64,000 bases of DNA, from contig NZ_CP066203.1 of NCBI RefSeq assembly GCF_017310545.1, forward strand, positions 310,001 to 374,000. The letters run 5' to 3'. The translations under genes were made by a program, and so were the position numbers. Every line of letters starts with the position of its first letter. Position 1 is the first letter of the stretch. Source of the stretch: Methylacidimicrobium sp. B4 (GTDB lineage: Bacteria > Verrucomicrobiota > Verrucomicrobiia > Methylacidiphilales > Methylacidiphilaceae). Under the pieces are notes generated by a model. It was given only the letters and a program-made list of their open reading frames with translations, ran no database searches and was not told the DNA's origin. This document shows positions 1 through 64,000 of this stretch, piece by piece.

Positions 1-453
1 ATCGGCCGCGGAGAGGAGGGCTGCGAGCGGCTCTGGCGGACCCGGCGCTCCTTCTCGATGGCGCTCAAGGCGAGCAACCTCACCAAGCTCAACGAGGACG
101 TCGTCGTCCCGAGGAGGAGGCTCGTCGACCTCGTGCGCCTGGGAAGCGAGATCGAGGGGCGCTACGGCTTTCCCGTCGCCTGCTTCGGCCATGCGGGGGA
201 CGGCAACATCCACGTCAACCTGATGATCGACCGGAGCCGGCCCGGGGCGGACGGGCGCGCGGAGGAAGCGCTCGACCTTCTCTTCCGCCAGATCGTCGCC
301 TGGGGAGGATCGATCACGGGGGAGCACGGAATCGGCATCGCCAAGGAGCGCTGGTGGCCCCTGGCGGTCTCTCCGGAGGTCCGGTCCCTTCACGAACGAG
401 TGAAGAGCGCCTTCGATCCCAAGGGCTTGCTCAATCCGGGAAAATTCGTTTGA
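1..453 (+). CDS. FAD-linked oxidase, GlcD-like, C-terminal part (cut by window start)
   Basis: The reading frame is open from the first base and ends at 453, so the gene begins outside the window; about 150 residues are visible. The sequence matches the C-terminal FAD-linked oxidase domain of the glycolate oxidase GlcD / D-lactate dehydrogenase family. Key visible motifs are FGHAGDGNIHVN, a histidine-rich cap-domain motif, then GGSITGEHGIG and the closing DPKGLLNPGK, all typical of this family. By family knowledge it would oxidise a 2-hydroxy acid with FAD. The substrate cannot be decided from this fragment. The FAD-binding half lies upstream of the window. Confidence 0.9.
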   Translation: MGRGEEGCERLWRTRRSFSMALKASNLTKLNEDVVVPRRRLVDLVRLGSEIEGRYGFPVACFGHAGDGNIHVNLMIDRSRPGADGRAEEALDLLFRQIVAWGGSITGEHGIGIAKERWWPLAVSPEVRSLHERVKSAFDPKGLLNPGKFV

Positions 454-529
454 TTCTCTTGGCTCAACCGATCAATCTGCCCAATCCGGGCCAGATCTCT
501 CGTTGGGACAATCGGGTCCGAGGACGCCT

Positions 530-1054
530 ATGTCATTCGAGGATACCTTTTCCTACTCGCTTGAATCGAGCCGCGTGATCCTGCTGCCCCGCACCCGGGT
601 CGCGACCTTCCGGACCTCCCTGATCCACTACACGCTCATGACCGAAGCGATGGATCGCGTCGGCACGACCTTCGTCCGCGAAGGGAACCTCCAGGCGGAG
701 CGGCCGCAGATCCTCCTGCCGAAGGCCATGGCACAGCTGCTTCTCGAAGGCTTCGGCCCAAGAGCCCACGCCTACGCGGAATGGCTCGGCCGGCAGCCCG
801 GATCCCTCGCGTTCTTGCGCTACGGCTTTCAATTCCGCAAGGAGGAGCTGCGGTTCCGGCAGGTGGAGGCTCCGATCGAATCGGTGACCGAGTCCGTGAC
901 CCGCGCTGTCGAGGAGCGGGAAGATCCGTTCGCCGCGGTCCTCGTCGGTGTCGAGGACGGCTGGGAGGTCTCGCTCCTCCGCTTTTTCCTTGAATGGATG
1001 CAAAAATCCCTTCCGCGCAACATCCACGATTTGCGCCAGGAGGGGTTCCTCTAG
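530..1054 (+). CDS. Conserved-looking hypothetical protein
   Basis: This 174-residue protein is not recognised. I chose the ATG at 530 (MSFEDTF...) because GAGGA lies about 8 nt upstream; an in-frame start at 503 has no such site. It is a soluble, mixed-charge protein with no signal peptide or membrane segment. Its second half contains alternating acidic and basic stretches likely to be helical. It lies 76 bp after the oxidase on the same strand, so cotranscription is possible. No motif suggests a function. Confidence 0.6.
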   Translation: MSFEDTFSYSLESSRVILLPRTRVATFRTSLIHYTLMTEAMDRVGTTFVREGNLQAERPQILLPKAMAQLLLEGFGPRAHAYAEWLGRQPGSLAFLRYGFQFRKEELRFRQVEAPIESVTESVTRAVEEREDPFAAVLVGVEDGWEVSLLRFFLEWMQKSLPRNIHDLRQEGFL

Positions 1055-1138
1055 GAACGGTGGGAAAGGGCTTGAACAGTGAATTTAATTATTGCTTATT
1101 CCTGCGCTTTTGTGAATATTTGACATATCAATCGCAAG

Positions 1139-1756
1139 CTGGTCAGCATCCACGAAGCTGCCGAGTTCCTTGGTGTCTGTGCCCAAACGCTGCGGCGTTG
1201 GGAACGGGAAGGCAAGCTCATTCCCGATGAGCGCACCACTGGTCGGCGGCGACGCTATGACCTTGCCAGGTTGCGGCCTGAGCAATTCCATTCAGCCGAA
1301 TCGGAACGGCAGACCATCGCCTACGCGAGAGTGTCCCGTCCTGACCAAAAGGATGATCTGGAGAGGCAGAAGCAGGTTTTGGAACTCTCCTGCGCCCGGC
1401 AAGGATGGAGGTTCGAGGTCATCTCGGACCTGGGTTCGGGCATGAACGATCACAAGAAGGGACTGAAGAAGCTGCTCGATGCCGTCCTCGACGGAAAAGT
1501 CGGCAGGTTGGTTATCACGCACAAGGACCGGCTGCTGCGCTTTGGGGCGGAGCTTGTGTTTGCCATTTGCGAGGCCAAGGGCGTCGAGGTCGTGATCCTC
1601 AACCAAGGCGAAGACACGACCTTCGAGGAAGACCTGGCGGAGGACGTGCTCGAGATCATCACGGTCTTCAGCGCCCGGCTCTATGGCAGCCGCTCGCGCA
1701 AGAGCCAGAAGCTGCTCGAAGGGATCAGGGCCGCCGTGGAGGCTGCACAATGCTGA
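1139..1756 (+). CDS. tnpA: IS607-family serine recombinase TnpA, no canonical start codon
   Basis: The protein has an N-terminal MerR-like helix-turn-helix (SIHEAAEFLGVCAQTLRRWE) followed by a small serine-resolvase domain. The catalytic serine is in YARVS, followed by the DQKDDLERQ motif, and the domain ends near VFSARLYGSRSRKSQKLLEGI. This is the standard IS607 TnpA layout. An in-frame TGA at 1121 is followed only by CAT, ATC, AAT, CGC, AAG and CTG before the HTH, so there is no ATG, GTG or TTG. The likely start is CTG at 1139, or the start has been lost. The stop overlaps the tnpB remnant that follows. The element is probably inactive. Confidence 0.8.
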   Translation: MVSIHEAAEFLGVCAQTLRRWEREGKLIPDERTTGRRRRYDLARLRPEQFHSAESERQTIAYARVSRPDQKDDLERQKQVLELSCARQGWRFEVISDLGSGMNDHKKGLKKLLDAVLDGKVGRLVITHKDRLLRFGAELVFAICEAKGVEVVILNQGEDTTFEEDLAEDVLEIITVFSARLYGSRSRKSQKLLEGIRAAVEAAQC

Positions 1757-1917
1757 TCGCGCACCGCATCGCCCTCGATCCGAACAACGCGCAGGCCACC
1801 CATCTGGCCCGTGCAGCAGGCACGGCACGCTTCGCTGACGAGTGGAACGAGGAGGTCGGTCTTAATGGTCAGCCTCTTTTTTTGCTGCTGCAAAGTCGGC
1901 ATCCACCCGTGCGCTGA
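1750..1917 (+). pseudogene. tnpB: TnpB N-terminal fragment of the IS607 element
   Basis: The ATG at 1750 overlaps the stop of tnpA, the normal IS607 arrangement. About the first 30 residues (MLIAHRIALDPNNAQ, then HLARAAGTARFA) match the N-terminus of TnpB. After roughly base 1840 the similarity stops and the sequence becomes the end of the convergent exported-protein gene. The rest of tnpB, including the whole RuvC nuclease domain, is missing. Confidence 0.75.
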
Positions 1918-2806
1918 CTTCGCGGACCGCACGGCTCATCTGCTCATCTTTCATGGCACGGGCGAGGAAGACCAGGGCCTCATAGGCACCAAAGAAGCTG
2001 CTGCCCGGCAGCCTTGAGCTCATGGCCATCAGGGAAAAGGTGGGATAGGCGTTGGGTCCTTCCGCAAACTCGGCGATCTCTTGCCAAAACCAGCTCGGCA
2101 TCCGGGAGAGCTTCCAGTCGCCTCCCTCACCGAAAAAGATCTCCGCCAGAGCCTTGAGGAACTCGGCCGCCGACCAGCGGGCTTGGAGGACCTGGTGGAG
2201 CTTTTCGGGCCCCCACTGGGTGAAGAACGCGTAGTGCTCCTTGAGGATTCCAGCGAGTCCTGGATGACGGTTATGAATAGCGGTGCCAAGATCATGGAGC
2301 TCGTAGACGGCTTCCCGCTGGACTGGGGTGAGCCGCTCAAGGAAAGCCCCCGATCGGAAGGCATTCTGAGTGGAGAGCACTTGCTGTTCCTCGTCCTCGG
2401 GTAAATCTAGCTCTGGGCACACTACCTTGACTCTCCAATAGGCGAGGGGATCGAGGATCGCCCGGGGAAGTTGGGCAAACTCGCGGGAGAGCTTTTCCCG
2501 GTACTGAAACATCTCCCGCTTTCCCGCATCGGTGGAGAGGTCGGGGAAAGGGACCGACCAGCGGGAGGCGAGGTCCATAGCCCATCGCCCTTCGGGCGTC
2601 TTCAGCGCTTGGGCAAAGACCTTGGGGTCGACCCGCTTGAGGAAGGAGAACGTTTCGGGAATCCGGAGGCTTTTGAGCTCTTCGATCACGGCTTGGACCT
2701 CCGCAGAGGGTGGAGAAGAGGTTGGTTTCTCCTGGGCCATCGCACTGCTGGCCAACCCGAGGAGGAGGGTGAGGCGAAAGAAGCGATTGTAAAAGATCCT
2801 TTGCAT
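1862..2806 (-). CDS. Exported protein A, copy 2 (unknown function)
   Basis: This protein of about 314 residues starts at an ATG with a clear signal peptide (MQRIFYNRF..., hydrophobic LTLLLGLAS, cleavage near AMAQ). A longer in-frame start upstream would overlap the preceding gene and lacks the signal. The mature part is rich in Pro, Trp and charged residues (RVDPKVFAQALKTPEGRWAM; SWFWQEIAEFAEGPNAYPTF) and matches no family I know. It is a diverged copy of the protein at 3384-4328, strongest in the N-terminal half and around the SWFWQEI motif. It lies 14 bp after a truncated copy of gene B, so it came with the tandem duplication. Confidence 0.75.
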   Translation of the reverse strand: MQRIFYNRFFRLTLLLGLASSAMAQEKPTSSPPSAEVQAVIEELKSLRIPETFSFLKRVDPKVFAQALKTPEGRWAMDLASRWSVPFPDLSTDAGKREMFQYREKLSREFAQLPRAILDPLAYWRVKVVCPELDLPEDEEQQVLSTQNAFRSGAFLERLTPVQREAVYELHDLGTAIHNRHPGLAGILKEHYAFFTQWGPEKLHQVLQARWSAAEFLKALAEIFFGEGGDWKLSRMPSWFWQEIAEFAEGPNAYPTFSLMAMSSRLPGSSFFGAYEALVFLARAMKDEQMSRAVREVSARVDADFAAAKKEADH

Positions 2807-2820
2807 CGGTATTTCCTTTT

Positions 2821-3322
2821 TTACTCGCGTTTCTTCTCTTGCGATGGTGGTTGTGTATCCTTTCGCCACTGCTGCCTCCGTCTTACGGCATCGGGCAGGC
2901 TTTCTTCGGCCGGTCGATCTGGACGGATCGGAGCTCGATATGGGTCTTGGGCGGTTGCCGCGGCCTCTTGCTGGTTCTTCTCGGTTAGGCTGACCCCTTG
3001 CTTGCTATAGAGGGGGACAGCAGATTGGGCGAGGTATCCCTGGGGGCTGATCTGGTTTTGGGCAAGCGCGATCGAAGGCAGGTGGTACTTGGTTTCGAAG
3101 AGGTAGTTGAGTCCCGGATAGGTCTCGTCTGGAGGGGCTTCCAGGAAGTGCTCATTGGGAAGGAAACCGCTGTGGTCGCGGCCGACGAACACCAGCACTC
3201 GGCCATGCGCGGCATAGGGAGCGGCCGTGGCGCTGATCGACTGGTTGCGCCTGGTCATTCCACCTGCGCTGTACGTATAGGCCGCCACCTGCTCGGAGGT
3301 GGGATTCCGCGCAATGAGCTAG
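2821..3322 (-). pseudogene. Truncated copy of exported protein B (C-terminal part)
   Basis: The frame corresponds to the last 165 or so residues of gene B (4343-5785) and includes the GRDHSGFLPNEH motif. It ends with the same DPYRAPIRPDRPAEESLPD tail. Upstream, similarity stops near 3322 and an in-frame TAG follows, so the N-terminal two thirds, signal peptide included, are absent. A GTG at 3288 could start a 155-residue cytoplasmic remnant. This marks one edge of the 1,522-bp tandem duplication. Confidence 0.75.
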
Positions 3323-3383
3323 CCCGACTCTCTGTCCCTGGCACCGGTTGCCTCAAGAGCCGTGGCCTCGTCGCCCGTGGCGC

Positions 3384-4328
3384 CTAATGGCGCACTGCCT
3401 TTTGCAATTCGGGGTGGTCGGCATCGAACTGGGCGTTGACCGCATCGATCCCTTTCATCATCCGATCGTCCTTGAGGGCGCGGGCGAGGAAGACGAGCGC
3501 ATCGTGCGCAGTCCAGAAAGGGCTGGCCGGTGTGATCGAGCTCATTGCCATCAGGGAAAAAGTGGGATACGCATTAGGCCCTTCGGTAAACTCAACGATC
3601 TCTTGCCAAAACCAGCTCGGCATCGCCGAAAGCTTCCACTGTTGCTTTTCCAAGACGAAAAGTATTCCAAAGGCCTTGAGGAACTCCGCTGCGGACCAGG
3701 GAGCTTCTAAGACCTGATGGAGTTTTTCCGGTCCCCATTGGGTGAAGAGCGCGTAGGATTCCCTTATGGATGCGGCCAAGCCCGGGCGGCGTTTGAAATC
3801 TGAGTTTGCTAGGTCCTGGAGCTCATAGACGGCCTCCCGCTGCACCGGGGTGAGCCGCTCAAGGAAAAACCCCGATCGGAAGGCATCCTCAGTATTAACA
3901 ATCTCGTGCCTCTCCTCGTCGGAAAGATTGAGAAACTCCGGGGACCAGCTCATCCGCCAATAGGCGAGGGGATCAAGGATCGCCCGGGGAAGTTGGGCAA
4001 ACTCGCGGGAGAGTTTTTCCCGGTACTGAAAGAGCTCCCACTCTCCCGCATCGGTGGAGAGGTCGGGGAAAGGGACCGACCAGCGGGAGGCGAGGTCCAT
4101 GGCCCATCGCCCTTCGGGCGTCTTCAGCGCTTGGGCAAAGACCTTGGGGTCGACTCGCTTGAGGAAGGAGAACGTTTCGGGAATCCGGAAGTTTTTGAGC
4201 TGTTCGATCACGGCTTGGACCTCCGCAGACGGTGGAGGAGAGGTTGGTTTCTCCTGGGCCATCGCACTGCTGGCCAACCCGAAGAGGAAGATGAGCCGAA
4301 AGAAGAGGTTGTAAAAGATCCTTTGCAT
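3384..4328 (-). CDS. Exported protein A, copy 1 (unknown function)
   Basis: This 314-residue protein has a signal peptide (MQRIFYNLFFRL..., LIFLFGLASSAMAQ). It is homologous over its full length to the protein at 1862-2806. Both share the segments RIPETFSFLKRVDPKVFAQAL and FAQLPRAILDPLAYWR, and a Trp-rich C-terminal motif. No catalytic motif is recognisable. It starts 14 bp after the stop of gene B, so the two are almost certainly cotranscribed and may act together outside the cytoplasm. Confidence 0.75.
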   Translation of the reverse strand: MQRIFYNLFFRLIFLFGLASSAMAQEKPTSPPPSAEVQAVIEQLKNFRIPETFSFLKRVDPKVFAQALKTPEGRWAMDLASRWSVPFPDLSTDAGEWELFQYREKLSREFAQLPRAILDPLAYWRMSWSPEFLNLSDEERHEIVNTEDAFRSGFFLERLTPVQREAVYELQDLANSDFKRRPGLAASIRESYALFTQWGPEKLHQVLEAPWSAAEFLKAFGILFVLEKQQWKLSAMPSWFWQEIVEFTEGPNAYPTFSLMAMSSITPASPFWTAHDALVFLARALKDDRMMKGIDAVNAQFDADHPELQKAVRH

Positions 4329-4342
4329 TGAAGTTTCCTTTC

Positions 4343-5785
4343 TTACTCGCGTCTTTTCTCCTGCGCTGGTGGTTGTGTATCCTTTAGCCACTGCTGCCTC
4401 CGTCTTACGGCATCGGGCAGGCTTTCTTCGGCCGGTCGATCGGGACGGATCGGAGCTCGATATGGGTCTTGGGCGGTTGCCGCGGCCTGCCGCTCGTTTG
4501 CCTGCTGGAAGCTCAAATGTGCAGCGCTATAGCCGGGGACAGCAGATTGGGCGAGGTATCCCTGGGGGCTGATCTGGTTTTGGGCAAGGGCGATCGAAGG
4601 CAGGTGGTACTTGGTTTCGAAGACGTAGTTGAGTCCAGGATAGGTCTTGTCTGGAGCGGCTTCCGGCAAGTGCTCATTGGGAAGGAAACCGCTGTGGTCG
4701 CGCCCGGTAAACACCAGCACTCGGCCATACGCGACATAGGGAGCGGCCGTGGCGCTGATTGACTCGTTGCGGTCATTTATTCCCTTCGGACTGTACGTAT
4801 AGGCCAGGAGCTCTTCTGGGGTGGGATTCTGGGTGATGAGCTTTCCGGTCTTCTTATCCAGCCCAACGGCGTAAGGGAGGTCTCCCGCCTTTACTGTAAA
4901 GCCGTTGCGATACGCGAAAAGCCAGAAATGCGCCATCTGTGCAAATCCTTGAAACACGGCGAGATCGGCATCGGTGAGGTGATGGGCTTTTTGCGCTTCT
5001 CTTGGGCTTCCGTCTACCGCCTCAAGCACTTGGCCCAAGTAGGCCACTATTTCCGCTCTTTTCTCTGGCTCCAAGGCAACCGATTCCGGCCAGCTCGCAA
5101 AGAGCGCAGCGGCCATATTCGCATAGCTAGGATCGTGGAGGTAGCGGTCAAGCACTGCCTGCTTGTCCTTGGGATACTCGACCACCACGGTGCGGGCCCC
5201 ATGTCCATAGGCCGAGAGAAGGAAGTTCTGCTCGTTCTTCATCATCACGGAATCCAGATGGAGCTCTCCAAAGACCATGACCCGGATTCCCGCCTGATCG
5301 AGCCAGTTCCAGGCTTGCTTATCTTCCGCATCCGCGGGAGAGGGGGCTTGCGGAGGCGCAAACCAGGGAGCTTTGCGGACATTTGCTGCTGCATCGGCCT
5401 CTGCTGGCGTCGCATCCGCCGCTGGCGCGCTCGCGGATCCGGGTCCCGATCCGGCTGGGGAGCTGGGGTTGCCGGAAGCTGTCGGCGGCGATGCGCCACT
5501 GGCGCCGGACGAAGGAAGCGGCGGACAAGCGTTGCAGGGCTCGGCCGCGGCAGAGGTGGGTTGATCGGCCGAGCCACCCGGCAGAAGCGAGTTCATCAAG
5601 CCCGACCCGCTTGGAGCCGGTGGCGCGTCTGCTTGGGGAGCCGATCCGCCTGATTCCGGAACGATGCTTTGGCCACGGCTCGAGGGAATCGGCGCGTGGA
5701 GAAGGATAAGGAAGAGGAGGCAAAGGACAGCTGCGGTCCGGGCGAAGAGCTGGGAAGGCTTCGGCGCGTTGGGCTTCCTTTGCAC
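4343..5785 (-). CDS. Exported protein B with EreA/ChaN-like domain
   Basis: This 480-residue protein begins at GTG 5785, giving a signal peptide (LCLLFLILLHAPIPSSRG). Residues 40-140 are a long Ser/Pro/Ala/Gly-rich linker with a Cys-Asn-Ala-Cys motif. From about 155 a globular domain begins: GIRVMVFGELHLDS, then ARTVVVEYPKDK, and later RVLVFTGRDHSGFLPNEH. The GExH motif early and a G-x-x-H motif late are the hallmarks of the erythromycin esterase / ChaN / TIKI fold, in which these residues line the active site or a haem/metal site. The assignment is by motif only. The CCTA box of the conjugative element lies just upstream (5804-5816), linking this gene to that regulon. Confidence 0.7.
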   Translation of the reverse strand: MQRKPNAPKPSQLFARTAAVLCLLFLILLHAPIPSSRGQSIVPESGGSAPQADAPPAPSGSGLMNSLLPGGSADQPTSAAAEPCNACPPLPSSGASGASPPTASGNPSSPAGSGPGSASAPAADATPAEADAAANVRKAPWFAPPQAPSPADAEDKQAWNWLDQAGIRVMVFGELHLDSVMMKNEQNFLLSAYGHGARTVVVEYPKDKQAVLDRYLHDPSYANMAAALFASWPESVALEPEKRAEIVAYLGQVLEAVDGSPREAQKAHHLTDADLAVFQGFAQMAHFWLFAYRNGFTVKAGDLPYAVGLDKKTGKLITQNPTPEELLAYTYSPKGINDRNESISATAAPYVAYGRVLVFTGRDHSGFLPNEHLPEAAPDKTYPGLNYVFETKYHLPSIALAQNQISPQGYLAQSAVPGYSAAHLSFQQANERQAAATAQDPYRAPIRPDRPAEESLPDAVRRRQQWLKDTQPPAQEKRRE

Positions 5786-5803
5786 GAGGGTCCATCTTCT
5801 TTG

Positions 5804-5816
5804 TTAGGACATCGGG
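5804..5816 (-). promoter_or_regulatory. CCCGATGTCCTAA box upstream of gene B
   Basis: Read on the minus strand the sequence is CCCGATGTCCTAA, ending 18 nt before the GTG start of gene B. It is nearly identical to the box before the lipoprotein gene at 30.4 kb. It resembles an extended -10 promoter element or an operator; the function is inferred. Confidence 0.5.
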
Positions 5817-5899
5817 CTTGTGCGCGCGGCCCCGGCCTCCGAAAAGAAGCTGCCGGTCGGGTCGATTGCGCGCGTTCGTGGCGCATCGCCAGTGCTGCT

Positions 5900-6170
5900 G
5901 GAAGAGGGATGCTGGTCAGGCAGGATGAGGCCCGGTTGGAACCGGCTGCAGGGGAGGGTGGATCAGAGGAGCCGCCGGGCAGTGCCGAGCTCATAGAGGC
6001 CGCACCGCTCTGCGCCGGGGCAGCGTCGCCTGGGGCGTTGCCGGTAGGACCTCGGCACGCAATCCTCGGCAAGGCTCTGCTGCTGAGGTGGTCGGCGACG
6101 TTTTTCCTGGCAGGGAAAGAGCGGTCGATGGTCTTCCGGGGCGGCAGAGCGGGATGCCCTATCTGGCAAT
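5900..6170 (-). pseudogene. Degraded N-terminal fragment of another B-like gene
   Basis: On the minus strand around 5960-6030 the sequence encodes ALPGGSSDPPSPAAGSN next to a Met-Ser pair, closely resembling MNSLLPGGSADQPTSAAAE in the linker of gene B. The DNA is also alignable with 5570-5640. No intact frame continues on either side. It looks like the remains of a third B copy. Confidence 0.4.
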
Positions 6171-6323
6171 CAGCGCCAAGGAGAGCGCTTGCTGCGGCAA
6201 CCGGTCCCGACGAGGCACCGCCCGTCCTTTGTGCGGATAGGGGGATGAAGCCGGAAAAGAGAGGAAGCCCTGGCGGGCAATCTGTTTTCTGTTCTGCTCG
6301 ATCGCCGCGGGGGATCGGATCCC

Positions 6324-6807
6324 TCAGGCGATCTGCTCGAGCTGCTCGTTGCGCAGACGGGAGCGGAGCACGGCTTTCCCCAGCCGGATCTCATCGAGGA
6401 GAAGGACGGCAAGGCCTCCCTTATCCATCGGAAAGTTCTCGGGACTGGTTGCCCCGAGCAGGGCGGCGAGTTGCTCGGAAAGGCTTGGCATATGGCCGAC
6501 GAGGACGATCTCGGAATCCTGTGGCAGGGGTTTGAGCAGAGCGAGGAGCTCTGCGGTCGGCGTCCCGTTCTCGAGCTCCCTCTGGATTTCAAGGGAGGGG
6601 GAGTGGGCAAGGGCTTTCGCGGCGATTTCTGCGGTCTCGCGCACGGAGCAAGAGACTCGACCAGAAGGAATTTGGGCGCGCGCCGAGCCGATGGAGCCCT
6701 TTTCCCGCCACCCAGGCCTCGTGGCGGCCTGCCTTGGTGAGCGTGCGCTCGGCATCGGTTGCCGCTTCCCGGGAAGCCGTGGCGTGACGGAGAAAGTAGA
6801 GCATCAT
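6324..6807 (-). pseudogene. sixA: SixA-type phosphohistidine phosphatase, frameshifted
   Basis: The start MMLYFLRHATAS carries the RH catalytic motif of the histidine phosphatase superfamily. The second half, in another frame, carries the second catalytic histidine in LVGHMPSLSEQL. Joining the frames near 6648 gives the usual SixA order, with LLLRARETAEIAA restored if two bases (GA) are added back. The joined protein would have about 160 residues, the normal SixA size. It would remove phosphate from phosphohistidine proteins. The break is either a recent mutation or a base-calling error. Confidence 0.8.
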
Positions 6808-7072
6808 GAGCCATGCATATCCGCGCGCTCGGCTAAGCGAAAGGGCTGGCCGTTTGCGTTTTGTACGGAAAGGAGGCGGAGGGGCTTGCGGGTGAGGGGC
6901 GCAGGGTGCACATCGAGGGAGTCGGACAGAGCATACCGCTCCTGCCATGCAGGGTGAGCAAAATTCAGCCTTTGGATGAACGGGCTGGGAGAAAACGAGG
7001 CAGGCCGCTTGCCGCGGTACCCTTCCTCCGGAGCTTGGAGCTCCTTCCTGGTGCTGATCTCGATCCTCTTTG

Positions 7073-7110
7073 CTGTTTCCCGTGGGTAGAGCGGGAAGAT
7101 CGAGCCGCAA
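7073..7110. mobile_element. Solo terminal fragment of the ISL3 element
   Basis: The sequence from TTTGCTGTTTC through GTGGGTAGAGCGGGAAGATC to CTTTCCGGC is almost identical to the right end of the full ISL3 element at 20775-20820. That match includes the end of the transposase gene and part of the inverted repeat. No other IS sequence is present, so this is a scar left by deletion. Confidence 0.75.
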
Positions 7111-7242
7111 CTTTCCGGCTGTGAGCAACGATGACAGAGCCAGCAGCCAAGGAGGGAAGGGGGGCACCGCTCCGCCGATCGATAAAGCTTCCCATCGCGT
7201 GGCTCGGCCTGGTCGTGGTGGAGTCACGGCACGATCGCACGG

Positions 7243-7256
7243 GGATTCCGGAATCC
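7243..7256. promoter_or_regulatory. 14-bp perfect palindrome GGATTCCGGAATCC
   Basis: A perfect palindrome lies about 125 bp upstream of the rsmE start. It could be an operator half-site pair for a dimeric regulator. No second copy was noticed in the window, and chance cannot be excluded. Confidence 0.25.
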
Positions 7257-7382
7257 ACCGAAGCAATCCCCTTGTGGTAGAGTGGCTCCGTGCAGGTGCC
7301 CAAAGACGGGATCAGGGGCGCGTCCGGCTTCGTCCGCTCCCCCACCCGCCGAGACGATCAGAGGAAGGAAGGCCGCCCGGCC

Positions 7383-8147
7383 ATGGAGCGCTATTATTGG
7401 CCAAAGCCCGAGGAAGATCTCCTGGGCATCCGCGAGTCGGATCACGCCCTGCGGGTGATGCGCCACCGGGAGGGGGACCGAATCGTGCTCTTCGATGGGG
7501 TTGGCCGGGAGTGGATTGCAGAGGTGACGGGCCGAAGGGGCCGTCAGCTTGCCTTCCGCCGGATCGCGGAACGAAGGGTCGCTCCTCCCCCGTGGAGAAT
7601 CGCGATCGCCCAGGCGATCTTGAAGGCGAAGGCGATGGATCTCTTCTTCCAGAAAGCCATCGAGCTTGGGGTGACGGAAATCTTCCCGGTGCTTTGCGCC
7701 CGCTCGATCGAGCCGGAGGAGAGGGTGGGGCAGAAGCAGGCCCGCTGGACCGAGATCGCGATCGCCGCCGCCAAGCAGAGCGGGCGAGCGTGGCTTCCGA
7801 CGATCCACGCACCGATCGGCCTCGGCGCGCTGGGCCGGGAGTCCTCCTCCTATCCCTTGCGGCTCTTTGGATCGCTTTACGAGGGGGCTCCGCCGCTGCG
7901 GTCGCTCTTTGCCGCTCACCGGAAGGAAGCGGAGCGCGGCGTTCTTTCCTTGATTGGACCGGAAGGAGACCTTACACCGGCAGAACGCACGTACCTGGAA
8001 GATGCGGGGTTTCTCCCGGTCTCCTTGAGTCCGACGGTCTTGCGGGCGGAGACCGCGGCGCTCTTTTGCGCTGCAGCCTTCCTTTACGAGCTGGCGGACG
8101 AGGGATCGGGGAGGCGGGAGGAAGGAGTATGGCAAAAGAGATTGTGA
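7383..8147 (+). CDS. rsmE: 16S rRNA (uracil-1498-N3)-methyltransferase
   Basis: This 254-residue protein of the RsmE family methylates U1498 of 16S rRNA using S-adenosylmethionine. Visible family features are the N-terminal RNA-binding PUA-like part (MERYYW, HALRVMRHREGDRIVLFDG) and the SPOUT methyltransferase domain. The latter shows LFFQKAIELGVTEIFPVLCARS, the SAM-binding knot SLIGPEGDLTPAE and the closing LSPTVLRAETAALFCAAAF. I chose ATG 7383 because it follows a GGAAGGAAGG purine tract and gives the normal length; an earlier in-frame start lacks this. The 3' end overlaps the next gene by 19 bp. Confidence 0.95.
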   Translation: MERYYWPKPEEDLLGIRESDHALRVMRHREGDRIVLFDGVGREWIAEVTGRRGRQLAFRRIAERRVAPPPWRIAIAQAILKAKAMDLFFQKAIELGVTEIFPVLCARSIEPEERVGQKQARWTEIAIAAAKQSGRAWLPTIHAPIGLGALGRESSSYPLRLFGSLYEGAPPLRSLFAAHRKEAERGVLSLIGPEGDLTPAERTYLEDAGFLPVSLSPTVLRAETAALFCAAAFLYELADEGSGRREEGVWQKRL

Positions 8148-9085
8148 TCACGGGGGGAGCCGGCTTCATCGGCTCGAACCTCGCCCTGGAGCTCCAACGC
8201 CGGGAGCCGGGCGCGGAGATCTTGCTGGTCGATGATTTTCGGAGCGGCTCCTTTCCCAACCTTGCCGGGTTCCGCGGAGACCTGGTCACAGCCGACGTGG
8301 GCCTTCTCGACTGGCCCCGCCTCCTCGGCAACCGGACTCCTGAGCTGATCTTCCATCTGGCCTCGATCACCGATACGACCGTGACCGATACGGCCACCCA
8401 GATGCGCGCCAATGTCGAGGGATGGCGCCACCTCCTCTCGTGTTTCGCTGGGAAGTCGGTCCGGCTGGTCTACGCCTCTTCCGCCGCCGTCTACGGCATC
8501 TGCACCTCCGTGCGAAACCGGGTCGGGGATCCGGAACGGCCCGCCAATGCCTACGGCTTTTCCAAGCTCCAGATGGAGCATCTGGCCCGGCGCTTCTCCC
8601 GGGAGAACCCGGGCATCCCCCTTTGCGGGCTGCGCTACTTCAATGTCTACGGGCCGCGCGAGACCCATAAGGGAAAGTCGGCGAGCATGATCGGCCAGCT
8701 GGCCACGCAGATCCGTGCCGGGAAGCGTCCGCGCCTCTTCATCGATGGAACCCAGAAGAGGGATTTTGTCTACGTCGCCGACGCGGTCGAGGCCACGCTC
8801 GCTGCGGCGCTCGCGGCCCTCGCCGCCAAGGCGCACGCGGTCTTCAACGTGGGCTCGGGCCAGGGCCGATCCTTCAACGAGGTGATCGGCTGCCTCAACG
8901 CTGCACTCGGGACCCAGGAGGAGCCCGAATACTTCCCCTGTCCCTATCGGTTTTTCCAGCCGCACACCGAGGCCGATCTTTCGGCCACCCGGGCCACCAT
9001 CGGATATGCACCTCGGTTCCCCTTGGAAAAGGGGATCGAGGCCTATCGCGAATCGGGTTGGCTCGGGCGCGATCCCCTGGAGTAG
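8129..9085 (+). CDS. hldD: ADP-L-glycero-D-manno-heptose 6-epimerase-like protein
   Basis: This 318-residue protein belongs to the extended short-chain dehydrogenase family. The NAD(P)-binding motif GGAGFIGS is at residues 8-15. SSAAVYG is followed by the catalytic YGFSK. RYFNVYGPRETHKGKSASM and DGTQKRDFVYVADAVEA are close to HldD, which makes the heptose precursor of lipopolysaccharide inner core. The ATG at 8129 has GGAAGGAG directly upstream and lies inside the end of rsmE, so translational coupling is likely. A different sugar epimerase role is possible but less likely. Confidence 0.85.
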   Translation: MAKEIVITGGAGFIGSNLALELQRREPGAEILLVDDFRSGSFPNLAGFRGDLVTADVGLLDWPRLLGNRTPELIFHLASITDTTVTDTATQMRANVEGWRHLLSCFAGKSVRLVYASSAAVYGICTSVRNRVGDPERPANAYGFSKLQMEHLARRFSRENPGIPLCGLRYFNVYGPRETHKGKSASMIGQLATQIRAGKRPRLFIDGTQKRDFVYVADAVEATLAAALAALAAKAHAVFNVGSGQGRSFNEVIGCLNAALGTQEEPEYFPCPYRFFQPHTEADLSATRATIGYAPRFPLEKGIEAYRESGWLGRDPLE

Positions 9086-9124
9086 AGCCTTGCTTCCTGC
9101 TTCACTCTCCCCCATCTTTTTTTT

Positions 9125-10690
9125 GTGAGCTCTCCGCAGTTTCCCCCCGATGGCGAGGAGTGGCAGCGCCGCTTCCAGGACATGTTTCGCGCGTTTTCGC
9201 CAGCAGGGGTCCTGACCGACAAGAAGGAGGAAGGAAAGAACCGGGAAGCCTTCGAGAAGCAGATCCGCTCCTTTTCCCTCACGCCGAAGGATCTCAAAGT
9301 CTACCTCGACCGATTCGTCATCCAGCAGGAGGAGGCGAAGCGGGTCCTCTCCGTCGCCGTCTGCGACCACTACAACCATGTTCGGGCCGCCCTCTCGGGC
9401 CAGGATCTCCCTCACTACGTCAAGCAGAACGTCCTCTTGGTCGGCCCGAGCGGCGTGGGAAAGACCTACCTGGTGCGCTGCCTGGCCGAGCGGATCGGGG
9501 TGCCGATGGTCCGGGGAGATGCGACGAAGTTTTCCGAGACGGGCTACGTGGGGGGCGATGTCGAGGACCTCGTCCGGGAACTGGTCCAGCAGGCGGGGGG
9601 CGATGTCTCCATCGCCCAGTACGGCATCGTCTATCTGGATGAGATCGACAAGCTGGCGGGGTTCAGCTCGATGGGTCGGGATGTGAGCGGGCGAGGGGTG
9701 CAGGCGAACCTGCTCAAGCTGCTCGAGGAGACCGAGGTTCCCGTGCGGGCTCCGTATGACCTGCAAGGCCAGATCCAGACGATGCTCGACTTCCAGCGGG
9801 GCGGACGGGAGAAGCGGACGGTCAACACCCGCCACATTCTCTTCCTGGTGAGCGGAGCCTTCACCCGCCTTCCCGAGATCGTCTCACGCCGGATGCGGCG
9901 TGGGCACATCGGGTTCCGCGCGGCGGGAGCGGAGGCCGACGGGGGCGAGGCGGCCAAGGAGGCCGTCACCGCCGACTTCATCGAGTATGGGCTCGAGCCC
10001 GAGTTCGTCGGGAGGCTACCGGTCCGGGTCTTCTTCGAGCCGCTCTCTGCGGATGATCTCTTCCGGATTCTGCAGGAATCGGAGGGCTCGATTCTCCGGC
10101 AGTATGTCGCCGCCTTCCAGGCCTATGGGATCTCGCTCCATTTCACCGACGGGGCCTTGCGCCGCATCGCCCAGCGCGCTGCCGAAGAGGAGACCGGAGC
10201 TCGTGGCCTCATGACGATCGGGGAGCGGGTGCTGCGTCCCTTCCGCTTCGAATGTCCCGGGACAGGCCTGCGCGAGATCGTGATCGACGAAGCGGCGGTG
10301 GAAAGCCCGGAAGAGGCGCTCGCCGCGACCCTCGCCCGATTCCGCGAAGGGGGAGGGGAGAGCGTCCAGGAGGTGGAGGCGTTCGTCGAGGAGTTTTTCC
10401 GCACCCATGAGCTCCGGCTCCGCTTCGACCCCGAGGCGGTAGAGGCGCTTCGCGCCGAAGCGGGTCCCCAGCCCGGTGCGGTGGCCGCGCTCTGCCGGAT
10501 GAAATTCAAGGATTTTTCCTTCGGGCTCCGCCTGATCCGGGCCAACACCGGTCAAGACACCTTTACGCTCCCTGCGGAAGTGGTTCAGGATCCTGAAGCG
10601 GTCTTGAGCCGCTGGGTGCTCGCCTCCTACACCGACTCGACCAACGCGGCCTCCGAGAATCAGGAGAGGAAGAGCACCGAGGCCGAGTAG
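9125..10690 (+). CDS. ClpX-like AAA+ unfoldase with extended C-terminus
   Basis: This protein of up to 521 residues starts at GTG 9125 or, less likely, ATG 9182. It has the ClpX AAA+ core: Walker A GPSGVGKT near 108, pore loop GYVG, Walker B IVYLDEIDKLA and sensor-2 ETGARGL. The ClpP-docking tripeptide IGF appears in RRGHIGF, so it may partner with ClpP. It lacks the N-terminal four-cysteine zinc domain of true ClpX. It carries about 120 extra residues at the C-terminus, where LRLRFDPEAVEALRAEA resembles a second copy of the AAA lid. It may serve special substrates. Its 3' end overlaps the convergent FIST gene by 31 bp. Confidence 0.85.
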   Translation: MSSPQFPPDGEEWQRRFQDMFRAFSPAGVLTDKKEEGKNREAFEKQIRSFSLTPKDLKVYLDRFVIQQEEAKRVLSVAVCDHYNHVRAALSGQDLPHYVKQNVLLVGPSGVGKTYLVRCLAERIGVPMVRGDATKFSETGYVGGDVEDLVRELVQQAGGDVSIAQYGIVYLDEIDKLAGFSSMGRDVSGRGVQANLLKLLEETEVPVRAPYDLQGQIQTMLDFQRGGREKRTVNTRHILFLVSGAFTRLPEIVSRRMRRGHIGFRAAGAEADGGEAAKEAVTADFIEYGLEPEFVGRLPVRVFFEPLSADDLFRILQESEGSILRQYVAAFQAYGISLHFTDGALRRIAQRAAEEETGARGLMTIGERVLRPFRFECPGTGLREIVIDEAAVESPEEALAATLARFREGGGESVQEVEAFVEEFFRTHELRLRFDPEAVEALRAEAGPQPGAVAALCRMKFKDFSFGLRLIRANTGQDTFTLPAEVVQDPEAVLSRWVLASYTDSTNAASENQERKSTEAE

Positions 10691-11850
10691 CCGTGGAGGT
10701 AGTTGACGTTTCCCACGGGCCCGATCTCCCCGCTCGCAAAGAACCCGGCGGCGGGCAGCCGGGGGAAGAGCTCCTGGATTAACCCCGCATCCCTCCCAGC
10801 CACGCCGAAGAGGCCCTTCCCCCTCCCGGCGCAGAGGCTGACCAGAGCGGCCAGCGGCTTGCCCGTGGGGAAATGCTCGATCTTTTCGGTCTGGAGCAGC
10901 TGCCGCAAGGACCGCTCGGCCGATTCGGGGTCGCGGAGCTGGTATTGGAGCGTCTGGCCGACGCGGACGAGCGCCCCGACGGCAACCGCACCTGAGGAGG
11001 GATCGGCTCCCAGGATGTTGCGCACGAGGAAGTCCCCCTGGTGGAACTCGTCCCGGTACTCGGAAACGGCGAGCCCGACGAAGATATGCCCATGCGCCTT
11101 CTCGCGCTCCCGCTCCGAAAGGGATTCGAAGGCGTTGGCCAAGGCCTGGTAGGCGCTTCCGGAGCCCAGGGTATAGAGGATATTTCGATCGGCCCCGGTC
11201 ACAGTGTAGGGATCGCCAATCGGCCGACATCCTTGAGAGACGACGACATGAAAGCCGACCTCTCCCTGAAGGGCGATCGCGACTCCGCCTTCCACGGGCT
11301 TCCGGTCGAGAAAGACAGCGGTTTCCCCTTCGCGGGTCCCGCCCGCCAAGCCTCCCCAGACCGGGACCCCCGGGTAGGCGCGGTTCCAGATGCGCAAGAG
11401 CCGCTCCGCGGGAAGAACGTTCGGATTGGCCAAGAGGAGCCATCCCGCCACCTCCCCGGGCCCAAGCCCGGTTTTCTGATGCCAGGTTGCGGGCTCCTCC
11501 TCGGCTTCCAGCTCTTCGGGCAAGAGAGCGACCGGGGTGGTCCGCATCCCCGGATGGCGGAGGCCGAGGACCGAAAACCCCTCCTCGGCTTCGAACTCGG
11601 CCCCTTCGGCGAGGAAGCCCTGCCCGGTTACGGCAACCAGGAGCGGGGCATGGCCGTAGATGGTCAGCACTTCGCAAAGATCGGTCAAATAGGGCGCATA
11701 CGAGGGGGAGGCGAAGACCACCGTGAGCGAAGGGTCGCCGCCGAGCTTTGCGCGCAGATCTTCGGCGAGGGCTCGGCTGGCAGGCTCGGAAAAGGAACCG
11801 GAATAAGCCACGGACACCGCACGAGGAGCATCCATAGAGAAAATCATCAT
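10660..11850 (-). CDS. FIST domain sensory protein
   Basis: This protein of about 396 residues contains both FIST N and FIST C domains, a small-ligand sensory module. Visible family motifs include GGLAGGT in the first half, FVGLAVSEYRDEFHQGDFLVRNILG in the middle, and LCAGRGKGLFG followed by FFASGEIGPVG near the end. FIST proteins are thought to bind amino acids or similar ligands and usually partner with signal-transduction proteins, but no kinase or receiver is adjacent. Start candidates are ATG 11850 and ATG 11835; neither has a strong ribosome site. It lies 16 bp after the hydrolase gene, so it is probably the last gene of that operon. Confidence 0.85.
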   Translation of the reverse strand: MMIFSMDAPRAVSVAYSGSFSEPASRALAEDLRAKLGGDPSLTVVFASPSYAPYLTDLCEVLTIYGHAPLLVAVTGQGFLAEGAEFEAEEGFSVLGLRHPGMRTTPVALLPEELEAEEEPATWHQKTGLGPGEVAGWLLLANPNVLPAERLLRIWNRAYPGVPVWGGLAGGTREGETAVFLDRKPVEGGVAIALQGEVGFHVVVSQGCRPIGDPYTVTGADRNILYTLGSGSAYQALANAFESLSEREREKAHGHIFVGLAVSEYRDEFHQGDFLVRNILGADPSSGAVAVGALVRVGQTLQYQLRDPESAERSLRQLLQTEKIEHFPTGKPLAALVSLCAGRGKGLFGVAGRDAGLIQELFPRLPAAGFFASGEIGPVGNVNYLHGYSASVLFLS

Positions 11851-11866
11851 TTTTTTTGGTTCTCTG

Positions 11867-12907
11867 TCAATGCCTTGGAAGGGCAAAATCCCTCGGCCAA
11901 ATCTCTTGCGCGATCCGGAGGCTCTCCCGCATGAGCCTGTAGCCGACATGGCCCTGCGGAAAGGGGAAGAAGTGACAGCCCTGCCATGCGTCCCGGAACT
12001 CCTGCAGGAGGCGCAGCGGCACGACCCGGTCGTAGATCCCTCCCAATAGGAGGACCTCCTCGGGCTTGAGATGGGGGCGGGAGAGGCTCGGGCAGACCAG
12101 CCGGAGATGGGGCTCCGCGGTCTCCGGGGAAACCTCCAGCCGCTCGAGCGTCCGGCGGATGCCGCGCCCGCTCGGGGATTCCCACATCGCGTGCTCGATC
12201 CGGAAGATCGGCTCCAGGAGCATGAGCCGGTCGAAGACCCGTTCGACGCAGGCCGCCTGGGCGAGGACCCAGCCGCCGTAGCTGATCCCCCAGCCCCCCA
12301 TGAGCCGGCTCCCCTGGGCTCGCAGCCAGTGGGCAAAGACACGCAGATCGAGCACCCCCTGGCGCAAGGTCTCGGCCGTGCGGACCAGGTCCGCCGTCAC
12401 GCACATCTCCCCGGGAAAGAGCCCAAAGGGCCGCCGGGCATAATGGTAGGGGAGATGCATGAAGGCCGCGTTCCATCCCAAGGCGTTGAGCCGGCCAGCC
12501 CAGTACCGGTAGCCGAAGTCGCTCACCGACATGAGGCCGTGCGCGATGACCATGGTGGGCCCGCTCCAGCCCTCGGGTCCCAGCCAGAAATCGAATACGG
12601 CCGTCCGGTTGCGCCGCGCCGGTCCCGGCAACGGGCTCGGGAAGCGGATGCGGAGGGCCTTCCCACGCGGGGTGCAGCTCGGGGAAGGGGAAAAGCCAGG
12701 AGGAAGGGCGTAATATTCCTTGAGGGAGGCGCCTCGCCAGGAGTCGACGTAGGCCTCGAGCCGCTGGCGGAAGGTCCGTTCCGGCCGGTGCCGCGCCTGG
12801 AGCAAGGAGATCCAGGCAAAGCTCGCCTCGTCGACGAGCCCCGCCCAACGCCGGTGGAGCAGGGAAGGCCAGCGGGTTGCGCGGGCTGTCCCACCCTCCG
12901 CGTGCAC
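11867..12907 (-). CDS. Alpha/beta hydrolase
   Basis: This 346-residue protein starts at GTG 12907, which has GGAGGAACG 5 nt upstream. A much longer open frame extends upstream but only shadows the NIPSNAP gene. The hydrolase signature is clear: oxyanion region VIAHGLMS, nucleophile elbow GISYGGW with Ser as nucleophile, acid in GGIYDRVVP and His in FPQGHVGY. It resembles the ABHD18-like branch of the superfamily. No signal peptide is seen, so it is cytoplasmic. Its neighbours (two NIPSNAP genes upstream, FIST downstream) are on the same strand with short gaps. Confidence 0.85.
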   Translation of the reverse strand: MHAEGGTARATRWPSLLHRRWAGLVDEASFAWISLLQARHRPERTFRQRLEAYVDSWRGASLKEYYALPPGFSPSPSCTPRGKALRIRFPSPLPGPARRNRTAVFDFWLGPEGWSGPTMVIAHGLMSVSDFGYRYWAGRLNALGWNAAFMHLPYHYARRPFGLFPGEMCVTADLVRTAETLRQGVLDLRVFAHWLRAQGSRLMGGWGISYGGWVLAQAACVERVFDRLMLLEPIFRIEHAMWESPSGRGIRRTLERLEVSPETAEPHLRLVCPSLSRPHLKPEEVLLLGGIYDRVVPLRLLQEFRDAWQGCHFFPFPQGHVGYRLMRESLRIAQEIWPRDFALPRH

Positions 12908-12983
12908 GCCCGTTCCTCCTTTTGCGGATCGTGCCTCCCGGGTCACCAGACCTCCGTCTCGGACAACGGCATGCCCTCCCGGA

Positions 12984-13304
12984 TCATTCCCGCCTCGACC
13001 CCGGGGTCGGCTCGAGCGGGGTGATTCGAGCGCCACTCCGCTCGGAAAGCGCGGCCGACCGGGGAAGGAGCCGCTGCTCCCACTCGGGGCTTTGATAGAT
13101 GGCCTGGCAGACCCGCTCCCGCTCCTTCTCGTCGGCGAAGGCCCGGATCCAGACATAACGGCTGGGATCCCCCGGCACCGTAAAGGAGCCGAGCGCCCGC
13201 GCCCCGAGGCCGACCTGGAAAGGCACGAGCTCCTCGTCCATGAAACGGACAAACTCCTCCAGGCATCCCGGCTGGATCCGGTACTCGCGCAACTCGTAGA
13301 TCAT
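12984..13304 (-). CDS. NIPSNAP-family protein, copy 2
   Basis: This 106-residue protein has the NIPSNAP fold start MIYELREYRIQPG and the segment FTVPGDPSRYVWIRAFADEKER, a dimeric alpha/beta-barrel family of ill-defined role. It is a tandem duplicate of the protein at 13379-13699. The first 26 residues are identical, apart from one position, to that copy, and the tail (EPTPGSRRE) is similar. The repeat unit is 395 bp. It lies upstream of the alpha/beta hydrolase in the same operon. Confidence 0.85.
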   Translation of the reverse strand: MIYELREYRIQPGCLEEFVRFMDEELVPFQVGLGARALGSFTVPGDPSRYVWIRAFADEKERERVCQAIYQSPEWEQRLLPRSAALSERSGARITPLEPTPGSRRE

Positions 13305-13378
13305 TGGAGGATGCTAAATGCTTCCTTCCCGGAAGGCAACGGAAGGAGACGCGGCGGCAGGGACATCCCGCCGACCAA

Positions 13379-13699
13379 TCATCGCAGCTTCGATCCCGGG
13401 GTCGGCTTCAGGAGGGAGACCTGGAGCCCCTCGGCCTCCATGAGATCTCCACACCTGGGCCCAAAGCGCCCCTCCCACTCCGCACTCCCGTAGACCTCCT
13501 GGCAGACCCGCTCCCGCTCCTTCTCGTCGGCGAAGGCCCGGATCCAGACATAACGGCTGGGATCCCCCGGCACCGTGAAAGAGCCAACCACGGTTACCCC
13601 TTTGCCCGCTTGAAAGGGCAAAAGCTCCTCATCCATGAAACGGACAAACTCCTCCAGGCATCCCGGCTGGATCCGGTACTCACGCAGCTCGTAGATCAT
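13379..13699 (-). CDS. NIPSNAP-family protein, copy 1
   Basis: This 106-residue NIPSNAP protein is the first gene of the minus-strand operon that continues through its duplicate, the alpha/beta hydrolase and the FIST gene. The conserved N-terminus is MIYELREYRIQPGCLEEF, and the centre FTVPGDPSRYVWIRAFADEKER is identical to copy 2. The C-terminal third has diverged (GDLMEAEGLQVSLLKPTPG). Family members are stress- or membrane-associated, but a specific activity is not established. Confidence 0.85.
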   Translation of the reverse strand: MIYELREYRIQPGCLEEFVRFMDEELLPFQAGKGVTVVGSFTVPGDPSRYVWIRAFADEKERERVCQEVYGSAEWEGRFGPRCGDLMEAEGLQVSLLKPTPGSKLR

Positions 13700-13810
13700 C
13701 CGGCGATGCTAAATGCTTCCTTCCCGGAAGGCAACGGGGCTGCTGCGATCCCGATCGTCCTTTCTCCTTGCCTTTCTCCGTCCGTGAGGGAGGCTTTCCG
13801 GAAAGCGACG

Positions 13811-14113
13811 ATGCGCTACGAAGAGTTTCTCCAAACGCTCCGCGATCCACCGGAGGCCGCTCCTCCTGGCCTGCGTCCTCCTCTCGAGGCCCTCTGGCAC
13901 GAGCGGGCGGGCGAGTGGGACCGGGCCCACCGGATCGTGCAGGTTCAGGAAGACGCCGCTTCCGCTTGGGTCCATGCCTACCTCCATCGCCGGGAAGGCG
14001 GCGCGAGCAACGCCCGCTACTGGTATGCCCGGGCGGGGAAGCGGGAGAGCACCGTTCCGCTCGACCGGGAGTGGGAGGAGATCGTCCGGGCGCTGCTGGA
14101 CGAGCCGGCTTGA
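13811..14113 (+). CDS. Small conserved protein of unknown function
   Basis: This 100-residue protein starts at ATG 13811. Longer in-frame extension only shadows the NIPSNAP genes. The composition ALWHERAGEWDRAHRIVQ, then SAWVHAYLHRREGGASNARYWYARAGK is familiar from a widespread family of small uncharacterised bacterial proteins that end in EEWEEIVRALL. It is rich in Trp and His and helical in character, probably cytoplasmic. It is divergent from the NIPSNAP operon. Confidence 0.75.
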   Translation: MRYEEFLQTLRDPPEAAPPGLRPPLEALWHERAGEWDRAHRIVQVQEDAASAWVHAYLHRREGGASNARYWYARAGKRESTVPLDREWEEIVRALLDEPA

Positions 14114-14159
14114 GCTGCCTCGGGGAACCCTGCCGGATGCTGTGCGAGCGGGCGGGAGC

Positions 14160-15720
14160 GGCCCGGGGGTTGGCTCCAAGACGGCTTGGCGGATGGAGAA
14201 GGACGGGAAGATGCCGGTGCCGGTCGAGCAGCTGCCGACCGGGACGGCGATCGTGCATGCGGAGGAGAAGCAGCCCGGCGGAGTCGCCCTCTATGCCCGC
14301 GTCTCTAGCGCCGACCAGAAGGCGGATCTCGATCGGCAGCTGGCGCGGCTTCCGGAGTGGATCGCCGAGGCCGAATCCCGCATCCAGAGAGCCGAAAGGG
14401 GAATCGGCATCCTCAAAGGGCGAGAGCCGGGCTCCAAGAAGCGTCGGCTTGGGAGCCTTCGCGCCAAGCTTGCGGCGCTGGTCGCCGACCGGGACTTGGG
14501 GGCGCATCCACCTCTGCTTCGGCGCCCGCCGCCTTTTCCGCCAGCAGCTTGCCTTGGAGGAGAACGGCTACGCCAGCCATGCGGAGTAGCAGGAGGAGCG
14601 GAGCGGCGAGTGCTTTGTGATCGGCTCGAAGGACGAGACCGCGCGCAACCAGTCCTGCCAGGCCTCGGTCGAGGACGACGGCGGCCTGACCCTGCGTCTG
14701 CGTCTTCCGGATGCGCTGGCCTCGGATGGCAAGCTTCTGGTCATTCCCGGGGTGCGGTTCACCGATGGCCAGGAGGAGATCCTTCGGGCGCTTGCCGCGA
14801 GCCGGGTTGTCTTCTCGCAACCCAAGACGGGCCATCCCGTCCGGAAGCGGGAGGGGGTGGCCGTGAGCTACCGCTTTCTCCGGGGACCAGAAGGGCTGGC
14901 GGCTCTTCGCGAGCGTCCCGACCAGGCCCGTTCCCATTGCGACGAGCCGTCTGGCGGGATCGCTGGGGATCGACATCTACCACGACCCTCTGGCCGTGGC
15001 GGAGACGGGCCGCTTCGGCACCGGTTGCGGGCCATGAGGATCGACCTGAACCTTCATGGCGCGAACACCCTACCAGGCGAAGGCCATCATCGGCGATGCG
15101 GCAAGGAGGATGGTGGAGATGGCCCGGGAGCGTGGGCTTCCCCAGGTCCTTGAGCGGCTCGATCTATAGAAAAGGAGGGCGGAGCTTGAGGTGGCGAGTC
15201 GATCGGCCGCCCGGAAGATCTCTTGCGTTCGCTACTCCCAGACCATCGCCCTGCTCAAGCTGGGCTGCTTTCGAGCCGGAGTCGAGGGGATCGAAGTCGA
15301 TCCGGCCTACCCTTCCGGGATCGGCGGCGTGAACCACGCGCGTCGTCACGGCATCGCTTTTCACCAGGGCGCGGCCGCCATCGCTTGGGAGAGGATTGGG
15401 CCTCTTCCGAGCGTCCGGCCGTGCGGGAGGTGGTTGCGCCGGCTCGCAATGGCGGCCATCTCCCCTTCGCCCTACCCGCGAGGAATCGGGCGAAGCCTGT
15501 CTGGTCGTTCTGGTCGGAGGTTCGGAGCAGGCTCAACGCGGCGCAGGCAGCGCATGCCCGGTCGGGCGACTTGCGAAGAGCCACCCGCGCGTTTGCTCCC
15601 GGAAACGCGGGCATGGGGTGCGACCTGGGCATTGCTGGCGGAATCCCGGCATGCGAACCGCCGGGAGCACTCTTCGGCCGAGGTCGTCGACGACCTTCCC
15701 TGGTAGGGGAATGGTGGTCT
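14160..15720 (+). pseudogene. Decayed IS607-like element (TnpA fragment joined to TnpB remnant)
   Basis: From about 14160 an HTH piece (KTAWRMEKDGKMPVPVEQLPTG) leads into a serine-recombinase start (GGVALYARVSSADQKADLDRQ). The frame then passes directly into TnpB sequence (EPGSKKRRLGSLRAKLAALV). An amber codon at 14587 and several frame changes break TnpB. Later pieces are recognisable: RFTDGQEEILRALAASRVVFSQ, VLERLDL, GCFRAGVEGIEVDPAYPS. A better copy of the same TnpB lies at 40053-41110. The element is dead. Confidence 0.8.
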
Positions 15721-15836
15721 CTGGTTTGAGGAACAACATCTTCCCCATGAGCTGCGGCAATTCAGAGGATGAAAACTCTTCATTGGCATTCCAGCGCGCT
15801 CAGAGCGCAGAATGGCAAAAGAGAAGGAGCCACAAA

Positions 15837-16484
15837 ATGCGCCATTCCCGCCAACCCGAGAGCCGTGCTGGGAGTCACCGTCGTCCGGTCGCAAAACGGC
15901 TTCGCTGCTGCCGCAGCGGCTCGACCCGCTCAGCGACCCTCCGAGCCGTCCTCACCGCGCTTCTTTTCTGTTGCGGAGCGGCCTGCGCCGCCTCCCGCAG
16001 CGGTCCCTCTGCTTCTCCCTCTCCCGGCAAAGTCAAGATCGTGGTCTTTCCCTTCGAGCTCGAGGATAGCAGCGCCGCGGGCAGCATGGGATCGGCTCCC
16101 GATGCAGCGCCCTACCTGACCCGGGCGACCGAGGAGGCACGACGGGCGCTCCTCCAATCCGGACGCTACACCCTGATCGATCCCGCCGGCGCCGATCTCG
16201 GAGCGGAGGCGGGCCGCGGATTGCGCAATTGCAACGGCTGCGAGGCGGCGATCGCAAGGAAGCTTGGCGCCGATCAATCCCTGATCGGAGTGATCCTCCG
16301 GCCGGAAATGGTGGAATACGGTGCCAAGATTTGGATCACCGATGCCCGAGACGGCAGGATCCTTTCGACGTCCGCCCTGCGCTTGTCCCTGGGAGGGCCC
16401 GAGTCCTGGGTGAGCGGAGTCCGTCTGCTGATGCCGCGCCTAACCGCGCCGGCAAGACCGAGCGCCGGAACGAAGCAGCCTTAG
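15837..16484 (+). CDS. DUF3280/DUF2380-like exported protein
   Basis: This 215-residue protein starts at ATG 15837, preceded by AAGGAG. An N-terminal basic stretch is followed by a hydrophobic signal segment (VLTALLFCCGAACAAS). The mature domain shows the DUF3280 pattern: KIVVFPFELEDSSA, a region with SGRYTLIDPAGADL, the paired cysteines LRNCNGCEAAIARKLGAD, then WITDARDGRILST and SWVSGVRLLMPRL. The family is of unknown function but is frequent near redox or methanol-oxidation genes. No such neighbour is present here. Confidence 0.75.
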   Translation: MRHSRQPESRAGSHRRPVAKRLRCCRSGSTRSATLRAVLTALLFCCGAACAASRSGPSASPSPGKVKIVVFPFELEDSSAAGSMGSAPDAAPYLTRATEEARRALLQSGRYTLIDPAGADLGAEAGRGLRNCNGCEAAIARKLGADQSLIGVILRPEMVEYGAKIWITDARDGRILSTSALRLSLGGPESWVSGVRLLMPRLTAPARPSAGTKQP

Positions 16485-16622
16485 CCTGCAGCTCTCCCTA
16501 TGGCCCTTGGGCGACTGGCTCAAGCGACACGGACGCTCCGGTCTCGCTCGGTCCCCCTTCTTGCCGCCGTGCGGTCGCCCAGCTCGAGGGGAAAACCGGC
16601 GTGCCGCGCTCCTCCTCGGCCG

Positions 16623-17534
16623 CTACGCACTGGAAGAAGACCGGAACGCCCTCTGGTAGTCCTCCCCGCTTCCTGGCCCGGCCGCACCGGAGAATCGGAA
16701 GGATTGCAGGATCCTCTCGACCAGCCGATCTGCCGCCGGGGAGGGTTGCCGGCTGCGGCGTAGCACGAACTCAAAATCGGGCAGAGGCGGTAGGGACTCC
16801 GCCGCGCCAAGCGGCCTGAGAGTCGCAGGAAGATGATGCTCGGGAAGGATCGTCACCGCAAGGCCGGCGCCTACCGCTGCGAGGATTCCTGCGGTGCCCC
16901 CACTCTGGGCCACGATCGTCCACGACCGACCGGCCCGATCGAGGAGCTCCAGCGCCAGCTGCCGCCACCGGCAAAACGGGGGATATACCGCCAGCGGCAC
17001 CGGCCGTTTTGAATCCAGCGCCATCTCCGAGCCCGCCACCCAGACGCGCCGCTCGCGGAAGAGAGCGACGCCTTCCCCCTCGCCGATCTCATGGCTGACC
17101 ACGGCGAGCTCCAGCTCCCCCGCCTCGATCAGGGCTTCGATGTCGGGGCCGATGCCAAGCTCGATCTGTAGGCGGATCCCCGGGTAGGCCGCCCCGAATC
17201 GATCCAGCAACGGGGACAAGGCGCGGAGATCGAAATATTCCGGCATCCCGATCCGGATCGCAGGGAGGCGATCGAGCCCGAGACGATGCTCGGCTTCCCG
17301 AGAGAGCTCGAGCATGCGCCGCGCGTAGGATAGGAGAACTTCGCCGCATTGCGTCAGCTCGATCCCATGGGCACTGCGTCGGATGAGCCGCGATCCGACC
17401 TGCTCTTCCAGGCGCTTGATGTGAAGGCTCACGGCCGATTGGGTGAGATTGACTGCGCGAGCCGCCTTGGTGAAGCCGCCCAACTCGCAGACGGTGGAGA
17501 AGGTTCGCAAGAGAACGATGTCGTAAAGAATCAT
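16623..17534 (-). CDS. LysR-family transcriptional regulator
   Basis: This 303-residue protein has an N-terminal winged helix-turn-helix (LLRTFSTVCELGGFTKAARAVNLTQSAVSLHIKRLEEQVG) and a substrate-binding domain from about residue 90 (IRIGMPEYFD; LELAVVSHEIGEGEG; SGGTAGILAAVGAGLAVTILPEHH). This is the full LysR layout and the normal length. By family knowledge it binds DNA as a tetramer and responds to a small molecule. The usual divergent target is not evident, because the next gene upstream runs on the same strand. Confidence 0.9.
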   Translation of the reverse strand: MILYDIVLLRTFSTVCELGGFTKAARAVNLTQSAVSLHIKRLEEQVGSRLIRRSAHGIELTQCGEVLLSYARRMLELSREAEHRLGLDRLPAIRIGMPEYFDLRALSPLLDRFGAAYPGIRLQIELGIGPDIEALIEAGELELAVVSHEIGEGEGVALFRERRVWVAGSEMALDSKRPVPLAVYPPFCRWRQLALELLDRAGRSWTIVAQSGGTAGILAAVGAGLAVTILPEHHLPATLRPLGAAESLPPLPDFEFVLRRSRQPSPAADRLVERILQSFRFSGAAGPGSGEDYQRAFRSSSSA

Positions 17535-17671
17535 CCGGTCACTACGCCGAGCTTATCCCATCCGGACATTGGTGCCCAGAGAATCGACGTCTGCTCGCCC
17601 AGCCGATCGGCGGGGCGGGCTGCCCGGAGGCGGGAAAGAGGAATCCCGCACGCTACCCAAGCCCGGGAAAT

Positions 17672-18448
17672 TCACTCCCAGCAGAGCGGAGGCGAGGGGG
17701 CATGCTCCGTCCAGACGTGGACGGCCAGAGGCGCAAGCTTCTCCCGCTCCAGGTGATCCCGGATCGCCCGCTCCACCAGCTCGGGCCGGTTGCAATCCTC
17801 GCTCAGGTGGCCCAAGACGACCGCCTCGAGCTTGCGTTGAGCCATCTCGGCCGCAATCTGCGCCGCACTCTCGTTGGAAAGGTGACCGTGCCGGGAGAGG
17901 ATCCTCTGCTTGACCGACCAGGGCCGCCGGGAGTCGGCCTGGAGAAGGGCGAGATCGTGATTCGCCTCCAGGAGCAGGGCTCGGCAGAGCCCGATCTTCT
18001 CCAAGACCAGGCGCGTGGCGTAGCCCAAGTCGGTCAGCACCCCGATCGTTCCGGCGGAATGATGAAAGAGGAAGCCCACGGGGTCCGCCGCGTCGTGGGG
18101 GACGGGGAAGCTTTCGACTTCCAGGTCTTCGAGCTCCAATCGGGAGGCGGTTTCGAGTCGCCGCCAGTCGATCCTCTCTTCCTCGCCGAGGGCAAGCCAG
18201 GTCAACTCGTTGCAGTACAAGGGAAGAGAATGGCGCTGGAGGAAGACGCGCAAGCCGCGGGAGTGGTCGGCGTGCTCATGCGTCAGGAAGACGCCCGCAA
18301 GGCTGGCCGGCTCGACGCCGGTTGCCTGAAGGCGCTCCTCCAGGCGGCGAGCGCTGATCCCCGCATCGATCAGCCACCGGCCCCTTTCGGTTTCTAGCAA
18401 GGCCGCGTTCCCGCTGCTGCCGCTCGCCAAGATCGTGAGCCGGAGCAT
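17672..18448 (-). CDS. Metallo-beta-lactamase fold hydrolase, YycJ/WalJ-like
   Basis: This 258-residue protein starts with LTILASGSSGNAALLE and carries the zinc motif FLTHEHADHSRGL. Further ligands are in HDAADPVGF, TDLGYATR, LLLEANHDL and VLGHLSEDCN. This order is that of YycJ-type proteins, a branch of the metallo-beta-lactamase superfamily thought to act on DNA or RNA. All expected His and Asp ligands are visible, so it should be active. It is divergent from rpoN, whose start lies about 120 bp away. Confidence 0.88.
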   Translation of the reverse strand: MLRLTILASGSSGNAALLETERGRWLIDAGISARRLEERLQATGVEPASLAGVFLTHEHADHSRGLRVFLQRHSLPLYCNELTWLALGEEERIDWRRLETASRLELEDLEVESFPVPHDAADPVGFLFHHSAGTIGVLTDLGYATRLVLEKIGLCRALLLEANHDLALLQADSRRPWSVKQRILSRHGHLSNESAAQIAAEMAQRKLEAVVLGHLSEDCNRPELVERAIRDHLEREKLAPLAVHVWTEHAPSPPLCWE

Positions 18449-18569
18449 GAACCGGAGTTAGCCGAAAGCCGGAGCAGAGGCGAGCCCAAAGGGCGGCAGG
18501 GATGCTCCGAAGCCGGCGGAGGCCTCTTTTTCTCCTGGCGGGAGCGAGGTCGGGTGATTAGCATAGTCT

Positions 18570-19958
18570 GTGCCTTCTCTAGGGCTTTTCCAATCGGTCC
18601 GGCTCAACCAGTCCCTTTCGCCGCAGATGCAGCAGTCCCTGGCGCTGCTGCAGGCACCGGCGATCGAGCTGCGCTCGGCGATCGCGCAGGAGCTGCTGGC
18701 CAATCCCGTCCTGGAAGAGGAGCTTGAGCTGGACCCTCCCGACGAGGGGCGGGAGAGCTCCCTGGAGGCTCTCGCCGAGACCGAGGAGTCATGGCGGGAG
18801 TACTTGGGGCCTACCGAAGCGAGGGTTGGGATTGCGGAGGATTCCGACGAGAAGCGCCAGTACTTCTTCGACTCCCAGGCGGTTCCCGAGACGCTGCGCG
18901 ACTTTCTGACCCGCCAGCTCACGGCCTCGACCGGGGATCCGGAGCTGCTCCGCACGGGAATCGAAGTGATCGGGAACCTGGACGACCGCGGCTACCTGCG
19001 CATCGATCTCGACGAGGTGGCGGCCGTCGCCGAGGTTCCCCTGGAAAGAGCCGAAGAGGCTCTCCAGATGGTCCAGGGCTTCGACCCGGCGGGGGTCGCC
19101 GCTCGCAGCCTGAAGGAGTGCCTGCTGATCCAGCTCCGCCGCCAAGGGAAAGGAGAGGAAGTGGAGGCAATGATCGTGGAGAACCACCTGGAGCTCCTCG
19201 CGCGACGGAAGTATCCGGAGCTCGTGAAGCTTCTCCATGTCTCCCTCCCCCGCATCGCGGCTGCCGCACGCCTCATCCGCACGCTCCAGCCCAATCCCGG
19301 AGGCAGCTTCCGTCGCACCGAGAGGGAGGCGGTCATCGAGGTCGATCTCCGAGTCGAAAGGGTCGACGGCAAGTGGACGGTTCTCGCCAACGAAGCGGCG
19401 ATCCCCCGGCTGCGGATCAGTGGAGCCTACAAGGACCTCCTCCACGCCAACGGACAGGATCCGGGCCTCCGAAACTACCTCAAGGAGAAGATCCGATCCG
19501 GCCGATTCCTCCTCAAGTGCCTGCGCCTCCGTCAGCAGACGCTCTCCCAAGTCGCTTCGGCGGTCGTCGACTGCCAGACGGACTTCTTCGACCACGGGCT
19601 GAGCCGCCTCCGACCGCTCACCATGGGTGAGATCGCCCGCCGCGTGGGGATTCACGAGACCACCGTCAGCCGGGCGATCGCCAACAAATATATCGAGACC
19701 CCTCATGGGATTTTCGAGCTCAAGTACTTCTTCCGTCCCGGCTATCAGACGGCCAAGGGAGATCTCCTCTCCAATCAGACGATCAAGGCGGCCATCGAGG
19801 AGATGGTGCGCAAGGAGGACCCACGCAATCCGCTCTCCGACCAGGATCTCGTCGACGCCTTCCGGGAGAAGGGAATCGTGCTCGCCCGAAGGACGGTGGC
19901 CAAGTATCGAGCCGCTCTTAAGATCCTTCCTTCACATCTGCGAAAGTCGGCGGCCTGA
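18570..19958 (+). CDS. rpoN: RNA polymerase sigma-54 factor
   Basis: This 462-residue protein starts at GTG 18570 with GGAGCGAGG upstream. The Gln-rich region I activator-interaction segment (SLSPQMQQSLALLQAPAIELRSAI) is followed by an acidic region II, the core-binding region III and the HTH (MGEIARRVGIHETTVSRAIANKYIETPHG). The RpoN box ARRTVAKYR recognises the -24 element. All diagnostic motifs are intact, so it should be functional. It would need enhancer-binding activators, none of which lies in this window. Confidence 0.95.
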   Translation: MPSLGLFQSVRLNQSLSPQMQQSLALLQAPAIELRSAIAQELLANPVLEEELELDPPDEGRESSLEALAETEESWREYLGPTEARVGIAEDSDEKRQYFFDSQAVPETLRDFLTRQLTASTGDPELLRTGIEVIGNLDDRGYLRIDLDEVAAVAEVPLERAEEALQMVQGFDPAGVAARSLKECLLIQLRRQGKGEEVEAMIVENHLELLARRKYPELVKLLHVSLPRIAAAARLIRTLQPNPGGSFRRTEREAVIEVDLRVERVDGKWTVLANEAAIPRLRISGAYKDLLHANGQDPGLRNYLKEKIRSGRFLLKCLRLRQQTLSQVASAVVDCQTDFFDHGLSRLRPLTMGEIARRVGIHETTVSRAIANKYIETPHGIFELKYFFRPGYQTAKGDLLSNQTIKAAIEEMVRKEDPRNPLSDQDLVDAFREKGIVLARRTVAKYRAALKILPSHLRKSAA

Positions 19959-20052
19959 CTCGGTTCGCCCAAAGACGATCTCGACCGATGCGGGGTGAGC
20001 GTCCGCAGGATGCAACCAGCTCGCTCGCGGGATGTCGCCTGCTTGTGGCTTC

Positions 20053-20754
20053 CTACCTCGCGGGGACGTATCTTCTCCTCGAACCTTCCTCGATTGCCTT
20101 TCGCTCTTCGGGCGTATAGGGCGGGACATCGTCCTTTGGCAAAAGGCCCAATTGCTTGTAGGCTTCGATCCATTCTGGAAAATAGGCATCTAACCGCCCG
20201 ACAATTGCGTATTCGGGTATCGGACGCGAGTTATAATAAGTTCTCCGAGTTAACCGCCTCACTTCCTCAATTCCCCGGATTTGGATCTGCTTCTCGATCC
20301 ACAGCTTGGCCATCTCGGTTGCCTCGGGCAAGCTTAAGCCTAACTGCGTCCACGCGGGTTGACGATCGCCAAAGGGCTCAGACCACCATGGGACCGTAAG
20401 CTCATCCCTTTCTATCCGGACAAAAACGCGCTCTCTCCCAATGCCATGGCGTTCGGCGCGGGGATCCCACATGCAGATCTCGTACCAGCTCACCCCGTCT
20501 TTGGCGACGATGTGGCCCATGATCAGCTTCGGTTTTCGCCAAAACAAGTGGTCCCAAAAATCCTCAGGGATGTCGGAGGGCCTAGAGGAGGGGGAGAGGG
20601 GGCCCGCCAAGCAGACTGGCGCCATCGTAAACGAGAGGAGCACGGTGGCTGCGAGGGCTCCGCGCCAAAGCCAAGAACCACGTATTGATCCATGATGGCA
20701 CATGGAGATCAGCGCCGGTGTTAGTAGGCTGAAACCCAAAAGCAGGTAGCGCAT
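20053..20754 (-). CDS. Array protein 1, exported, unknown function
   Basis: This 233-residue protein is the last of six tandem paralogs. An N-terminal hydrophobic stretch (MRYLLLGFSLLTPALIS) is followed by a second signal-like segment ending in CLAGP. The common core reads LIMGHIVAKDGVSWYEICMW, then VFVRIERDELTVPW and AWTQLGLSLPEATEMA. The C-terminus is Pro/Glu-rich (PPYTPEERKAIEEGSRRRY). No known family is recognised. It was originally adjacent to copy 2; the ISL3 element inserted 2 bp upstream of its start codon has separated it from the operon promoter. Confidence 0.8.
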   Translation of the reverse strand: MRYLLLGFSLLTPALISMCHHGSIRGSWLWRGALAATVLLSFTMAPVCLAGPLSPSSRPSDIPEDFWDHLFWRKPKLIMGHIVAKDGVSWYEICMWDPRAERHGIGRERVFVRIERDELTVPWWSEPFGDRQPAWTQLGLSLPEATEMAKLWIEKQIQIRGIEEVRRLTRRTYYNSRPIPEYAIVGRLDAYFPEWIEAYKQLGLLPKDDVPPYTPEERKAIEEGSRRRYVPAR

Positions 20755-20756
20755 CC

Positions 20757-20764
20757 CCTGCTTC
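20757..20764. repeat. 8-bp target duplication CCTGCTTC (left)
   Basis: CCTGCTTC directly borders the ISL3 element and is repeated at 22177-22184 on the other side. The paralogous junction between array copies 4 and 5 shows the uninterrupted sequence CCCCTGCTTCTCATTCCC. Confidence 0.9.
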
Positions 20765-22176
20765 GCCTCTTCGCTGTTTCAAGTGGGTAGAGCGGGAAGA
20801 TCGAGCCGCAGCTTTCCGGCTTTGAGGAACGCGGCAATTCTTAGGTAGCGGAAGCTCCGAAAGCCTCTGGCCATCCTTTTGGCAAGCTGGATCAGCCCGT
20901 TGATCGCTTCGATGGTTCCGTTGGTGATCCGGCTCTGGAGAAAGGCGATGATTCCCCCCAGATGCTCTTTGATGGTTTTGGAGAGTCTTCGGAAGGGGGC
21001 AAGCCGACTGCGATCCGCCCACCGGAACCACCAGCGGAGCTCTTGGGGATCCTCCTGGGAGAGGATCTCTTGGAGAGCCTCCCGCAACCCAATGGCTCTT
21101 CCCAATCGAGGATAGGCGGCGCAAAGGGAACTCCGCAGACCCTTCTGCTCCTCGCTTCGCGTCCATTCGTTGCCTCGAAGTGCCCAGAGGCTTCCTTTCG
21201 GCAGCAACCCTTGACGCCCGAACTCCTTGCGCACCTGGTCGACCGCCTCTCCCGCCATCTGCATGACAGGGAAATGATCAAAAATCCTCTCCGCCTTCGG
21301 AAAAAACTCCCGGGCTCCAGAGATGTAGGAGGGGCTCATATCCATGCAGATCGCTTCGATCTGCCCCGGATCGGCATTATGTTCCTTCATCTCCTTGGCG
21401 AAGGCCCCCAGAGCCTCCTTTCCTCTCCCCTCGGCAAGGAAGAGCAGCTTCCGGCTCTCCGCATCGGTAACGACCGTCACGTAACGGTGGCCCCGCTTGC
21501 TACTGGTCTCATCCACCAGGATCTTCTTGACCTCGCTCCAGTCCTCGCGTCGGTAGGCCTTTTCCACGTAGTGCCCCAAGACCCGCCAGAGCCGGGTATC
21601 TTGCTCCTTGAGCATCTCCGCCATCGCGGAAACCGACATCTCCCGGGAAAGCATCAAAATGACCGCCTCCATCATGAGAGTAAACCCGCTCCCCGCCCTG
21701 GCCCAAGGAACCTCCACCAGCCGAACTCCATGCTCCGGACAGTCGATCCGAGGAACCCGAGCGATCAACTCGGTCCGGTACTGCCAGAAGTTCATGTGCC
21801 TCCACCGCTTCTCCACCGTGTCGTGTACGGGGGAAGCTCTTCGACATTCCGGACAGGGAAACCGATGACCTTGCTGAAAATCGAGCCAGATCTTCAGAGT
21901 GTGCTCCTTCGCGGAGAGCTCACTCCGGCTCACCTTCCATTCCGAACCCAGTTGCAGCGCCGCAGCAAAAAGCTTGTTCGCATCCATCCCGCAAGCATCA
22001 ACCAGGCAGCCCGGTCTGGCAATCCGCCGTCAAGGAGGATCGACGAAGTCGAAGTGTCCTTGACGGCTTCCTCTCTCCCCAAAAATCCGTCGAAGACGGA
22101 TGGCAAGAGCCCCGCTTCTTGCCATCCCTTAACCGAAATCCGCTCCCCCCTTACCCACTCAATTCAGCGAGGAGCC
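20765..22176 (-). mobile_element. ISL3-family insertion sequence, complete copy, 1,412 bp
   Basis: The terminal inverted repeats are GCCTCTTCGCTGTTTCAAGT at the transposase 3' end and GGCTCCTCGCTGAATTGAGT at the other end. They continue to GGGTA, with mismatches. An 8-bp direct duplication flanks the element, as is normal for ISL3. It carries a single intact transposase gene and a non-coding stretch of about 190 bp upstream of it. It is the only copy here with an unbroken transposase and is a candidate source of activity for the defective copies. Confidence 0.95.
20779..21987 (-). CDS. tnpA: ISL3-family transposase, intact
   Basis: This 402-residue DDE transposase shows an N-terminal zinc-finger/HTH part (HRFPCPECRRASPVHDTVEKRW). 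The catalytic core has KILVDETSSKRGHRYVTVVTD for the first acidic residue and EAICMDMSPSYISG for the second Asp. NGTIEAINGLIQLAKRMARGF follows with the catalytic Glu. This is the ISL3 pattern. Compared with the copies at 38.8 and 45.2 kb it has no frameshift and keeps the second Asp. It would cut and join at the element ends with 8-bp duplications. Confidence 0.95.
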   Translation of the reverse strand: MDANKLFAAALQLGSEWKVSRSELSAKEHTLKIWLDFQQGHRFPCPECRRASPVHDTVEKRWRHMNFWQYRTELIARVPRIDCPEHGVRLVEVPWARAGSGFTLMMEAVILMLSREMSVSAMAEMLKEQDTRLWRVLGHYVEKAYRREDWSEVKKILVDETSSKRGHRYVTVVTDAESRKLLFLAEGRGKEALGAFAKEMKEHNADPGQIEAICMDMSPSYISGAREFFPKAERIFDHFPVMQMAGEAVDQVRKEFGRQGLLPKGSLWALRGNEWTRSEEQKGLRSSLCAAYPRLGRAIGLREALQEILSQEDPQELRWWFRWADRSRLAPFRRLSKTIKEHLGGIIAFLQSRITNGTIEAINGLIQLAKRMARGFRSFRYLRIAAFLKAGKLRLDLPALPT

Positions 22177-22184
22177 CCTGCTTC
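22177..22184. repeat. 8-bp target duplication CCTGCTTC (right)
   Basis: Partner of 20757-20764, immediately outside the right inverted repeat of the complete ISL3 element. Confidence 0.9.
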
Positions 22185-22865
22185 TCATTCCCTCTCCGCA
22201 GGAACATATCTTCTCATTGCATTTTCCTGAAATCTCTTCCACTGCTCAGGTGGAAGAGGCGGGACATAGTCCTTTGGCAAAAGGCCGAGTTGCTTCCGAG
22301 CTTCAAGTTCTTCTGGAAAATAGGCAGCTAACCGCCCGACAATTGCGTATTTAGGTATCGGACGCTGGCTATAATAAGTTCTCCGAGTTAACCGCTTCAC
22401 CTCTTCAATTCCCCACATTTGGATCTGCTTTTCGATCCACTGCTTGGCCATCTCGGTTGCCTCGGGCAGGGTTAATCCGAGCTGCGTCCATGCGGGTTCC
22501 CGATCGCCCAAGGGCGCAGACGACCAAGGAACCGTAAGGGCACCCTTTTCAATGCGGACAAGAGCGCGCACCCTTCCAGTGCCTTGGTAGTTAGGATCGG
22601 ACTCCCACATGCAGATATCGTACCAGCTCACCCCATCTTTGGCGACGATGTGGCCCATGATGACCTTCGGATTTCCCCAAAATAGCTGATCCAAAAAAGC
22701 CTGAGGAATATCCGGTGGCTTTGAGGAGGGGGAGAGCGAATCCGCCAAGCAGACCGACGCCATCGTAAACGAGAGAAGCAGAACGGCGGCGAGGACCGCG
22801 CGCCCAAGCCAAGAACGACGTGTTGACCCATAAGAGCCCATGGAGATCGGAGCTGGCACAGGCAC
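22185..22865 (-). CDS. Array protein 2, exported, unknown function
   Basis: This 226-residue paralog starts at GTG 22865, with ATG 22841 as an alternative. The signal-like N-terminus is RRSWLGRAVLAAVLLLSF with cleavage near CLADS. It keeps the core VIMGHIVAKDGVSWYDICMW and the YYSQRPIPKYAIVGRL block seen in copy 5. Its C-terminus (PEQWKRFQENAMRRYVPAE) is shared with copy 6, so copies 2, 5 and 6 look like a mosaic shaped by recombination or gene conversion. Confidence 0.8.
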   Translation of the reverse strand: MPVPAPISMGSYGSTRRSWLGRAVLAAVLLLSFTMASVCLADSLSPSSKPPDIPQAFLDQLFWGNPKVIMGHIVAKDGVSWYDICMWESDPNYQGTGRVRALVRIEKGALTVPWSSAPLGDREPAWTQLGLTLPEATEMAKQWIEKQIQMWGIEEVKRLTRRTYYSQRPIPKYAIVGRLAAYFPEELEARKQLGLLPKDYVPPLPPEQWKRFQENAMRRYVPAERE

Positions 22866-22902
22866 TTAGACTCGACGGTTAGATACCAATCTCATCTCTT
22901 TC

Positions 22903-23577
22903 CTATTGCAGTGGGACATATTTTCTTCTTGACTCTTCCTCGATTGCCTTTCGCTCTTCGGGCGTAAAGGGCGGGACATAGTCCTTTGGCAAAATGCCCA
23001 ACTGCTTGTAGGCTTCGATCCTTTCTGGAAAATAGGCGTCGTAAGACCGGAAAAGCAAGCTTTTGAGTGACGGGTGCGCTTCGTAATAGGCTCTCCGAGT
23101 TAACCGTCTCACATCTTCACTTCCCCGGATTTGGATCTGCTTCTCGATCCACTGCTTGGCCATCTCGGTTGCTTCAGGCAGGGTTAATCCGAGCTGCGTC
23201 CAGGCTGGCTCATAATTGCCAAATGGAGCAAACCACCAAGGGACCGTAAGGGTATCCTTTTCAATCCGGACAAAAACCCGCTCCCATCCAATGCCATGGC
23301 GTTCGGGACTCGGATCCCACATGCAGATCTCGTACCAGCTCACCCCGTCTTTGGCGACGATGTGGCCCATGATCACCTTCGGATTTCCCCGAAATAGCTG
23401 ATCCCAAAAGTCCTGAGGAATATCCGGTGGCTTTGAGGACGGGGAGAGGGAGTCCGCCAAGCAGACCGACGCCATCGTAAACGAGAGGAGCAGGGTGGCT
23501 GCGAGGGCACCGCGCCCAACCCAAGAACGACGTGTTGACCCATAAGAGCCCATGGAGATCGGAGCTGGCACAGGCAC
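22903..23577 (-). CDS. Array protein 3, exported, unknown function
   Basis: This 224-residue paralog starts at GTG 23577 with the same MPVPAPISMGSYGS leader as copy 2 and a signal segment ending CLADS. The core is conserved. The section after the core (AHPSLKSLLFRSYDAYFPE) is shared only with copy 4, and the C-terminus (EESRRKYVPLQ) likewise. The gap to copy 2 is 37 bp, so the genes are likely cotranscribed. Confidence 0.8.
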   Translation of the reverse strand: MPVPAPISMGSYGSTRRSWVGRGALAATLLLSFTMASVCLADSLSPSSKPPDIPQDFWDQLFRGNPKVIMGHIVAKDGVSWYEICMWDPSPERHGIGWERVFVRIEKDTLTVPWWFAPFGNYEPAWTQLGLTLPEATEMAKQWIEKQIQIRGSEDVRRLTRRAYYEAHPSLKSLLFRSYDAYFPERIEAYKQLGILPKDYVPPFTPEERKAIEEESRRKYVPLQ

Positions 23578-23614
23578 TTAGACTCGACGGTTAGATACAA
23601 ATCTCATCTATTTC

Positions 23615-24265
23615 CTATTGCAATGGGACATATTTTCTCCTTGACTCTTCCTCGATTGCCTTCCGCTCTTCGGGCGTAAATGGTGAGACATAGTCCTTTG
23701 GCAAAAGGCCCAATTGCTTGCGAGCTTCAATTTCTTCTGGAAAATAGGCATCGTAAGACCGGAAAATCAATTTTGTGAGTGACGGGTGCGCTTCGTAATA
23801 GGTTCTCCTGGTGAACCTCTTCACCTCTTCAATGCCCCGGATTTGAATCTGCTTTTCGATCCACTGCCTGACCATCTCGGTTGCCTCGGGCAAGCTCAAG
23901 CCCAATTGCGTCCACGCGGGCTCATAATTACCGAATGGCGCAAACCACCAAGGGACCGTAAGGGCGCCCTTTTCAATCCGAACGAAAACCCGCTCTTTTC
24001 CAGTGCCTTGGTATTTGGGATCAGACTCCCACATGCAGATATCGTACCAGCTCACCCCGTCTTTGGCGACGATGTGGCCCATGATCACCTTCGGTTTTCC
24101 GCGAAATAGCTGATCCCAAAAATCCTCAGGGATGTCGGAGGGCCTAGAGGAGGGGGAGAGGGGGCCCGCCAAGCAGGCCGGCGCCATCGTAAACGAGAGG
24201 AGCAGGGTGGCGGCGAGGGCACCGCGCCCAAGCCAAGAACGACGTGTTGACCCATAAGAGCGCAT
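23615..24265 (-). CDS. Array protein 4, exported, unknown function
   Basis: The safest start is ATG 24265 (MRSYGSTRRSW), giving 216 residues and a good signal peptide ending CLAGP. At the position of the start codon of copies 1 and 5 this copy has CTG (24316), which could be used as an alternative start. The core VIMGHIVAKDGVSWYDICMW is present. The AHPSLTKLIFRSYDAYFPE block and EESRRKYVPLQ tail pair it with copy 3. The upstream junction with copy 5 is the empty-site equivalent of the IS target. Confidence 0.75.
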   Translation of the reverse strand: MRSYGSTRRSWLGRGALAATLLLSFTMAPACLAGPLSPSSRPSDIPEDFWDQLFRGKPKVIMGHIVAKDGVSWYDICMWESDPKYQGTGKERVFVRIEKGALTVPWWFAPFGNYEPAWTQLGLSLPEATEMVRQWIEKQIQIRGIEEVKRFTRRTYYEAHPSLTKLIFRSYDAYFPEEIEARKQLGLLPKDYVSPFTPEERKAIEEESRRKYVPLQ

Positions 24266-24326
24266 GGAGTGCAGCGCCGGTGTTAGTAGGCTGAAACCCA
24301 GAAGCAGGTAGCGCAGCCCCTGCTTC

Positions 24327-25034
24327 TCATTCCCTCTCCGCAGGAACGTATCTTCTCCTGGAACCTTCCTCGATTGCCTTTCGCTCTTCGGGAGTAAAGG
24401 GCGGGACATAGTCCTTTGGCAAAAGGCCTAATTGCTTGCGAGCTTCAATTTCTTCTGGAAAATAGGCAGCTAACCGCCCGACAATTGCGTATTTGGGTAT
24501 CGGACGCTGGCTATAATAAGTTCTCCGAGTTAACCGCTTCACCTCTTCAATTCCCCACATTTGGATCTGCTTCTCGATCCACTGCTTGGCCATCTCGGTT
24601 GCCTCGGGCAGGGTTAATCCGAGCTGCGTCCACGCGGGTTCCCGATCGCCAAAGGGCTCAGACCACCAAGGGACCGTAAGCTCACCTTTTTCTATCCGGA
24701 CAAAAACGCGCTCCCATCCAATGCCTTGCTCTTCTGGACTCGGATCCCACATGCAGATATCGTACCAGCTCACCCCGTCTTTGGCGACGATGTGGCCCAT
24801 GATCACCTTCGGATTTCCCCGAAATAGCTGATCCCAAAAGTCCTGAGGAATATCTGGTGGCTTTGAGGAGGGGGAGAGCGAACCCGCCAAGCAGACCGAC
24901 GCCATCGTAAACGAGAGGAGCAGGGTGGCGGCGAGGGCTGGGCGCCTAAGCCAAGAGCGGCGTGTTGACCCATAAGAGCGCATGGAGTGCAGCGCCGGTG
25001 TTAGTAGGCTGAAGCCCACAAGCTGGTAGGGCAT
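24327..25034 (-). CDS. Array protein 5, exported, unknown function
   Basis: This 235-residue paralog starts at ATG 25034, 10 bp after the stop of copy 6. It has the longer leader with two hydrophobic stretches (LVGFSLLTPALHS and ALAATLLLSFTMASVCLAGS). The core is conserved (VIMGHIVAKDGVSWYDICMWDP; LTVPWWSEPFGDREPAWTQ). The C-terminus EEGSRRRYVPAERE resembles copy 1. Most of its middle section matches copy 2. Confidence 0.8.
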   Translation of the reverse strand: MPYQLVGFSLLTPALHSMRSYGSTRRSWLRRPALAATLLLSFTMASVCLAGSLSPSSKPPDIPQDFWDQLFRGNPKVIMGHIVAKDGVSWYDICMWDPSPEEQGIGWERVFVRIEKGELTVPWWSEPFGDREPAWTQLGLTLPEATEMAKQWIEKQIQMWGIEEVKRLTRRTYYSQRPIPKYAIVGRLAAYFPEEIEARKQLGLLPKDYVPPFTPEERKAIEEGSRRRYVPAERE

Positions 25035-25044
25035 CCTCTGCTTT

Positions 25045-25719
25045 TCATTCCCACTCCGCAGGAACGTATCTTCTCATTGCATTTTCCTGAAATCTCTTCC
25101 ACTGCTCAGGGGGAAGAGGTGGAACATAGTCCTTTGGCAAAAGGCCGAGTTGCTTCTTGGCTTCGATCCTTTCTGGAAAATAAGCAGCGCATGCCCCAGT
25201 GATCCCGTCTTCGGGTGATGGAGGCGAGTCATAATAGGTCCTCCTGGTTAACCGCTTCACCTCTTCAATTCCCCACATTTGGATCTGCTTCTCGATCCAC
25301 TGCTTGGCCATCTCGGTTGCCTCCGGCAGGGTTAATCCGAGCTGCGTCCATGCGGGTTCCCGATCGCCCAAGGGCGCAGACGACCAAGGAACCGTAAGGG
25401 CACCCTTTTCAATGCGGACAAGAGCGCGCACCCTTCCAGTGCCTTGGTAGTTAGGATCGGACTCCCACATGCAGATATCGTACCAGCTCACCCCATCTTT
25501 GGCGACGATGTGGCCCATGATGACCTTCGGATTTCCCCAAAATAGCTGATCCCAAAAAGCCTGAGGAATATCGGGGGGCTTTGAGGAGTGGGAGAGCGAA
25601 CCCGCCAAGCAGACGGATCCGATCATGAGTAAAAGGAAAAGAGGAGCGGCGAGGACCGCGCGCCCAAGCCAAGAGGGGAACATGGGATCCAAGGAGTCCA
25701 GGGGAGTGTTCGTCTTCAT
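25045..25719 (-). CDS. Array protein 6, exported, unknown function
   Basis: This is the first array member in transcription order. The ATG at 25719 overlaps the TGA of the CHAP-like gene (ATGA), so translation is coupled to the pilus-like operon; this is why I reject the longer frame starting at 25821. The N-terminus is the most diverged (MKTNTPLDSLDPMFPSWLGR, then PLFLLLMIGSVCLAGS). The core and the LTVPWSSAPLGDREPAWTQ block match copy 2. The central block (SPPSPEDGITGACAAYFPE) is unique. Confidence 0.8.
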   Translation of the reverse strand: MKTNTPLDSLDPMFPSWLGRAVLAAPLFLLLMIGSVCLAGSLSHSSKPPDIPQAFWDQLFWGNPKVIMGHIVAKDGVSWYDICMWESDPNYQGTGRVRALVRIEKGALTVPWSSAPLGDREPAWTQLGLTLPEATEMAKQWIEKQIQMWGIEEVKRLTRRTYYDSPPSPEDGITGACAAYFPERIEAKKQLGLLPKDYVPPLPPEQWKRFQENAMRRYVPAEWE

Positions 25720-26840
25720 TTTAGTAGGGGGTTGGGATCTGGCCAAGGGCCGACATAGCGAAAGTAGCGAATATGCTTCTCCGAAGCGGTGCCTTGATAG
25801 CCTTGAACGCTCGAATACCACGATTCTACCCGGCTTAGTGGGATTCTTGTCCAGCCGGGATTTGGTGGAAGGTTTGCGCCAGGGGAAACATTGGTCGATA
25901 CGGTGTCCAGTTGTCCACTCTCTCCCTTGTCGATCAGGCCGATGTGACCAATATGCAACCTTCTATCTGTGTCCACATACTCCGGTATCACGAAGGTATC
26001 CCCGGGCTGGACCGCCGATCGAGGGATTTCGACAAAGTTGGGGCTGAGCTTGGAGAGATCGCCGTCTGCCAACTGTTTGGACTCTTCGGGGAACCACGCT
26101 TCGGGGAATCCTGTCGAAAAGAGATCGCTGTATCCGGTTGTCGAGGAGAAGTGGATGTCAGGCATGACGGAGTTATAGACCAGGAGGTAGGGCTCTGGCA
26201 CGACATGCGATGTCATCTGCATCCGAAACCAGCCGTTCAGGCAGACGACGGGTTTAGGTCCGGGGTTTTCCTCCGCCGCATGGAGGTTGGTGAGCAGGTC
26301 GGTCGTATAGGGCCCGTTGGTCGGCGGAGCAGGTGCCTGCTCCTCCATGGGTGGCATGAGTGGGGGAAGGTCTCCGGAAGGGAGACCCGACTGGCTCGTT
26401 TCCTCTGCGGGGATGGGGGGATCACCCATGGCGTTCACCCAGGCCGGGCGATTCGAGAAGTCGTTTCTAAAGTCGGGCGAGGCCGCCTTGAGTTGAGCGG
26501 CTTGGAGCTGCTGGAGCTCGCTTCGGGTCGGCCAGCGGGCCTTCTTGAGGTTCGGCGGGTCGGTGTCGTTCTGGCCGTGCGCATCGGAGGAGTCGGCGCC
26601 ATTGGCGGAGCTGTTGGTGGCTGGCGGTTGCGGCGGAGCGGGTGGGGGTGGGGGATCAGGGCAGCAGGCCTGAGAGGGAGCGGGAGTGGCGCTGGAAGGA
26701 TCACCGGGGTTAGGCTCGGCTACCTGGGCCGGCGCAGGAGTCAAGAGGATGAGCCAGAGGACGGTGGTCTGGAGCGGAAGCTGCGCAAAGGTCGTGCGGC
26801 GCAGGGAAGGAGCGCTTGGCATCGCGTGGCGGATCGGCAT
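25716..26840 (-). CDS. Exported proline-rich protein with possible CHAP/NlpC-like domain
   Basis: This 374-residue protein has a signal peptide (LPLQTTVLWLILLTPAPAQ), a Pro/Ala/Ser-rich linker with two adjacent Cys (QACCPDPPPPPAPPQ) and a C-terminal globular part from about residue 195. That part reads VVCLNGWFRMQ, later PGDTFVIPEYVDTDRRLHIGHIGLIDKG. The order Cys ... PGD ... GHIGLID recalls cysteine peptidases that cut peptidoglycan (CHAP/NlpC), but the match is partial and may be structural only. The architecture parallels gene B: signal, Cys-pair, Pro-rich linker, domain. It sits between the STN protein and the six-gene array. Confidence 0.65.
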   Translation of the reverse strand: MPIRHAMPSAPSLRRTTFAQLPLQTTVLWLILLTPAPAQVAEPNPGDPSSATPAPSQACCPDPPPPPAPPQPPATNSSANGADSSDAHGQNDTDPPNLKKARWPTRSELQQLQAAQLKAASPDFRNDFSNRPAWVNAMGDPPIPAEETSQSGLPSGDLPPLMPPMEEQAPAPPTNGPYTTDLLTNLHAAEENPGPKPVVCLNGWFRMQMTSHVVPEPYLLVYNSVMPDIHFSSTTGYSDLFSTGFPEAWFPEESKQLADGDLSKLSPNFVEIPRSAVQPGDTFVIPEYVDTDRRLHIGHIGLIDKGESGQLDTVSTNVSPGANLPPNPGWTRIPLSRVESWYSSVQGYQGTASEKHIRYFRYVGPWPDPNPLLK

Positions 26841-26897
26841 CTGAGGATCCCCCGTTTGGATCGGTGCGCTTGCGCCAAAGGCGCCAAGGAGAATCCC

Positions 26898-27758
26898 CTA
26901 CTCGATGGCTTGGAGCCGCTGGGCCTCCTGAGCCGCCTTCTTGGCTCGAGCCAGTTGCTCCCGGAGCGCCTTCTCGGTCGCCTTCCGCTCTGCTTGGAGC
27001 GCGCGCTCTGCGTCACGAAGCCGGCGATGGAGTCGCTTCTCCTGCGCAAGGATCTCCTTCTGCTCTTCTTTCTGCCGGGCGAGCTTCTTCGCCAGGGCAA
27101 CGAGCTTCCTGTCCTCGGCGGAGACAGAGGCTCTGGCCGTGAGTATTTTCTTGGGAGACCGTGGTCGATCCTCGGACGCAACGGATCGCTGCGGGGATGG
27201 CCGAGGATGGATCGCCTCTTGCAGCGGAGCCGCGGTGGACGGCTTCACGGGCTTTGTCGGGGGAGGGGGAGAGGGAAGCAGGGACGCCGAGCCGCTCTTT
27301 TTCTGGCGGAAGGCGCTGGGCGGAGCCTCGGCTTCCCCAGCGGACGAGAGCCGGTGCACGACGAAGACGCCATCCAAAGAGTCGAGCGTGTAGCCGTTGA
27401 CTCGGGCGCCGGCCTTCGCCATCGACACCGGGTCGAGATCGTAGAAGACCGAGCTGACCGTCCCTTGCACCTCCGGGGTGGGGATGTAGTTGGCTCCGGC
27501 GCGTTGGGCCATGGCCTGAAGGAAGGCGTTCAGTGGCATTCCAAGAATGTGATAGGCCCTCGACGGCCCATCGTCATCCGGCCTCTTGAGGGAGCTCTCC
27601 CGGGAAAGGGACCCTGCGCCCTGTCCCGGGCGGAAATCGAGGTCGAACTGCTTGGAGGGCTCGGGAGGATTGCGCCATCGGCTGCCCTGTCCGGAAGCGG
27701 GAATGGGCAGGAGCGGCAGGGCACTGAACCAGAGCAGGAATGGGAGGAAGGATCTCAT
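26898..27758 (-). CDS. STN/secretin N-domain-like exported protein with coiled coil
   Basis: This 286-residue protein starts at ATG 27758, overlapping the preceding stop (ATGA). It has a signal peptide (FLPFLLWFSALPLLPIPASGQ). Residues 70-130 (ILGMPLNAFLQAMAQRAGAN, VQGTVSSVFYDLDPVSMAKA, DGVFVVHRL) match the pattern of STN domains found before secretin pores and TonB receptors. No secretin barrel follows. The second half is Pro/Ser-rich and ends in a 90-residue coiled coil (KKLARQKEEQKEILAQEKRL...). It may be a periplasmic adaptor. A long upstream extension of this frame is shadow. Confidence 0.65.
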   Translation of the reverse strand: MRSFLPFLLWFSALPLLPIPASGQGSRWRNPPEPSKQFDLDFRPGQGAGSLSRESSLKRPDDDGPSRAYHILGMPLNAFLQAMAQRAGANYIPTPEVQGTVSSVFYDLDPVSMAKAGARVNGYTLDSLDGVFVVHRLSSAGEAEAPPSAFRQKKSGSASLLPSPPPPTKPVKPSTAAPLQEAIHPRPSPQRSVASEDRPRSPKKILTARASVSAEDRKLVALAKKLARQKEEQKEILAQEKRLHRRLRDAERALQAERKATEKALREQLARAKKAAQEAQRLQAIE

Positions 27759-28393
27759 CGCTCGGAAGGAGAAGGATCGACAAAGACCTCGTTGGGCGGC
27801 ATTCCCGATCCGCTGTTCGCGCGGGGCCATGGGACGCGGACCTCCGTCCGTTCCTCGTCTCGAAGCACGAGGCAGTGGCGATCGATCTGCGCGACTTGCG
27901 CCTTGCAGAGGCCCGATGGCGTTCGAATGACCAGCTGGTCGCCGGGATGGTAGACTCGGCCTCCCACGATGACCTCTTGGCCCTCCAGGTATCCCCAGAT
28001 CGGCAAGTAGGGAGCGAGGCTCGCGAGGGAGAGGGCATGGTCTCCGCTCCGCGCCGATCCGGTTTCGAAGGCACCGCTCGCCGGGAGCCCGAACGCGTCG
28101 ACCCCCCCGGGAGGGGGGAGCGGAACCTGGTTCACCGGCTTTGGCGCAGGGTCCAGAGGGTGGCTTCGCGGGACCGCCGCACGCTCGCCAGGAAGGACGC
28201 TCGCCGGCTCCGCTTGCGCTGCCGCATGGGTAACCCTTCCGATTTCCCGGCCGCTTCTTCGACTGGGGAGGAAAAGAAGGAGGAGCAGCACGCCGATGAA
28301 GGCCAAGAGAACGAGGGTCATCCGCGAAGGCGGCGCTCTTTTGACGGTGGGCCGATCGACACTGGGCTCGTTCGCTGGAGCGCTCTGGTTCAT
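27755..28393 (-). CDS. PilP/GspC-like bitopic membrane protein
   Basis: This 212-residue protein has a short cytoplasmic part, one membrane helix (MTLVLLAFIGVLLLLLFLP), a proline-rich linker and a small beta-rich C-terminal domain. The domain (LPIWGYLEGQEVIVGGRVYHPGDQL, then CKAQVAQIDRHCLVLRDEE) has the homology-region pattern of PilP and GspC, which link the inner-membrane platform to the secretin. The assignment rests on topology, the beta-domain pattern and position between PilO-like and STN-like genes. Confidence 0.55.
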   Translation of the reverse strand: MNQSAPANEPSVDRPTVKRAPPSRMTLVLLAFIGVLLLLLFLPSRRSGREIGRVTHAAAQAEPASVLPGERAAVPRSHPLDPAPKPVNQVPLPPPGGVDAFGLPASGAFETGSARSGDHALSLASLAPYLPIWGYLEGQEVIVGGRVYHPGDQLVIRTPSGLCKAQVAQIDRHCLVLRDEERTEVRVPWPRANSGSGMPPNEVFVDPSPSER

Positions 28394-28411
28394 GGCGGAA
28401 TGGGGGGTCTC

Positions 28412-28981
28412 TTAGGGTCTCACACGGAGGTCGGACGGCCGGACGTGGAGCGTCGTGAGCGGAGGAGGCGCTTCCGGAGCGGGGAGAGCCGAGGAGAGGG
28501 GGAGTCCTTCCGTTTGCGTCCACGGGCGAAAGGAGATTTCCGCACGCAAGCTTCCCACTCGGGTTCCCGGCGGACATCCAAGGAAGAAGCGAGCCGGCAC
28601 CAGATCGGGAAGCTCGCGGTCGCAAAAGAGAAGAAATTCGACCGCAGCCTGCGAACGGCACTCCGCCTCCATGAGGATCCCTTCCGGGGCCTGGATCAAG
28701 CCGACCAGCCGAAAATCATCCCTCCGCCGTTGGAAGCGGGTTACCGTATCGACGAGGCGGGTTTCGACCGATCCACCGGTGCGCTGCTCCCACTGCGCAA
28801 GGCGCCATCGTGCTCCTTCGATCTCCTGGGAGTGAAGGTGAAGAAAGGCTTTGGCCTCTTCGCCCTGCCGAGAGTGGGCCGCGCGCCGAGTCGCCTCTTC
28901 CGGGATCCATCGGACCAGCCCGAGAAACAACAGGCTGAGCGCAAGGGAGGAGACAAGAAAGAGGAGTGGGCGGAGGGTCAT
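28412..28981 (-). CDS. PilO-like inner-membrane protein
   Basis: This 189-residue protein has one N-terminal membrane helix (LLFLVSSLALSLLFLGLV), a helical/coiled-coil stretch (EEAKAFLHLHSQEIEGARWRL) and a C-terminal alpha/beta domain (DDFRLVGLIQAPEGILMEAE). This is the size and layout of PilO/GspM proteins of type IV pilus and type II secretion platforms. Its start overlaps the stop of the PilN-like gene (28978-28981), indicating coupled translation. Sequence identity to known PilO is not evident to me. Confidence 0.55.
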   Translation of the reverse strand: MTLRPLLFLVSSLALSLLFLGLVRWIPEEATRRAAHSRQGEEAKAFLHLHSQEIEGARWRLAQWEQRTGGSVETRLVDTVTRFQRRRDDFRLVGLIQAPEGILMEAECRSQAAVEFLLFCDRELPDLVPARFFLGCPPGTRVGSLRAEISFRPWTQTEGLPLSSALPAPEAPPPLTTLHVRPSDLRVRP

Positions 28982-29976
28982 CGCAGATCCTCCCAGCGCA
29001 AGGGCGCGATCAGGGTCGCCCGAATCGGCTCCGCCGCTTGGCTGCCCCCCCCATCCAGTGAATCGGGAATCTTGAGCCCGGTCGGATTGAGCCGGATCTT
29101 CCGTCCCGTGCCCCGCTCGAGGGCTAGGCCGACCATGGCGCCGAAGGTCGCCAGCGCCCCCATGCCGTCGGAATCATAGCTGCGGATCCTGATCTGAATG
29201 CGGCCGGCCTGCGTTGCCGTTGGGGCGATCACCTCCATCTCATCGACAAGAAGCGCCGGCACGGAGGAAAAGGCGACCGCCGCCACGATCGGCCCAAGCC
29301 GGGTCCGCGCCGCCAGCTGGTTGTCGAGAGCGTGGGCCCCTTCGAGAAGCCTTTCGCTCTCTTGGCGCAAACGGATCGCCTGGCTCGCCTCGGCTCCGGC
29401 TTGCCACCACGAGGAGGTCGCAAGCGCCGGCAATGCCTTGGCCGCCAGATAGCAGAAGCTCGCCCCGAGCAAGGTCCAGCCGGCCAGCCAACCCAACCGG
29501 TCAACCGAAAAGCCCCTCAAATCCACGAGAGGGCGAGCAGGGGCTTCCGCCTTGGCTTGCCCATTTTTCCCGGCCGAAAACCCTCCCAACGTCCCGAAAA
29601 GAAGCGGGGGCCTTCTCTTTTCAGTCCGAAGGGAGGGTCCGATCGGCAGAGGGGAGCTGCTCTTCTGGGTGCGAACGAAACAGGAAGCGGGAGGGTCCGG
29701 CGCAGACGGGTGCACCGGGGCGCGGGTCTCGTCGGTTTTCGGAGAGCCCTCCCGGGAATCCGGATGATGCGCCGATGCCTCCCCCGAAGGGGGGAGGCTG
29801 CTGACCGGAGCTTCTTGCGGAAGGGGAGAGCGTTCGCCCGAGTCCCCACTCGCCCTTTCCGCCGCAAAGGCGGGGGTCAGGCGCCGCGCGCTCCCGGCAC
29901 CGGGTGTCACTGCATCGGCTTCGGCGGCTGCTGCCGGAAGGGTCCCGTCTTGGCTCATCATTCCGTTATTCTTCAT
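28978..29976 (-). CDS. PilN-like inner-membrane protein with long cytoplasmic N-terminus
   Basis: This protein of about 332 residues starts at ATG 29976, just after the lipoprotein stop. Residues 1-155 are a low-complexity cytoplasmic tail rich in Pro, Ser and Ala. A membrane helix follows (WLAGWTLLGASFCYLAAKALPAL), then a coiled coil and a ferredoxin-like domain (PALLVDEMEVIAPTATQAGRIQIRIRSYDSD). Helix, coiled coil and alpha/beta domain are typical of PilN/GspL C-terminal parts. The long tail replaces the usual short PilM-binding motif, and no PilM-like gene is visible. Confidence 0.55.
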   Translation of the reverse strand: MKNNGMMSQDGTLPAAAAEADAVTPGAGSARRLTPAFAAERASGDSGERSPLPQEAPVSSLPPSGEASAHHPDSREGSPKTDETRAPVHPSAPDPPASCFVRTQKSSSPLPIGPSLRTEKRRPPLLFGTLGGFSAGKNGQAKAEAPARPLVDLRGFSVDRLGWLAGWTLLGASFCYLAAKALPALATSSWWQAGAEASQAIRLRQESERLLEGAHALDNQLAARTRLGPIVAAVAFSSVPALLVDEMEVIAPTATQAGRIQIRIRSYDSDGMGALATFGAMVGLALERGTGRKIRLNPTGLKIPDSLDGGGSQAAEPIRATLIAPLRWEDLR

Positions 29977-29984
29977 AGGACGCC

Positions 29985-30404
29985 CTAACGCTTCGGCGCG
30001 GGAGCCTCCCGGGGAATGCGCGCGTTGCTCAGCGTTGCCCAATAGACTCCGTCGTCCTCGATCACGTTGCCGGTTGCCGGGACAAAGAGCGCCTTAGGAT
30101 CGACTCGCAGCCCGTCGACGACGTAGCGGGGAGGAAGCGATTGGACGAAGACCCGCTCGGAATGGAGCTCGGTTCCCGCCGGCAAGACGCAGCGGCCATG
30201 CAGGCGAAGCGGTTCGGTGAGGACGAAGCCATAGCGGGAAGGACGGACCCGGACCGGCTGGGAGGAGAGCATCGGATCGCTGGGTCGGCAGGGGAGGTCG
30301 ACGGGGCAGGCGGGCGCAAAGGCTACCTGGGGGCCAGTACGACATCCGGCCGAGGCGAACGCTGCGCCCGCGACGCAGACGAGAGCGATCGGGATCCTTC
30401 TCAT
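29985..30404 (-). CDS. Lipoprotein, first gene of the pilus-like operon
   Basis: This 139-residue protein starts at ATG 30404, which has GAGGAG immediately upstream. The signal peptide ends in a lipobox (AFASAGC), so Cys 20 should be lipidated. The mature part has three more cysteines (two in ACPVDLPC) and a beta-rich tail. It heads a run of genes with overlapping or near-overlapping ends that continues to the six-gene array. A pilotin or VirB7/TraV-like role is possible but not shown. The promoter-like box at 30440-30452 lies 36 nt upstream. Confidence 0.75.
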   Translation of the reverse strand: MRRIPIALVCVAGAAFASAGCRTGPQVAFAPACPVDLPCRPSDPMLSSQPVRVRPSRYGFVLTEPLRLHGRCVLPAGTELHSERVFVQSLPPRYVVDGLRVDPKALFVPATGNVIEDDGVYWATLSNARIPREAPAPKR

Positions 30405-30439
30405 ACTCCTCTTTGCGCTTGGTCCGTTCACTCCATCCC

Positions 30440-30452
30440 CTAGGACATCGGG
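30440..30452 (-). promoter_or_regulatory. CCCGATGTCCTAG box before the pilus-like operon
   Basis: The minus-strand sequence CCCGATGTCCTAG matches the box before gene B in 12 of 13 positions. It lies between divergent transcription units and would drive the operon running from 30404 to at least the last array gene. Confidence 0.5.
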
Positions 30453-30461
30453 ACCGCGAGT

Positions 30462-30473
30462 CGGCTGCCCTAT
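30462..30473 (+). promoter_or_regulatory. CGGCTGCCCTAT box before 30485 gene
   Basis: Plus-strand CGGCTGCCCTAT lies 11 nt before the ATG at 30485 and ends next to AAGGAAG. It is the divergent partner of the box at 30440-30452. Confidence 0.4.
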
Positions 30474-30484
30474 GAACAAGGAAG

Positions 30485-30901
30485 ATGGCCAAGGGCAAAC
30501 GAAGCGCTGCCAAGTCACTCCGCCCCGCACTTTGGGAGCGGGGGATGGCGAGCCTATCCGAAGTTATGATCCTGCTGGCCCTTTCCCTCGCGCTTGCCGG
30601 ACGCGCGGGCGACCTCCTCTTCCTGCTTCTCTATCCGGCCTGGTGCGCCTTTTGGGAGTCGAAGATCCGTTCCCGGCCCATTCACTGGCTCCTGCGGTGG
30701 AGGCTTGAGCCCTTCGGCCGATTTACGTTCGTGCGGTCGCTGGCGCGCGGACTTCTCCGCCCGCTTTTCCCTTTCCTTCACCTGGGGTGGCGCCGGGTCA
30801 CCCTCTTCGACTTCTGCACCCGCTGTCGCTGGGCCGTCTGCGCCGGTTGCGGCCAAGCCTCTCCTCCCGTCGCCGCACCGAATCCGGCAGGGCACCGGTA
30901 G
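30485..30901 (+). CDS. Small membrane protein, unknown
   Basis: This 138-residue protein starts at ATG 30485 with AAGGAAG upstream. One or two hydrophobic helices (SEVMILLALSLALAGRAGDLLFLLLYPAWCAF) are followed by a basic, Arg/Trp-rich region and a Cys cluster (FDFCTRCRWAVCAGC), which could bind metal or form disulfides. It is divergent from the pilus-like operon. No family is recognised. Confidence 0.65.
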   Translation: MAKGKRSAAKSLRPALWERGMASLSEVMILLALSLALAGRAGDLLFLLLYPAWCAFWESKIRSRPIHWLLRWRLEPFGRFTFVRSLARGLLRPLFPFLHLGWRRVTLFDFCTRCRWAVCAGCGQASPPVAAPNPAGHR

Positions 30902-30942
30902 CGCGCCAGCGGCGAAAGAAGCCTCTCGCTTGACCGGATCGC

Positions 30943-31827
30943 CTAGCCCACCGGCTCTGCCTCGGCCACGCCCGCCTTCTGTCGCACCTCGAGGATCTGC
31001 TCGATCAAGAAGAGCTCTTGTTTCCGGAGCTCGCGCGCCTGGTTCAACTCCGCCTCGGAGAGACGATAGAATTCGGATTGGCTTCCGAGGCGGCTCTCCG
31101 CCCGCATCCGGGCGACATCCTTGACGAGCTGATCGCGTATCCGCTCCAAATCGCCGAGCTTCGTTTCGAGCGCCAGCAGCGCCTCAGCGGCCTGGTTCCT
31201 CTCCATGGCGAGAGCGAGCGCCCGTTCCTCGGTCTGCGCAAGCTTATCCTGGACGGCCCGCAACGCGGCCTCGACGGCATCCGCCTCCGGCGGCCATGGC
31301 GCCAAGCTCAAGACCCGATCCTTCTCGAGGAGTGCGGCCGCTTCGCCCGGCATCACGTAGAGCTTGGGAGCCAACCGGCGAACCGCCTGCGCCGCATAGC
31401 CGGGCAGGCGTACCATGCCCTCATCCTCGCGAAGCGCCACGAGCGCCCGGGGAGCCGGGGGATCCTCCCGCTTCTGGGAGGTAGCCAACTCGGCACTCCG
31501 CCGTAGCAGGAACGCCTCCATCCCGAAGCCGGCAAGGAGGCAGAGTCCAGCGGCCAAGCCGCCAAGCTGGTCCAACGAATAGGCGAGGGGGGAGTGGGAA
31601 GCAAAGAAGCTCGCCCGGCCGAGCAGAAAGCTTCCCGCAATCCAGCCGCCCGCAACCCATTTTGCCTTCGGCGTTCGATGGAGGAGAGCCCCATGGGGCC
31701 ACCAGCCTGCGGCGACCAGGCGCCAGAGGAAGGCGGCGAACCGGCCGGAGGGAGGAGGAGGAGGAGGAACCCCGCGCTGCGCAAAAAGCAGTCCGGCGTA
31801 GAGAATGAGAAGCAGGCTCGCATCCAT
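30943..31827 (-). CDS. Membrane-anchored coiled-coil protein, unknown
   Basis: This 294-residue protein starts at ATG 31827 with AAGGAAAG upstream. There are three hydrophobic segments in the first 105 residues (LLLILYAGLLFA; WVAGGWIAGSFLLG; LGGLAAGLCLLAGFGMEAFLL). A cytoplasmic domain follows, then a coiled coil from about residue 190 (VQDKLAQTEERALALAMERNQAAEALLALE...). The gene is convergent with the small membrane protein at 30485. It may be structural in transfer, but the function is unknown. Confidence 0.65.
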   Translation of the reverse strand: MDASLLLILYAGLLFAQRGVPPPPPPSGRFAAFLWRLVAAGWWPHGALLHRTPKAKWVAGGWIAGSFLLGRASFFASHSPLAYSLDQLGGLAAGLCLLAGFGMEAFLLRRSAELATSQKREDPPAPRALVALREDEGMVRLPGYAAQAVRRLAPKLYVMPGEAAALLEKDRVLSLAPWPPEADAVEAALRAVQDKLAQTEERALALAMERNQAAEALLALETKLGDLERIRDQLVKDVARMRAESRLGSQSEFYRLSEAELNQARELRKQELFLIEQILEVRQKAGVAEAEPVG

Positions 31828-31998
31828 CGCTCTTTCCTTGTGGTCTCCTCGCGCTTATGGCAAACCCAGTGCGCTTCTTCGGGTCCGCTCGCGAACCTGG
31901 GTGACGAGGGCACCCGCCCAGGAAACCAGCAGCCCGGGCCGAAATGGCGAGCAAACCGGGCTACTCACAGAACGTACTATTGGAGAAGGATATAGCAC

Positions 31999-32178
31999 AT
32001 GCGCCAAAAGATTGGACACTACATCGTTGACGTCGCCCTTGCGCTGCTGGTGGCGATCGCGCTCGATCGCTTTGCCCCCGATCCGATCCATTCGTGGCTG
32101 CTGAACGGCTGGAACATGACGGGAGACGCGATGGTGGCCGTGGTCCAGTGGGTCGGTCGCCTCTTTCATTCGCGGTAA
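31999..32178 (+). CDS. 59-residue membrane protein
   Basis: This small frame starts at ATG 31999 with a strong ribosome site (GGAGAAGGA, 8 nt spacing) and ends at TAA 32176-32178. The protein begins MRQKIGHYIVDVALALLVAI, has one hydrophobic helix, and then an amphipathic second half ending GRLFHSR. It is convergent with the sigma factor gene. Size and form suit a small inner-membrane component, but no family is recognised. Confidence 0.6.
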   Translation: MRQKIGHYIVDVALALLVAIALDRFAPDPIHSWLLNGWNMTGDAMVAVVQWVGRLFHSR

Positions 32179-32187
32179 GGAGGGGGG

Positions 32188-33237
32188 TTACCGCTTGCGT
32201 TTCGCGCTCTCCCTCGGGAGGCGGACAACGCCAGAACCCAACCCTTCCCGGAGAGCGGTGCCCGCAATCAGCCTTTCCCGCGCCATGGGCGCAAGGGCCT
32301 CGAACGCGTCGTCGCCGCAAACCACGCAAGCGGCCTCGACCTCCCAGGCGGGATAGTAGTAGCGGAGGGCGACGAAGGGACGCAAGGAAATGGGGCAGTC
32401 GCGAAGAATCTCGAGCCACTCCCCCACGAGCTCTTTCCCCTCGACGAGCCGAGGTTCGCTCTTGCGGTCGGGCAGCACCTCGTGGAGGGTACCCACCTCT
32501 TCCTCCGCACCGGGCGCCAATCCGGAGGCATCCAGGCTGAGCAGATGTGGGCCAGGGCAGGGCGGATCGCCCTCCACGTCGGAGAGGCGAGCCGCATCCC
32601 TCCGAACCTTCCGCTGGCTATGGCCGGTGAGGGAGACGACGCGTGCCCGGAGCGCGCCCGCGGCGATCTCGTTGCGCACCCAGTAGGCGGCATATTGGGG
32701 GAAGGAGCTGTTGCGGGTCGGATCGAACCGCTCCAGAGCGCGGTAGATCCCGATGATTCCGTCGCTGCGGATCGCCTCTTGGATCTCCGGTCGTTGCTGC
32801 TCGGTGACGAAGCGGCGCACGATGCGCAAGCCCGCGATCACGAGAGGCTCCGCCACCGCGGCGACATGCATGCGACACCGCCGCCACTCCACCGCGGCGA
32901 AGGAGCCGTCGCCTTCGGCTACCTCACGCAGGTCATTCCACCAAAATGTATTGAGCTTCAACCGATCGAGAAGGGCGAGCACTCCATCGAGCGCAAGGGA
33001 GCGATGGGAACGGAGCAGCGAGATCAGCGCGATCACCTCGGCCGCGTTGACCCGACGTTGCCGACTCGGCTCGTGGAGCAGCAGAAGCCGCTCGGCCAAG
33101 GACTCCCGAGCGGCGGGAACCGCCAAGAGCGCAAGCTTCTCCTGGCGTAAGGCCTCTTGATATGCACCGACCCCCTTCACCCAGTCGATGGGAGTGCTGC
33201 TTTGCTCGTCGCAACCCGGCTCCTCCGCAAGCTTCAC
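32188..33237 (-). CDS. Element-encoded sigma-70-family factor
   Basis: This 349-residue protein starts at GTG 33237 with GAGGA upstream. Region 2 is clear: EIQEAIRSDGIIGIYRALERFDPTR, then SSFPQYAAYWVRNEIAAG, the core-binding and -10-melting helices. A region-3-like part follows (LTGHSQRKVRRDA). Region 4 is weak; the C-terminus has SLRPFVALRYYYPAWEVEAACVVCG in place of the usual -35 HTH. It therefore may rely on an extended -10. Two tandem copies of the element box lie directly upstream, suggesting it controls itself. I infer it drives the transfer regulon. Confidence 0.8.
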   Translation of the reverse strand: MKLAEEPGCDEQSSTPIDWVKGVGAYQEALRQEKLALLAVPAARESLAERLLLLHEPSRQRRVNAAEVIALISLLRSHRSLALDGVLALLDRLKLNTFWWNDLREVAEGDGSFAAVEWRRCRMHVAAVAEPLVIAGLRIVRRFVTEQQRPEIQEAIRSDGIIGIYRALERFDPTRNSSFPQYAAYWVRNEIAAGALRARVVSLTGHSQRKVRRDAARLSDVEGDPPCPGPHLLSLDASGLAPGAEEEVGTLHEVLPDRKSEPRLVEGKELVGEWLEILRDCPISLRPFVALRYYYPAWEVEAACVVCGDDAFEALAPMARERLIAGTALREGLGSGVVRLPRESAKRKR

Positions 33238-33247
33238 GCTTCCTCTT

Positions 33248-33275
33248 TTAGGACAGGAGCGTTAGGACAGGAGCG
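33248..33275 (-). promoter_or_regulatory. Tandem 14-bp repeats carrying the GTCCTAA box
   Basis: TTAGGACAGGAGCG occurs twice in direct succession (33248-33261, 33262-33275). On the minus strand each reads CGCTCCTGTCCTAA, placing the CCTA core 11 and 25 nt before the sigma factor GTG. It fills the whole gap between the sigma gene and the preceding stop. Confidence 0.6.
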
Positions 33276-34469
33276 CTATCCGCTCCGGTCGCATCCCCGA
33301 GTAACGGGCGCTCCATGCGCCATTCTCCGTTCCGCGGAGCTCCACCCGTTTCGCAAGAGAGTCGCCTCGATTTGGCGCTCCTGCGCGCCAGCCTGGCGCT
33401 CGGCTCTCCCCAGCGCCTCCTCGACGATCGCCCGCTCCTGCGGCAGAGCGAGCAATGCAGCGGCCTTTCCGGCCGATTCGCGGATGGCGGTGCCGCTCGC
33501 CACATCGGGGTAGAGACCGCTCCGACTATCAAAGAAATCCTTCACCGACCAGAAGACGATGGCGAAGGCCCGCGCATAGGGATCGGTTACCTTCTTGCTG
33601 GCAAGAAAGTGGAAGAAATGAGACGCCGCGTTCTCTGCCCCGGCACGAAGCTCCCCGCTGACAATGTCGAAAAAGCGGAAGCGCTCCGCAAAGTGATCGG
33701 CGTTCTCAGCCTTGCTTCCGCAAGCGAGGGCGACCCGCTTTGCGGCCTTTCGCGCCCAGCGGGTGGGAGCCGCCGGGCTGACATGCTCGAAGAAGATCCG
33801 CCCCTGGGCGTCGGCGAGCACCCGCTCGCGTCCATCCCGCATCGGACGATAGTATCCCTTCGCCTCCCATGGCCCAGGTTGCTGCAACGCCTCCTCCGCT
33901 CCGGAGAGCAGCCCATTGTCCCGCAGCAGCGCGTCGCTGCGGCTCTGGTAGGCGGAGGCCAGCTTATCGTAGACATCGGCCAAGAGGCGCCGCTGATCGC
34001 TCGGCAGAGACCGGTGGACGCTCGAAACGAACTCTTCGAAGGAAGGAATCTGCTCCCCGTCGAGAGCCTTCTCCGCCCGGTCGTCCGGCTCCGAGAGGGA
34101 TGCGCAGGGTCTTCCCCTCCGATCGGTCACGTGCGCCAGCTCCCGCAGCACGGCTGGATTGCTTTGCCACCGAGGGTCGCGCAGCGCGAGAGCCGTCGCC
34201 CGGCACGCGGCACTGTCGCTCCGGGCTTCCTGGGCCCTTTGCGTCTGCTCGAGCCTCTGGGCAAGCAGGGTCCCCAAGTCGGGAGCCTGCGCGAGCGGTT
34301 GCACCCGATCGGGAAGAGAGTCGGCTTCCCGGCAGAGGGCGGCCAAGCCAGAGCGGCTGAACGATGGGGCGGCGATCCGGATGACCTTTGCCCCTCCTTC
34401 GCCGCTCGGGCCAAGCACCAGAGCGGCCTCCGCCTCGTTGAGGATCGCAAATCCGTTGACCTCGTGCAT
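33276..34469 (-). CDS. Hypothetical protein, 397 residues
   Basis: The protein starts MHEVNGFAILNEAEAALVLG with GAGAAG upstream of the ATG. It is soluble and largely helical. A central block reads FEEFVSSVHRSLPSDQRRLLADVYDKL, and an aromatic-rich block NAASHFFHFLASKKVTDPYARAFAIVFWSVKDFF follows. It has no signal peptide and no motif I recognise. It ends 39 bp before the sigma gene on the same strand, so partial cotranscription is possible despite the boxes in the gap. Confidence 0.65.
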   Translation of the reverse strand: MHEVNGFAILNEAEAALVLGPSGEGGAKVIRIAAPSFSRSGLAALCREADSLPDRVQPLAQAPDLGTLLAQRLEQTQRAQEARSDSAACRATALALRDPRWQSNPAVLRELAHVTDRRGRPCASLSEPDDRAEKALDGEQIPSFEEFVSSVHRSLPSDQRRLLADVYDKLASAYQSRSDALLRDNGLLSGAEEALQQPGPWEAKGYYRPMRDGRERVLADAQGRIFFEHVSPAAPTRWARKAAKRVALACGSKAENADHFAERFRFFDIVSGELRAGAENAASHFFHFLASKKVTDPYARAFAIVFWSVKDFFDSRSGLYPDVASGTAIRESAGKAAALLALPQERAIVEEALGRAERQAGAQERQIEATLLRNGWSSAERRMAHGAPVTRGCDRSG

Positions 34470-34720
34470 CGTTCTTCTCGGGGGAGAATCGGGTCGGCTC
34501 TGACAGGACGGGGATCAGCCGCTCCGTTCCGGTCTCCGCAGATCCCTCTGCTTGGGGGGGGCGGCTCGCAGGACAACGTTCTCCTTTTGAGCGGGGAGAG
34601 AGCCTAAGCCGGGATCCTTCCCCTGTTGGAGCCAGGGCCCGAGGTCCTGTCCGTTCCGGGCCTGGCAGACCCGGCTCTCCTTGGGAAAGGGGACGACAGA
34701 AAAATGAATCGGTTCCATAT

Positions 34721-34733
34721 CCTATGGAGTAGG
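34721..34733 (+). promoter_or_regulatory. CCTATGGAGTAGG box before the AAA ATPase
   Basis: The inverted motif CCTA-N5-TAGG ends 3 nt before ATG 34737. The same arrangement, CCTATGGATTAGG, occurs at 55812. The spacing of 12 nt from CCTA to the start leaves almost no leader. Confidence 0.4.
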
Positions 34734-34736
34734 TCG

Positions 34737-35783
34737 ATGGAGCATCCGTCGGCAACCGAAGCGGCAGAGCCCGATCCGGCGAGCTCGGGTTCGGCGCCCC
34801 GGCTCGCCTTTCCCCCCGACTACATCTTGACGGATCCTGCAGCGATCTTGGCGGTGGAGTGCGCCGTCCATTCGATGGGGCTCGACGAATCGATTGCGGC
34901 GGTCCTCCTCGATGGACCCCCCGGATGCGGCAAGACCTTTCTTGGGAAGTCCCTCGCCCGGGCGTTGGGAGCGAGACGTTATCTCTTTCAGTTCTTCCCG
35001 GGCTGCGGAAAGGAAGAGATCCTTCGCGACCGCTCCCTGGACGGGCAGGGGCTCGTCCCGGGCCTCTTCCCTCAAGCGATTGCCTCCTCCCGGGAGCAGA
35101 AGACGGTCCTCATCCTCAACGAGCTCGACAAGGCCGACGTATCGGTCGACAGCTTCCTCCTGGACTTTCTCAACGAAGGAGCGATCACCATCCCTCAGCT
35201 GGGCGGAGAGCTGCGCGCCGATCCCAACCATCTCTTTGTGACGATCACCAAGAACGATCTCCGGGATGCGACCGAGGCGCTGATCCGCCGCTGCCGCTGC
35301 GTCTACATGGGCTGGCCCAGCCTCGAAACCGAAGTCCGGCTGATCCAGAGCGTCTGGCCCTGGGCGACGAAGCCGCTTTGCGAGCCTCTGATCTCCGCCG
35401 CCAATCAGCTCCGCCAGCACCCGGGAGTGAAGAAAAAACCCTCTCCGCCCGAAATCACCCGGCTGCTGGGCGACTGCTGGCGCATCCGCCGGCGCAACCT
35501 GACCCTCTTGGAGTGGAGCCGCTTTCTGGTGGCCGGCCTGGTCCCTCTCCCGCAGGACCGCAAGTACCTCGAGGAAAACCCGATGGCTCTGGCCGCGCGC
35601 GTCCGCTCCCTGATTCTTGCCGCGGACCGGCGGGCGGAAGCGCCAACGGGCGGGCCAGCGACGCGGGCGAACGGAAGCGGCAATGGATCCACGCGCATCC
35701 CGCCGTTCAGCGAAGAGATCCACTCCCAGGGGCCATCGGAGCCCGCCCGACCCGAGCCTCACGGTCCGGGCTCGCCGGGATGA
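34737..35783 (+). CDS. MoxR-like AAA ATPase
   Basis: This 348-residue protein starts at ATG 34737; ATG 34704 is an in-frame alternative 11 codons upstream. Walker A GPPGCGKT is near residue 60, Walker B is in TVLILNELDKADVSV, and VTITKNDLRDATEALIRRCRC provides sensor 1 and arginine residues. A C-terminal lid region and a 60-residue disordered tail follow. The fold is the dynein-related/MoxR class that remodels protein complexes. No VWA partner gene is adjacent. It may activate an element-encoded complex. Confidence 0.8.
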   Translation: MEHPSATEAAEPDPASSGSAPRLAFPPDYILTDPAAILAVECAVHSMGLDESIAAVLLDGPPGCGKTFLGKSLARALGARRYLFQFFPGCGKEEILRDRSLDGQGLVPGLFPQAIASSREQKTVLILNELDKADVSVDSFLLDFLNEGAITIPQLGGELRADPNHLFVTITKNDLRDATEALIRRCRCVYMGWPSLETEVRLIQSVWPWATKPLCEPLISAANQLRQHPGVKKKPSPPEITRLLGDCWRIRRRNLTLLEWSRFLVAGLVPLPQDRKYLEENPMALAARVRSLILAADRRAEAPTGGPATRANGSGNGSTRIPPFSEEIHSQGPSEPARPEPHGPGSPG

Positions 35784-36051
35784 GTGCGCAGAGAGCCGAT
35801 CGCCGTCGCTTCCCTGCCGCTCTGCACGCGAGCTGCGCGGCATTGGCTGCCCGCACGGATCGCAAGCCAAACGCTTCGGAAGTGCCGCCTCGGTGGCTCT
35901 CGCACCATTGCCAACGGAACGGATGGCCCCGCTCGGAGCATAGGCACAACGCTCCCGTTGCCGGGAAAGCCCGCGGTGGGCAGGGTGAGTGGAGGAAGAG
36001 GACTGCCGTGGCTGCGAGAGGAAGATGCCCCGAGGCGAGGAGTGGCGGTAA
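35784..36051. other. Interval without a convincing gene
   Basis: A frame beginning ATG 35780 overlaps the stop of the ATPase gene and stays open past the next gene start. Its Arg/Ser-rich composition and long overlap argue against it being real. Nothing else is recognisable until the box at 36052. Confidence 0.4.
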
Positions 36052-36062
36052 CCTATCGTTAG
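36052..36062 (+). promoter_or_regulatory. CCTATCGTTAG box before 36067 gene
   Basis: CCTATCGTTAG lies just before ATG 36067 (11 nt from CCTA to the start). No Shine-Dalgarno sequence lies between them. Confidence 0.4.
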
Positions 36063-36066
36063 ATCC

Positions 36067-36918
36067 ATGGCGCATGACTGGAAATCCTCCCCTTCGTTGT
36101 CGCAGCAGATCTGGGTCCTGCTTTGGTCCGCTCTTCTCCTCCTCTGGATACCGCTCGACCTCCGCGCATACTGCCGACCATACCATCTTCAGCTCGTCTC
36201 CGTACGGCGTTACTACACGCTCTTCCTCTCTTCGGGGCAGGAGGGGGTTGGGGTAGGGCAGCCGCTGCTGCGGGAGACTGGGCTCCACCGGTTCCGCAAC
36301 TTCGACTCCCGCTGCAGGAACCCCGTCTTCTGGCGGGAGCTCCCCGAGCGGCCCTATCTCGAGTTCCGCGCCTCCGTCGATGAGAGGCCGGTTCTGGTAG
36401 AAAAGGATGGCAGCACCTACACCATTCGCGTGACCTATCCCGGCTACGAGGAAATCGAGGTCCGTACCGATACCCTCCAACGGGTCGTTCCTCAAGGTTT
36501 CCTAGGGAAGGTCGATTTCTTCGAGGATCGGATCATGTGGGGCGGATGGCGGCCGCCGATCGAGGACTACTGGATCGTTGTCGACCTGGGCAAAATGTAT
36601 GCCGCCTACCAGCAAAAGCCCCTCGTGGGCTCCCCTCCGCCTGGCCAGGCTCCTGCCTTTGACCAGGCTCCCCCGACCCCGCGCCCGACCCCCGCCTTTG
36701 GGTTGAGCAGCGGCTCTCTGCCCAATCTACCTCCCCCCTCTGTCCCAAGGAGCGCTCCTCCGCCCACGTTCCAGCAGTTTCTTACGAGCCAGGTGATCCA
36801 GCTCCTTCCCGCCGGGTATCGGATCGAGGGGAACAGGGTCTGGTGGCACTGGAAGCAGATCTACGACTCCGACTGGGATAAGCGGCTCCATGTCGAATGG
36901 AGGGCCTGGTATCGGTAG
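36067..36918 (+). CDS. Exported or membrane-anchored protein, unknown
   Basis: This 283-residue protein has an N-terminal hydrophobic segment (IWVLLWSALLLLWIPLDLRA) that can act as signal or anchor. A beta-rich domain follows (FRNFDSRCRNPVFWREL; YTIRVTYPGYEEIEVRTDTLQ), then a Pro-rich linker at about 190-235 and a Trp-rich C-terminal unit (IQLLPAGYRIEG...RLHVEWRAWYR). The C-terminal unit is repeated as a broken fragment at 47219-47361, showing a paralog once lay there. No family is recognised. Confidence 0.7.
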   Translation: MAHDWKSSPSLSQQIWVLLWSALLLLWIPLDLRAYCRPYHLQLVSVRRYYTLFLSSGQEGVGVGQPLLRETGLHRFRNFDSRCRNPVFWRELPERPYLEFRASVDERPVLVEKDGSTYTIRVTYPGYEEIEVRTDTLQRVVPQGFLGKVDFFEDRIMWGGWRPPIEDYWIVVDLGKMYAAYQQKPLVGSPPPGQAPAFDQAPPTPRPTPAFGLSSGSLPNLPPPSVPRSAPPPTFQQFLTSQVIQLLPAGYRIEGNRVWWHWKQIYDSDWDKRLHVEWRAWYR

Positions 36919-37094
36919 GAAGGTTTCCCGCGAGGAATGCGGGTTCTATGGTTTTAGCGGGAGAGGCCGCCTCAGGGCAAAGAAAGGAGGGGAGCCTATT
37001 TTGCAGCTGGCAGCGCCTAGCAGGGAATATCCTCCTTGGTTGCCGCAACGAGCGTGGGCCTTGCTCCGGTCTAGAGGAAGTTGACCGGCGGGCA

Positions 37095-37514
37095 TCAGAG
37101 CGCTTGCGAGCAGAAAGTCGCCGGAGTCACAATGCGTGAACGGCCGATGCTTTCTCGTTCCAGCAATCCGGCTCGACGGTCACCAGTCACCAAGTAGTCG
37201 GCGTCACCCGCCAGTGCCATCGCCAGGAGGAACTCGTCGTTCGAATCCGTCGCTTCGACGCCTTCTGGCAGAGGCGGTAGCGCGTTCAACACGATGACAC
37301 GCTGCATGTTGTTGACCATCGTGCCGACACGGTGAGCGGGCAAGATGGCTTTGAGCTTCGGATAACGGCTCGCACGGCGCAGCTCATCGAGCTGCGCTGC
37401 CGACGTCACTAGCTTAAACCTGCCCTCCCGCCAAGCGCGGTAGATCCTGTCCGGCGGACCATGCGGAGAGATCAGCGCGCCGAGCAACACATTGGTATCC
37501 AGGACTACTCGCAT
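37095..37514 (-). CDS. PIN-domain toxin (ribonuclease)
   Basis: This 139-residue protein belongs to the putative toxin component, PIN family. The acidic active-site residues are in VVLDTNVLLGAL, in the TDSNDEFLLAMALAGDADYLVTGD segment and in a central Glu (LDELRRASR). PIN toxins cut RNA when released from their antitoxin. Its start overlaps the end of the antitoxin gene by 10 bp, the usual toxin-antitoxin order (antitoxin first). It probably stabilises the mobile element. Confidence 0.9.
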   Translation of the reverse strand: MRVVLDTNVLLGALISPHGPPDRIYRAWREGRFKLVTSAAQLDELRRASRYPKLKAILPAHRVGTMVNNMQRVIVLNALPPLPEGVEATDSNDEFLLAMALAGDADYLVTGDRRAGLLERESIGRSRIVTPATFCSQAL

Positions 37515-37753
37515 TGACGCTCACGAGCCCATTGCACCGCCTCCACGATGAGGTCATTCAATTCCGTTTCCCGTACGCCAGCCGCAGCGGCCTTGGCTTG
37601 AGCGACCGCAGTTTCCAACAGCGATGAGCGCACAGCTTCCTCAACGAAACGGGACAGGTCGCCTTTGCGTCCGCCGCCCTGGGCTGCCAGGAACATGCGT
37701 AGAGACTGATCTACGTCTGACGAGACGACGATGTTCCAACGAACAGTATTCAT
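37505..37753 (-). CDS. Antitoxin, ribbon-helix-helix type
   Basis: This 82-residue protein starts at ATG 37753. The beginning TVRWNIVVSSDVDQSLRMFLA, followed by KGDLSRFVEEAVRSSLLE, has the strand-helix-helix pattern of RHH DNA-binding antitoxins. The C-terminal helix (ETELNDLIVEAVQWARERQ) would wrap the PIN toxin. By family knowledge it represses its own promoter. The codon use and AT-richer upstream DNA differ from the neighbours. Confidence 0.8.
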   Translation of the reverse strand: MNTVRWNIVVSSDVDQSLRMFLAAQGGGRKGDLSRFVEEAVRSSLLETAVAQAKAAAAGVRETELNDLIVEAVQWARERQCE

Positions 37754-37877
37754 GGAGCTCCCTCCAAGTAAGCGTTTGGATGTGTAGATGCTTATACATC
37801 TTTTCGCTACTTCTTGCAAGAGATCGATGCATCGCCGATGAGGCGCGCGCCGAGACGGAGAGATTGGGCACGTTGGC

Positions 37878-38280
37878 TCCCCTCGGAATTGAGTCGGCAA
37901 GCAGAGCGGATTTTGCGCTCAGGGGTGGCAAGAAGCGGAGGAGGCGGATCGACTTGTGGCACTCCCGGACCGAGTGGGTCGCTCGGGTTCCTTGGGCCGA
38001 CCGCCCGAGGATGGGGTTCGGCTGGCAGCTCCCATGGGCTAGCCGCGGGCGGCTCGCCCCCTTCCGGGAATGTCCCAAGACGATCCAGGAGCACGTGCGG
38101 GAATCATCGCCTTTCCCCAGGGCCGGATCGCCAACGAAACCATCGATGAGAGCCACGGGCGGATCGAGATGGCGGGATGGCCAGGAGCTTCGGCGCCCTG
38201 GGCATTGCCGCGTCCCGTGAAGCAGGAAGGTTGGGGCTCGCTCTTCCAGGGCTACCCGCTGGAAAGGGGGAAGGGGGGTC
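37878..38280 (+). mobile_element. Internally deleted ISL3-like derivative, about 400 bp
   Basis: It begins with CCTCGGAATTGAGTCGGCAA, a diverged ISL3 left end. It then runs through an N-terminal transposase piece (DLWHSRTEWVARVPWADRP) and jumps to the C-terminal piece (RLAPFRECPKTIQEH). It ends near CTACCCGCTGGAAAG, matching the right end. The middle of the transposase is missing. A similar deletion is present at 46915-47215, so this may be a small non-autonomous mobile form rather than random decay. Confidence 0.7.
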
Positions 38281-38348
38281 CAGCGCGGCCGAACGCCTCA
38301 TCCTGGCTGAGAATCAAATTGACGGGCAGAGGCCGACGTAAGTTCAAT

Positions 38349-38359
38349 TTGTCCTAGTA
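38349..38359 (+). promoter_or_regulatory. TTGTCCTAGTA box before the interrupted gene
   Basis: The sequence TTGTCCTAGTA lies 22 nt (from CCTA) before ATG 38379. It is a weaker member of the element box family. Confidence 0.35.
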
Positions 38360-38378
38360 AGTAAGAAAGCAGACCACC

Positions 38379-38610
38379 ATGCGAATCCTACTCCTCCCCC
38401 TCCTCCTCGCCGTTGGCCTTCCGACCTGCTCTTTACCCTGGGGCGGATCCGGCAATCCTCCCCAGCAACAGCAACAGGGAGGGCCTCCGGCCGGGGCCGC
38501 CAGGATGGGCTTCTTCGGCTTCCTCCCCGGCGGCTGTCCGCCAGTCACCGAGCAGACGCGGATGGAGGTCAACAACATGATCTACACGGCGATGGGACAC
38601 AATGACATCT
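38379..38610 (+). pseudogene. 5' part of an exported-protein gene split by the composite transposon
   Basis: The ATG at 38379 gives a signal peptide (MRILLLPLLLAVGLPTC), possibly with a weak lipobox, then a Gln/Gly/Pro-rich stretch and NNMIYTAMGHNDI. At 38611 the ISL3 end begins. Removing the transposon and one 8-bp repeat joins GAC at 38604 to GAC at 46566 in the same frame (distance 7,962 bp, divisible by three). This restores NDIFYPGTD and a protein of about 199 residues. Confidence 0.85.
38603..38610. repeat. 8-bp target duplication TGACATCT (left, composite transposon)
   Basis: TGACATCT borders the left outer IS end and recurs at 46565-46572 beyond the right outer IS end. The inner flanks of the two IS copies (CCCTTGAT and CGTTCTGC) do not match each other or this repeat. 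Confidence 0.9.
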
Positions 38611-40025
38611 GGCTCCTCGCTGAATTGAGTGGGTAAGGGGGGGAGCGGATTTCGGTTAAGGGATGGCAAGAAGCGGGGTTCTTGCCCTCCGTCTTCGACG
38701 GATTTTTGGGGAGAGAGGAAGCCGTCAAGGACACTTCGACTTCGTCGATCCTCCTTGACGGCGGATTGCCAGACCGGGCTGCCTGGTGGATGCTTGCGGG
38801 ATGGCTGCGAACAAGCTTTTTTGCTGCGGCGCTGCAACTAGGTTCGGAAGGGAAGGTGAGCCGGAGTGAGCTCTCCGCGAAGGAGCACACTCTGAAGATC
38901 TGGCTCGGGTTTGGAGCAAGGTCATCGGTTCACCTCTCCGGAATGTCGAAGAGCTTCCCCCGTACACGACACGGTGGAGAAGCGGTGGAGGCAGATGCAC
39001 TTCGAGCAGTACCGGACCGAGTGGATCGCTCGGGTTCCTCGGATCAACTGTCCGGAGCAGGGAGTTCGGCTGGTGGAGGTTCCTTGGGCCAGGGCGGGGA
39101 GCGGGTTTACTCTCATGATGGAGGCGGTCATTTGGATGCTTTCCCGGGAGATGTCGGTTTCCGCGATGGCGGAGATGCTCAAGGAGCAAGATACCCGGCT
39201 CTGGCGGGTCTTGGGGCATTCCGTGGAAAAGGCCTACCGACGCGAGGACTGGAGCGGGGTCAAGAAGATCCTGGTGGATGAGACCAGGAGCAAGCGGGGC
39301 CACCGTTCCGTGACGGTCGTTACCGATGCGGAGAGCCGGAAGCTGCTCTTCCTTGCCGAGGGGAGAGGAAAGGAGGCTCTGGAGGCCTTCGCCAAGGAGA
39401 GGAAGGAACAGAATGCCGATCCGGGGCAGATCGAAGCGATCTGCATGGAGATGAGCCCCTCCTCCATCTCTGGAGCCCGGGAGGTTTTTCCGAAGGCGGA
39501 GAGGATTTTCGATCCTTTCCCGCTCATGCCGATGGCGGGAGACGCGGTCGACCAGGTGCGCAAGGAGTTCGGGCGTCAAGGGTTGCTGCCGAAAGGAAGC
39601 CTCTGGGCGCTCCGAGGCAACGAATGGACGCAAAGCTAGGAGCAGAAGGGTCTGCGGAGTTCCCTTTGCGCCGCCTATCCTCGATTGGGAAGAGCCATTG
39701 GGTTGCGGGAGGCTCTCCAAAAGATCCTCTCCCAGGAGGATCCCCAAGAGCTCCGCTGGTGGTTCCGGTGGGCGGATCGCAGTCGGCTTGCTCCCTTCCG
39801 AAGACTCTCGAAAACCATCCAAGAGCATCTGGGGGGAATCATCGCCTTTCTCCAGAGCCGGATCACCAACGGAACCATCGAAGCGATCAACGGGCTGATC
39901 CAGCTGGCCAAAAGGATGGCCAGAGGCTTTCGGAGCTTCCGCTACCTAAGAATTGCCGCGTTCCTCAAAGCCGGAAAGTTGCGGCTCGATCTTCCCGCTC
40001 TACCCACTTGAAACAGCGAAGAGGC
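38611..40025 (+). mobile_element. ISL3 copy, left arm of composite transposon, defective
   Basis: The ends are GGCTCCTCGCTGAATTGAGT and, reversed, GCCTCTTCGCTGTTTCAAGT. The transposase is disrupted by an extra T near the start codon, a one-base insertion around 38905 and an amber codon near 39637. Confidence 0.9.
38801..40011 (+). pseudogene. ISL3 transposase, broken (left arm)
   Basis: Largest intact pieces are 38911-39639 (MEQGHRF to NEWTQS) and 39685-40011. Relative to the intact copy it has the shared frameshift at LKIWLGFGARS and the shared replacement of the second catalytic Asp by Glu with loss of Tyr (ICMEMSPSS instead of ICMDMSPSY). It has its own additional stop and its own extra T near the N-terminus. 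Confidence 0.9.
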
Positions 40026-40052
40026 CCCTTGATCAAGGCTCCTTGTCGTGCA

Positions 40053-41110
40053 TCATCGCCTCTTCCTTCGCTGCTTCTTCGGCGTGTGCCTGGGCGTTCT
40101 TGCTATGCCGTTCCTAAAAACATAGACAAACATTCCACTACCAGGGAAGGTCGTCGATGACGTCGGCCGAACCGTTCTGCCGACGGTTCGCGTGCCGGGA
40201 TTGCGCCGGCAATGCCCAGGTTGCGCCCAATGCCCGCGTTTCCGGGAGCAAAGGCGCGGGCGGCTCTCGCAAGCCTCCCGACCGGGCATGCGCTGCCTGC
40301 GCCGCTTTGAGCCTCCTCCGAACCTCCGACCAGAACGACCACACAGGCTTCGCCCGATTCCTCGCGGGTAGGGCAAAGGTGAGGTGGCTGCCATTGCGGG
40401 CCGGCGCGGGCGGCCTCCCGCACGGTCGGACGCTTGGGAGAGGCCCAAGCCTCTCCTGGCCACGGCATAGGCCGCGCCCTGGTGAGAACCGATGCCGTGA
40501 CGACGCGCGTGGTTCATGGCACCCATCATGGAAGTATAGGCCGGATCGACTTCGATCCCCTCGACTCCGGCTCGAAAACACCCCACCTTGAGCAGGGAAA
40601 TGGTCTTGGAGTAGCCAAACGACGAGATCTTCCTGGCGGCGGATGGACTCGCCACCTCAAGCTCAGCCCTTCTTTTCTTGAGATCCAGCCGCTCAAGGAC
40701 CAGGGGAAGACCACGCTCCCGGGCCATCTCCACAATCATCCTCGCCGCGTCGCCGATGATCGCCTTGGCTTGATCTTCGGTCTTGCCGTAGAGGTTGAGA
40801 TCCACCCGAAGGGCCCGCCGCAGGTTGCCGAACCGTTCCGTCTCCGCCACGGCCAGATGGTCGTGGTTGATGTCGATCCCAACCGCTCCCGCCAGACGGC
40901 TTGTCGCAACGGGAACGGGCCTGGCCGGGACGCTCGCGAAGACCCGCCAGCCCTTCCGGTCCCTTAAAAAGCGGTAGCTTACCGCCACTCCCTCCCGCTT
41001 CCGGACAGGCTTGCCCGTCTTGGTCTGCGACAGAACGATCCGGCTCGCGGCAAGCCCCTGAAGGATCTCCTCCTGGCCGTAGGCGAATCGCACGCCGGGA
41101 ATGACCGGGT
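40053..41110 (-). pseudogene. TnpB-like nuclease gene, 5' truncated and frameshifted
   Basis: The frame resumes at HPVIPGVRFAYGQEEILQGL, so the N-terminal third is missing. RuvC motifs are visible: AVGIDINHDHLAVAETERFGN (first Asp), LPLVLERLDLKKRRAEL (Glu) and GIEVDPAYTSMMGAMNHARRHGI. Past 40450 the true C-terminus (RNRAKPVWSFWSEVRR, ending DDLPW) continues in another frame. It is the same TnpB type as the wreck at 14160-15720 but better preserved. It lies inside the composite transposon. Confidence 0.75.
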
Positions 41111-41121
41111 GCGCGACAAGC

Positions 41122-41150
41122 CCCGTCCTTCAGGGCGGGGAAGGATAGCG
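41122..41150 (+). other. Solo TnpB-element-type right-end hairpin
   Basis: CCCCGTCCTTCAGGGCGGGG forms a perfect 8-bp stem with a 4-nt loop, followed by AAGGA. This closely resembles right-end/guide-RNA hairpins of IS200/IS605-like elements. No TnpB gene reads into it from the left, so it may be a leftover end of another element at the breakpoint of the truncated TnpB. Confidence 0.5.
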
Positions 41151-41265
41151 CGGTCGTCCTTAGCTTTGGCTGGGTGTCTGTTGCTGGATGGACTCGTCAC
41201 TGGACATTCCACGGAGACCAAGGAACGTTTGCATCCATCATGATACGCCCGTATGATTGAGCGCA

Positions 41266-42555
41266 ATGCGGCGGCTGCAAGCCTTCCAGTACCAACTGCG
41301 GCCAGACGGCCAGCAAGAGAGGCAAATGCGCCGCTTCGCTGGCTCGTGCCGGGTTGTGTTCAACGAGGCGTTGCACTTGCAGATGGCGCGTTACGATGCC
41401 GGGGAGAAAAAGCTCAGTTACGCCGGGCTGTGCAAGGAGCTTACGAAATGGCGTAACGGCGAGCCCATGCCTTCCGGGCGTGTCGCGGCATGGCTGGCCG
41501 ATGCGCCTGTTCATCCCTTGCCACAGGCGCTCAAGGATTTGGAGCGGGCCTACAGTAACTTCTTTGCCCAGCGGGCCGACTTCCCGCGCTTCAAGAGGAA
41601 GGGCCAGTCGGATCGCTTCCGTTACCCCGACCCGAAACAGATCAAGCTCGACCAGGCAAATAGCCGCCTGTTCCTGCCCAAGCTGGGCTGGCTGCGGGTC
41701 CGCCTCAGCCGGCAGGCGCTTGGGACGGTGAAGAACGTCACCGTCAGCCAGTCCTGCGGCAAGTGGTACGTGAGCATCCAGACCGAGCGCGAAGTCGAGC
41801 AACCCATCCCGAAGGGCGGCGCGGTCGGCATCGACATGGGTGTGGCACGGTTTGCCACCCTCTCGGATGGCACGTTCTATGCGCCACTCAAGAGCTTCAA
41901 GCGGCATGAAACCGCCCTGTGCAAGGCGCAGCAGGCCATGAGCCGCAAGATCAAGTGCAGCAACAACTGGAAGAAGGCCAAGGCCCGAATCCAGAAGATT
42001 CATTCCCGCATCGGCAATGCCCGCCGCGACTCCCTGCACAAAGTCACGACCACGATCAGCAAAAACCACGCGATGGTGTGCATCGAGGAGTTGCAGGTGC
42101 GGAACGTGTCCAAGTCGGCTTCGGGCACGGCGGATGCGCCGGGAAGAAACGTTCGGGCCAAGCCTGGACTGAACAAGTCCATCCTCGACCAAGGCTGGTT
42201 CGAGTTCCGGCGGCAGCTGGAGCACAAGATGGAGTGGAGAGGCGGCTGGCTCCTTGTCGTGCCGCCGCAGAACACGAGCCGGACCTGTCCGTGTTGCGGC
42301 CATGTGTCGGCGGACAACCGTCGGACGCAAGCCCGGTTCGAGTGCGTGGAGTGCGGTTTTGAGGAAAACGCCGATCTGGTCGGCGCGATCCATGTTCTAA
42401 GGGCGGGACACGCCCGGATCGCCTGTGAAGTGAGCGGCATCGAGTCGCCAGCAGCAGGAACCCGCCGAAGCGGCTCATTCCGGTTCAAGCCCGGATTGAG
42501 CGCCGTAGGAATCTCCGGGCTTTGGGCCGGGGAGGATGTCAAAGAAACGGGATGA
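41266..42555 (+). CDS. tnpB: TnpB, RNA-guided nuclease family, apparently intact
   Basis: This 429-residue protein starts at ATG 41266; TTG 41257 is an alternative start. The N-terminal HTH part (FAGSCRVVFNEALH) is followed by a wedge region and an intact RuvC domain. The first Asp is in GIDMGVARFATLSDG, the Glu in VCIEELQVRNVS and the final Asp in EENADLVGAIHVLRAG. The zinc finger is CPCCGHVSADNRR...CVECGF. All catalytic residues are present. TnpB uses an RNA from its own 3' end to guide DNA cleavage at donor sites. No TnpA is adjacent. It differs from the TnpB type at 40053. Confidence 0.92.
   Translation: MRRLQAFQYQLRPDGQQERQMRRFAGSCRVVFNEALHLQMARYDAGEKKLSYAGLCKELTKWRNGEPMPSGRVAAWLADAPVHPLPQALKDLERAYSNFFAQRADFPRFKRKGQSDRFRYPDPKQIKLDQANSRLFLPKLGWLRVRLSRQALGTVKNVTVSQSCGKWYVSIQTEREVEQPIPKGGAVGIDMGVARFATLSDGTFYAPLKSFKRHETALCKAQQAMSRKIKCSNNWKKAKARIQKIHSRIGNARRDSLHKVTTTISKNHAMVCIEELQVRNVSKSASGTADAPGRNVRAKPGLNKSILDQGWFEFRRQLEHKMEWRGGWLLVVPPQNTSRTCPCCGHVSADNRRTQARFECVECGFEENADLVGAIHVLRAGHARIACEVSGIESPAAGTRRSGSFRFKPGLSAVGISGLWAGEDVKETG
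42505..42545 (+). ncRNA. Predicted guide-RNA (omega-RNA) 3' hairpin overlapping tnpB end
   Basis: At the 3' end of tnpB, AATCTCCGGGCTTTGGGCC followed by GGGGAGGATGTCAA folds into a CTCCGGGC/GCCGGGGAG-type stem with a short loop and ends in GTCAA. This is the usual end of TnpB guide scaffolds. The guide would begin just after TCAA at about 42542. The fold and end point are inferred from known TnpB elements. Confidence 0.5.
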
Positions 42556-42971
42556 ATGGCGCGGAGAAAGTGCGCATCGCCTTCGTAGGCAAGTCCGCGC
42601 CGAATCGCAAGGATGCCGTTATTCACGCTGCCGCGCCTTCAGTGTGCTCCAGTGTTTCGAGAAACCACAACCGCCTTGCGAGCACAGTGCTGCCATAGTC
42701 GTGGTGCCCGGCGTTCGGTCGCAGGGATGTCGGGGCTTTGGGCGATGCGCCAGTGGATGATGTCCAGTCGAGCAACGGCGGTCTGCCACACCTGGGATTC
42801 GGGAAAGCCGCCCATCCGACCACCAAATGGCATTCCCCAAGCAATTCCAAGGCATTGGGCGTTTTCACCGGCGGCCTCCGTTCGGGGAAAGCCTTAAATA
42901 AGCAAGACGTTGATTGGCAATGGTATTGAGTCGGCATCGGCTGCATGGCCCTGTTCGCTATTAAATAAGCA
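42556..42971. other. Gene-free interval between tnpB and AlbA_2 gene
   Basis: No supported coding frame is seen. The first bases probably hold the right end of the TnpB element and the guide. The rest has short AT-rich patches (CTTAAATAAGC; ATTAAATAAGC) unlike the surrounding GC-rich DNA, consistent with foreign origin. Confidence 0.4.
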
Positions 42972-44381
42972 TTAGGCCCAGGACGGCAGATACCGGGCGA
43001 ACTTCCTGGAACCGCCGACGCTCTCGTCAGCTTTGATTAGGCGGGCCTCGATCGTGGCTGCGATCACCTGAGAGGCAATGGTCGCCTTGTCTTCGCCCAG
43101 GTGAAATCGTTCGCGCAACGACTGGTTGGTCATGCGCTCCGACCGCACCCACTTCAGGACGCAGTGCTGGTAGCAGGCACGCACCCGGTCATTGCGATCC
43201 ATCGCCTCGAATGGGCGCGGTCCGTAGATCGTCACCGACGTGCGCCGGAAACCCGAGCGGAAGTCCGGCGCTGGCAACTGGTAGAACTCGGCCGCTTGTA
43301 CGACCCGGTCGATGCCGCTGCTCTTTTCCTCGCAAACGCCCATACGGCGCATCAGATCCGCCAGGCGTTCATTGCGCGATTGGTAGCCGTCGATGAAGCG
43401 CTCTACAGGCACCAGTGGTTCGCCGGGATTCGATATTTCCACGCGATTGCTATAGATCTCGACCATTACTGCCGCACCGCTCACCAGGAAGTCCTGGTGG
43501 ATCAGCGCATTGGCAACCAGCTCGCGGATCACGACGTCCGGCACCAGCTTGACCTCTTTGCGCAGCGCGTCCTCGATCACTTCGTTTTGCGGAAGCTGTG
43601 TCATCACGAAGCGCACCAATCCCTGGAAGCCTACTGCGTAGCCACGGGTGCCCGCCCAGTCCAGGCGGGTCTCTAGTTTCGACGAGCCAGCATAGACAAC
43701 TACACGGGGCACCTTGCGTGACACGTCCGGAAACTGTTTCAGGTCACGTGCCAGCAGTAGCGCACCCAGTCTACGGATCGTGTACGTGCCGTCGGCTTTG
43801 TCTACCAGCCGTTCGCACACGAGCCGATCGAGCACGCCGATTCGGTCGGTCGGGTACGGCAGCTTGAGCAGCTCGAAGAAGGTTTGCGTGTCGAGCAGAT
43901 CCACGACCTGCTGCGCATCAAGGCCGGTGCGCGACGGCTCTTCGAGCCAGTCTGGCTGCCCCTCGGCGAATATGCGCCGCAGTTGATCTTCGCTCATAGG
44001 CACCAAGGCTTCGCCAGCGCGCATGAGGTATTTGCCATCGTGGTGGTAGGCCGTGCCGCGCGGTCGCGAAGGAATGTGAAAGACGAGCACGCGCCCTTCT
44101 GGATGTTCTACCGCCTCAATGTCTACGCGGAAGCCGACTGACTGGAAGAGCTTTTCGGCCGTTCGGATGGTGTCTGGGAATGCCTGCGTGCCGACTACTG
44201 GGCGCGGCGGCTTATCGGCTACACCGAGCAGCAGCACTCCGCCCCCTTCGTTAGCTAGCGCGACGCAGTACTCGCTGAGCTTGCGGGTGTCAATCTGGTT
44301 CTTCGCTTCTTTAAACTCGAGATGCTGGTGCTCTGACGCAGCCTGCCGCCACAGGTCGATCTGTTCGGGGTTCGTGGACAT
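42972..44381 (-). CDS. AlbA_2 (Schlafen-type) DNA-binding protein with ATPase domain
   Basis: This 469-residue protein starts at ATG 44381, overlapping the hsdS stop (ATGA). The N-terminal AlbA_2 domain (HLEFKEAKNQIDTRKLSEYCVALANEGGGVLLLGV) is followed by a GHKL-like ATP-binding region: VVIRELVANALIHQDFLVSG, then VEISNPGEPLVP and RMGVCEEKSSGIDRVV. This is the RecG-like/AlbA_2-HATPase family often linked to type I restriction loci. The C-terminus holds a winged-helix-like part. It is intact, but its companion hsdS is cut, so it is probably a stranded restriction-locus gene. Confidence 0.88.
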   Translation of the reverse strand: MSTNPEQIDLWRQAASEHQHLEFKEAKNQIDTRKLSEYCVALANEGGGVLLLGVADKPPRPVVGTQAFPDTIRTAEKLFQSVGFRVDIEAVEHPEGRVLVFHIPSRPRGTAYHHDGKYLMRAGEALVPMSEDQLRRIFAEGQPDWLEEPSRTGLDAQQVVDLLDTQTFFELLKLPYPTDRIGVLDRLVCERLVDKADGTYTIRRLGALLLARDLKQFPDVSRKVPRVVVYAGSSKLETRLDWAGTRGYAVGFQGLVRFVMTQLPQNEVIEDALRKEVKLVPDVVIRELVANALIHQDFLVSGAAVMVEIYSNRVEISNPGEPLVPVERFIDGYQSRNERLADLMRRMGVCEEKSSGIDRVVQAAEFYQLPAPDFRSGFRRTSVTIYGPRPFEAMDRNDRVRACYQHCVLKWVRSERMTNQSLRERFHLGEDKATIASQVIAATIEARLIKADESVGGSRKFARYLPSWA

Positions 44382-45149
44382 CAGACGATTTCCTCGACGA
44401 ACTTTCCGGCGTCCTTCGCGCGTAGCTCGCCAGAGATCAGCTTGGGCGGCAGGGTGTCGCGCAGGGTGGCGAAGGTACAGGACGGATGGATTGTCGCTGA
44501 CATACTGTCGACCAACGATCGGACAATCTCTCCGAATGCAGCGGCAACGGGCTCGGAAGGACGCGTGATGGCGTAGTGTGCCATATCTGCCCATCTCGTG
44601 CGCGGCATTTTCGTCCCGCTGGACCCTGCGTTCCTATATTCGACGAAATCGACACTCGAAACGTGGCCCAGCACGAACCCAAACCATTTTTGGCTTTTGG
44701 GTGCAATCACAAGTATGTCCGTGGAGCACACGCCATCCAGGGGCGCTACCCCCACTTTATGGAAGTAGGGGCGCAGCTTTCCAAACAGGATTTCACCTTT
44801 GTTGAATGCGAACTTATTGCTTTCCAATCCGTCCGCGAACCCCCAGTCGGATAAAGCGATGTGACGCCTTGGCATGTGCTCCAACGCGATATAGGCCGTG
44901 TCTGGCTCAATGCTCTCTGGTTGTACGCTCCGACGAAGATGTTCCGCCTCGTCACCAAGCGTGCAAACCCGCCACCCCTTCGGAATCAACCCCAACTCCA
45001 ACACCTCGAACTTGTCGGGAAATAGGGCTGCGGTAGCTGCACCCATGCCCTCGGGCGTGCGGCCTTCCATCTTGGAGCGCACGGGTTCAAAGTCCACAAA
45101 CCACGCCTTGAACAAGGCGCGGGCCATCGCCTCCAGCGTTTCGTTCTGC
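44381..45149 (-). pseudogene. hsdS: Type I restriction specificity subunit HsdS, 5' truncated
   Basis: The remaining 250 or so residues begin in the conserved central linker (NETLEAMARALFKAWFVDFEPV). They contain the second target-recognition domain (IPKGWRVCTLGDEAEHLRR; FNKGEILFGKLRPYF; GVCSTDILVIAP) and the closing linker (TLPPKLISGELRAKDA). The first recognition domain is cut off exactly where the ISL3 end starts at 45150. No hsdM or hsdR is in the window, so it cannot direct restriction here. An ATG at 45127 could still start a half-subunit; such halves sometimes dimerise. Confidence 0.85.
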
Positions 45150-46564
45150 GCCTCTTCGCTGCTTCAAGCGGGTAGAGCGGGAAGATCGAGCCGCAACTTT
45201 CCGGCTTTGAGGAACGCGGCAATTCTCAGGTAGCGGAAGCTCCGAAAGCCTCTGGCCATCCTTTTGGCCAGCTGGATCAGCCCGTTGATCGCTTCGATGG
45301 TTCCGTTGGTGATCCGGCTCTGGAGAAAGGCGATGATTCCCCCCAGATGCTCTTGGATGGTTTTCGAGAGTCTTCGGAAGGGAGCAAGCCGACTGCGATC
45401 CGCCCACCGGAACCACCAGCGGAGCTCTTGGGGATCCTCCTGGGAGAGGATCTCTTGGAGAGCCTCTCGCAACCCAATGGCTCTTCCCAATCGAGGATAG
45501 GCGGCGCAAAGGGAACTCCGCAGACCCTTCTGCTCCTCGCTTCGCGTCCATTCGTTACCTCGGAGCGCCCAGAGGCTTCCTTTCGGCAGCAACCCTTGAC
45601 GCCCGAACTCCTTGCGCACCTGGTCGACCGCGTCTCCCGCCATCGGCATGAGCGGGAAAGGATCGAAAATCCTCTCCGCCTTCGGAAAAACCTCCCGGGC
45701 TCCAGAGATGGAGGAGGGGCTCATCTCCATGCAGATCGCTTCGATCTGCCCCGGATCGGCATTCTGTTCCTTCCTCTCCTTGGCGAAGGCCTCCAGAGCC
45801 TCCTTTCCTCTCCCCTCGGCAAGGAAGAGCAGCTTCCGGCTCTCCGCATCGGTAACGACCGTCACGGAACGGTGGCCCCGCTTGCTCCTGGTCTCATCCA
45901 CCAGGATCTTCTTGACCCCGCTCCAGTCCTCGCGTCGGTAGGCCTTTTCCACGGAATGCCCCAAGACCCGCCAGAGCCGGGTATCTTGCTCCTTGAGCAT
46001 CTCCGCCATCGCGGAAACCGACATCTCCCGGGAAAGCATCCAAATGACCGCCTCCATCATGAGAGTAAACCCGCTCCCCGCCCTGGCCCAAGGAACCTCC
46101 ACCAGCCGAACTCCCTGCTCCGGACAGTTGATCCGAGGAACCCGAGCGATCCACTCGGTCCGGTACTGCTCGAAGTGCATCTGCCTCCACCGCTTCTCCA
46201 CCGTGTCGTGTACGGGGGAAGCTCTTCGACATTCCGGAGAGGTGAACCGATGACCTTGCTCCAAACCCGAGCCAGATCTTCAGAGTGTGCTCCTTCGCGG
46301 AGAGCTCACTCCGGCTCACCTTCCCTTCCGAACCCAGTGGCAGCGCCGCAGCAAAAAGCTTGTTCGCGTCCATCCCGCCAGCATTAAGCAAGCAGCCCGG
46401 TCTGGCCATCCGCCGTCAAGGAGGATCGACGAAATCGAAGTCTCCTTGACGGCTTCCTCTCTCCCCAAAAATCCGTCGAAGACGGAGGGCAAGAACCCCG
46501 CTTCTTGCCATCCCTTAACGGAAAATCCGCTCCCCCCCTTACCCACTCAATTCAGCGAGGAGCC
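45150..46564 (-). mobile_element. ISL3 copy, right arm of composite transposon, defective
   Basis: It has the same length (1,415 bp) and ends as the left arm, in opposite orientation. Its left (inner) flank is inside hsdS; its right (outer) flank is TGACATCT. Confidence 0.9.
45164..46373 (-). pseudogene. ISL3 transposase, frameshifted (right arm)
   Basis: The N-terminus starts at ATG 46373 (MDANKLFAAALPLG) but shifts frame at LKIWLGFGARS. The remaining 366 residues (45164-46264) are open. It carries the same Asp-to-Glu change in ICMEMSPSS as the left arm. It lacks the left arm's extra stop, so it is closer to their common defective ancestor. Confidence 0.9.
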
Positions 46565-46931
46565 TGACATCTTTTATCCTGGAACGGATTCTTTCCTGCG
46601 TAGGGCGCCGAAGGCCTGTGTCATGGCGCTTACATCGCTATCTGTAGCGCCAAGTCGGATGATTCCCTGCGGGGTGAGCGCTCAATGGACGGCTTCATAC
46701 CGGTGTTGGGTGTTGGACTGGGTGTTGCCCTCGCCCGGACAAAAACCTTCCAGAACGATCAGCAGAACGATACCTGGGTCGGCCACTTTGCCGAGGACAG
46801 ATAGCGGCACCATTGATCCAAGCGCACTGCGCGTACTCGACGCGTGGGCCAAAATGGTTGTTAGCACTTATTACGAGAGAGATCTCGCCACTCTGTACAG
46901 TGAGAGCCTGGCGAACCGCCCCCGGAATTGA
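46565..46931 (+). pseudogene. 3' part of the split exported-protein gene
   Basis: This continues the frame of 38379-38610: DIFYPGTDSFLRRAPKACVMALTS... to DLATLYSESLANRPRN and TGA at 46929-46931. The last residues may come from the adjoining ISL3 remnant, so the original C-terminus could have been different. No family is recognised. Confidence 0.8.
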
Positions 46932-47215
46932 GTGGGCAAGCAGAGCAGATTTTTGCGCTCAGGGGTGGCAAGAAGCGCAGGAGGCGGATCTACTTCTGGC
47001 ACTCCCGGACCAAGTAGATTGCTCGGGTTCCTCGGGTCGACCGCCCGAGGATGGGGTTCGGCTGCCGGCTCCCGTGGGCTAGCCGCAGCCAGCTCGCCCC
47101 TTCCAGAGATGCCCCAAGGCGATCCAAGAGCACCTGCGGGAACCACCGCCTTTCCCCAGGGCCGGATCACCAACGAAACCATCGAAGCGATCCACGGGCG
47201 GATCGAGCTGGCATT
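46915..47215 (+). mobile_element. Second internally deleted ISL3-like derivative
   Basis: It starts CCCCCGGAATTGAGTGGGCA and shares with 37878-38280 the same N-terminal piece (RRIYFWHSRTK then stop). It has the same jump to the C-terminal HLREP-FPQGRITNETIEA region. It stops near 47215 without the right end, where a fragment of a 36067-like gene begins. Confidence 0.65.
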
Positions 47216-47218
47216 GCT

Positions 47219-47361
47219 TCATAAGCCAGATCGTCCAGCTCCTTCCTGTCGGCTATCCCATCCAAGGCCATACCCGCTGGCGGCACTGGAAGCAGATCTC
47301 CGACCCCGGCTGGGCCGACCGGGATAGGCTCCACGTCGAATGGAGGGCTTGGTACCGGTAG
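47219..47361 (+). pseudogene. C-terminal fragment of a paralog of the 36067 gene
   Basis: The frame FISQIVQLLPVGYPIQGHTR, then WRHWKQISDPGWADRDRLHV, ending EWRAWYR and a stop, matches the C-terminus of the protein at 36067-36918. The upstream part has been replaced by the ISL3 derivative. Confidence 0.8.
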
Positions 47362-47410
47362 GGCGATTGGGACGAGGCGGGCGGCGCTTGGAGCGGATCC
47401 GAGCCACCGG

Positions 47411-48943
47411 CTATTTTCGACTCGCCACCCCCTGGACCCAGCTCGTAACCCGGCCAATGGCATCTTGCCCGGCGCTGCGCATTCCCTCGGTGACCGCTCC
47501 GTGGATCCGGCTATAGCTCTGGGTAAAGCCTTCGAGAAGGGCGCCGCCCATGTCGGCAAAGGCGGAAGACCAGCCAAAGGCGATCCGCGCCGCCACAAAG
47601 GGAAACATCGAGCCCGCGTGGATGAACGCCGCGACGATGTTGACGCCGAGGCTGTAGAAGGCCCAGGCAGCCGCCACCTCGACCAAGCCATAGAGGGCTA
47701 AGATCAAGTTCTGAACCATACCGCTAGAGACGGAGGCCATAAGAACCTTCTGAATCACGTTAATAATGGCGGATAAGATGCTGGGGCTGCTTGGAGGGGA
47801 AGGGGTACCTGTGGAGCTCCCCGGAAAGGGCCATCCGACCATCGCGTGCAAGACGCTCGGGATGGCCTGCCCGAAGACCGAATTCTCCGCCTGGCCGAAC
47901 ATGTAATGGAAGATCGTCTTGGAAAGCGCAAAGCCCGCACCCGCAAAGACAAAGTAGAGGGTGGGAACCAGGGACGTGGCGGCCAAGGCTTGCAACATTG
48001 GCCGCCAGATGCCTCGAAAGCTCGTAAAGAAGATGAAGGGGAGCATCGCAAGCCCAAAGGCCAGCAGCGCTTGATAGGCGAGCTCGCTTCCCGCCAAAAT
48101 CAAGATCTGGGTGAAGAGGAGCGTGAAGACGGCCGTGATCGCAAGAATCGCCGCCGTCACGATAAGCCCGATCACCATTCCGAGCGAGGTGATCAAGGGG
48201 ATCCCAAGGAGGAGGATGGTGTTTAGTTGGGAAGGTTGAGGCTGGCCAGGCTGTGGGACAGTGGGCTCTAACGCACCCATTACAGCCTTCAATGCGTCTG
48301 TCAGTTGTTTATACAAATTCGGATTGCCAAACGGGCCGGCGAGGCTATCTCCTCCGAATGGGCCCAGGACATTCCGGAACATCACGGTGCCGATGTAGTA
48401 GGGCCCGAACTTGAATGTCTGCGGCGAGGGTTGGCCGTTTGTAGTCGGCATTCCCATCCAGCTAAACCACCAGTCGGCGGGATCCTGGGTAGTCGGGCTG
48501 CCGTCTCCCTGGCCCATCTGGGCGATCTGCCGGCCGATCTGCTGGCCGCCGCTAATCATCGCCTGGCGGTACTGGTCGATCAAGAGCTGCGGCGCCTGGG
48601 CGTAGATGAGGAGCCAGGCGAGGAAGGCGATGAGCGTATAGTCGAGGAGCTCATCGAGGATCGGCCGGCCGAAGATGATCCGCCATCCGGCAAAGATGGC
48701 GGCCGAGAAGAGGACCGTGGGCATCACCCCCTGAGCGATCGCCACCGAGTTCTGCCGGAGAAGGCTGCCGATCTGGTAGGCCAGCTGCATCATCGCCTGC
48801 ATGAGGGCGGAGATGTTGCCCAGGATCTGATTCTGCTGGTAGCCCGAGCCCGCAGCATAGGCGCCCTCGGGGAGGAGGCCGAGGAAGAGGAGAACCAGGA
48901 GTGGCCCGATCGCGCAGGCAAGCCAGGGGCGGCGGTGGCGCAT
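47411..48943 (-). CDS. TrbL/VirB6-like polytopic conjugation protein
   Basis: This 510-residue protein starts at ATG 48943. The open frame extends upstream to 50695, but that part shadows the TrbJ-like gene. It has a signal sequence (LACAIGPLLVLLFLGLLPEGAYA) and then at least six membrane helices, for example LLDYTLIAFLAWLLIYAQAP, ITSLGMVIGLIVTAAILAITAVF and ALAATSLVPTLYFVFAGAGF. The layout and its position directly after a TrbJ-like gene match TrbL/VirB6, the inner-membrane channel component of type IV secretion. Between 150 and 240 lies a long periplasmic loop. Confidence 0.8.
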   Translation of the reverse strand: MRHRRPWLACAIGPLLVLLFLGLLPEGAYAAGSGYQQNQILGNISALMQAMMQLAYQIGSLLRQNSVAIAQGVMPTVLFSAAIFAGWRIIFGRPILDELLDYTLIAFLAWLLIYAQAPQLLIDQYRQAMISGGQQIGRQIAQMGQGDGSPTTQDPADWWFSWMGMPTTNGQPSPQTFKFGPYYIGTVMFRNVLGPFGGDSLAGPFGNPNLYKQLTDALKAVMGALEPTVPQPGQPQPSQLNTILLLGIPLITSLGMVIGLIVTAAILAITAVFTLLFTQILILAGSELAYQALLAFGLAMLPFIFFTSFRGIWRPMLQALAATSLVPTLYFVFAGAGFALSKTIFHYMFGQAENSVFGQAIPSVLHAMVGWPFPGSSTGTPSPPSSPSILSAIINVIQKVLMASVSSGMVQNLILALYGLVEVAAAWAFYSLGVNIVAAFIHAGSMFPFVAARIAFGWSSAFADMGGALLEGFTQSYSRIHGAVTEGMRSAGQDAIGRVTSWVQGVASRK

Positions 48944-49005
48944 GAGTCGGCCTTGGTCCAGTTGGCAGGGTTGCCGCAATCCTTCCTGCTTGGGCACGGA
49001 GATCC

Positions 49006-50676
49006 TCAGGCGCCGTTGCTCCCCGCGGGGACCTGCGCATTGATCTGGTTCATCAGCATGCCCGCGCTCCCGCCTCCATCGAGGATCGTCCGCTGGATCA
49101 TCCCTTGGCGGATATGCTCGTGGTCCTGGAGGAGCCCATACCGGGTCTGCCGATGGTGCTCGATCTGCTGCTGGAGGGTGTTCAGGTGCTGGTTCTTCGC
49201 GTTGATCTCGCTGTTCACCAGCATGCGGAACTGGGCGACCTGGGCGATCGGAAGATTGGGGTTGCCCTGGAAGCTTGCGGCGAGCTGCTGCGCGGCCGAC
49301 TGGAGGCCTTGCAAGCTTGTGATCACGCCCTGGGTGTGAGTGTAGAGCTGCCGGTTGATCTGCTCGCTCGCATAGTTCTGCTGAATCCGCTGGAGGTTGG
49401 CCGCCATCTGGTTGAGGAAGATCTGCATCGCGTTCGCCCCCATCCCGGTGACGAGGGTGCCCGAGGCGCCCATGAGGCTTGAGGCATTGAACTGGACGGG
49501 GATGAGCTCCAGGGTGGCTCGCGATGGGGAGCAGGCCTGGCTCTGGCTGACGGTCACGGGCTCTCCGGGCACGGTGTGGAGCAGAGCCGCTTGAATCGCC
49601 GCGGCGTTCTGCTGGGCATAGGGGTCCAGGGGATTGACGATCGGCGTTGCCCCTCCACTGCCCTGGGATTGGTTCACCTGGTAGCGCTGGACCGCTCCCC
49701 AAGCCCCGTTGGTGTAGATGTCCGGTGCGACCGGGCTCAACCCGTAGGCGGCATTCGGGTTGTTCCCGGTGACCGGATGGTAGAGGCCGCCCGTGGCTCC
49801 CGATCCGTTCGGGAGGCCCGCCTGGGTGGTCCAGAATGCCGCCTGCTGGGGACCGGTGCCCTGCCAGATGGCCGTCTGGTAGGCGGCGTCGGTGGGATTG
49901 GCCGAACGAACGAAGGCTCCGTTGCCGATCATCATGGCGCCACCGAGGACCGAGGGGAGGATGGCCGAGAGCGTTGCCGGGAGAGCCGCGCCGTTCAAGC
50001 CGCCGGCCGCTCCCATGGAGGCGAGCGAGCCCAGGCTGCCGAGGGTCCCCATGCCCATCATCGCCAGAGGATTGGAGCCCCCCAGGAACATCGGCGCAAA
50101 GGCGGTCGCCATCATCGCGAGGTTCCCCAGGGTGCCGCCGAGGAAGGGGCTTCCGCTCCCCATGAACTGGCTGCCGAGCGACTGTGCCGCAGCGTATTGG
50201 GGGGCAGAGAGCCCGGTGAGGAGGAAAGGCGGCATCCAGGACATGCCCAGCGGCATGCCCGAGAGCCCCATCAGGTTGCCAACATAGCCGAGGCCGGAAC
50301 CGACCAGGCCGGTGCCGTTGAAGGCCATCCCGAGGGGGCTGGTGGTTCCCGCCCCAAGCAGGTTTGCCGTTGCCAGGGGGCTCTGGTTGATCTGCCCCTC
50401 GTAGGCGGCCCATTGACCGAGGTTTGCCAGTTGGGAGGCACTCTGCTTGGTCCCCTGCTCCATCTGCTGGAGAAGGAGGGTCTGCTGCTGGATCTGCTGG
50501 TTGGTCTGCTGAATGCAGGAGATCTGCTGCTCGATCTGCTGCATCAGCGCCCCCGCCTCGGCCGTGAATGAGGTGACCGTAACCGGATATTGCGCAGCGG
50601 CAGGGGGAGTTCGGGAGAGGGAGAGGCCCAGGACCGCCGTCAGGAGGACGAGGGAATAGGAAAGGGTTCGATTCAT
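49006..50676 (-). CDS. TrbJ/VirB5-like secreted protein, Gln-rich
   Basis: This 556-residue protein starts at ATG 50676; the longer frame to 50808 lacks a sensible N-terminus. The signal peptide (YSLVLLTAVLGLSLSRTPPAAAQ) is followed by a Gln-rich coiled coil (IEQQISCIQQTNQQIQQQTLLLQQME). A long Gly/Ala/Met-rich middle comes next, then a C-terminal helical part (NQMAANLQRIQQNYASEQINRQL) typical of TrbJ/VirB5 minor pilus proteins. It is about twice the usual length because of the central low-complexity region (about residues 100-300). The element box lies 11 nt upstream, and no Shine-Dalgarno site is visible. Confidence 0.7.
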   Translation of the reverse strand: MNRTLSYSLVLLTAVLGLSLSRTPPAAAQYPVTVTSFTAEAGALMQQIEQQISCIQQTNQQIQQQTLLLQQMEQGTKQSASQLANLGQWAAYEGQINQSPLATANLLGAGTTSPLGMAFNGTGLVGSGLGYVGNLMGLSGMPLGMSWMPPFLLTGLSAPQYAAAQSLGSQFMGSGSPFLGGTLGNLAMMATAFAPMFLGGSNPLAMMGMGTLGSLGSLASMGAAGGLNGAALPATLSAILPSVLGGAMMIGNGAFVRSANPTDAAYQTAIWQGTGPQQAAFWTTQAGLPNGSGATGGLYHPVTGNNPNAAYGLSPVAPDIYTNGAWGAVQRYQVNQSQGSGGATPIVNPLDPYAQQNAAAIQAALLHTVPGEPVTVSQSQACSPSRATLELIPVQFNASSLMGASGTLVTGMGANAMQIFLNQMAANLQRIQQNYASEQINRQLYTHTQGVITSLQGLQSAAQQLAASFQGNPNLPIAQVAQFRMLVNSEINAKNQHLNTLQQQIEHHRQTRYGLLQDHEHIRQGMIQRTILDGGGSAGMLMNQINAQVPAGSNGA

Positions 50677-50684
50677 GGTTTGAG

Positions 50685-50699
50685 TAATAGGACACCGGC
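50685..50699 (-). promoter_or_regulatory. GCCGGTGTCCTATTA box before the TrbJ-like gene
   Basis: The minus-strand sequence GCCGGTGTCCTATTA ends 9 nt before ATG 50676. It is nearly identical to the box before the VirB8-like gene (CCCGGTGTCCTATTA). Confidence 0.5.
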
Positions 50700-50716
50700 A
50701 GCGACCGGGGCGCGCC

Positions 50717-51331
50717 TTAAGACCCGTTCGCGGGTGATCGAGCGACCAGTTCCTGAAGCTGGAGGAGGCGGGTCCGTCGATTGACAAACTCCTCCAGGTG
50801 CTGGTCAAAGCGGACGAAGGGGAGGGGACGGGCTCTCCAGCGACGGTGGAGCGCCTGGCAGGCGGAGGCCAGCTCCCGGCAGACGGGGATCAGCATCCGA
50901 CCCTGCGGATGGTCCGAAAACCGAGTGAGAAAGCCGAGCGACTGCTCGCCGACGGCCGGATCCTCGATCGGCATCGAGAGGAGCACGGAGGCGGGATCTT
51001 CCGCCGAGTCGATGACAAACCATTCGGTCCAGGCGTCGGGCGACTCGTCGAGCATTCTTGCCCAGATGGGATACTCGCCCTCGAGCAGCTCGCGAAAGAG
51101 CTGCCGATCGATCCGGATTGCCGGAAAGGCGGGCTCCGATCGGCTCGTTCGGGGCAGGTCCTTTCCGAGGCGTTGGGTGAAGTAGGCTTCGAAGAGAAGC
51201 GCCCGCTGGCGCAGCGAGATGGATGGCAAGGCGCCATCGAAGAGATCGAGGGCAAGATCCTCGGGATAGACGACCCGTTCCGGCCGCTCCGCGACTTCGC
51301 CCTTCTCTCCACTCTCCGGCTCACGCGCCAC
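50717..51331 (-). CDS. Hypothetical protein in the transfer operon
   Basis: This 204-residue soluble protein starts at GTG 51331, 15 nt after the preceding stop. It has an acidic N-terminus (REPESGEKGEVAERPERVVYPEDLALDLFDG) and a Trp/Asp-rich centre (WARMLDESPDAWTEWFVIDSAEDPA). No family is recognised. It is last in the apparent operon headed by the coupling protein gene. Confidence 0.65.
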   Translation of the reverse strand: MAREPESGEKGEVAERPERVVYPEDLALDLFDGALPSISLRQRALLFEAYFTQRLGKDLPRTSRSEPAFPAIRIDRQLFRELLEGEYPIWARMLDESPDAWTEWFVIDSAEDPASVLLSMPIEDPAVGEQSLGFLTRFSDHPQGRMLIPVCRELASACQALHRRWRARPLPFVRFDQHLEEFVNRRTRLLQLQELVARSPANGS

Positions 51332-51346
51332 GATCGCCTCTCCGGT

Positions 51347-51640
51347 TCACCGCAAAGGGGGAAAGGGGCCGCTTCTCCGGTGTCCCCCGATCTCGTGCAT
51401 GCCTCCCTCGAGCATGGCTCCCAACTCCAGGACCCAGTGCTCGAGGCCCTGACCCGTCTTTCCCCATCCGGCTGCAGCGATCTGAGCGACGCCTTGCCAG
51501 ACGAAGCGGCTCGCGTCGCGCCGGGAACGGGAAAAGAGCGTGGCGACGCTCTGCACCGCCGGGAAGGCGATGAAGGCAAAGAAAAGAAGGCGGGAGAAGC
51601 CAGTCCGGGAGGGGGAGGGGAGAGAGGATCTTGTCGACAT
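51347..51640 (-). CDS. Small membrane protein in the transfer operon
   Basis: This 97-residue protein starts at ATG 51640 with GGAG upstream; the longer frame overlaps the previous gene. It has one hydrophobic N-terminal helix (RLLFFAFIAFPAVQSVATLF) and an amphipathic remainder (FVWQGVAQIAAAGWGKTGQGLEHWVLELGAMLEGG). It could be a pilin-like or scaffold subunit, but no family match is evident. Confidence 0.6.
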   Translation of the reverse strand: MSTRSSLPSPSRTGFSRLLFFAFIAFPAVQSVATLFSRSRRDASRFVWQGVAQIAAAGWGKTGQGLEHWVLELGAMLEGGMHEIGGHRRSGPFPPLR

Positions 51641-51674
51641 GGCTCCTATGGTGGGGTGATCCGGGATCTCGGCG

Positions 51675-52067
51675 CTACTGCCCCTTTCGGGCGCGAACCG
51701 CATCGGTGTACTGCTGCTTGAGCTCCGCCTGGTACTCCCCTTCCTCGACCATCATCCGGATCCTCTGCGGCGTGCCGATGTAGCGCGCGTAGAGATGGGT
51801 GGTGGTGAGGAGGATGACCGCAAAGACGACCGTGTAGAAGCAGAAGACCCCAAGGTCCGCCGCGGAGCGGGAGCCGGCGAGGAGATAGGCGATCGCGACG
51901 GGGAGAGCGAGCCAGAGCTCCGGGCCCGAGGAGACCGTGCTCGAGAAGAACAAGCGGTCGCCGTTGACGGTCAGCACACCGGCGATCAGCGCCAGGAAGA
52001 TCAGGCCAACCATCTGGAGGTTCTGCTGGTTCACCCCCGCATTCGGATTTTGAATCTGCTCAAACAT
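51675..52067 (-). CDS. Membrane protein, possibly VirB3/TrbD-like
   Basis: This 130-residue protein starts at ATG 52067 with AGGAAG upstream. Three hydrophobic segments are visible (LQMVGLIFLALIAGVLTV; LWLALPVAIAYLLAGS; LGVFCFYTVVFAVILLTTTHL), followed by a charged C-terminal tail. Size and place next to the coupling protein would suit a small T4SS inner-membrane subunit such as VirB3. The sequence alone does not prove it. Confidence 0.6.
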   Translation of the reverse strand: MFEQIQNPNAGVNQQNLQMVGLIFLALIAGVLTVNGDRLFFSSTVSSGPELWLALPVAIAYLLAGSRSAADLGVFCFYTVVFAVILLTTTHLYARYIGTPQRIRMMVEEGEYQAELKQQYTDAVRARKGQ

Positions 52068-52125
52068 CTTGCCGCTTCCTTTCTTCGGTATGGGTATGGC
52101 TGGCGCGAACGACTCCTTCCGCTTC

Positions 52126-54282
52126 CTACCGCGGAATCAGATGGAGGAGAAATTGCACCCGCTTGAAGCTTCGTCGGCCGAAACGAGGATGGAGCTTCAC
52201 GATCGCCTCCCCATCCTTGAGCTTGGGAAAGACGTAGGGTGGATAGAGGAGGTCCTTCCGGAAGTTGATTTGAAAATCCTGAGCGGCGATCGGCTTGTTG
52301 AGATCGAAGAGAAGCTCCTGCGTTCCGCGGGAGAGGTAGCCCTCGCTCCGATCGACCTCTCCAAAGAGCCGGGAGGCGAATTCGTTGGTCGCCGTGTGCG
52401 GATTTCGGAGAAAGATCATGGTGGCCGTATTGGTGAGGATGGCGTCGATCTCGGGCTTCGGGAGCCGGCCCTCCAGGACCGCCAAGGACTGGAAGGCGAC
52501 GATGCAGGCGCAGCGGTATTCGCGGGCCTTGTCGAAGAAGCCGCGCTCCCCCGTCCAGTCGCCCGTGGTGGCGACCGTGGCAAACTCGTCGCAAAGATAG
52601 ACGACCGGCCGCTCCTGGTTGATCGGCGCTCCCCCGTCCTTTTTCAAGGTCTTGCGCGCCAGCACGGTCCGAAAGAAGTCGAGCTTGAGCAAGAGGCTCG
52701 CCACCTTGGCCGCGTTCCGCCAGCGGGCGAAGTTCATGTCGAGCACGACGATCTTCCCCTGGTCGATGACCTCGCGGAAGGAGAGCTTCCCGCCAGGACG
52801 GACCATCTGGCTGAACGGAGGTTGCGTCATGAGCGAGGTGAGGGTGGAGACGGTCATGCCGATCGACCCGGAGGTGCGCTCGTTGGCGATGTTGAGGTAT
52901 TCTCCTCGAAAGTAGAGGTAGATCTCGTCGGAATTGGGTTCCTTCCCCTCGTACCGCAGGAGGCGCTCGTACTGGTCGAGCCACCGCTGGAGCGGCCCAT
53001 GCTCGGGTTCCGGGATTGCCGTGCGGTGGAGCTGCGAGAGCAGGGCCATCCCCTGGTCGGCTTCGCTCAGGAAGTCGAGAAAGAGCTCGCGAAGCTCCCC
53101 GCCCCGCTCCTCGAGCAATCCGCAGCGGGCCATGAGCCCGCGGAATCGATTGGCGACCTCCTCGATGACGCCCGCCGTCCGTCCATAGAGGTTCTCGTCG
53201 AGCCGGTGGGAGTAGAGCATCGACCGCAGGGCGCGAACCTGCGGGAGGTAGCCGAGCAGGGAGTAGGCAGCGGGGGCGCCACGCAGCTTCGGCTGGAGGT
53301 CTCCCTCAATCCATTTGACCGCGCTTTCGAGGCCGTTCCGTTCGAGGAGCCACGCCTCCCTTTCATCATCGCCGGGAGGAACGGTGCCCTCCCGGTACGA
53401 TTGAAGGCTCTTCTTGATCCGGATCAGCAGGAGGGGAATCTCGGGCTCGACCCGGTTGGTGATCCGCGAGAGCTTCTCAAAGCTGGCGAAGACCTTGTCG
53501 CGCAGCTCCTTGATCACGCTCTCCGCCTGCGTGATGAGCCCCTGGTTTGCCGGCTGCCCCCGGTCCATCACCAGCAGGTTCAAGAGGGAAAAGGACATGG
53601 GCGGGGGCCCCGGGTCGACCAGCCCCTTGTTGCTCGCGTCGACGAGCGCGCGGTGGAGCTGGAAGAGGGAGGTAAAGAGCTTGCGGCCCGCCGCATCCCA
53701 AAACGGGTCTTGCGCGGTCTTCCCATCGTCGACCGCCTGCTTGAGCGTGATCATCAGGTCGCCCAGCTCCGAGGGGAGGGCATTCGGATCGTTGAAAGGG
53801 TCGATCGCTAGATCGTGGTCGGGCCCGAAGAGGAGGAGATCGCCGGTTCGGTCGTACCTCCCCGCCAGCCAGCGGAGGATCTCGGTGAGCTCGCACTTTC
53901 CGTCCAGGAAGAAGCCCCCCATCTTGCACTCCTGGAGCGCTTCGGGGTTGCGCAGGTCGGTCGCCCGAAAGAGGCTCTCCAGGATCTGGGTGAGAACGTA
54001 GCGCGTCTTTCCCGCTCCAGAACCCCCGACGATGCTCACATGGGAGTAGAGGTCCCGGATCGTCAGCGGCTTTCCCCACTCGTCGAGCAGCTCTTGGGGT
54101 TCGGTCGCCACCCGAAACCGGAGGGCTCCCCATTCCCCTTCCGCAATCGGGGCGCGTTTCCAGTAGCCGAGTCCGCCGGTCCGAGCCGCTGCCGTCGCCT
54201 TCGGCGCCTTCGGATCGACGGAGAGCGGGGCGAGGAGCCGCTTGCCAAGAGCCTGGCCCAGAGTCTGCAATTTTTCGAGCAT
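52126..54282 (-). CDS. Type IV coupling protein, VirD4/TraG/TraD-like ATPase
   Basis: This 718-residue protein has Walker A GGSGAGKT near 89 (VSIVGGSGAGKTRYVLTQIL) and Walker B in VVYLCDEFATVATTGD. The further conserved segment CIVAFQSLAVLEGRLP (the Q-S motif of VirD4) is followed by LTNTATMIFLRNPHTATNEF. This is the nucleic-acid-pumping ATPase that brings DNA or proteins to the secretion channel. Unlike most VirD4 proteins there is no clear N-terminal pair of membrane helices, so it may dock through a separate membrane protein, perhaps one of the small genes downstream. The element box is upstream and no Shine-Dalgarno site is visible. Confidence 0.88.
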   Translation of the reverse strand: MLEKLQTLGQALGKRLLAPLSVDPKAPKATAAARTGGLGYWKRAPIAEGEWGALRFRVATEPQELLDEWGKPLTIRDLYSHVSIVGGSGAGKTRYVLTQILESLFRATDLRNPEALQECKMGGFFLDGKCELTEILRWLAGRYDRTGDLLLFGPDHDLAIDPFNDPNALPSELGDLMITLKQAVDDGKTAQDPFWDAAGRKLFTSLFQLHRALVDASNKGLVDPGPPPMSFSLLNLLVMDRGQPANQGLITQAESVIKELRDKVFASFEKLSRITNRVEPEIPLLLIRIKKSLQSYREGTVPPGDDEREAWLLERNGLESAVKWIEGDLQPKLRGAPAAYSLLGYLPQVRALRSMLYSHRLDENLYGRTAGVIEEVANRFRGLMARCGLLEERGGELRELFLDFLSEADQGMALLSQLHRTAIPEPEHGPLQRWLDQYERLLRYEGKEPNSDEIYLYFRGEYLNIANERTSGSIGMTVSTLTSLMTQPPFSQMVRPGGKLSFREVIDQGKIVVLDMNFARWRNAAKVASLLLKLDFFRTVLARKTLKKDGGAPINQERPVVYLCDEFATVATTGDWTGERGFFDKAREYRCACIVAFQSLAVLEGRLPKPEIDAILTNTATMIFLRNPHTATNEFASRLFGEVDRSEGYLSRGTQELLFDLNKPIAAQDFQINFRKDLLYPPYVFPKLKDGEAIVKLHPRFGRRSFKRVQFLLHLIPR

Positions 54283-54293
54283 CGCAGAGGGAG

Positions 54294-54308
54294 TAATAGG
54301 GCAACGGG
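54294..54308 (-). promoter_or_regulatory. CCCGTTGCCCTATTA box before the coupling protein gene
   Basis: The minus-strand sequence CCCGTTGCCCTATTA lies with its CCTA 14 nt before ATG 54282. Confidence 0.5.
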
Positions 54309-54358
54309 GATTTGCCCGACCGGTGGAGCGCCTGTTCTATTCTTTCCTCCATCCCGTC

Positions 54359-55021
54359 ATGAACGAAGAGGAGACCGGATGGCCCGCCCATTGGCGGACG
54401 TGGGTGCGTGGGGTCGGCGAAGGCAAGGTGGATGGCTTTGTTCTTCGCTCGGAGCCCGCGGATTGGCCGGAAAAGTGGCCGGATGGGTCGGCGATCGTCT
54501 CCTTCCCTGCGGGGGGCGGGCGGAGCCTGCTCGTCCGGGAAGGTGCCTGGCGGGCCTACGGGATTGCGAGCCCCGAAGAGTTCCGGCAGAAGTGCCAGCG
54601 CCGGGCGATCCCCGCCAAAACGGCGGCGGGCATCCTCTCGCTCGGGGTCTGTCGGAAGACGACCGTCCGCTCTTTTTCGGGCTATCTCTATCTTCCCGAA
54701 TGCCCGGAGCCCCTGGTCGTCCGGCTGGAGAACGGGCAAGAGCTCGCCGAGGTCGAGGCGCTGGCCAAGGAGATCGAGCCCCAAGCGATCCTCCAAAAAG
54801 GGATCCAGTTTGTCGACATGTTCCGCGATCTGCCAACCCTCTGGCGCGCCGTCCCTCCCTCCCGTCGCAAGCCAGCCCGGCTGGGTGCGGCATTGGCGGC
54901 GATCGCCTTCCTCTGCGCCACGGCCGGCTTCTTCTGGAGTCGCGCCACGCTCCTGGCGGTGGCCGCCGAAGGCCTCGCGCTGCTCGTCTTTTGGCGCCTC
55001 CATCGCCGGAGCGGGAGCTGA
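54359..55021 (+). CDS. Hypothetical protein with C-terminal membrane helices
   Basis: This 220-residue protein starts at ATG 54359 (MNEEETGWPAHWRTW). It has a soluble domain of about 160 residues with a Cys (LSLGVCRKTTVRSFSGYLYLPECPEP). Two C-terminal hydrophobic segments follow (LGAALAAIAFLCATAGFF; TLLAVAAEGLALLVFWRL), so it is tail-anchored. It is divergent from the coupling protein gene. No family is recognised. Confidence 0.65.
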   Translation: MNEEETGWPAHWRTWVRGVGEGKVDGFVLRSEPADWPEKWPDGSAIVSFPAGGGRSLLVREGAWRAYGIASPEEFRQKCQRRAIPAKTAAGILSLGVCRKTTVRSFSGYLYLPECPEPLVVRLENGQELAEVEALAKEIEPQAILQKGIQFVDMFRDLPTLWRAVPPSRRKPARLGAALAAIAFLCATAGFFWSRATLLAVAAEGLALLVFWRLHRRSGS

Positions 55022-55161
55022 GCCCCAAACGCGATCGTGGCGCAGGGCAAGAACGGCTCAGGAGCGGAAGGAGACGAGGGAAAGGACGGCCCGACGCTGG
55101 CGCCCTTCCCGCGAAAGGGGGAATGGGCCGCGTAAGCCGGCGGGTCGAGCGGAAAGAACGT

Positions 55162-55809
55162 TCACTCCCGTGAGGGGAAAGTTTCCTTCTCCGCGTGCGC
55201 GGGGGGACAGAGCTCGCCAAAGCCTCGCTTGGTCCGCAGCTCCTTTTCAAGGAAGGCTTGGGCTTGGGCCAGGTACTTCGAGGCGCGCTGCCGGCTGATG
55301 CCCATGTAGTAGCCAACGCTCGTCAGGCTCAAGGCGGGATCCGGCTCATCGGCGCGCCGCTGGAGCGTGCCGAGGCCACAGATTCCCCGGCAGTAGAAGG
55401 GACAGCTCCTCTCCTCCAGCCGGAATCCTTTCCGGGAGCAGCGCAAGATGGCCAGGCAGAGAACCACTTCGTCCAGCCCCGATGTTGCGCGCTTCCTCTG
55501 GGCCGGGAAAACGGCGAGGAGATCCTGCCGGTAGGTCTCCCGCAATTCCCCCGGCCACCTCTCGAGGGGGGACCAGAGATGGAGCCAGCCCGGCCGGACC
55601 CGGCTCACATCGATCGCCCCCGCTTGGATCTCGCTCTCGAGCGTAAGGAGGGAAGGGGGGATGGGAGGAAGGGAAGAGCTCTCCCGCAAGCTTCTCAGAA
55701 AGCGGAGCTCTCGAGCGAGCTCCTCCGGGCTCGCCGCATGGCCGTTGCGGGCGCCCTCGCGGCCTTCGATCGAAGAGAGCGCGCCTTCCGGGGCTGAGCG
55801 CGTCGCCAT
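55162..55809 (-). CDS. Putative HTH regulator with cysteine cluster
   Basis: This 215-residue protein has a C-terminal helix-turn-helix resembling sigma region 4 or LuxR types (SLTSVGYYMGISRQRASKYLAQAQAF). Just before it lies a cysteine-rich motif (ERSCPFYCRGICGLG) that could bind a metal or Fe-S cluster. The N-terminal half is helical. It is divergent from 55827 with only 17 bp between start codons, and the palindromic box CCTATGGATTAGG fills that gap, so it may regulate itself and its neighbour. The regulator role is inferred. Confidence 0.6.
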   Translation of the reverse strand: MATRSAPEGALSSIEGREGARNGHAASPEELARELRFLRSLRESSSLPPIPPSLLTLESEIQAGAIDVSRVRPGWLHLWSPLERWPGELRETYRQDLLAVFPAQRKRATSGLDEVVLCLAILRCSRKGFRLEERSCPFYCRGICGLGTLQRRADEPDPALSLTSVGYYMGISRQRASKYLAQAQAFLEKELRTKRGFGELCPPAHAEKETFPSRE

Positions 55810-55811
55810 AA

Positions 55812-55824
55812 CCTATGGATTAGG
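55812..55824 (+). promoter_or_regulatory. CCTATGGATTAGG palindromic box between divergent genes
   Basis: CCTA-N5-TAGG occupies most of the 17-bp gap between ATG 55809 (minus) and ATG 55827 (plus). On the plus strand CCTA is 11 nt before the start, again without a Shine-Dalgarno site. Confidence 0.5.
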
Positions 55825-55826
55825 TC

Positions 55827-56528
55827 ATGGACACGTTGAACGCAAAGAATGGCGACCAAGGACCGACGAAGTATAGCCCGCTCTTTCCGATCCCGAACGA
55901 GATGGGCAACCTGGCCTTTTTCAGCCTGATGGACGACCCGGCGCTGCGCACAGCGGTCGACTTGCGGTTTGCACCCGAAAAGGCCCACCACCTTGCACTC
56001 TGGTTGACCAGCTATCCGGCCGTTGTCGCCTACTTCGGCCAATCACGAACGGTCGAACGCCTCTGCGAGGAGCACATCGGCCTCTATGGAAACCTCTCGA
56101 CAAGCTGGAAGGAGTCGCTCAAGGCGAGCGCGCTCATCCATCATGCGATCTTCTCGGCGGCAAGCGACTACCTCTTCCGCTACACGACCTGGTGTGCCGA
56201 TAGCTACCCGGGAGACCTCGCTCTTCCGGTCTCGGTCATGATCGGATGGATGCTGCACGAAGGCGCCACCTTCTTCTTGAAAGACTATGTCCCCCTGTTC
56301 AGTCATGCGAGCAGCGCTCTCATCGACGATCTGCCGGCGGTGGTAGAGGCGGCTCAAGTCGTGCAGGAGCATTTGTCTCCTCTGGCAGACGGCTTTTCCG
56401 AAGCCGAGAACCCCTACCGGCACATTGCCGATGTCCATTCGAGCCTCCAGCTCAACCAAGAGGCAGAAGAGTGGTTCCTCCGCAGTGGCCTCTCTTCTCC
56501 GTCCCCCGGCCAGTCTCGCCTCGGATAA
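55827..56528 (+). CDS. Hypothetical protein, 233 residues
   Basis: The protein starts at ATG 55827 and is helical and aromatic-rich (LALWLTSYPAVVAYFGQ; IHHAIFSAASDYLFRYTTWCADSYPG). A hydrophobic block (LPVSVMIGWMLHEGATFFLK) may be a buried helix. There is no signal peptide. It is divergent from the putative regulator. No family is recognised. Confidence 0.65.
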   Translation: MDTLNAKNGDQGPTKYSPLFPIPNEMGNLAFFSLMDDPALRTAVDLRFAPEKAHHLALWLTSYPAVVAYFGQSRTVERLCEEHIGLYGNLSTSWKESLKASALIHHAIFSAASDYLFRYTTWCADSYPGDLALPVSVMIGWMLHEGATFFLKDYVPLFSHASSALIDDLPAVVEAAQVVQEHLSPLADGFSEAENPYRHIADVHSSLQLNQEAEEWFLRSGLSSPSPGQSRLG

Positions 56529-56765
56529 GAGGCGAGATTGGGCTTGGCCGGGCGGTCGTCGATCCCCCAGCTTGGGGAAAGCGGCGATCGGAGAGCTCCT
56601 TGCCATCCAGGGTATGGGACAGAGCACAGGCTTGGCGCGCTTGGTCCAGAAGTCCTGGCGGCCGCCGGCCTCCGCCCGCCAGGCTCCCCTCGACCGACAG
56701 GGGGAGATCGCCACCGTATCGTAACGTCTGCCCTTGGTTATCTCTCTTGCTGCGCCCCCGCAAAG

Positions 56766-57425
56766 TTATCGCGTCCGATCGTGCTCTTTCTGGCGCTTCT
56801 GCTCTTGGGAGCGGTCGGGACTCCCGACGAAAGGCTGCGGGACCAGATCCTTGGTTTCCAGAGGCGGCGGCGCATTCTCCGGCCCTGCGGGGCTCTTTGC
56901 TGGTGCCTTCGACGCACTTTCCTGGACTTTCGCCCAAGCCTTCTCCTGGCCCGCCCGCTGCACCTCGGCTTCCGGCCCGCTGGGCCGATAGTGGGTGGTG
57001 AAGTTGTCGAGCAGATGCTGCTTGAGCTGGGAAAGACCCCGGCCCGCAGCCTCTTGCAGATCCTGCTCCACCGTCTGTGCTGCCGCCCCAAGGGAGCGCA
57101 ACCCCTCCGCCGCCTTTTCCGTTACCCCCTGCGCCACCGCCCTCAGTTGAGCGATCGGACCTGGATGCTTGAGCGGAGGCAGAACGCACAGGGGTTTCGG
57201 CATCGGGCTGGATTCAGGAGCTGGTGTGGGGCCGGGCTGATCGTGGGTCGGAGGCCGATCCTGCGGTTTCATCGAGACGCGCGCCTGCGCCAGAGCCGCG
57301 CCCAAGGCTTGCCCCGCGTAGTCGGAACCATCGCTCGGAGTGGAGAGCGGAGCCACCTCCGGAGGCCGGACCTGCTGTCCTTCGCCTCCTTTGCCTGCTT
57401 CGACTGGACGAACATATTCTCCCAT
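56766..57425 (-). CDS. Candidate translocated protein with ENAPPPL tail, copy 2
   Basis: This 219-residue protein starts at ATG 57425 after GGGAG. It is largely disordered (Pro/Gln/Ser-rich) with one helical stretch (GLRSLGAAAQTVEQDLQEAAGRGLSQLKQHLLDNF). The C-terminus reads GPENAPPPLETKDLVPQP and ends in a basic tail (EQKRQKEHDRTR). The same C-terminal motif occurs in the next protein upstream. Shared tails on otherwise different, unstructured proteins beside type IV secretion genes suggest a secretion signal; this is inference. Confidence 0.6.
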   Translation of the reverse strand: MGEYVRPVEAGKGGEGQQVRPPEVAPLSTPSDGSDYAGQALGAALAQARVSMKPQDRPPTHDQPGPTPAPESSPMPKPLCVLPPLKHPGPIAQLRAVAQGVTEKAAEGLRSLGAAAQTVEQDLQEAAGRGLSQLKQHLLDNFTTHYRPSGPEAEVQRAGQEKAWAKVQESASKAPAKSPAGPENAPPPLETKDLVPQPFVGSPDRSQEQKRQKEHDRTR

Positions 57426-57491
57426 ATCGTGATCTTCTCCCTTCTTCTTGCGGCTGCCCGGATGCGCCTCGCATCGGGGGAGCCATTGGAT

Positions 57492-58190
57492 TTACCCTCC
57501 CTGGCCTCCTCGCTCCTCTCTGGAGCACTCGCGCACCCGCTCTTTTCCGGGGCCGGCACCTCCAGGGACCGGAAGAGGGACGAGGTCGTCGGTTCGCAAA
57601 GGCGGCGGCGCGTTCTCCGGAGGCGTGCGGCTGCCAATGGCTCGGCCCTGATCGAAGGTGAGCTGTCCCGGAGCGGCCAGGCTCTCCTCCGGCTCTGCGG
57701 AGCTCTTCTCCAGCGCCTTCGACCCTGCTGAGCGGGGGTCATTCGCGTCCTGAGCTTGAGAGCCAGCTTGAGTGTCAAGGTCCATCCTTACGAAGGCTGG
57801 GCCCCGGACCCCGGGCTTCGACTCCTGCGAGGGGGAGGGAGCTGCGCCAACGGCGGAACCCGGCTCGCCAATGGCTAGAGCGGGAGGAGCGGAAGCGCGC
57901 TCCGGCTGCGCAGGAGACAAGGCTTGATAATCCTTCTCGGTCATTTCCTCCTCCGGGGAGTGAACCCGACCCTGGTCCGACGCTCGGACGAACACTGGGA
58001 TGACTCGCCAATGTCTCCCCTGCTCATCCGTTCTCACCCGGACCGGGTTCCCATCCGGATCGATCATTTGCTCCAGCGGCGAACCGCCTTCTCGATCCGG
58101 AGCAGGAAGGCCTTCGACCTGAGCCTGGCTGGCGGCTGGATCTGGTGACGGCGGCTCATCTCCCCCTTCTTCCGAAACCAATAGTTGCAT
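57492..58190 (-). CDS. Candidate translocated protein with ENAPPPL tail, copy 1
   Basis: This 232-residue protein starts at ATG 58190 with AAGGAG upstream; a longer frame to 58235 is less likely. It is acidic and Pro-rich with a short ordered region (DPDGNPVRVRTDEQGRHWRV). The tail PPENAPPPLRTDDLVPLP aligns with the tail of the 56766 protein, followed by a basic end (KERVRECSREERGGQGG). No other similarity to known families is seen. Confidence 0.6.
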   Translation of the reverse strand: MQLLVSEEGGDEPPSPDPAASQAQVEGLPAPDREGGSPLEQMIDPDGNPVRVRTDEQGRHWRVIPVFVRASDQGRVHSPEEEMTEKDYQALSPAQPERASAPPALAIGEPGSAVGAAPSPSQESKPGVRGPAFVRMDLDTQAGSQAQDANDPRSAGSKALEKSSAEPEESLAAPGQLTFDQGRAIGSRTPPENAPPPLRTDDLVPLPVPGGAGPGKERVRECSREERGGQGG

Positions 58191-58250
58191 GTTTTCTCCT
58201 TTTTCCTTGGGCCGCCGGAATGGCTGATCGCGCACGGACGGCCACCTTGC

Positions 58251-59198
58251 TTATCGGTCCCGGCCCCCGCGCCCGGGGGGACGGGGTCCATAATTCGGGC
58301 TCGCGGGACCGGCGGCCGGTCCCTCCGGCTGAATCCCCGGGGGAATCGCCGACCCGCGCTCGCTCCCTTTGAGATCAGGGATGGGGATACTCGCCCGGGA
58401 TGCTTCGGGGGAGCGCCCGACCGAGGAGGCCTCCCGACCGGGGGAGGTGGCGAGCTTTCCCATCGCCTCGAGGGCACCATTCCCCAGCCGCTCGCCGAGC
58501 GCCGATCCGACGACCCAGCCCAACCATTGACCGACAGGCCTTCCTCCGGGAAGCCAGCCCATCGCCCATCCTCCCGCTTCCTTTCCCGCCTGGGCGGCGG
58601 CCATGGTCGCCGCCGTCTTGACGAAGGCACGGGCAAACGCGCCGCTGGCGTGAACCATATCCCCCTGAGCGAGCAGCTGGGTCCCCCGGATGATGTCCGG
58701 GCCGGCTTCTTCCATCGCAAGAGCCGCCCCGGCACTGGGGCCCGAGTAGCGAGTCACCGTCCGGAGAAGCCGCAAGGGAAAGGGATCGGAAGGCTTCCGC
58801 TTTTCCGGGTCTTGGATCGCGGCCGCGGCCATCGAGACCACCCCCAGAGCCGCTTCGCGCAATCCCGCGATGGGACCAGCGGAAGCGGGAGAGCGGGACG
58901 GCTCTGGCGACGGGCTTTGCCGGGAAGCGGCCTCGGCCGCGAGCTCCTGCGGCGTCTTCGCCTGACTCGGGTGCGAGAAGGACTCCCAAATCTTGTAGGC
59001 GCCAAAAGCGCCCACAATCCAGGGGAGGGATTTTCGAACCATGCTCCAGAGGTTCTTCGCGGCTCGAGCGAGATCTCCGCCAGAAAGGTGGCTCTCGCTT
59101 GCCAGGTCGACATTTTCGCTGTGCAAGGGAGAGAGCATCGGCCCCGCGCTCGCTCCTGCGCCGCTCGCGTTTCCCAAATTCACTTGGACGGGTTGCAT
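58251..59198 (-). CDS. Gly/Ala-rich protein with glycine-zipper region, unknown
   Basis: This 315-residue protein starts at ATG 59198. It has a hydrophobic patch (SLPWIVGAFGAYKIWESF), a Pro/Ser linker, and a long Ala/Gly region. That region contains a zipper-like run (GGWAMGWLPGGRPVGQWLGW, then VVGSALGERLG), as in membrane-inserting toxins and scaffold proteins. The C-terminus is Pro/Gly-rich and basic (PRPPGRGGRDR). It heads the group of three candidate substrates and has an element box 25 nt upstream. Pore former, substrate or structural protein are all possible. Confidence 0.6.
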   Translation of the reverse strand: MQPVQVNLGNASGAGASAGPMLSPLHSENVDLASESHLSGGDLARAAKNLWSMVRKSLPWIVGAFGAYKIWESFSHPSQAKTPQELAAEAASRQSPSPEPSRSPASAGPIAGLREAALGVVSMAAAAIQDPEKRKPSDPFPLRLLRTVTRYSGPSAGAALAMEEAGPDIIRGTQLLAQGDMVHASGAFARAFVKTAATMAAAQAGKEAGGWAMGWLPGGRPVGQWLGWVVGSALGERLGNGALEAMGKLATSPGREASSVGRSPEASRASIPIPDLKGSERGSAIPPGIQPEGPAAGPASPNYGPRPPGRGGRDR

Positions 59199-59222
59199 AA
59201 GTTGGATTTCCTACCCTTCTTG

Positions 59223-59235
59223 TTAGGCGATCGGG
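59223..59235 (-). promoter_or_regulatory. CCCGATCGCCTAA box before 59198 gene
   Basis: The minus-strand sequence CCCGATCGCCTAA has its CCTA 25 nt before ATG 59198; a Shine-Dalgarno-like AAGGGTAGG lies between. Confidence 0.45.
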
Positions 59236-59282
59236 GGCGCGTGCGCACCCCCCCCCGGCGCGAACGCCCCTCCCGTTGGCGG

Positions 59283-61370
59283 CTAACGAGTGTTGGAAAA
59301 GGAGCGGGAAGAGAGGAGCAGCATCGCTTCCTCCTTGGCAATCATCCCGGTCATGAAGAGCTCCGCCGCCTGCCCGGCAAGGGACTTGAAGCCGCGTGCC
59401 TCGTTGTGGCGGCGGATCTCGTTCGGGGCCGCTCCGGCTTCGAACATCGCCAGGATCTCTCCATCGACGGGCAGAAGCTCCATCACGGGCATTCGGCCCG
59501 CCATCCCCGTTCCTCGGCAGGCGGGGCAGCCCGGAGCTTCGGCGACGACCGGCTCCGGGATGGCAACATCGGGAAAGGGGGCGATCTCCTCCGGCTCCGC
59601 CGGGCGTGTTCTCTTGCAAAAGGGGCAGAGCTTACTGACCAGCCGTTGGGCGATCGAAAGCCGAAGCGCATAGCCGATGACGAGCCGATCGATCCCAAAG
59701 CTCTGCACCATCCGCTCCACCACGCCGACCGCATCGTTCGCGTGGGTCGAGGTGAAGACCTGATGGCCGGTCAGAGCGGCGTCGATGGCGATTTGGGCGC
59801 TCTCCCGGTCACGGACTTCCCCCACCATGAGCACATCCGGGTCCTGCCGGACGACTCCCCGGAGCGCGGAGGCGAAGGTGATCCCGGCCTTCTCCCTCAC
59901 CTCGATCTGTACGGCGTCCGGGAAATGCTTCTCGACCGGATCCTCGATGCTCATGATCTTGCGCCGGGCTGTGCTGACCGCGCGCAGCATCGCATAGAGC
60001 GTGGTCGTCTTTCCGCTCCCGGTGGGTCCCGTGGAGACGAAGAGCCCCTCCCCCTGCTTGAGGAACCAGAGGAGCGTCTGAAGCTCCACGGGCGCGAGCC
60101 GCAGGTCGGCCAAGTTCGGGATCCGGGAGGAGAGAAGCCGCACGGCCGTCACCTCCGCCATTCCCTTGGCAACCACAATGCTGTACCGCTGGTCATAACG
60201 GATTCCGCGGTGGAGATGGGTTCCGCTGCCATCCTGGAAGATCCCCTTGGCATCGGCGGCCATGTTCCCGTAGAGCTTCATCCGATCGAGCATGGCCGCA
60301 TACTGGGAGCGAGTCAGCGGCGCCTGCTCGTAGTAGTCTCCGTCGACCCGGAATCGGACGCGAACATGGCTCTCCTTTGGCTCCAATGAGATATCACTCG
60401 CCCCCATATCGAGCGCCGAGCTGAGGATCGCATCGAAGAGGACAATTCCGGAGCGGTTGAGGTTGAGCACCTCCGTCGCGGGCCAGCTCCGCACATGGAG
60501 GGGATCGCCGGAGAGAATTCCCGAGCTCTCCTTCCCTTTCTCGACCTTGGCCTGGAGCTGCGCAAAGTGCCTTGGGCCGCAGGCAACCGGATGGATCTTG
60601 GCCCGGAGGGTCTCGATCAGGCGGTCGGTCAAGGACGAGGAGAAGACCTCGGGGGTGAGCACCCAGGCGTGGGTTTGTGAGCGGCGCCACAGGAGCGCAT
60701 GGTCGCATCCCGGGATCGGGCTCGCCTGGGCAGCCGCCCCGGCGGGGACGACCGGATGCGGCTCTCGGCCGAAGAGGATTTCTTCCAAGAGCGCGCCAAG
60801 CGATGGATAGAGGGCGGGGTCGAGGCCGAGCCGCTTGGCCCACGCCTCGCGCTCCTCCTCTTGCCAGTCGGGAAAGCCCGCCGTCTCCTGCTCGATCCGG
60901 ACCGCCAATGCGCCATAGTCGCCGGGAGCGAGAAGAAAGAAGGCTCGCCGCTTGTTGGGAAGCGCGCCGGCGGCAAAGGATTCCAGCTCCTCGAGCCGAA
61001 AGGGGTTGAGGATTCCGATGCACCAGACCGGCTCCTCCCAGAGAAGGATGCCATGCAGCTCTCGCTGCAGCCGTCTGCCGACGGCCGAAAAAGCGACCTC
61101 GGGCAACGGGTGCCCCGGATCGGCGGGATAGAGAGGGGGCCAGCCGGGCTGCCCGGCACAGGCCTCCGCCCACCGCTCCCACGGAAGAGCGCGACTGTGA
61201 CGCACCAGCGCCTCTTCCAAATCGAAGGAGGCCCTTTCCGCGTGCCAGGCCTTGAGGACATCCACCAGAACGAGTCGACTCCGGATGAGAAAGGACTCCA
61301 AGCGGGCAGCCGCTGGCGCTGCATTTCGAGAAGGAGAGGAGAGGGGCCGAGAAGTCGGGGCAAGCGTCAA
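59283..61370 (-). CDS. GspE/PilB-type secretion or pilus assembly ATPase
   Basis: The chosen start is TTG 61370, which has GGAAG 6 nt upstream and follows the element box; ATG 61412 is an alternative. The protein has about 695 residues. The N-terminal 320 residues are element-specific. The ATPase follows: ASDISLEPKESHVRVRFRVDG, Walker A GPTGSGKT, Asp box MSIEDPVEK, Walker B VLMVGEVRDRESA and His box THANDAVG. The four-cysteine zinc site (CPFCKRTRP; CPACRGTG) is that of GspE/PilB. It would power assembly of the pilus-like machine encoded at 26-30 kb, or act in place of VirB11. Confidence 0.9.
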   Translation of the reverse strand: MTLAPTSRPLSSPSRNAAPAAARLESFLIRSRLVLVDVLKAWHAERASFDLEEALVRHSRALPWERWAEACAGQPGWPPLYPADPGHPLPEVAFSAVGRRLQRELHGILLWEEPVWCIGILNPFRLEELESFAAGALPNKRRAFFLLAPGDYGALAVRIEQETAGFPDWQEEEREAWAKRLGLDPALYPSLGALLEEILFGREPHPVVPAGAAAQASPIPGCDHALLWRRSQTHAWVLTPEVFSSSLTDRLIETLRAKIHPVACGPRHFAQLQAKVEKGKESSGILSGDPLHVRSWPATEVLNLNRSGIVLFDAILSSALDMGASDISLEPKESHVRVRFRVDGDYYEQAPLTRSQYAAMLDRMKLYGNMAADAKGIFQDGSGTHLHRGIRYDQRYSIVVAKGMAEVTAVRLLSSRIPNLADLRLAPVELQTLLWFLKQGEGLFVSTGPTGSGKTTTLYAMLRAVSTARRKIMSIEDPVEKHFPDAVQIEVREKAGITFASALRGVVRQDPDVLMVGEVRDRESAQIAIDAALTGHQVFTSTHANDAVGVVERMVQSFGIDRLVIGYALRLSIAQRLVSKLCPFCKRTRPAEPEEIAPFPDVAIPEPVVAEAPGCPACRGTGMAGRMPVMELLPVDGEILAMFEAGAAPNEIRRHNEARGFKSLAGQAAELFMTGMIAKEEAMLLLSSRSFSNTR

Positions 61371-61392
61371 GTGCGTCTTCCTTTTGTTCAGG

Positions 61393-61406
61393 CAATAGGA
61401 CTGCGG
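61393..61406 (-). promoter_or_regulatory. CCGCAGTCCTATTG box before the ATPase gene
   Basis: The minus-strand sequence CCGCAGTCCTATTG has its CCTA 25 nt before TTG 61370. It lies within the coding frame if the ATG at 61412 is used, which argues for the TTG start. Confidence 0.4.
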
Positions 61407-61511
61407 CGTCATGAGCGCGGACGATCGGCGGCGGCCACTCTGTGGCGCAGCGCAAGGAGAGGCGTGCAAAACCGATGGGAGCCCATGGCGGCCCCACTCC
61501 AAAGCGCCGGA

Positions 61512-61526
61512 CCCGGTGTCCTATTA
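61512..61526 (+). promoter_or_regulatory. CCCGGTGTCCTATTA box before the VirB8-like gene
   Basis: Plus-strand CCCGGTGTCCTATTA has its CCTA 18 nt before ATG 61542, with AGGGGAG between. It is the best match to the consensus and heads the VirB8-VirB9-VirB10 operon. Confidence 0.5.
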
Positions 61527-61541
61527 GGGGAGCAGCCATCC

Positions 61542-62318
61542 ATGAATTTGAGAGCCACGACCGCACACGAAGTTCGTCCGCCGGAGCGCGAACGGGATGT
61601 CCACTATCCGGCAAGGAAGCTGCGGCTTCCCGCCTTCCTCCGCCCTGTCTGGGAATGGAAGGAAGATCTCGCCATCGTCAACACCTGGCTCCTCATCATC
61701 AGCAGCCTCGAAGGAGTCGCCCTGATCGTTCTCGGCTTCGCGCTCTGGGCCAAGGTGCACGAGCCCACTCGGGTGATTGTCGATCTCCCGGGCTACGTAG
61801 TTTGGCCGAAGGTCGAAGTGCTCGAGTTGCGGGAAGAGCTCCTCCGCACCTTTCTCAATCAAGTCGGAAAGGTGCTCTACGAGGTGAGTCCCGGCTCATA
61901 CGAGATTCAGCAGGTCGTCGACAAGATCTCTCCCGGGATCGCCCAGGTCTTCCGCGACTACTACGGACCGATCGCGACCGGCCGCAACGCGGAGCGGATC
62001 GTCTGGAACCTCCGGGAGATCCGACGCTACGAGGACCCGAAGCGTCCCGGATATCTGACGGTGGCGGGCAAGTGCGACCGCGCCCGATACCGGATCGAAA
62101 ACGGCGTCCACGATATCGTCAGCGAGCAGATCGTGATCCTCTTCTATTTGAGCCAAGTTCACAACACTCCGACGAACCCGCTCGGGTTGCGGCTCGAAGG
62201 GGTGGAGGAGATCAAGGGAGCGGAAGCCGATAAGGCCTGGGCGATGACGGCACCCTTCATCAATCCCGACCTGATCAAGCAGGAGCCGCTCCCCGGAGCC
62301 CGGGAAAAGAAGCCATGA
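61542..62318 (+). CDS. VirB8/TraE-like type IV secretion protein
   Basis: This 258-residue protein starts at ATG 61542. A cytoplasmic N-terminus is followed by one membrane helix (LLIISSLEGVALIVLGFALWA) and a periplasmic alpha/beta domain of about 190 residues (LREELLRTFLNQVGKVLYEVSPGSYE; KCDRARYRIENGVHDIVSEQIVI). Topology, size and order before VirB9- and VirB10-like genes identify it as the VirB8/TraE assembly factor. Its stop overlaps the next start (ATGA), so the genes are coupled. Confidence 0.75.
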   Translation: MNLRATTAHEVRPPERERDVHYPARKLRLPAFLRPVWEWKEDLAIVNTWLLIISSLEGVALIVLGFALWAKVHEPTRVIVDLPGYVVWPKVEVLELREELLRTFLNQVGKVLYEVSPGSYEIQQVVDKISPGIAQVFRDYYGPIATGRNAERIVWNLREIRRYEDPKRPGYLTVAGKCDRARYRIENGVHDIVSEQIVILFYLSQVHNTPTNPLGLRLEGVEEIKGAEADKAWAMTAPFINPDLIKQEPLPGAREKKP

Positions 62319-63310
62319 ACGCTAAGCGCGCCCTTTCGCTCGCCTTTCTCTTTCTTTCCCTTCCTTGGGGAAGCACCCTCTCCGCCGATCCCCTCCCAGC
62401 GGCACTTCCGTCGGGCACGATCCCGCAGCCGAACCTGCCCTCGGGTGTCAACGAGGCGCTGGCGAACCAGAACGGGCAGAACAAGCAGGTCGTCGAGGAA
62501 GAGGCTCCTCCTGTTCTGATCGACGGGAGACGGGCGGACGAGCTGAGTGAGGACGAGCTGCTTGGCTTTCTTCAGGGGAAGGTCCGAACGATCCAGCAAG
62601 GGGACGGGCAGGTGGAGATGCTGCGAATCGCTCCCGGATACCCGCTCGTCCTCGAATTCTCCGATCCGGTTTCCGGCTGGGAACTCGGTGATGGCAAGCT
62701 CGTTTCGGTCAAGCGCGCCTACCAATCCCTGATCCTTCGGGCCACCGAAGAGGGCGGGGACACCTCGCTCATCGTCTTTTTCGGCGGTGGGAAGACCAGA
62801 CCCTACCATGTCTTCGTCGAGCAGTCCTTCGCGAAGGCGCAAACCATCGTTCGAGTCTCTCCCTTTGCCAAGCGGGATGGATTGCTGCAAAAGGCCTCGT
62901 GGAGCGGTGGCGCACAGCCCGGGCAATACGCGGATGTCGCCGAGGTCGCGCGAGTCGTGGAAAATTACGAGCTCCTCCTGCGCGAGGGCTCGATCACCCC
63001 GCGCGATATCCAGCGGCTCATCCTCTTTCACCGTTCCCAACTGACCGGCTTCGACTACTACTACCTCTACCGGTTCGCGTCCGGGCCCTTGGCCATCACC
63101 TTCTCCTGGCGGAATCCCTTTCCCTATCCGGTGCGCCTCGATGAATCGACGCTTCGGGTCGCGATCGGGCAGAGCCGGTTCATCCCCGACTTCGTCTCCC
63201 TGAACAAGGACAGGCTTCCGCCGAAGGCGGCCACCTCCGGATTTCTCATCCTCTTCGATCCGCCCTTTGCGCCCGAGCAGCCCTTTACCTTGGTCTGGAA
63301 ACCGAAATGA
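62315..63310 (+). CDS. VirB9/TraK/TrbG-like periplasmic protein
   Basis: This 331-residue protein has a signal peptide (LSLAFLFLSLPWGSTLSA), a Pro/Asn-rich linker and a beta-rich body. The body shows MLRIAPGYPLVLEFSDPVSGWELGD, KRAYQSLILRATEEGGDTSLIVFF and late beta strands (FLILFDPPFAPEQPFTLVWKPK). The first beta domain resembles the VirB9/TraK N-domain that binds the VirB10 ring. The place between VirB8 and VirB10 genes supports it. It forms part of the outer-membrane core complex. Confidence 0.75.
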   Translation: MNAKRALSLAFLFLSLPWGSTLSADPLPAALPSGTIPQPNLPSGVNEALANQNGQNKQVVEEEAPPVLIDGRRADELSEDELLGFLQGKVRTIQQGDGQVEMLRIAPGYPLVLEFSDPVSGWELGDGKLVSVKRAYQSLILRATEEGGDTSLIVFFGGGKTRPYHVFVEQSFAKAQTIVRVSPFAKRDGLLQKASWSGGAQPGQYADVAEVARVVENYELLLREGSITPRDIQRLILFHRSQLTGFDYYYLYRFASGPLAITFSWRNPFPYPVRLDESTLRVAIGQSRFIPDFVSLNKDRLPPKAATSGFLILFDPPFAPEQPFTLVWKPK

Positions 63311-63343
63311 GACGCGAAGCCGATCTGTAGGAGACTGTTCGCC

Positions 63344-64000
63344 ATGCACCGAATCCGACCTCTTCTGAGCAAAGCCCGCGACTGGTTCCGGCAGCATCGG
63401 GAGCTGAGCCTCTTTGGGGCGATCGGCCTCCTGGTCCTGCTCCTCTTGGTTGGTGCCGATTATGGCGTGAACGCGCTCGCCCATCAACTGGTCGAGCATG
63501 CGCGGAGCGTCTATCGGCAACGGCAAGTGCCTACGCGCTTGGCGACGATTCCACAGAGCCGAGTCCTTGCCCGCAAGGAGCAGCCTCCCGCCCGCAAGGA
63601 GCCGGTTCTCGTCGTGCAAAAGAACCCTGCGGGTCCGGCTCCGTCGGTTGTGCCCCTCGACGTGGCCAAGGCGCATGAAAAGCCGCCGGAGAGCCCAACC
63701 GCCCCGATTCAGATCAACCCGCCTCCCAAGGAAAAGGAGAGAAACTCCCTGGGGCCACTCGAAGGGGCCCCGCCCAATCGCCAAGCACCGGTCCCCACTG
63801 GGCTGGTCAACCAGCATGCCCTTGTCGACGGCTCCGGGGAGAGCACTCCTGTCTTCACCCGGGTGGCCAAGAAGCGCTACCTCTTCCGCAACCTGACGGA
63901 CTCGGCCGTGGAGACGAGCGCAGGGGGCAAGGGAGAGGAAGATGAGCGCTCGAAGATCAATCTCGATACCTTTGCCCCGCGCGGTGAGATCATCGAAGCG
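63344..64000 (+). CDS. VirB10/TraB/TrbI-like protein, cut by window end
   Basis: The ATG at 63344 has TAGGAGA upstream, and the frame is open to the window end (219 residues visible). A cytoplasmic N-terminus is followed by one membrane helix (LFGAIGLLVLLLLVGADYGV), a long Pro/Lys-rich periplasmic linker and the start of the barrel domain (NLDTFAPRGEIIEA). The linker and the PRG-type start of the C-terminal domain are typical of VirB10, which spans the cell envelope in type IV secretion. The rest lies beyond the window. Confidence 0.85.
   Translation, partial: MHRIRPLLSKARDWFRQHRELSLFGAIGLLVLLLLVGADYGVNALAHQLVEHARSVYRQRQVPTRLATIPQSRVLARKEQPPARKEPVLVVQKNPAGPAPSVVPLDVAKAHEKPPESPTAPIQINPPPKEKERNSLGPLEGAPPNRQAPVPTGLVNQHALVDGSGESTPVFTRVAKKRYLFRNLTDSAVETSAGGKGEEDERSKINLDTFAPRGEIIEA

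Follow-up and report, generated by a model that had tools for sequence, protein, structure and literature searches.

In diderm bacteria, control of conjugation and type IV secretion system (T4SS) operons usually lies with repressors, activators, or quorum sensing; a private sigma factor for a T4SS, let alone two in one locus, would be unusual. The late promoters of phage T4 are of a −10-only type. In T4, a separate protein, the coactivator gp33, stands in for sigma region 4 beside gp55 (PMC2988020), and in the SigO-RsoA system the functions of region 2 and region 4 are split over two proteins (PMC8103513). An element-encoded, self-activating sigma factor has also been described, SigN (ZpdN) from plasmid pBS32 of Bacillus subtilis (PMC6751061). 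Here we compare with these systems a T4SS locus in the genome of Methylacidimicrobium sp. B4 (2.37 Mb in a single contig, close to strain LP2A). The window that was analyzed is a stretch of 64,000 nucleotides (nt) of this genome.

The open reading frame at 32188-33237 (minus strand) is present as described in an earlier, sequence-only reading of the window, with 349 amino acids and a GTG start. That reading had called the product, here named SigA, a sigma-70-like protein with region 2 kept and region 4 poor, and both statements held. Sigma70_r2 was the sole Pfam match of SigA (31.1 bits; cut-off, 24), with no match to Pfam region 3 or region 4. All 12 SigA homologues examined had Sigma70_r2 and none had Pfam region 4; region 3 was found in two of the 12, which by alignment are members of family f3. 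When a SigA-family profile was compared with sigma factors in the PDB, the match spanned region 2 and the region 3.2 finger and ran into region 4.1, ending before 4.2. In SigA these parts correspond to residues ∼131 to 210 (region 2), ∼232 to 255 (a region 3.2-like finger), and ∼270 to 300 (a remnant of region 4.1); the helix-turn-helix of region 4.2 is absent. The AF2 model was good for residues 19 to 200 and poor beyond residue ∼199. All 50 Foldseek matches listed for this model were sigma chains, RNA polymerase entries, or sigma-derived scaffolds, so the structural check supported sigma identity, with E values just above 0.001 and none at or below 0.001. SigA is, then, a genuine member of the sigma-70 family without region 4.2. 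Because sigma factors lacking region 4 are known (gp55), we class it as a divergent member and not as a standard group 1 to 3 factor.

Region 2.3-2.4 of SigA reads FPQYAAYWVRNEIA, and that of RpoD in the same genome reads FSTYATWWIRQAIT. Comparison with the orthologue in sister genome G001 (90% amino acid identity; dN/dS, 0.045/0.21) indicated purifying selection all along the protein, strongest in region 2 (dN/dS, about 0.11). A PHROG scan matched only phrog_351, a general sigma family, and gave no sequence relationship to gp55; a search against a plasmid collection gave weak matches only, mostly to ordinary sigma factors. In strain Kam1, sigA is split after about residue 277 (G011:C1:1149774-1150747) by a frameshift that could be genuine or an artifact of assembly.

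The locus around sigA extends from about 26.9 to 79 kb in window numbering, past the end of the window, and is syntenic in both genera. It encodes a TraD/VirD4-like type IV coupling protein (52126-54282, minus strand), a GspE/PilB/VirB11-type secretion ATPase (59283-61301, minus strand), an AAA ATPase of the dynein-related type (34737-35783, plus strand), a TraC-F-type VirB4, ParB, and a TrbC-like pilin whose match was below the Pfam cut-off. A T4SS with VirB4 and coupling ATPases, a trait of integrative and conjugative elements, is present. No relaxase of three Pfam families (PF03432, PF08751, and PF03389) was matched in the whole genome. The locus was found in 11 of 13 Methylacidiphilaceae genomes searched, syntenic where contigs allow, and was absent from G006 and G008. 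Because the locus is old and syntenic and yielded no relaxase of these families, its earlier description as a conjugative element is doubtful; we read it as a T4SS locus that is old and vertically inherited, and not as a mobile element.

By an approximate scaling of gene numbers to positions, the locus corresponds to the "potential integrative plasmid" of Methylacidiphilum strain V4 (Minf_1153-1199), a region reported at one place in Kam1 and SolV as well (PMC2474590, PMC6688271). The passages of these two papers that deal with the V4 integrative plasmid link no sigma factor, type IV system, or conjugation with it and describe no promoter box. Five tandem paralogues occupy one end of the locus (22185-25821, minus strand), and related genes lie at the opposite end (79091-83760 in window numbering, beyond the window's end); one of the latter has the box described below before its likely start (81589, minus strand). 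Inside the locus or next to it are also ISL3-type transposases and an IS605 OrfB-type gene (20779-21987, 41257-42555, and 45164-46264).

SigA co-occurs with the T4SS, even where the two are unlinked. Among 60 relatives, 14 had both TraD and SigA, 2 had TraD only, 1 had SigA only, and 43 had neither; the SigA homologues counted are those that contain the N-terminal domain, and the genomes are related and are not independent events. The co-occurrence spans three families. The sigA and traD genes are on separate contigs in families f3 (G014 and G022) and f8 (G024), and in G020 (f9) the SigA homologue is in an apparent operon with GspE-type and AAA ATPase homologues. The f3 homologues were rejected as T4SS linked: they adjoin a galactokinase-like gene, and the TraD homologue is elsewhere in the same genomes. 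These f3 proteins (G022 and G014) keep region 3 and are encoded on a different contig from the TraD homologue.

A box recurring before transfer-type genes had been proposed, and we found one before many genes of the T4SS locus, with a strong genome-wide concentration there. Its core is TGYCCTAW, or CCTAWT in the sister genus. The bare heptamer GTCCTAA was rejected as the motif, since its count in the window showed no enrichment (3 copies versus 2.19 expected; 41 of 100 shuffles reached that count). TGYCCTAW or a near variant begins 18 to 25 nt upstream of the start codons of locus genes, and the distance from box core to start codon is near-constant at about 15 nt (mode, 15 nt). CCTAW was found 14 to 18 nt upstream of 7 of 40 called locus genes, whereas none of the 63 other genes in the stretches compared had it there (P = 0.0009; shuffle mean, 0.28); the core CCTA[AT] had been picked by eye ahead of most tests, and for several genes the box had guided a revision of the start codon. 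In a motif-free count, CCTAT was the top 5-mer (9 of 36 genes), equalled in 1 of 300 shuffles. Genome-wide pattern searches placed 6 of 21 TGTCCTAW sites, and 4 of 6 TGYCCTATTR sites, within about 50 kb (about 2%) of the 2.37 Mb (P about 3e-6 in each case), values that are optimistic because some of the counted sites had suggested the motif. Two TGYCCTATTR sites at 850 to 854 kb, both within predicted genes, were judged to be chance. TGTCCTAW-N9-13-ATG had three sites, all inside the locus, in the B4 genome (G000) and in G001 alike, and its sites were scattered in G006 and G008, which lack SigA. In the sister genus, CCTAWT occurs at orthologous starts, for example, those of the pilin, TraD, and AAA genes. 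No box was seen before the secretion genes of other families (G020 and G024).

Within the window, boxes lie at 29975-29982 (CGTCCTAT, minus strand, before the gene at 28978-29961), at 30466-30473 (TGCCCTAT, plus strand, before 30485-30901) opposite a divergent box at 30440-30447 (TGTCCTAG, minus strand), at 36049-36056 (TAACCTAT, plus strand, before 36067-36918), and at 61517-61524 (TGTCCTAT, plus strand, before 61542-62318). The box at 50687-50694 (TGTCCTAT, minus strand), 18 nt before the ATG of the gene at 49006-50676, has counterparts in this position in G001, G005, and G003. The coupling protein gene has its box at 54296-54303 (TGCCCTAT, minus strand), 21 nt before the ATG, and the sister genus has CCTATTTA at the same place. 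A box-like sequence, AGTCCTAT, is at 61395-61402 (minus strand), upstream of the GspE/VirB11-type ATPase gene.

Some of the boxes form palindromes of the type CCTATT-N-AATAGG. In the box of the AAA ATPase gene at 34718-34725 (TATCCTAT, plus strand), which is part of the near-palindrome CCTATGGAGTAGG, CCTA stands 16 nt upstream of 34737, the probable true start; in G012 the palindrome upstream of this gene is perfect (ACCTATTTAATAGGT). The AAA ATPase is a conserved neighbor, and in G020 its homologue adjoins the SigA homologue. Between the divergent starts 55809 and 55827, one box is at 55809-55816 (TAACCTAT, plus strand), 18 nt before ATG 55827 and overlapping the start of the divergent gene, and another is at 55821-55828 (TGACCTAA, minus strand), 19 nt before ATG 55809. 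These boxes overlap between the divergent starts both here, where the starts are 17 bp apart, and in G005. Palindromes such as those upstream of 34737, at its orthologues, and in the 55809-55827 interval would fit a box that is the operator of a dimeric regulator, with half-site CCTAT and dyad CCTATT-N-AATAGG, and not a −10 element. However, the majority of sites consist of one half-site only and keep a near-constant distance to the start codon (mode, 15 nt), as expected of a core promoter; furthermore, the dyads are found chiefly where genes diverge, and a pair of overlapping −10 boxes there would look equally symmetric. We therefore consider an operator improbable.

That the box keeps nearly the same distance from the start codons would also be expected of an RNA-level element acting on the translation of locus genes. 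Such an element is hardly credible, because fewer of the genes inside operons have a box (3 of 18) than of the leading genes (8 of 18; P = 0.07) and because the box sits between divergent starts only 17 bp apart.

Directly upstream of sigA, two perfect 14-bp repeats, each holding GTCCTAA, had been reported, and they are present as adjacent copies of TTAGGACAGGAGCG at 33248-33261 and 33262-33275 (minus strand, CGCTCCTGTCCTAA). They occupy most of the 38-bp gap between the stop codon of the upstream gene (33276-34469, minus strand) and the GTG of sigA and are the sole perfect tandem duplication with a period of 10 to 60 in the surrounding 100 kb. The tandem arrangement, however, is strain specific. 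At this spot G001 has a single copy of the repeat, and G005, G003, and G002 have one box each (TGTCCTAA, TGTCCTAA, and TGTCCTAC, respectively). One copy in the sister genomes means that the duplication is recent and that the box itself is old, and it rules out the repeat as a conserved double operator. The conserved box is TGTCCTAA at 33248-33255 (minus strand), 18 nt before the GTG; the duplication supplied the second box, at 33262-33269 (minus strand). Autoregulation of sigA, as earlier suggested, is plausible in the Methylacidimicrobium-like genus, but no box was seen directly before sigA in the sister genus, so it would be genus specific at best.

The gene upstream of sigA encodes a conserved protein of 397 amino acids whose orthologues (21 to 95% identical) always adjoin sigA in both genera. 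It had no Pfam or NCBIfam match, and its AF2 model was of low confidence, so it was rejected as a recognizable anti-sigma factor; it is a possible candidate for a SigA partner, regulator, or anti-sigma factor.

We looked for a −35 partner of the box with an information profile covering positions −40 to −4, in which conservation of CCTA[AT] is by construction of the search. In one genus, no column stood out other than those of the box and its TG, and only isolated weak columns appeared in the other. The profile thus gives no hint of a −35 element. This agrees with the earlier proposal in so far as it has the promoter do without a −35. That the −10 is an extended one is uncertain: TG precedes the box core in one genus only, and region 3, which reads the extended −10 TG in RpoD, is largely missing from SigA.

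We favor the explanation, to which we give a probability of roughly one-half, that SigA serves the old T4SS locus as its own minimal sigma factor and directs a −10-only promoter class there, like that of phage T4 gp55. Region 2 of SigA would dock on core RNA polymerase and read the −10-type box (TGYCCTAW; core, CCTAWT), and its promoters would do without a −35 element because the helix-turn-helix of region 4.2 is missing from SigA. If CCTAWT is the hexamer, the transcription start at most sites would be no more than about 7 nt from the start codon, predicting very short or leaderless mRNAs for the secretion genes and, in the Methylacidimicrobium-like genus, for sigA too. Four points here we infer from sequence: the box acts as a promoter element, SigA and no other factor reads it, transcription starts at the predicted sites, and sigA is autoregulated. 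Several observations weigh against the explanation, namely, the palindromic boxes, the missing box before sigA in the sister genus and before the secretion genes of other families, the frameshift in sigA of Kam1, and the second sigma factor described next. The cluster probably has a private promoter system.

The locus encodes, in addition, a further sigma factor, newly found beyond the window's end and so out of reach of the earlier reading. SigB, of the sigma-70 family, is encoded just outside the window at 67143-68063 in window numbering (contig C1 377143-378063; minus strand), 34 kb from sigA; sigB adjoins parB (upstream, overlapping by a few bases). SigB scored 61.8 bits against the NCBIfam sigma-70 superfamily (cut-off, 42.9). 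Of 10 SigB orthologues, all had Pfam Sigma70_r4, and 3 had a weak region 2 match. Its profile aligned to PDB sigma factors over regions 2 to 4, and its region 2.3-2.4 is unusual (YAVHHIGN versus YATWWIRQ in RpoD). Within the family, SigA and SigB have the same presence and absence, both missing from G006 and G008, which lack TraD; because they are identically distributed there, co-occurrence cannot tell which of them reads the box. No box lies in front of sigB.

These properties bear on two further explanations. The box could be read by SigB alone, as a complete alternative sigma factor, or by the housekeeping sigma factor with an activator, SigA having its role elsewhere. The superfamily score and the presence of SigB in the same locus speak for this, but the unusual region 2.3-2.4, the lack of a −35 element at the boxes despite the good region 4 of SigB, the lack of a box before sigB itself, and, should CCTAWT be the hexamer, the missing −11 A that TATAAT-type elements have make it quite unlikely. 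Alternatively, SigA and SigB could form a two-subunit sigma factor, with SigA supplying region 2 for the −10 box and SigB supplying region 4, either reading an ill-conserved −35 element or only anchoring to the beta flap. The domains are complementary (region 2 in 12 of 12 and region 4 in 0 of 12 for SigA; region 4 in 10 of 10 and weak region 2 in 3 of 10 for SigB), the two proteins share a locus and, within the family, their distribution, and SigO-RsoA (PMC8103513) and gp55-gp33 (PMC2988020) are precedents. Against this, the alignment of SigB over regions 2 to 4 suggests that it may act alone, the missing −35 weakens the idea unless SigB only anchors, and in f3 the genome G014 has a SigA homologue without a SigB match. 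We thus hold a two-subunit factor to be unlikely, though a serious candidate. It is with the same reserve that we suggest a chromosomal T4SS with two-protein specificity, in which a −10-only SigA and a region 4 partner, SigB, might switch near-leaderless, often divergent promoters.

If SigA does read the box, it would be a cellular sigma factor that lacks region 4 by nature and serves a defined set of promoters, and it would allow a test of how small a part of sigma suffices to recognize promoters without a −35 element. The box also yields predicted start sites and a predicted regulon for a secretion locus of these acidophilic methanotrophs.

Among the described systems, SigN is plasmid borne and LexA repressed and kills the cell after DNA damage, and it is not described as a T4SS regulator (PMC6751061). 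SigA fits the one-domain-each division of SigO-RsoA; SigB, with region 4 in 10 of 10 orthologues yet an alignment over regions 2 to 4, keeps a divergent region 2. Unlike SigO and RsoA, SigA and SigB are encoded 34 kb apart and are a candidate pair only. Phage T4 gp55 is like SigA in having sigma-70 region 2 without region 4, and, assuming that the box is the SigA promoter, the information profile shows the gp55-type trait of no conserved −35. SigA differs from gp55 in being larger, in keeping the 3.2 finger and a remnant of 4.1, in being cellular and vertically inherited, and, we infer, in its box. Should SigA and SigB prove to act together, they would be to a cell what the late pair gp55 and gp33 is to phage T4.

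What the first reader, a model, noticed from the sequence alone, without database searches (positions are those of the whole stretch)
56766..58190. Two neighbouring disordered proteins share an ENAPPPL-x-T-x-DLVPxP C-terminal tail
Proteins 56766-57425 and 57492-58190 are otherwise dissimilar but end in PENAPPPL(E/R)T(K/D)DLVP(Q/L)P followed by a basic tail. A third neighbour (58251-59198) also ends in a basic Pro/Gly tail. C-terminal signals with basic residues are typical of proteins sent through type IV secretion. This may be an undescribed translocation signal.
Basis: partly seen in the sequence, partly recalled or inferred. Interest (0 to 1): 0.7.

Follow-up and report, generated by a model that had tools for sequence, protein, structure and literature searches.

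The report
Toxin delivery tail in methane-eating bacteria
Two neighbouring proteins end in the same short proline-rich, positively charged tail, and that tail also ends toxin-like proteins made next to their antidote genes, so it is probably the address label by which acid-loving methane-eating bacteria load toxins into a type IV secretion machine; no experiment has tested this yet.

Summary
Proteins 57425→56766 and 58190→57492 (minus strand) share a C-terminal tail (0/2000 shuffles align as well); their bodies are unrelated (1716/2000). They lie in a chromosomal type IV secretion (T4SS) locus conserved in Methylacidimicrobium and Methylacidiphilum. The first protein and its tail are conserved in five of six congeners.

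The decisive new fact: the tail recurs outside this locus. A profile built only from locus tails has, as its best other match in the window's own genome, the end of a 606-aa protein beside tandem secreted, immunity-like proteins; in a congener, the end of an HNH-nuclease-like protein beside a SUKH immunity gene. In a Methylacidiphilum genome two HNH toxins end in a ~150-aa domain 90-91% identical to the locus protein's C-terminus. Toxins also contain a helical domain related to the third protein (58251-59198).

Best reading: the tail is a T4SS substrate signal; locus proteins are resident substrates or carriers, and N-terminal toxins acquired their C-termini. It resembles Bartonella VbhT and Xanthomonas X-Tfe effectors, but no XVIPCD or BID family was found. 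The third protein's basic end is not this motif. Transfer, killing and coupling-protein binding are untested.

The parts
56766..57425 (-). 219-aa tail protein; conserved in five of six congeners and, by synteny and N-terminus, in Methylacidiphilum
   Evidence: helix 90-145 then tail
56769..56882 (-). its C-terminal tail PENAPPPLETKDLVPQPFVGSPDRSQEQKRQKEHDRTR
   Evidence: tail conserved in A1/A3/A8; shuffle test
57492..58190 (-). 232-aa tail protein found only in this genome and strain LP2A; LP2A copy has a second internal tail copy
57495..57620 (-). its C-terminal tail PENAPPPLRTDDLVPLPVPGGAGPGKERVRECSREERGGQGG
58251..59198 (-). 315-aa protein with a Gly/Ala-rich helical core (about residues 140-250) related to the middle domain of the HNH toxins; conserved through the family of bacteria
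59283..61502 (-). GspE/PilB-type secretion ATPase (Pfam T2SSE), start of the same gene run
52126..54282 (-). VirD4/TraD-like coupling protein, the proposed receptor of the tail
   Evidence: Pfam TraG-D_C, T4SS-DNA_transf, TrwB_AAD_bind; NCBIfam
61524..62318 (+). conserved 264-aa locus protein with an N-terminal membrane segment (start inferred from the LP2A orthologue)
   Evidence: conserved in both genera; no Pfam hit
62315..63310 (+). conserved 331-aa locus protein
63344..64000 (+). start of the TrbI/VirB10-like gene, which continues beyond the window (L037:3344-4636)
   Evidence: Pfam PF03743 E 4.6e-16
49006..50808 (-). conserved 600-aa locus protein
   Evidence: 96% LP2A, 72% G005, 35% Methylacidiphilum

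Best explanation
The shared tail is the C-terminal recognition signal for substrates of the chromosomal type IV secretion system encoded around it. Shown from sequence: the tail (a PPPLxTxx[LF] proline stretch followed by a short basic, RQxxRxGR-like end) closes two proteins of the T4SS locus and also closes toxin-like proteins elsewhere that sit beside immunity-type genes. Inferred: the VirD4/TraD-like coupling protein binds this tail in the cytoplasm and feeds the protein into the machine, which delivers it to neighbouring bacteria; the N-terminal HNH (or other) domain attacks the target, and the SUKH or secreted partner protects the producer. The two conserved locus proteins (helical domain in 58251-59198, tail in 56766-57425) are the resident substrates or carriers; the HNH toxins carry related modules in one chain, joined by recombination on the C-terminal side of the toxin domain.
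For: Conserved T4SS locus in two genera. Tail profile without toxins (A3) finds, as best match outside the locus, the exact C-terminus of a 606-aa protein in the window's own genome (E 0.002) beside three tandem signal-peptide proteins, one fused to an orphan piece of the toxin's N-terminus, and in G002 the C-terminus of an HNH protein beside a double-SUKH gene (E 0.025). The 606-aa protein's relative in G005 keeps tail and secreted neighbour. In G012 two HNH toxins carry the locus protein's C-terminal domain at 90-91% identity, one of them inside the T4SS locus with HNH-fragment + SUKH cassettes. Toxin is N-terminal and signal C-terminal, the order known for T4SS effectors (PMC6536674, PMC5675462). 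Regex specificity in sampled loci: RQxx[RE][EG]GR near the stop 8 of 4093 frames, all relevant; PP[PS]Lx[ST] 11, ten relevant. 58251 family core resembles toxin middle domain.
Against: No transfer, killing or binding data. HNH toxins of G005, G007 and G011 end differently (RGxER-type or similar), without PPPL. A tail profile from g1 does not find g2 tails genome-wide, and tail-only tests across genera range from 5/400 to 30/400. The 57492 protein and the conserved 219-aa protein have no recognisable toxin domain or immunity gene. Loci in the specificity counts were partly chosen for tails or SUKH genes.
Confidence: 0.66

Rival explanations
1. The tail is an internal docking motif: the locus tail proteins are cytoplasmic adaptors or assembly factors of the T4SS that are never exported, and toxins carry the motif only to bind the same partner.
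For: The 219-aa protein is conserved wherever the locus was seen, lacks any toxin domain, and lies in the machine's gene run.
Against: Toxins with the tail lie far from the locus and next to immunity genes, as expected of substrates; in the Bartonella precedent the resident protein sharing the toxin's signal is itself a substrate (PMC5675462).
Confidence: 0.16
2. The tail-bearing toxins are not delivered by this T4SS: they act inside the cell, for example in mobile-element defence or addiction, or leave by lysis, and the tail has another role such as holding the toxin inactive.
For: Most toxin loci lie far from the T4SS; ParB and sigma-like genes in the cluster recall a former mobile element.
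Against: In G012 a toxin array is inside the T4SS locus and in G007 one lies a few kilobases from the cluster. The 606-aa protein's partners have signal-peptide-like N-termini, suggesting an envelope target reached from outside. No relaxase was recognised in the cluster.
Confidence: 0.08
3. The shared tail is only a leftover of partial gene duplication in a Pro/Arg-rich, GC-rich genome, with no function of its own.
For: The tail also occurs as bare fragments (98 bp, 98% identical at two sites of G000, one near a transposase gene) and as an internal copy in LP2A.
Against: It is kept at the C-terminus of the 219-aa protein across five species with about 45% overall identity, six of eleven differing codons between the two window tails are synonymous, and it recurs on unrelated N-terminal domains.
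Confidence: 0.1

Closest known systems
Bartonella VbhT and Bep effectors with the BID domain plus positively charged tail (PMC5675462, PMC6509941)
   Same: N-terminal toxin plus C-terminal helical domain and basic tail; in G012 the toxin's C-terminus is nearly identical to that of a resident T4SS-locus protein, as VbhT's is to the relaxase TraA.
   Different: No BID family hit in Pfam scans; resident partner is not a relaxase; a Pro-rich PPPL stretch; found in Verrucomicrobia with HNH/SUKH pairs instead of FIC toxin-antitoxin pairs.
Xanthomonadales-like T4SS effectors (X-Tfe) with the XVIPCD signal and X-Tfi immunity proteins (PMC6536674)
   Same: Chromosomal T4SS, effectors scattered in the genome beside immunity genes, shared C-terminal signal, small proteins that are little more than the signal.
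   Different: No XVIPCD hit; the tail is about 40 residues, Pro- and Arg-rich rather than a ~120-residue domain with a Gln-rich end; machine components only distantly similar.
Polymorphic toxin systems with HNH nucleases and SUKH immunity (PMC3482391)
   Same: HNH-type nuclease region, SUKH (SMI1/KNR4) neighbour, orphan toxin pieces with immunity genes.
   Different: That survey describes C-terminal toxin domains exchanged with standalone cassettes; here the toxin is N-terminal and the orphan pieces are N-terminal.

Membership tests
Type IV secretion system locus | VirB4-type ATPase | tested here: met
   L037:12829-15495, NCBIfam TraC-F-type E 5e-44, VirB4_CagE E 2e-32, Pfam P-loop_TraG E 7e-26; below NCBIfam equivalog cut-offs
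Type IV secretion system locus | VirB10/TrbI-type channel protein and VirD4/TraD-type coupling protein | tested here: met
   PF03743 E 4.6e-16; PF12696, PF02534, PF10412 above Pfam cut-offs
Conjugation system (DNA transfer) | Relaxase in the cluster | tested here: inconclusive
   No relaxase family among the scanned cluster ORFs; not searched genome-wide
X-T4SS effectors (X-Tfe) | C-terminal XVIPCD domain of about 120 residues with Gln-rich end | tested here: not met
   No such family in Pfam scans of locus proteins (E to 0.01) or toxins (E to 0.1); presence of the model in the library was not checked; tail length and composition differ
X-T4SS effectors (X-Tfe) | Interaction of the signal with VirD4 and T4SS-dependent secretion | not testable with these tools
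   Needs experiment
BID-domain T4SS substrates | BID domain | tested here: not met
   No BID family in Pfam scans; presence of the model in the library was not checked
BID-domain T4SS substrates | Positively charged C-terminal end | tested here: met
   Net charge +1 to +4 over the last 10-18 residues of six representatives
Polymorphic toxins | Toxin gene next to immunity gene | tested here: met
   Pfam SMI1_KNR4 E 2e-10 to 4e-14 in neighbours; HNH_2 sub-threshold E 9e-4 to 0.045 in toxins; HNH motif by eye in g2, homologous to g1 (hhalign E 2.7e-7)
Polymorphic toxins | Toxin domain at the C-terminus | tested here: not met
   HNH region is in the N-terminal third and the tail is C-terminal
Polymorphic toxins | Orphan toxin cassettes with immunity genes | tested here: met
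   HNH fragments of 165-185 aa before SUKH genes in G012 and G011; 606-aa toxin N-terminus fused to an immunity-like protein

The most novel reading that the evidence does not exclude
Acidophilic verrucomicrobial methanotrophs possess their own bacteria-killing T4SS with a new bipartite C-terminal signal. Its toxins evolve as the mirror image of classical polymorphic toxins (N-terminal toxin pieces exchanged in front of a C-terminal delivery module), and the delivery module also exists as two stand-alone locus proteins (58251-59198 and 56766-57425) that may travel ahead of or with the toxins.
Probability: 0.4. Interest if true: 0.8.

Novelty: new variant of a known kind. Interest (0 to 1): 0.66.

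Why it matters
A review of bactericidal T4SSs expects further systems that recruit effectors with signals quite different from XVIPCD (PMC6536674). This is a concrete candidate outside Proteobacteria, with machine, signal, toxins and immunity genes named. It would give methanotrophs of acidic geothermal sites a weapon system; the genome-comparison paper and the review searched here contain no mention of secretion or toxins. It also makes the question of how a T4SS signal spreads from a resident substrate to new toxins directly testable.

Tried and rejected
The first hit outside the locus (G002 C219:9022) is antisense to a secretin-like gene and was rejected. L097/L100 were first dismissed as a DNA repeat and reinstated once L097 proved to be the end of a 606-aa protein with secreted tandem neighbours. 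The g1 tail profile failed to find g2 tails genome-wide, and full-length HMM and hhalign comparisons were not significant, so g1-g2 orthology rests on synteny and the N-terminus (0/400 column shuffles). Other weak tail-profile hits (L092, L098, L103, L084, L166-L172, L192, L196, L198) are mid-protein, antisense or in unrelated genes. The signal-peptide protein family at window 25716-26840 and in L030/L029 was considered as an effector but has an N-terminal signal-peptide-like segment (not in L030) and no tail, so it is not counted. PDB sequence searches for the toxins gave nothing useful. The AlphaFold2 model of 58251-59198 is too uncertain (mean pLDDT 47.5) for a fold search. Folding the toxins was not attempted because their loci came from a source the structure tool does not list.

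Full report
WHAT IS THERE. The window is bases 310001-374000 of a complete 2.37-Mb genome (G000). Its genus contains strain LP2A (G001), Methylacidimicrobium cyclopophantes 3B (G004) and a Candidatus Methylacidiphilaceae MAG (G002); the sister genus contains Methylacidiphilum sp. Yel (G009). I call the two genera g1 and g2. On the minus strand four genes follow each other with gaps of 84, 60 and 66 bp: a GspE/PilB-type ATPase (61502-59283), a 315-aa protein (59198-58251), a 232-aa protein (58190-57492) and a 219-aa protein (57425-56766). The last two end in the shared tail. Tail against tail beats all 2000 shuffles; the bodies do not. ENAPPP-coding DNA occurs nowhere else in the genome.

CONTEXT. 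The genes lie in a chromosomal type IV secretion locus with a VirD4/TraD-like coupling protein (52126-54282), a TrbI/VirB10-like protein (63344 onward), a VirB4/TraC-like ATPase (L037:12829-15495), a ParB and a sigma-like gene. Gene content and order are largely conserved in g1 and g2. No relaxase was recognised among the scanned ORFs. The 315-aa family was found only in this family of bacteria among 288 genomes of the phylum.

THE TAIL IN THE LOCUS. The 219-aa protein has orthologues in five of six g1 relatives with a conserved end, E(N/H/K)A..PL(E/D)(T/S) and then E(Q/E)KRQ. In g2 a syntenic protein of 222-239 aa follows the 315-aa orthologue and ends (E/K)EAP(L/I)F..EGL.P and then, in four of five, LEQKK..EK.R. 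Orthology is supported by position and by the N-terminal 25 columns (0/400 column shuffles); the tail itself gives 5/400 (45 columns) to 30/400 (36 columns) in the semi-global test. The 232-aa protein was found only in G000 and LP2A, and the LP2A copy carries a second, internal tail copy.

THE TAIL OUTSIDE THE LOCUS. A profile of the eight g1 locus tails, containing no toxin, was run over whole genomes. In G000 the best matches outside the locus are C1:1651200 (E 0.002) and a fragment copy at C1:1324065 (E 0.0022). The first ends exactly at the stop of a 606-aa protein (...SPPPLSTEGLQKIEFTRTDPRVERSRQADRGGRA). Upstream lie three related proteins with signal-peptide-like segments, one of them fused to an orphan copy of the toxin's N-terminus. 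In G005 a relative of the 606-aa protein keeps the tail end (RVDRCRQAAREGR) and a related secreted neighbour, although its frame is broken. In G002 the best outside match (E 0.025) is the end of a 552-aa protein (...MPPPLDTSGFTRWQPSVSQGRGMARSSRGWER) with an HNH region (Pfam HNH_2, sub-threshold) beside a double-SUKH immunity gene; a second copy sits on another contig. Aligned together, one P, one L and two R are invariant and PPPLxT is nearly so.

TOXINS IN THE SISTER GENUS. In G012 two proteins of 599 and 590 aa carry an HNH region, a Gly-rich helical region and a C-terminal domain 90-91% identical over about 149 residues to the resident locus protein. One lies inside the T4SS locus, with HNH-fragment plus SUKH cassettes between it and the resident gene; the other lies about 0.83 Mb away. 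G007 and G011 carry related HNH proteins with double-SUKH-like neighbours, one a few kilobases from the T4SS cluster, but with other tails. HNH regions of g1 and g2 toxins are homologous (hhalign E 2.7e-7). RGx[ED]R at the stop is found in 7 of 1103 sampled ORFs, all of them HNH toxins. These counts come from loci partly chosen for tails or SUKH genes, so they show specificity within the sample, not genome-wide rates.

THE THIRD PROTEIN. The helical core of the 315-aa family resembles the middle domain of the toxins: hhalign E 3.9e-5 (g1 toxins) and 4.8e-4 (g2 toxins), and 0/200 column shuffles in both. With only g1 members in the profile it is not significant (E 0.16), and low complexity is a caveat. 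If right, the locus proteins match two modules of the toxins, without the nuclease. Its own basic C-terminus is not conserved.

MECHANISM. Shown: the shared C-terminal tail, its T4SS context, its recurrence on toxin-like proteins with immunity-type neighbours, and modular recombination. Inferred: recognition by the VirD4-like protein, export, delivery to bacteria, protection by SUKH or secreted partners. [quoted passage not shown] The G012 case parallels Bartonella VbhT, whose C-terminal signal is virtually identical to that of the resident relaxase (PMC5675462); scattered effector-immunity pairs parallel X-Tfe/X-Tfi (PMC6536674). Neither an XVIPCD nor a BID family was hit, so I describe it as working like those systems, not as a member.

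LIMITS. No experiment; weak cross-genus tail similarity; several toxins with divergent tails; unknown role for the stand-alone locus proteins; relaxases and the T4SS status of tail-less relatives (G006, G008) were not checked genome-wide. Species names for G000, G003, G005, G007 and G010-G012 were not established here; G012's size matches my memory of Methylacidiphilum infernorum V4, which is a lead only.

Noticed in passing
window 20053-25821 (-) and 25716-26840 (-): Tandem array of six related secreted proteins (signal-peptide-like N-termini) next to a larger protein with a signal-peptide-like N-terminus; relatives of both lie inside the T4SS locus of G004 (L030 7329-11282) and beside it in G002 (L029 1-1821), and single copies follow the T4SS cluster of G000 (L075). 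Looks like another immunity-type array; no Pfam match.
   Followed up: partly
L165 (G000:C1:1324062-1324166) and L191 (G001:C2:505207-505269): Stand-alone tail-coding fragments; the G000 copy is 98 bp, 98% identical to the tail of the 606-aa protein and lies just downstream of a transposase gene, so they look like remnants of lost effectors.
   Followed up: partly
window 55162-56528: A two-gene block (215-aa minus, 233-aa plus) is in the opposite orientation in the Methylacidiphilum loci relative to its neighbours, suggesting a local inversion.
   Followed up: no
window 42972-44594 (-): SLFN_AlbA_2 plus HATPase_c_4 protein (Schlafen-like) near an ISL3-type transposase gene at 45164-46264.
   Followed up: no
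L075 6067-7515 (-), G000:C1 about 394067-395515: A 482-aa coiled-coil-like protein ending SVRRDRGGGRER lies directly before a secreted immunity-like protein (L075 5002-5907); its end resembles the RGxER ends of the HNH toxins, so it is a further effector candidate.
   Followed up: no
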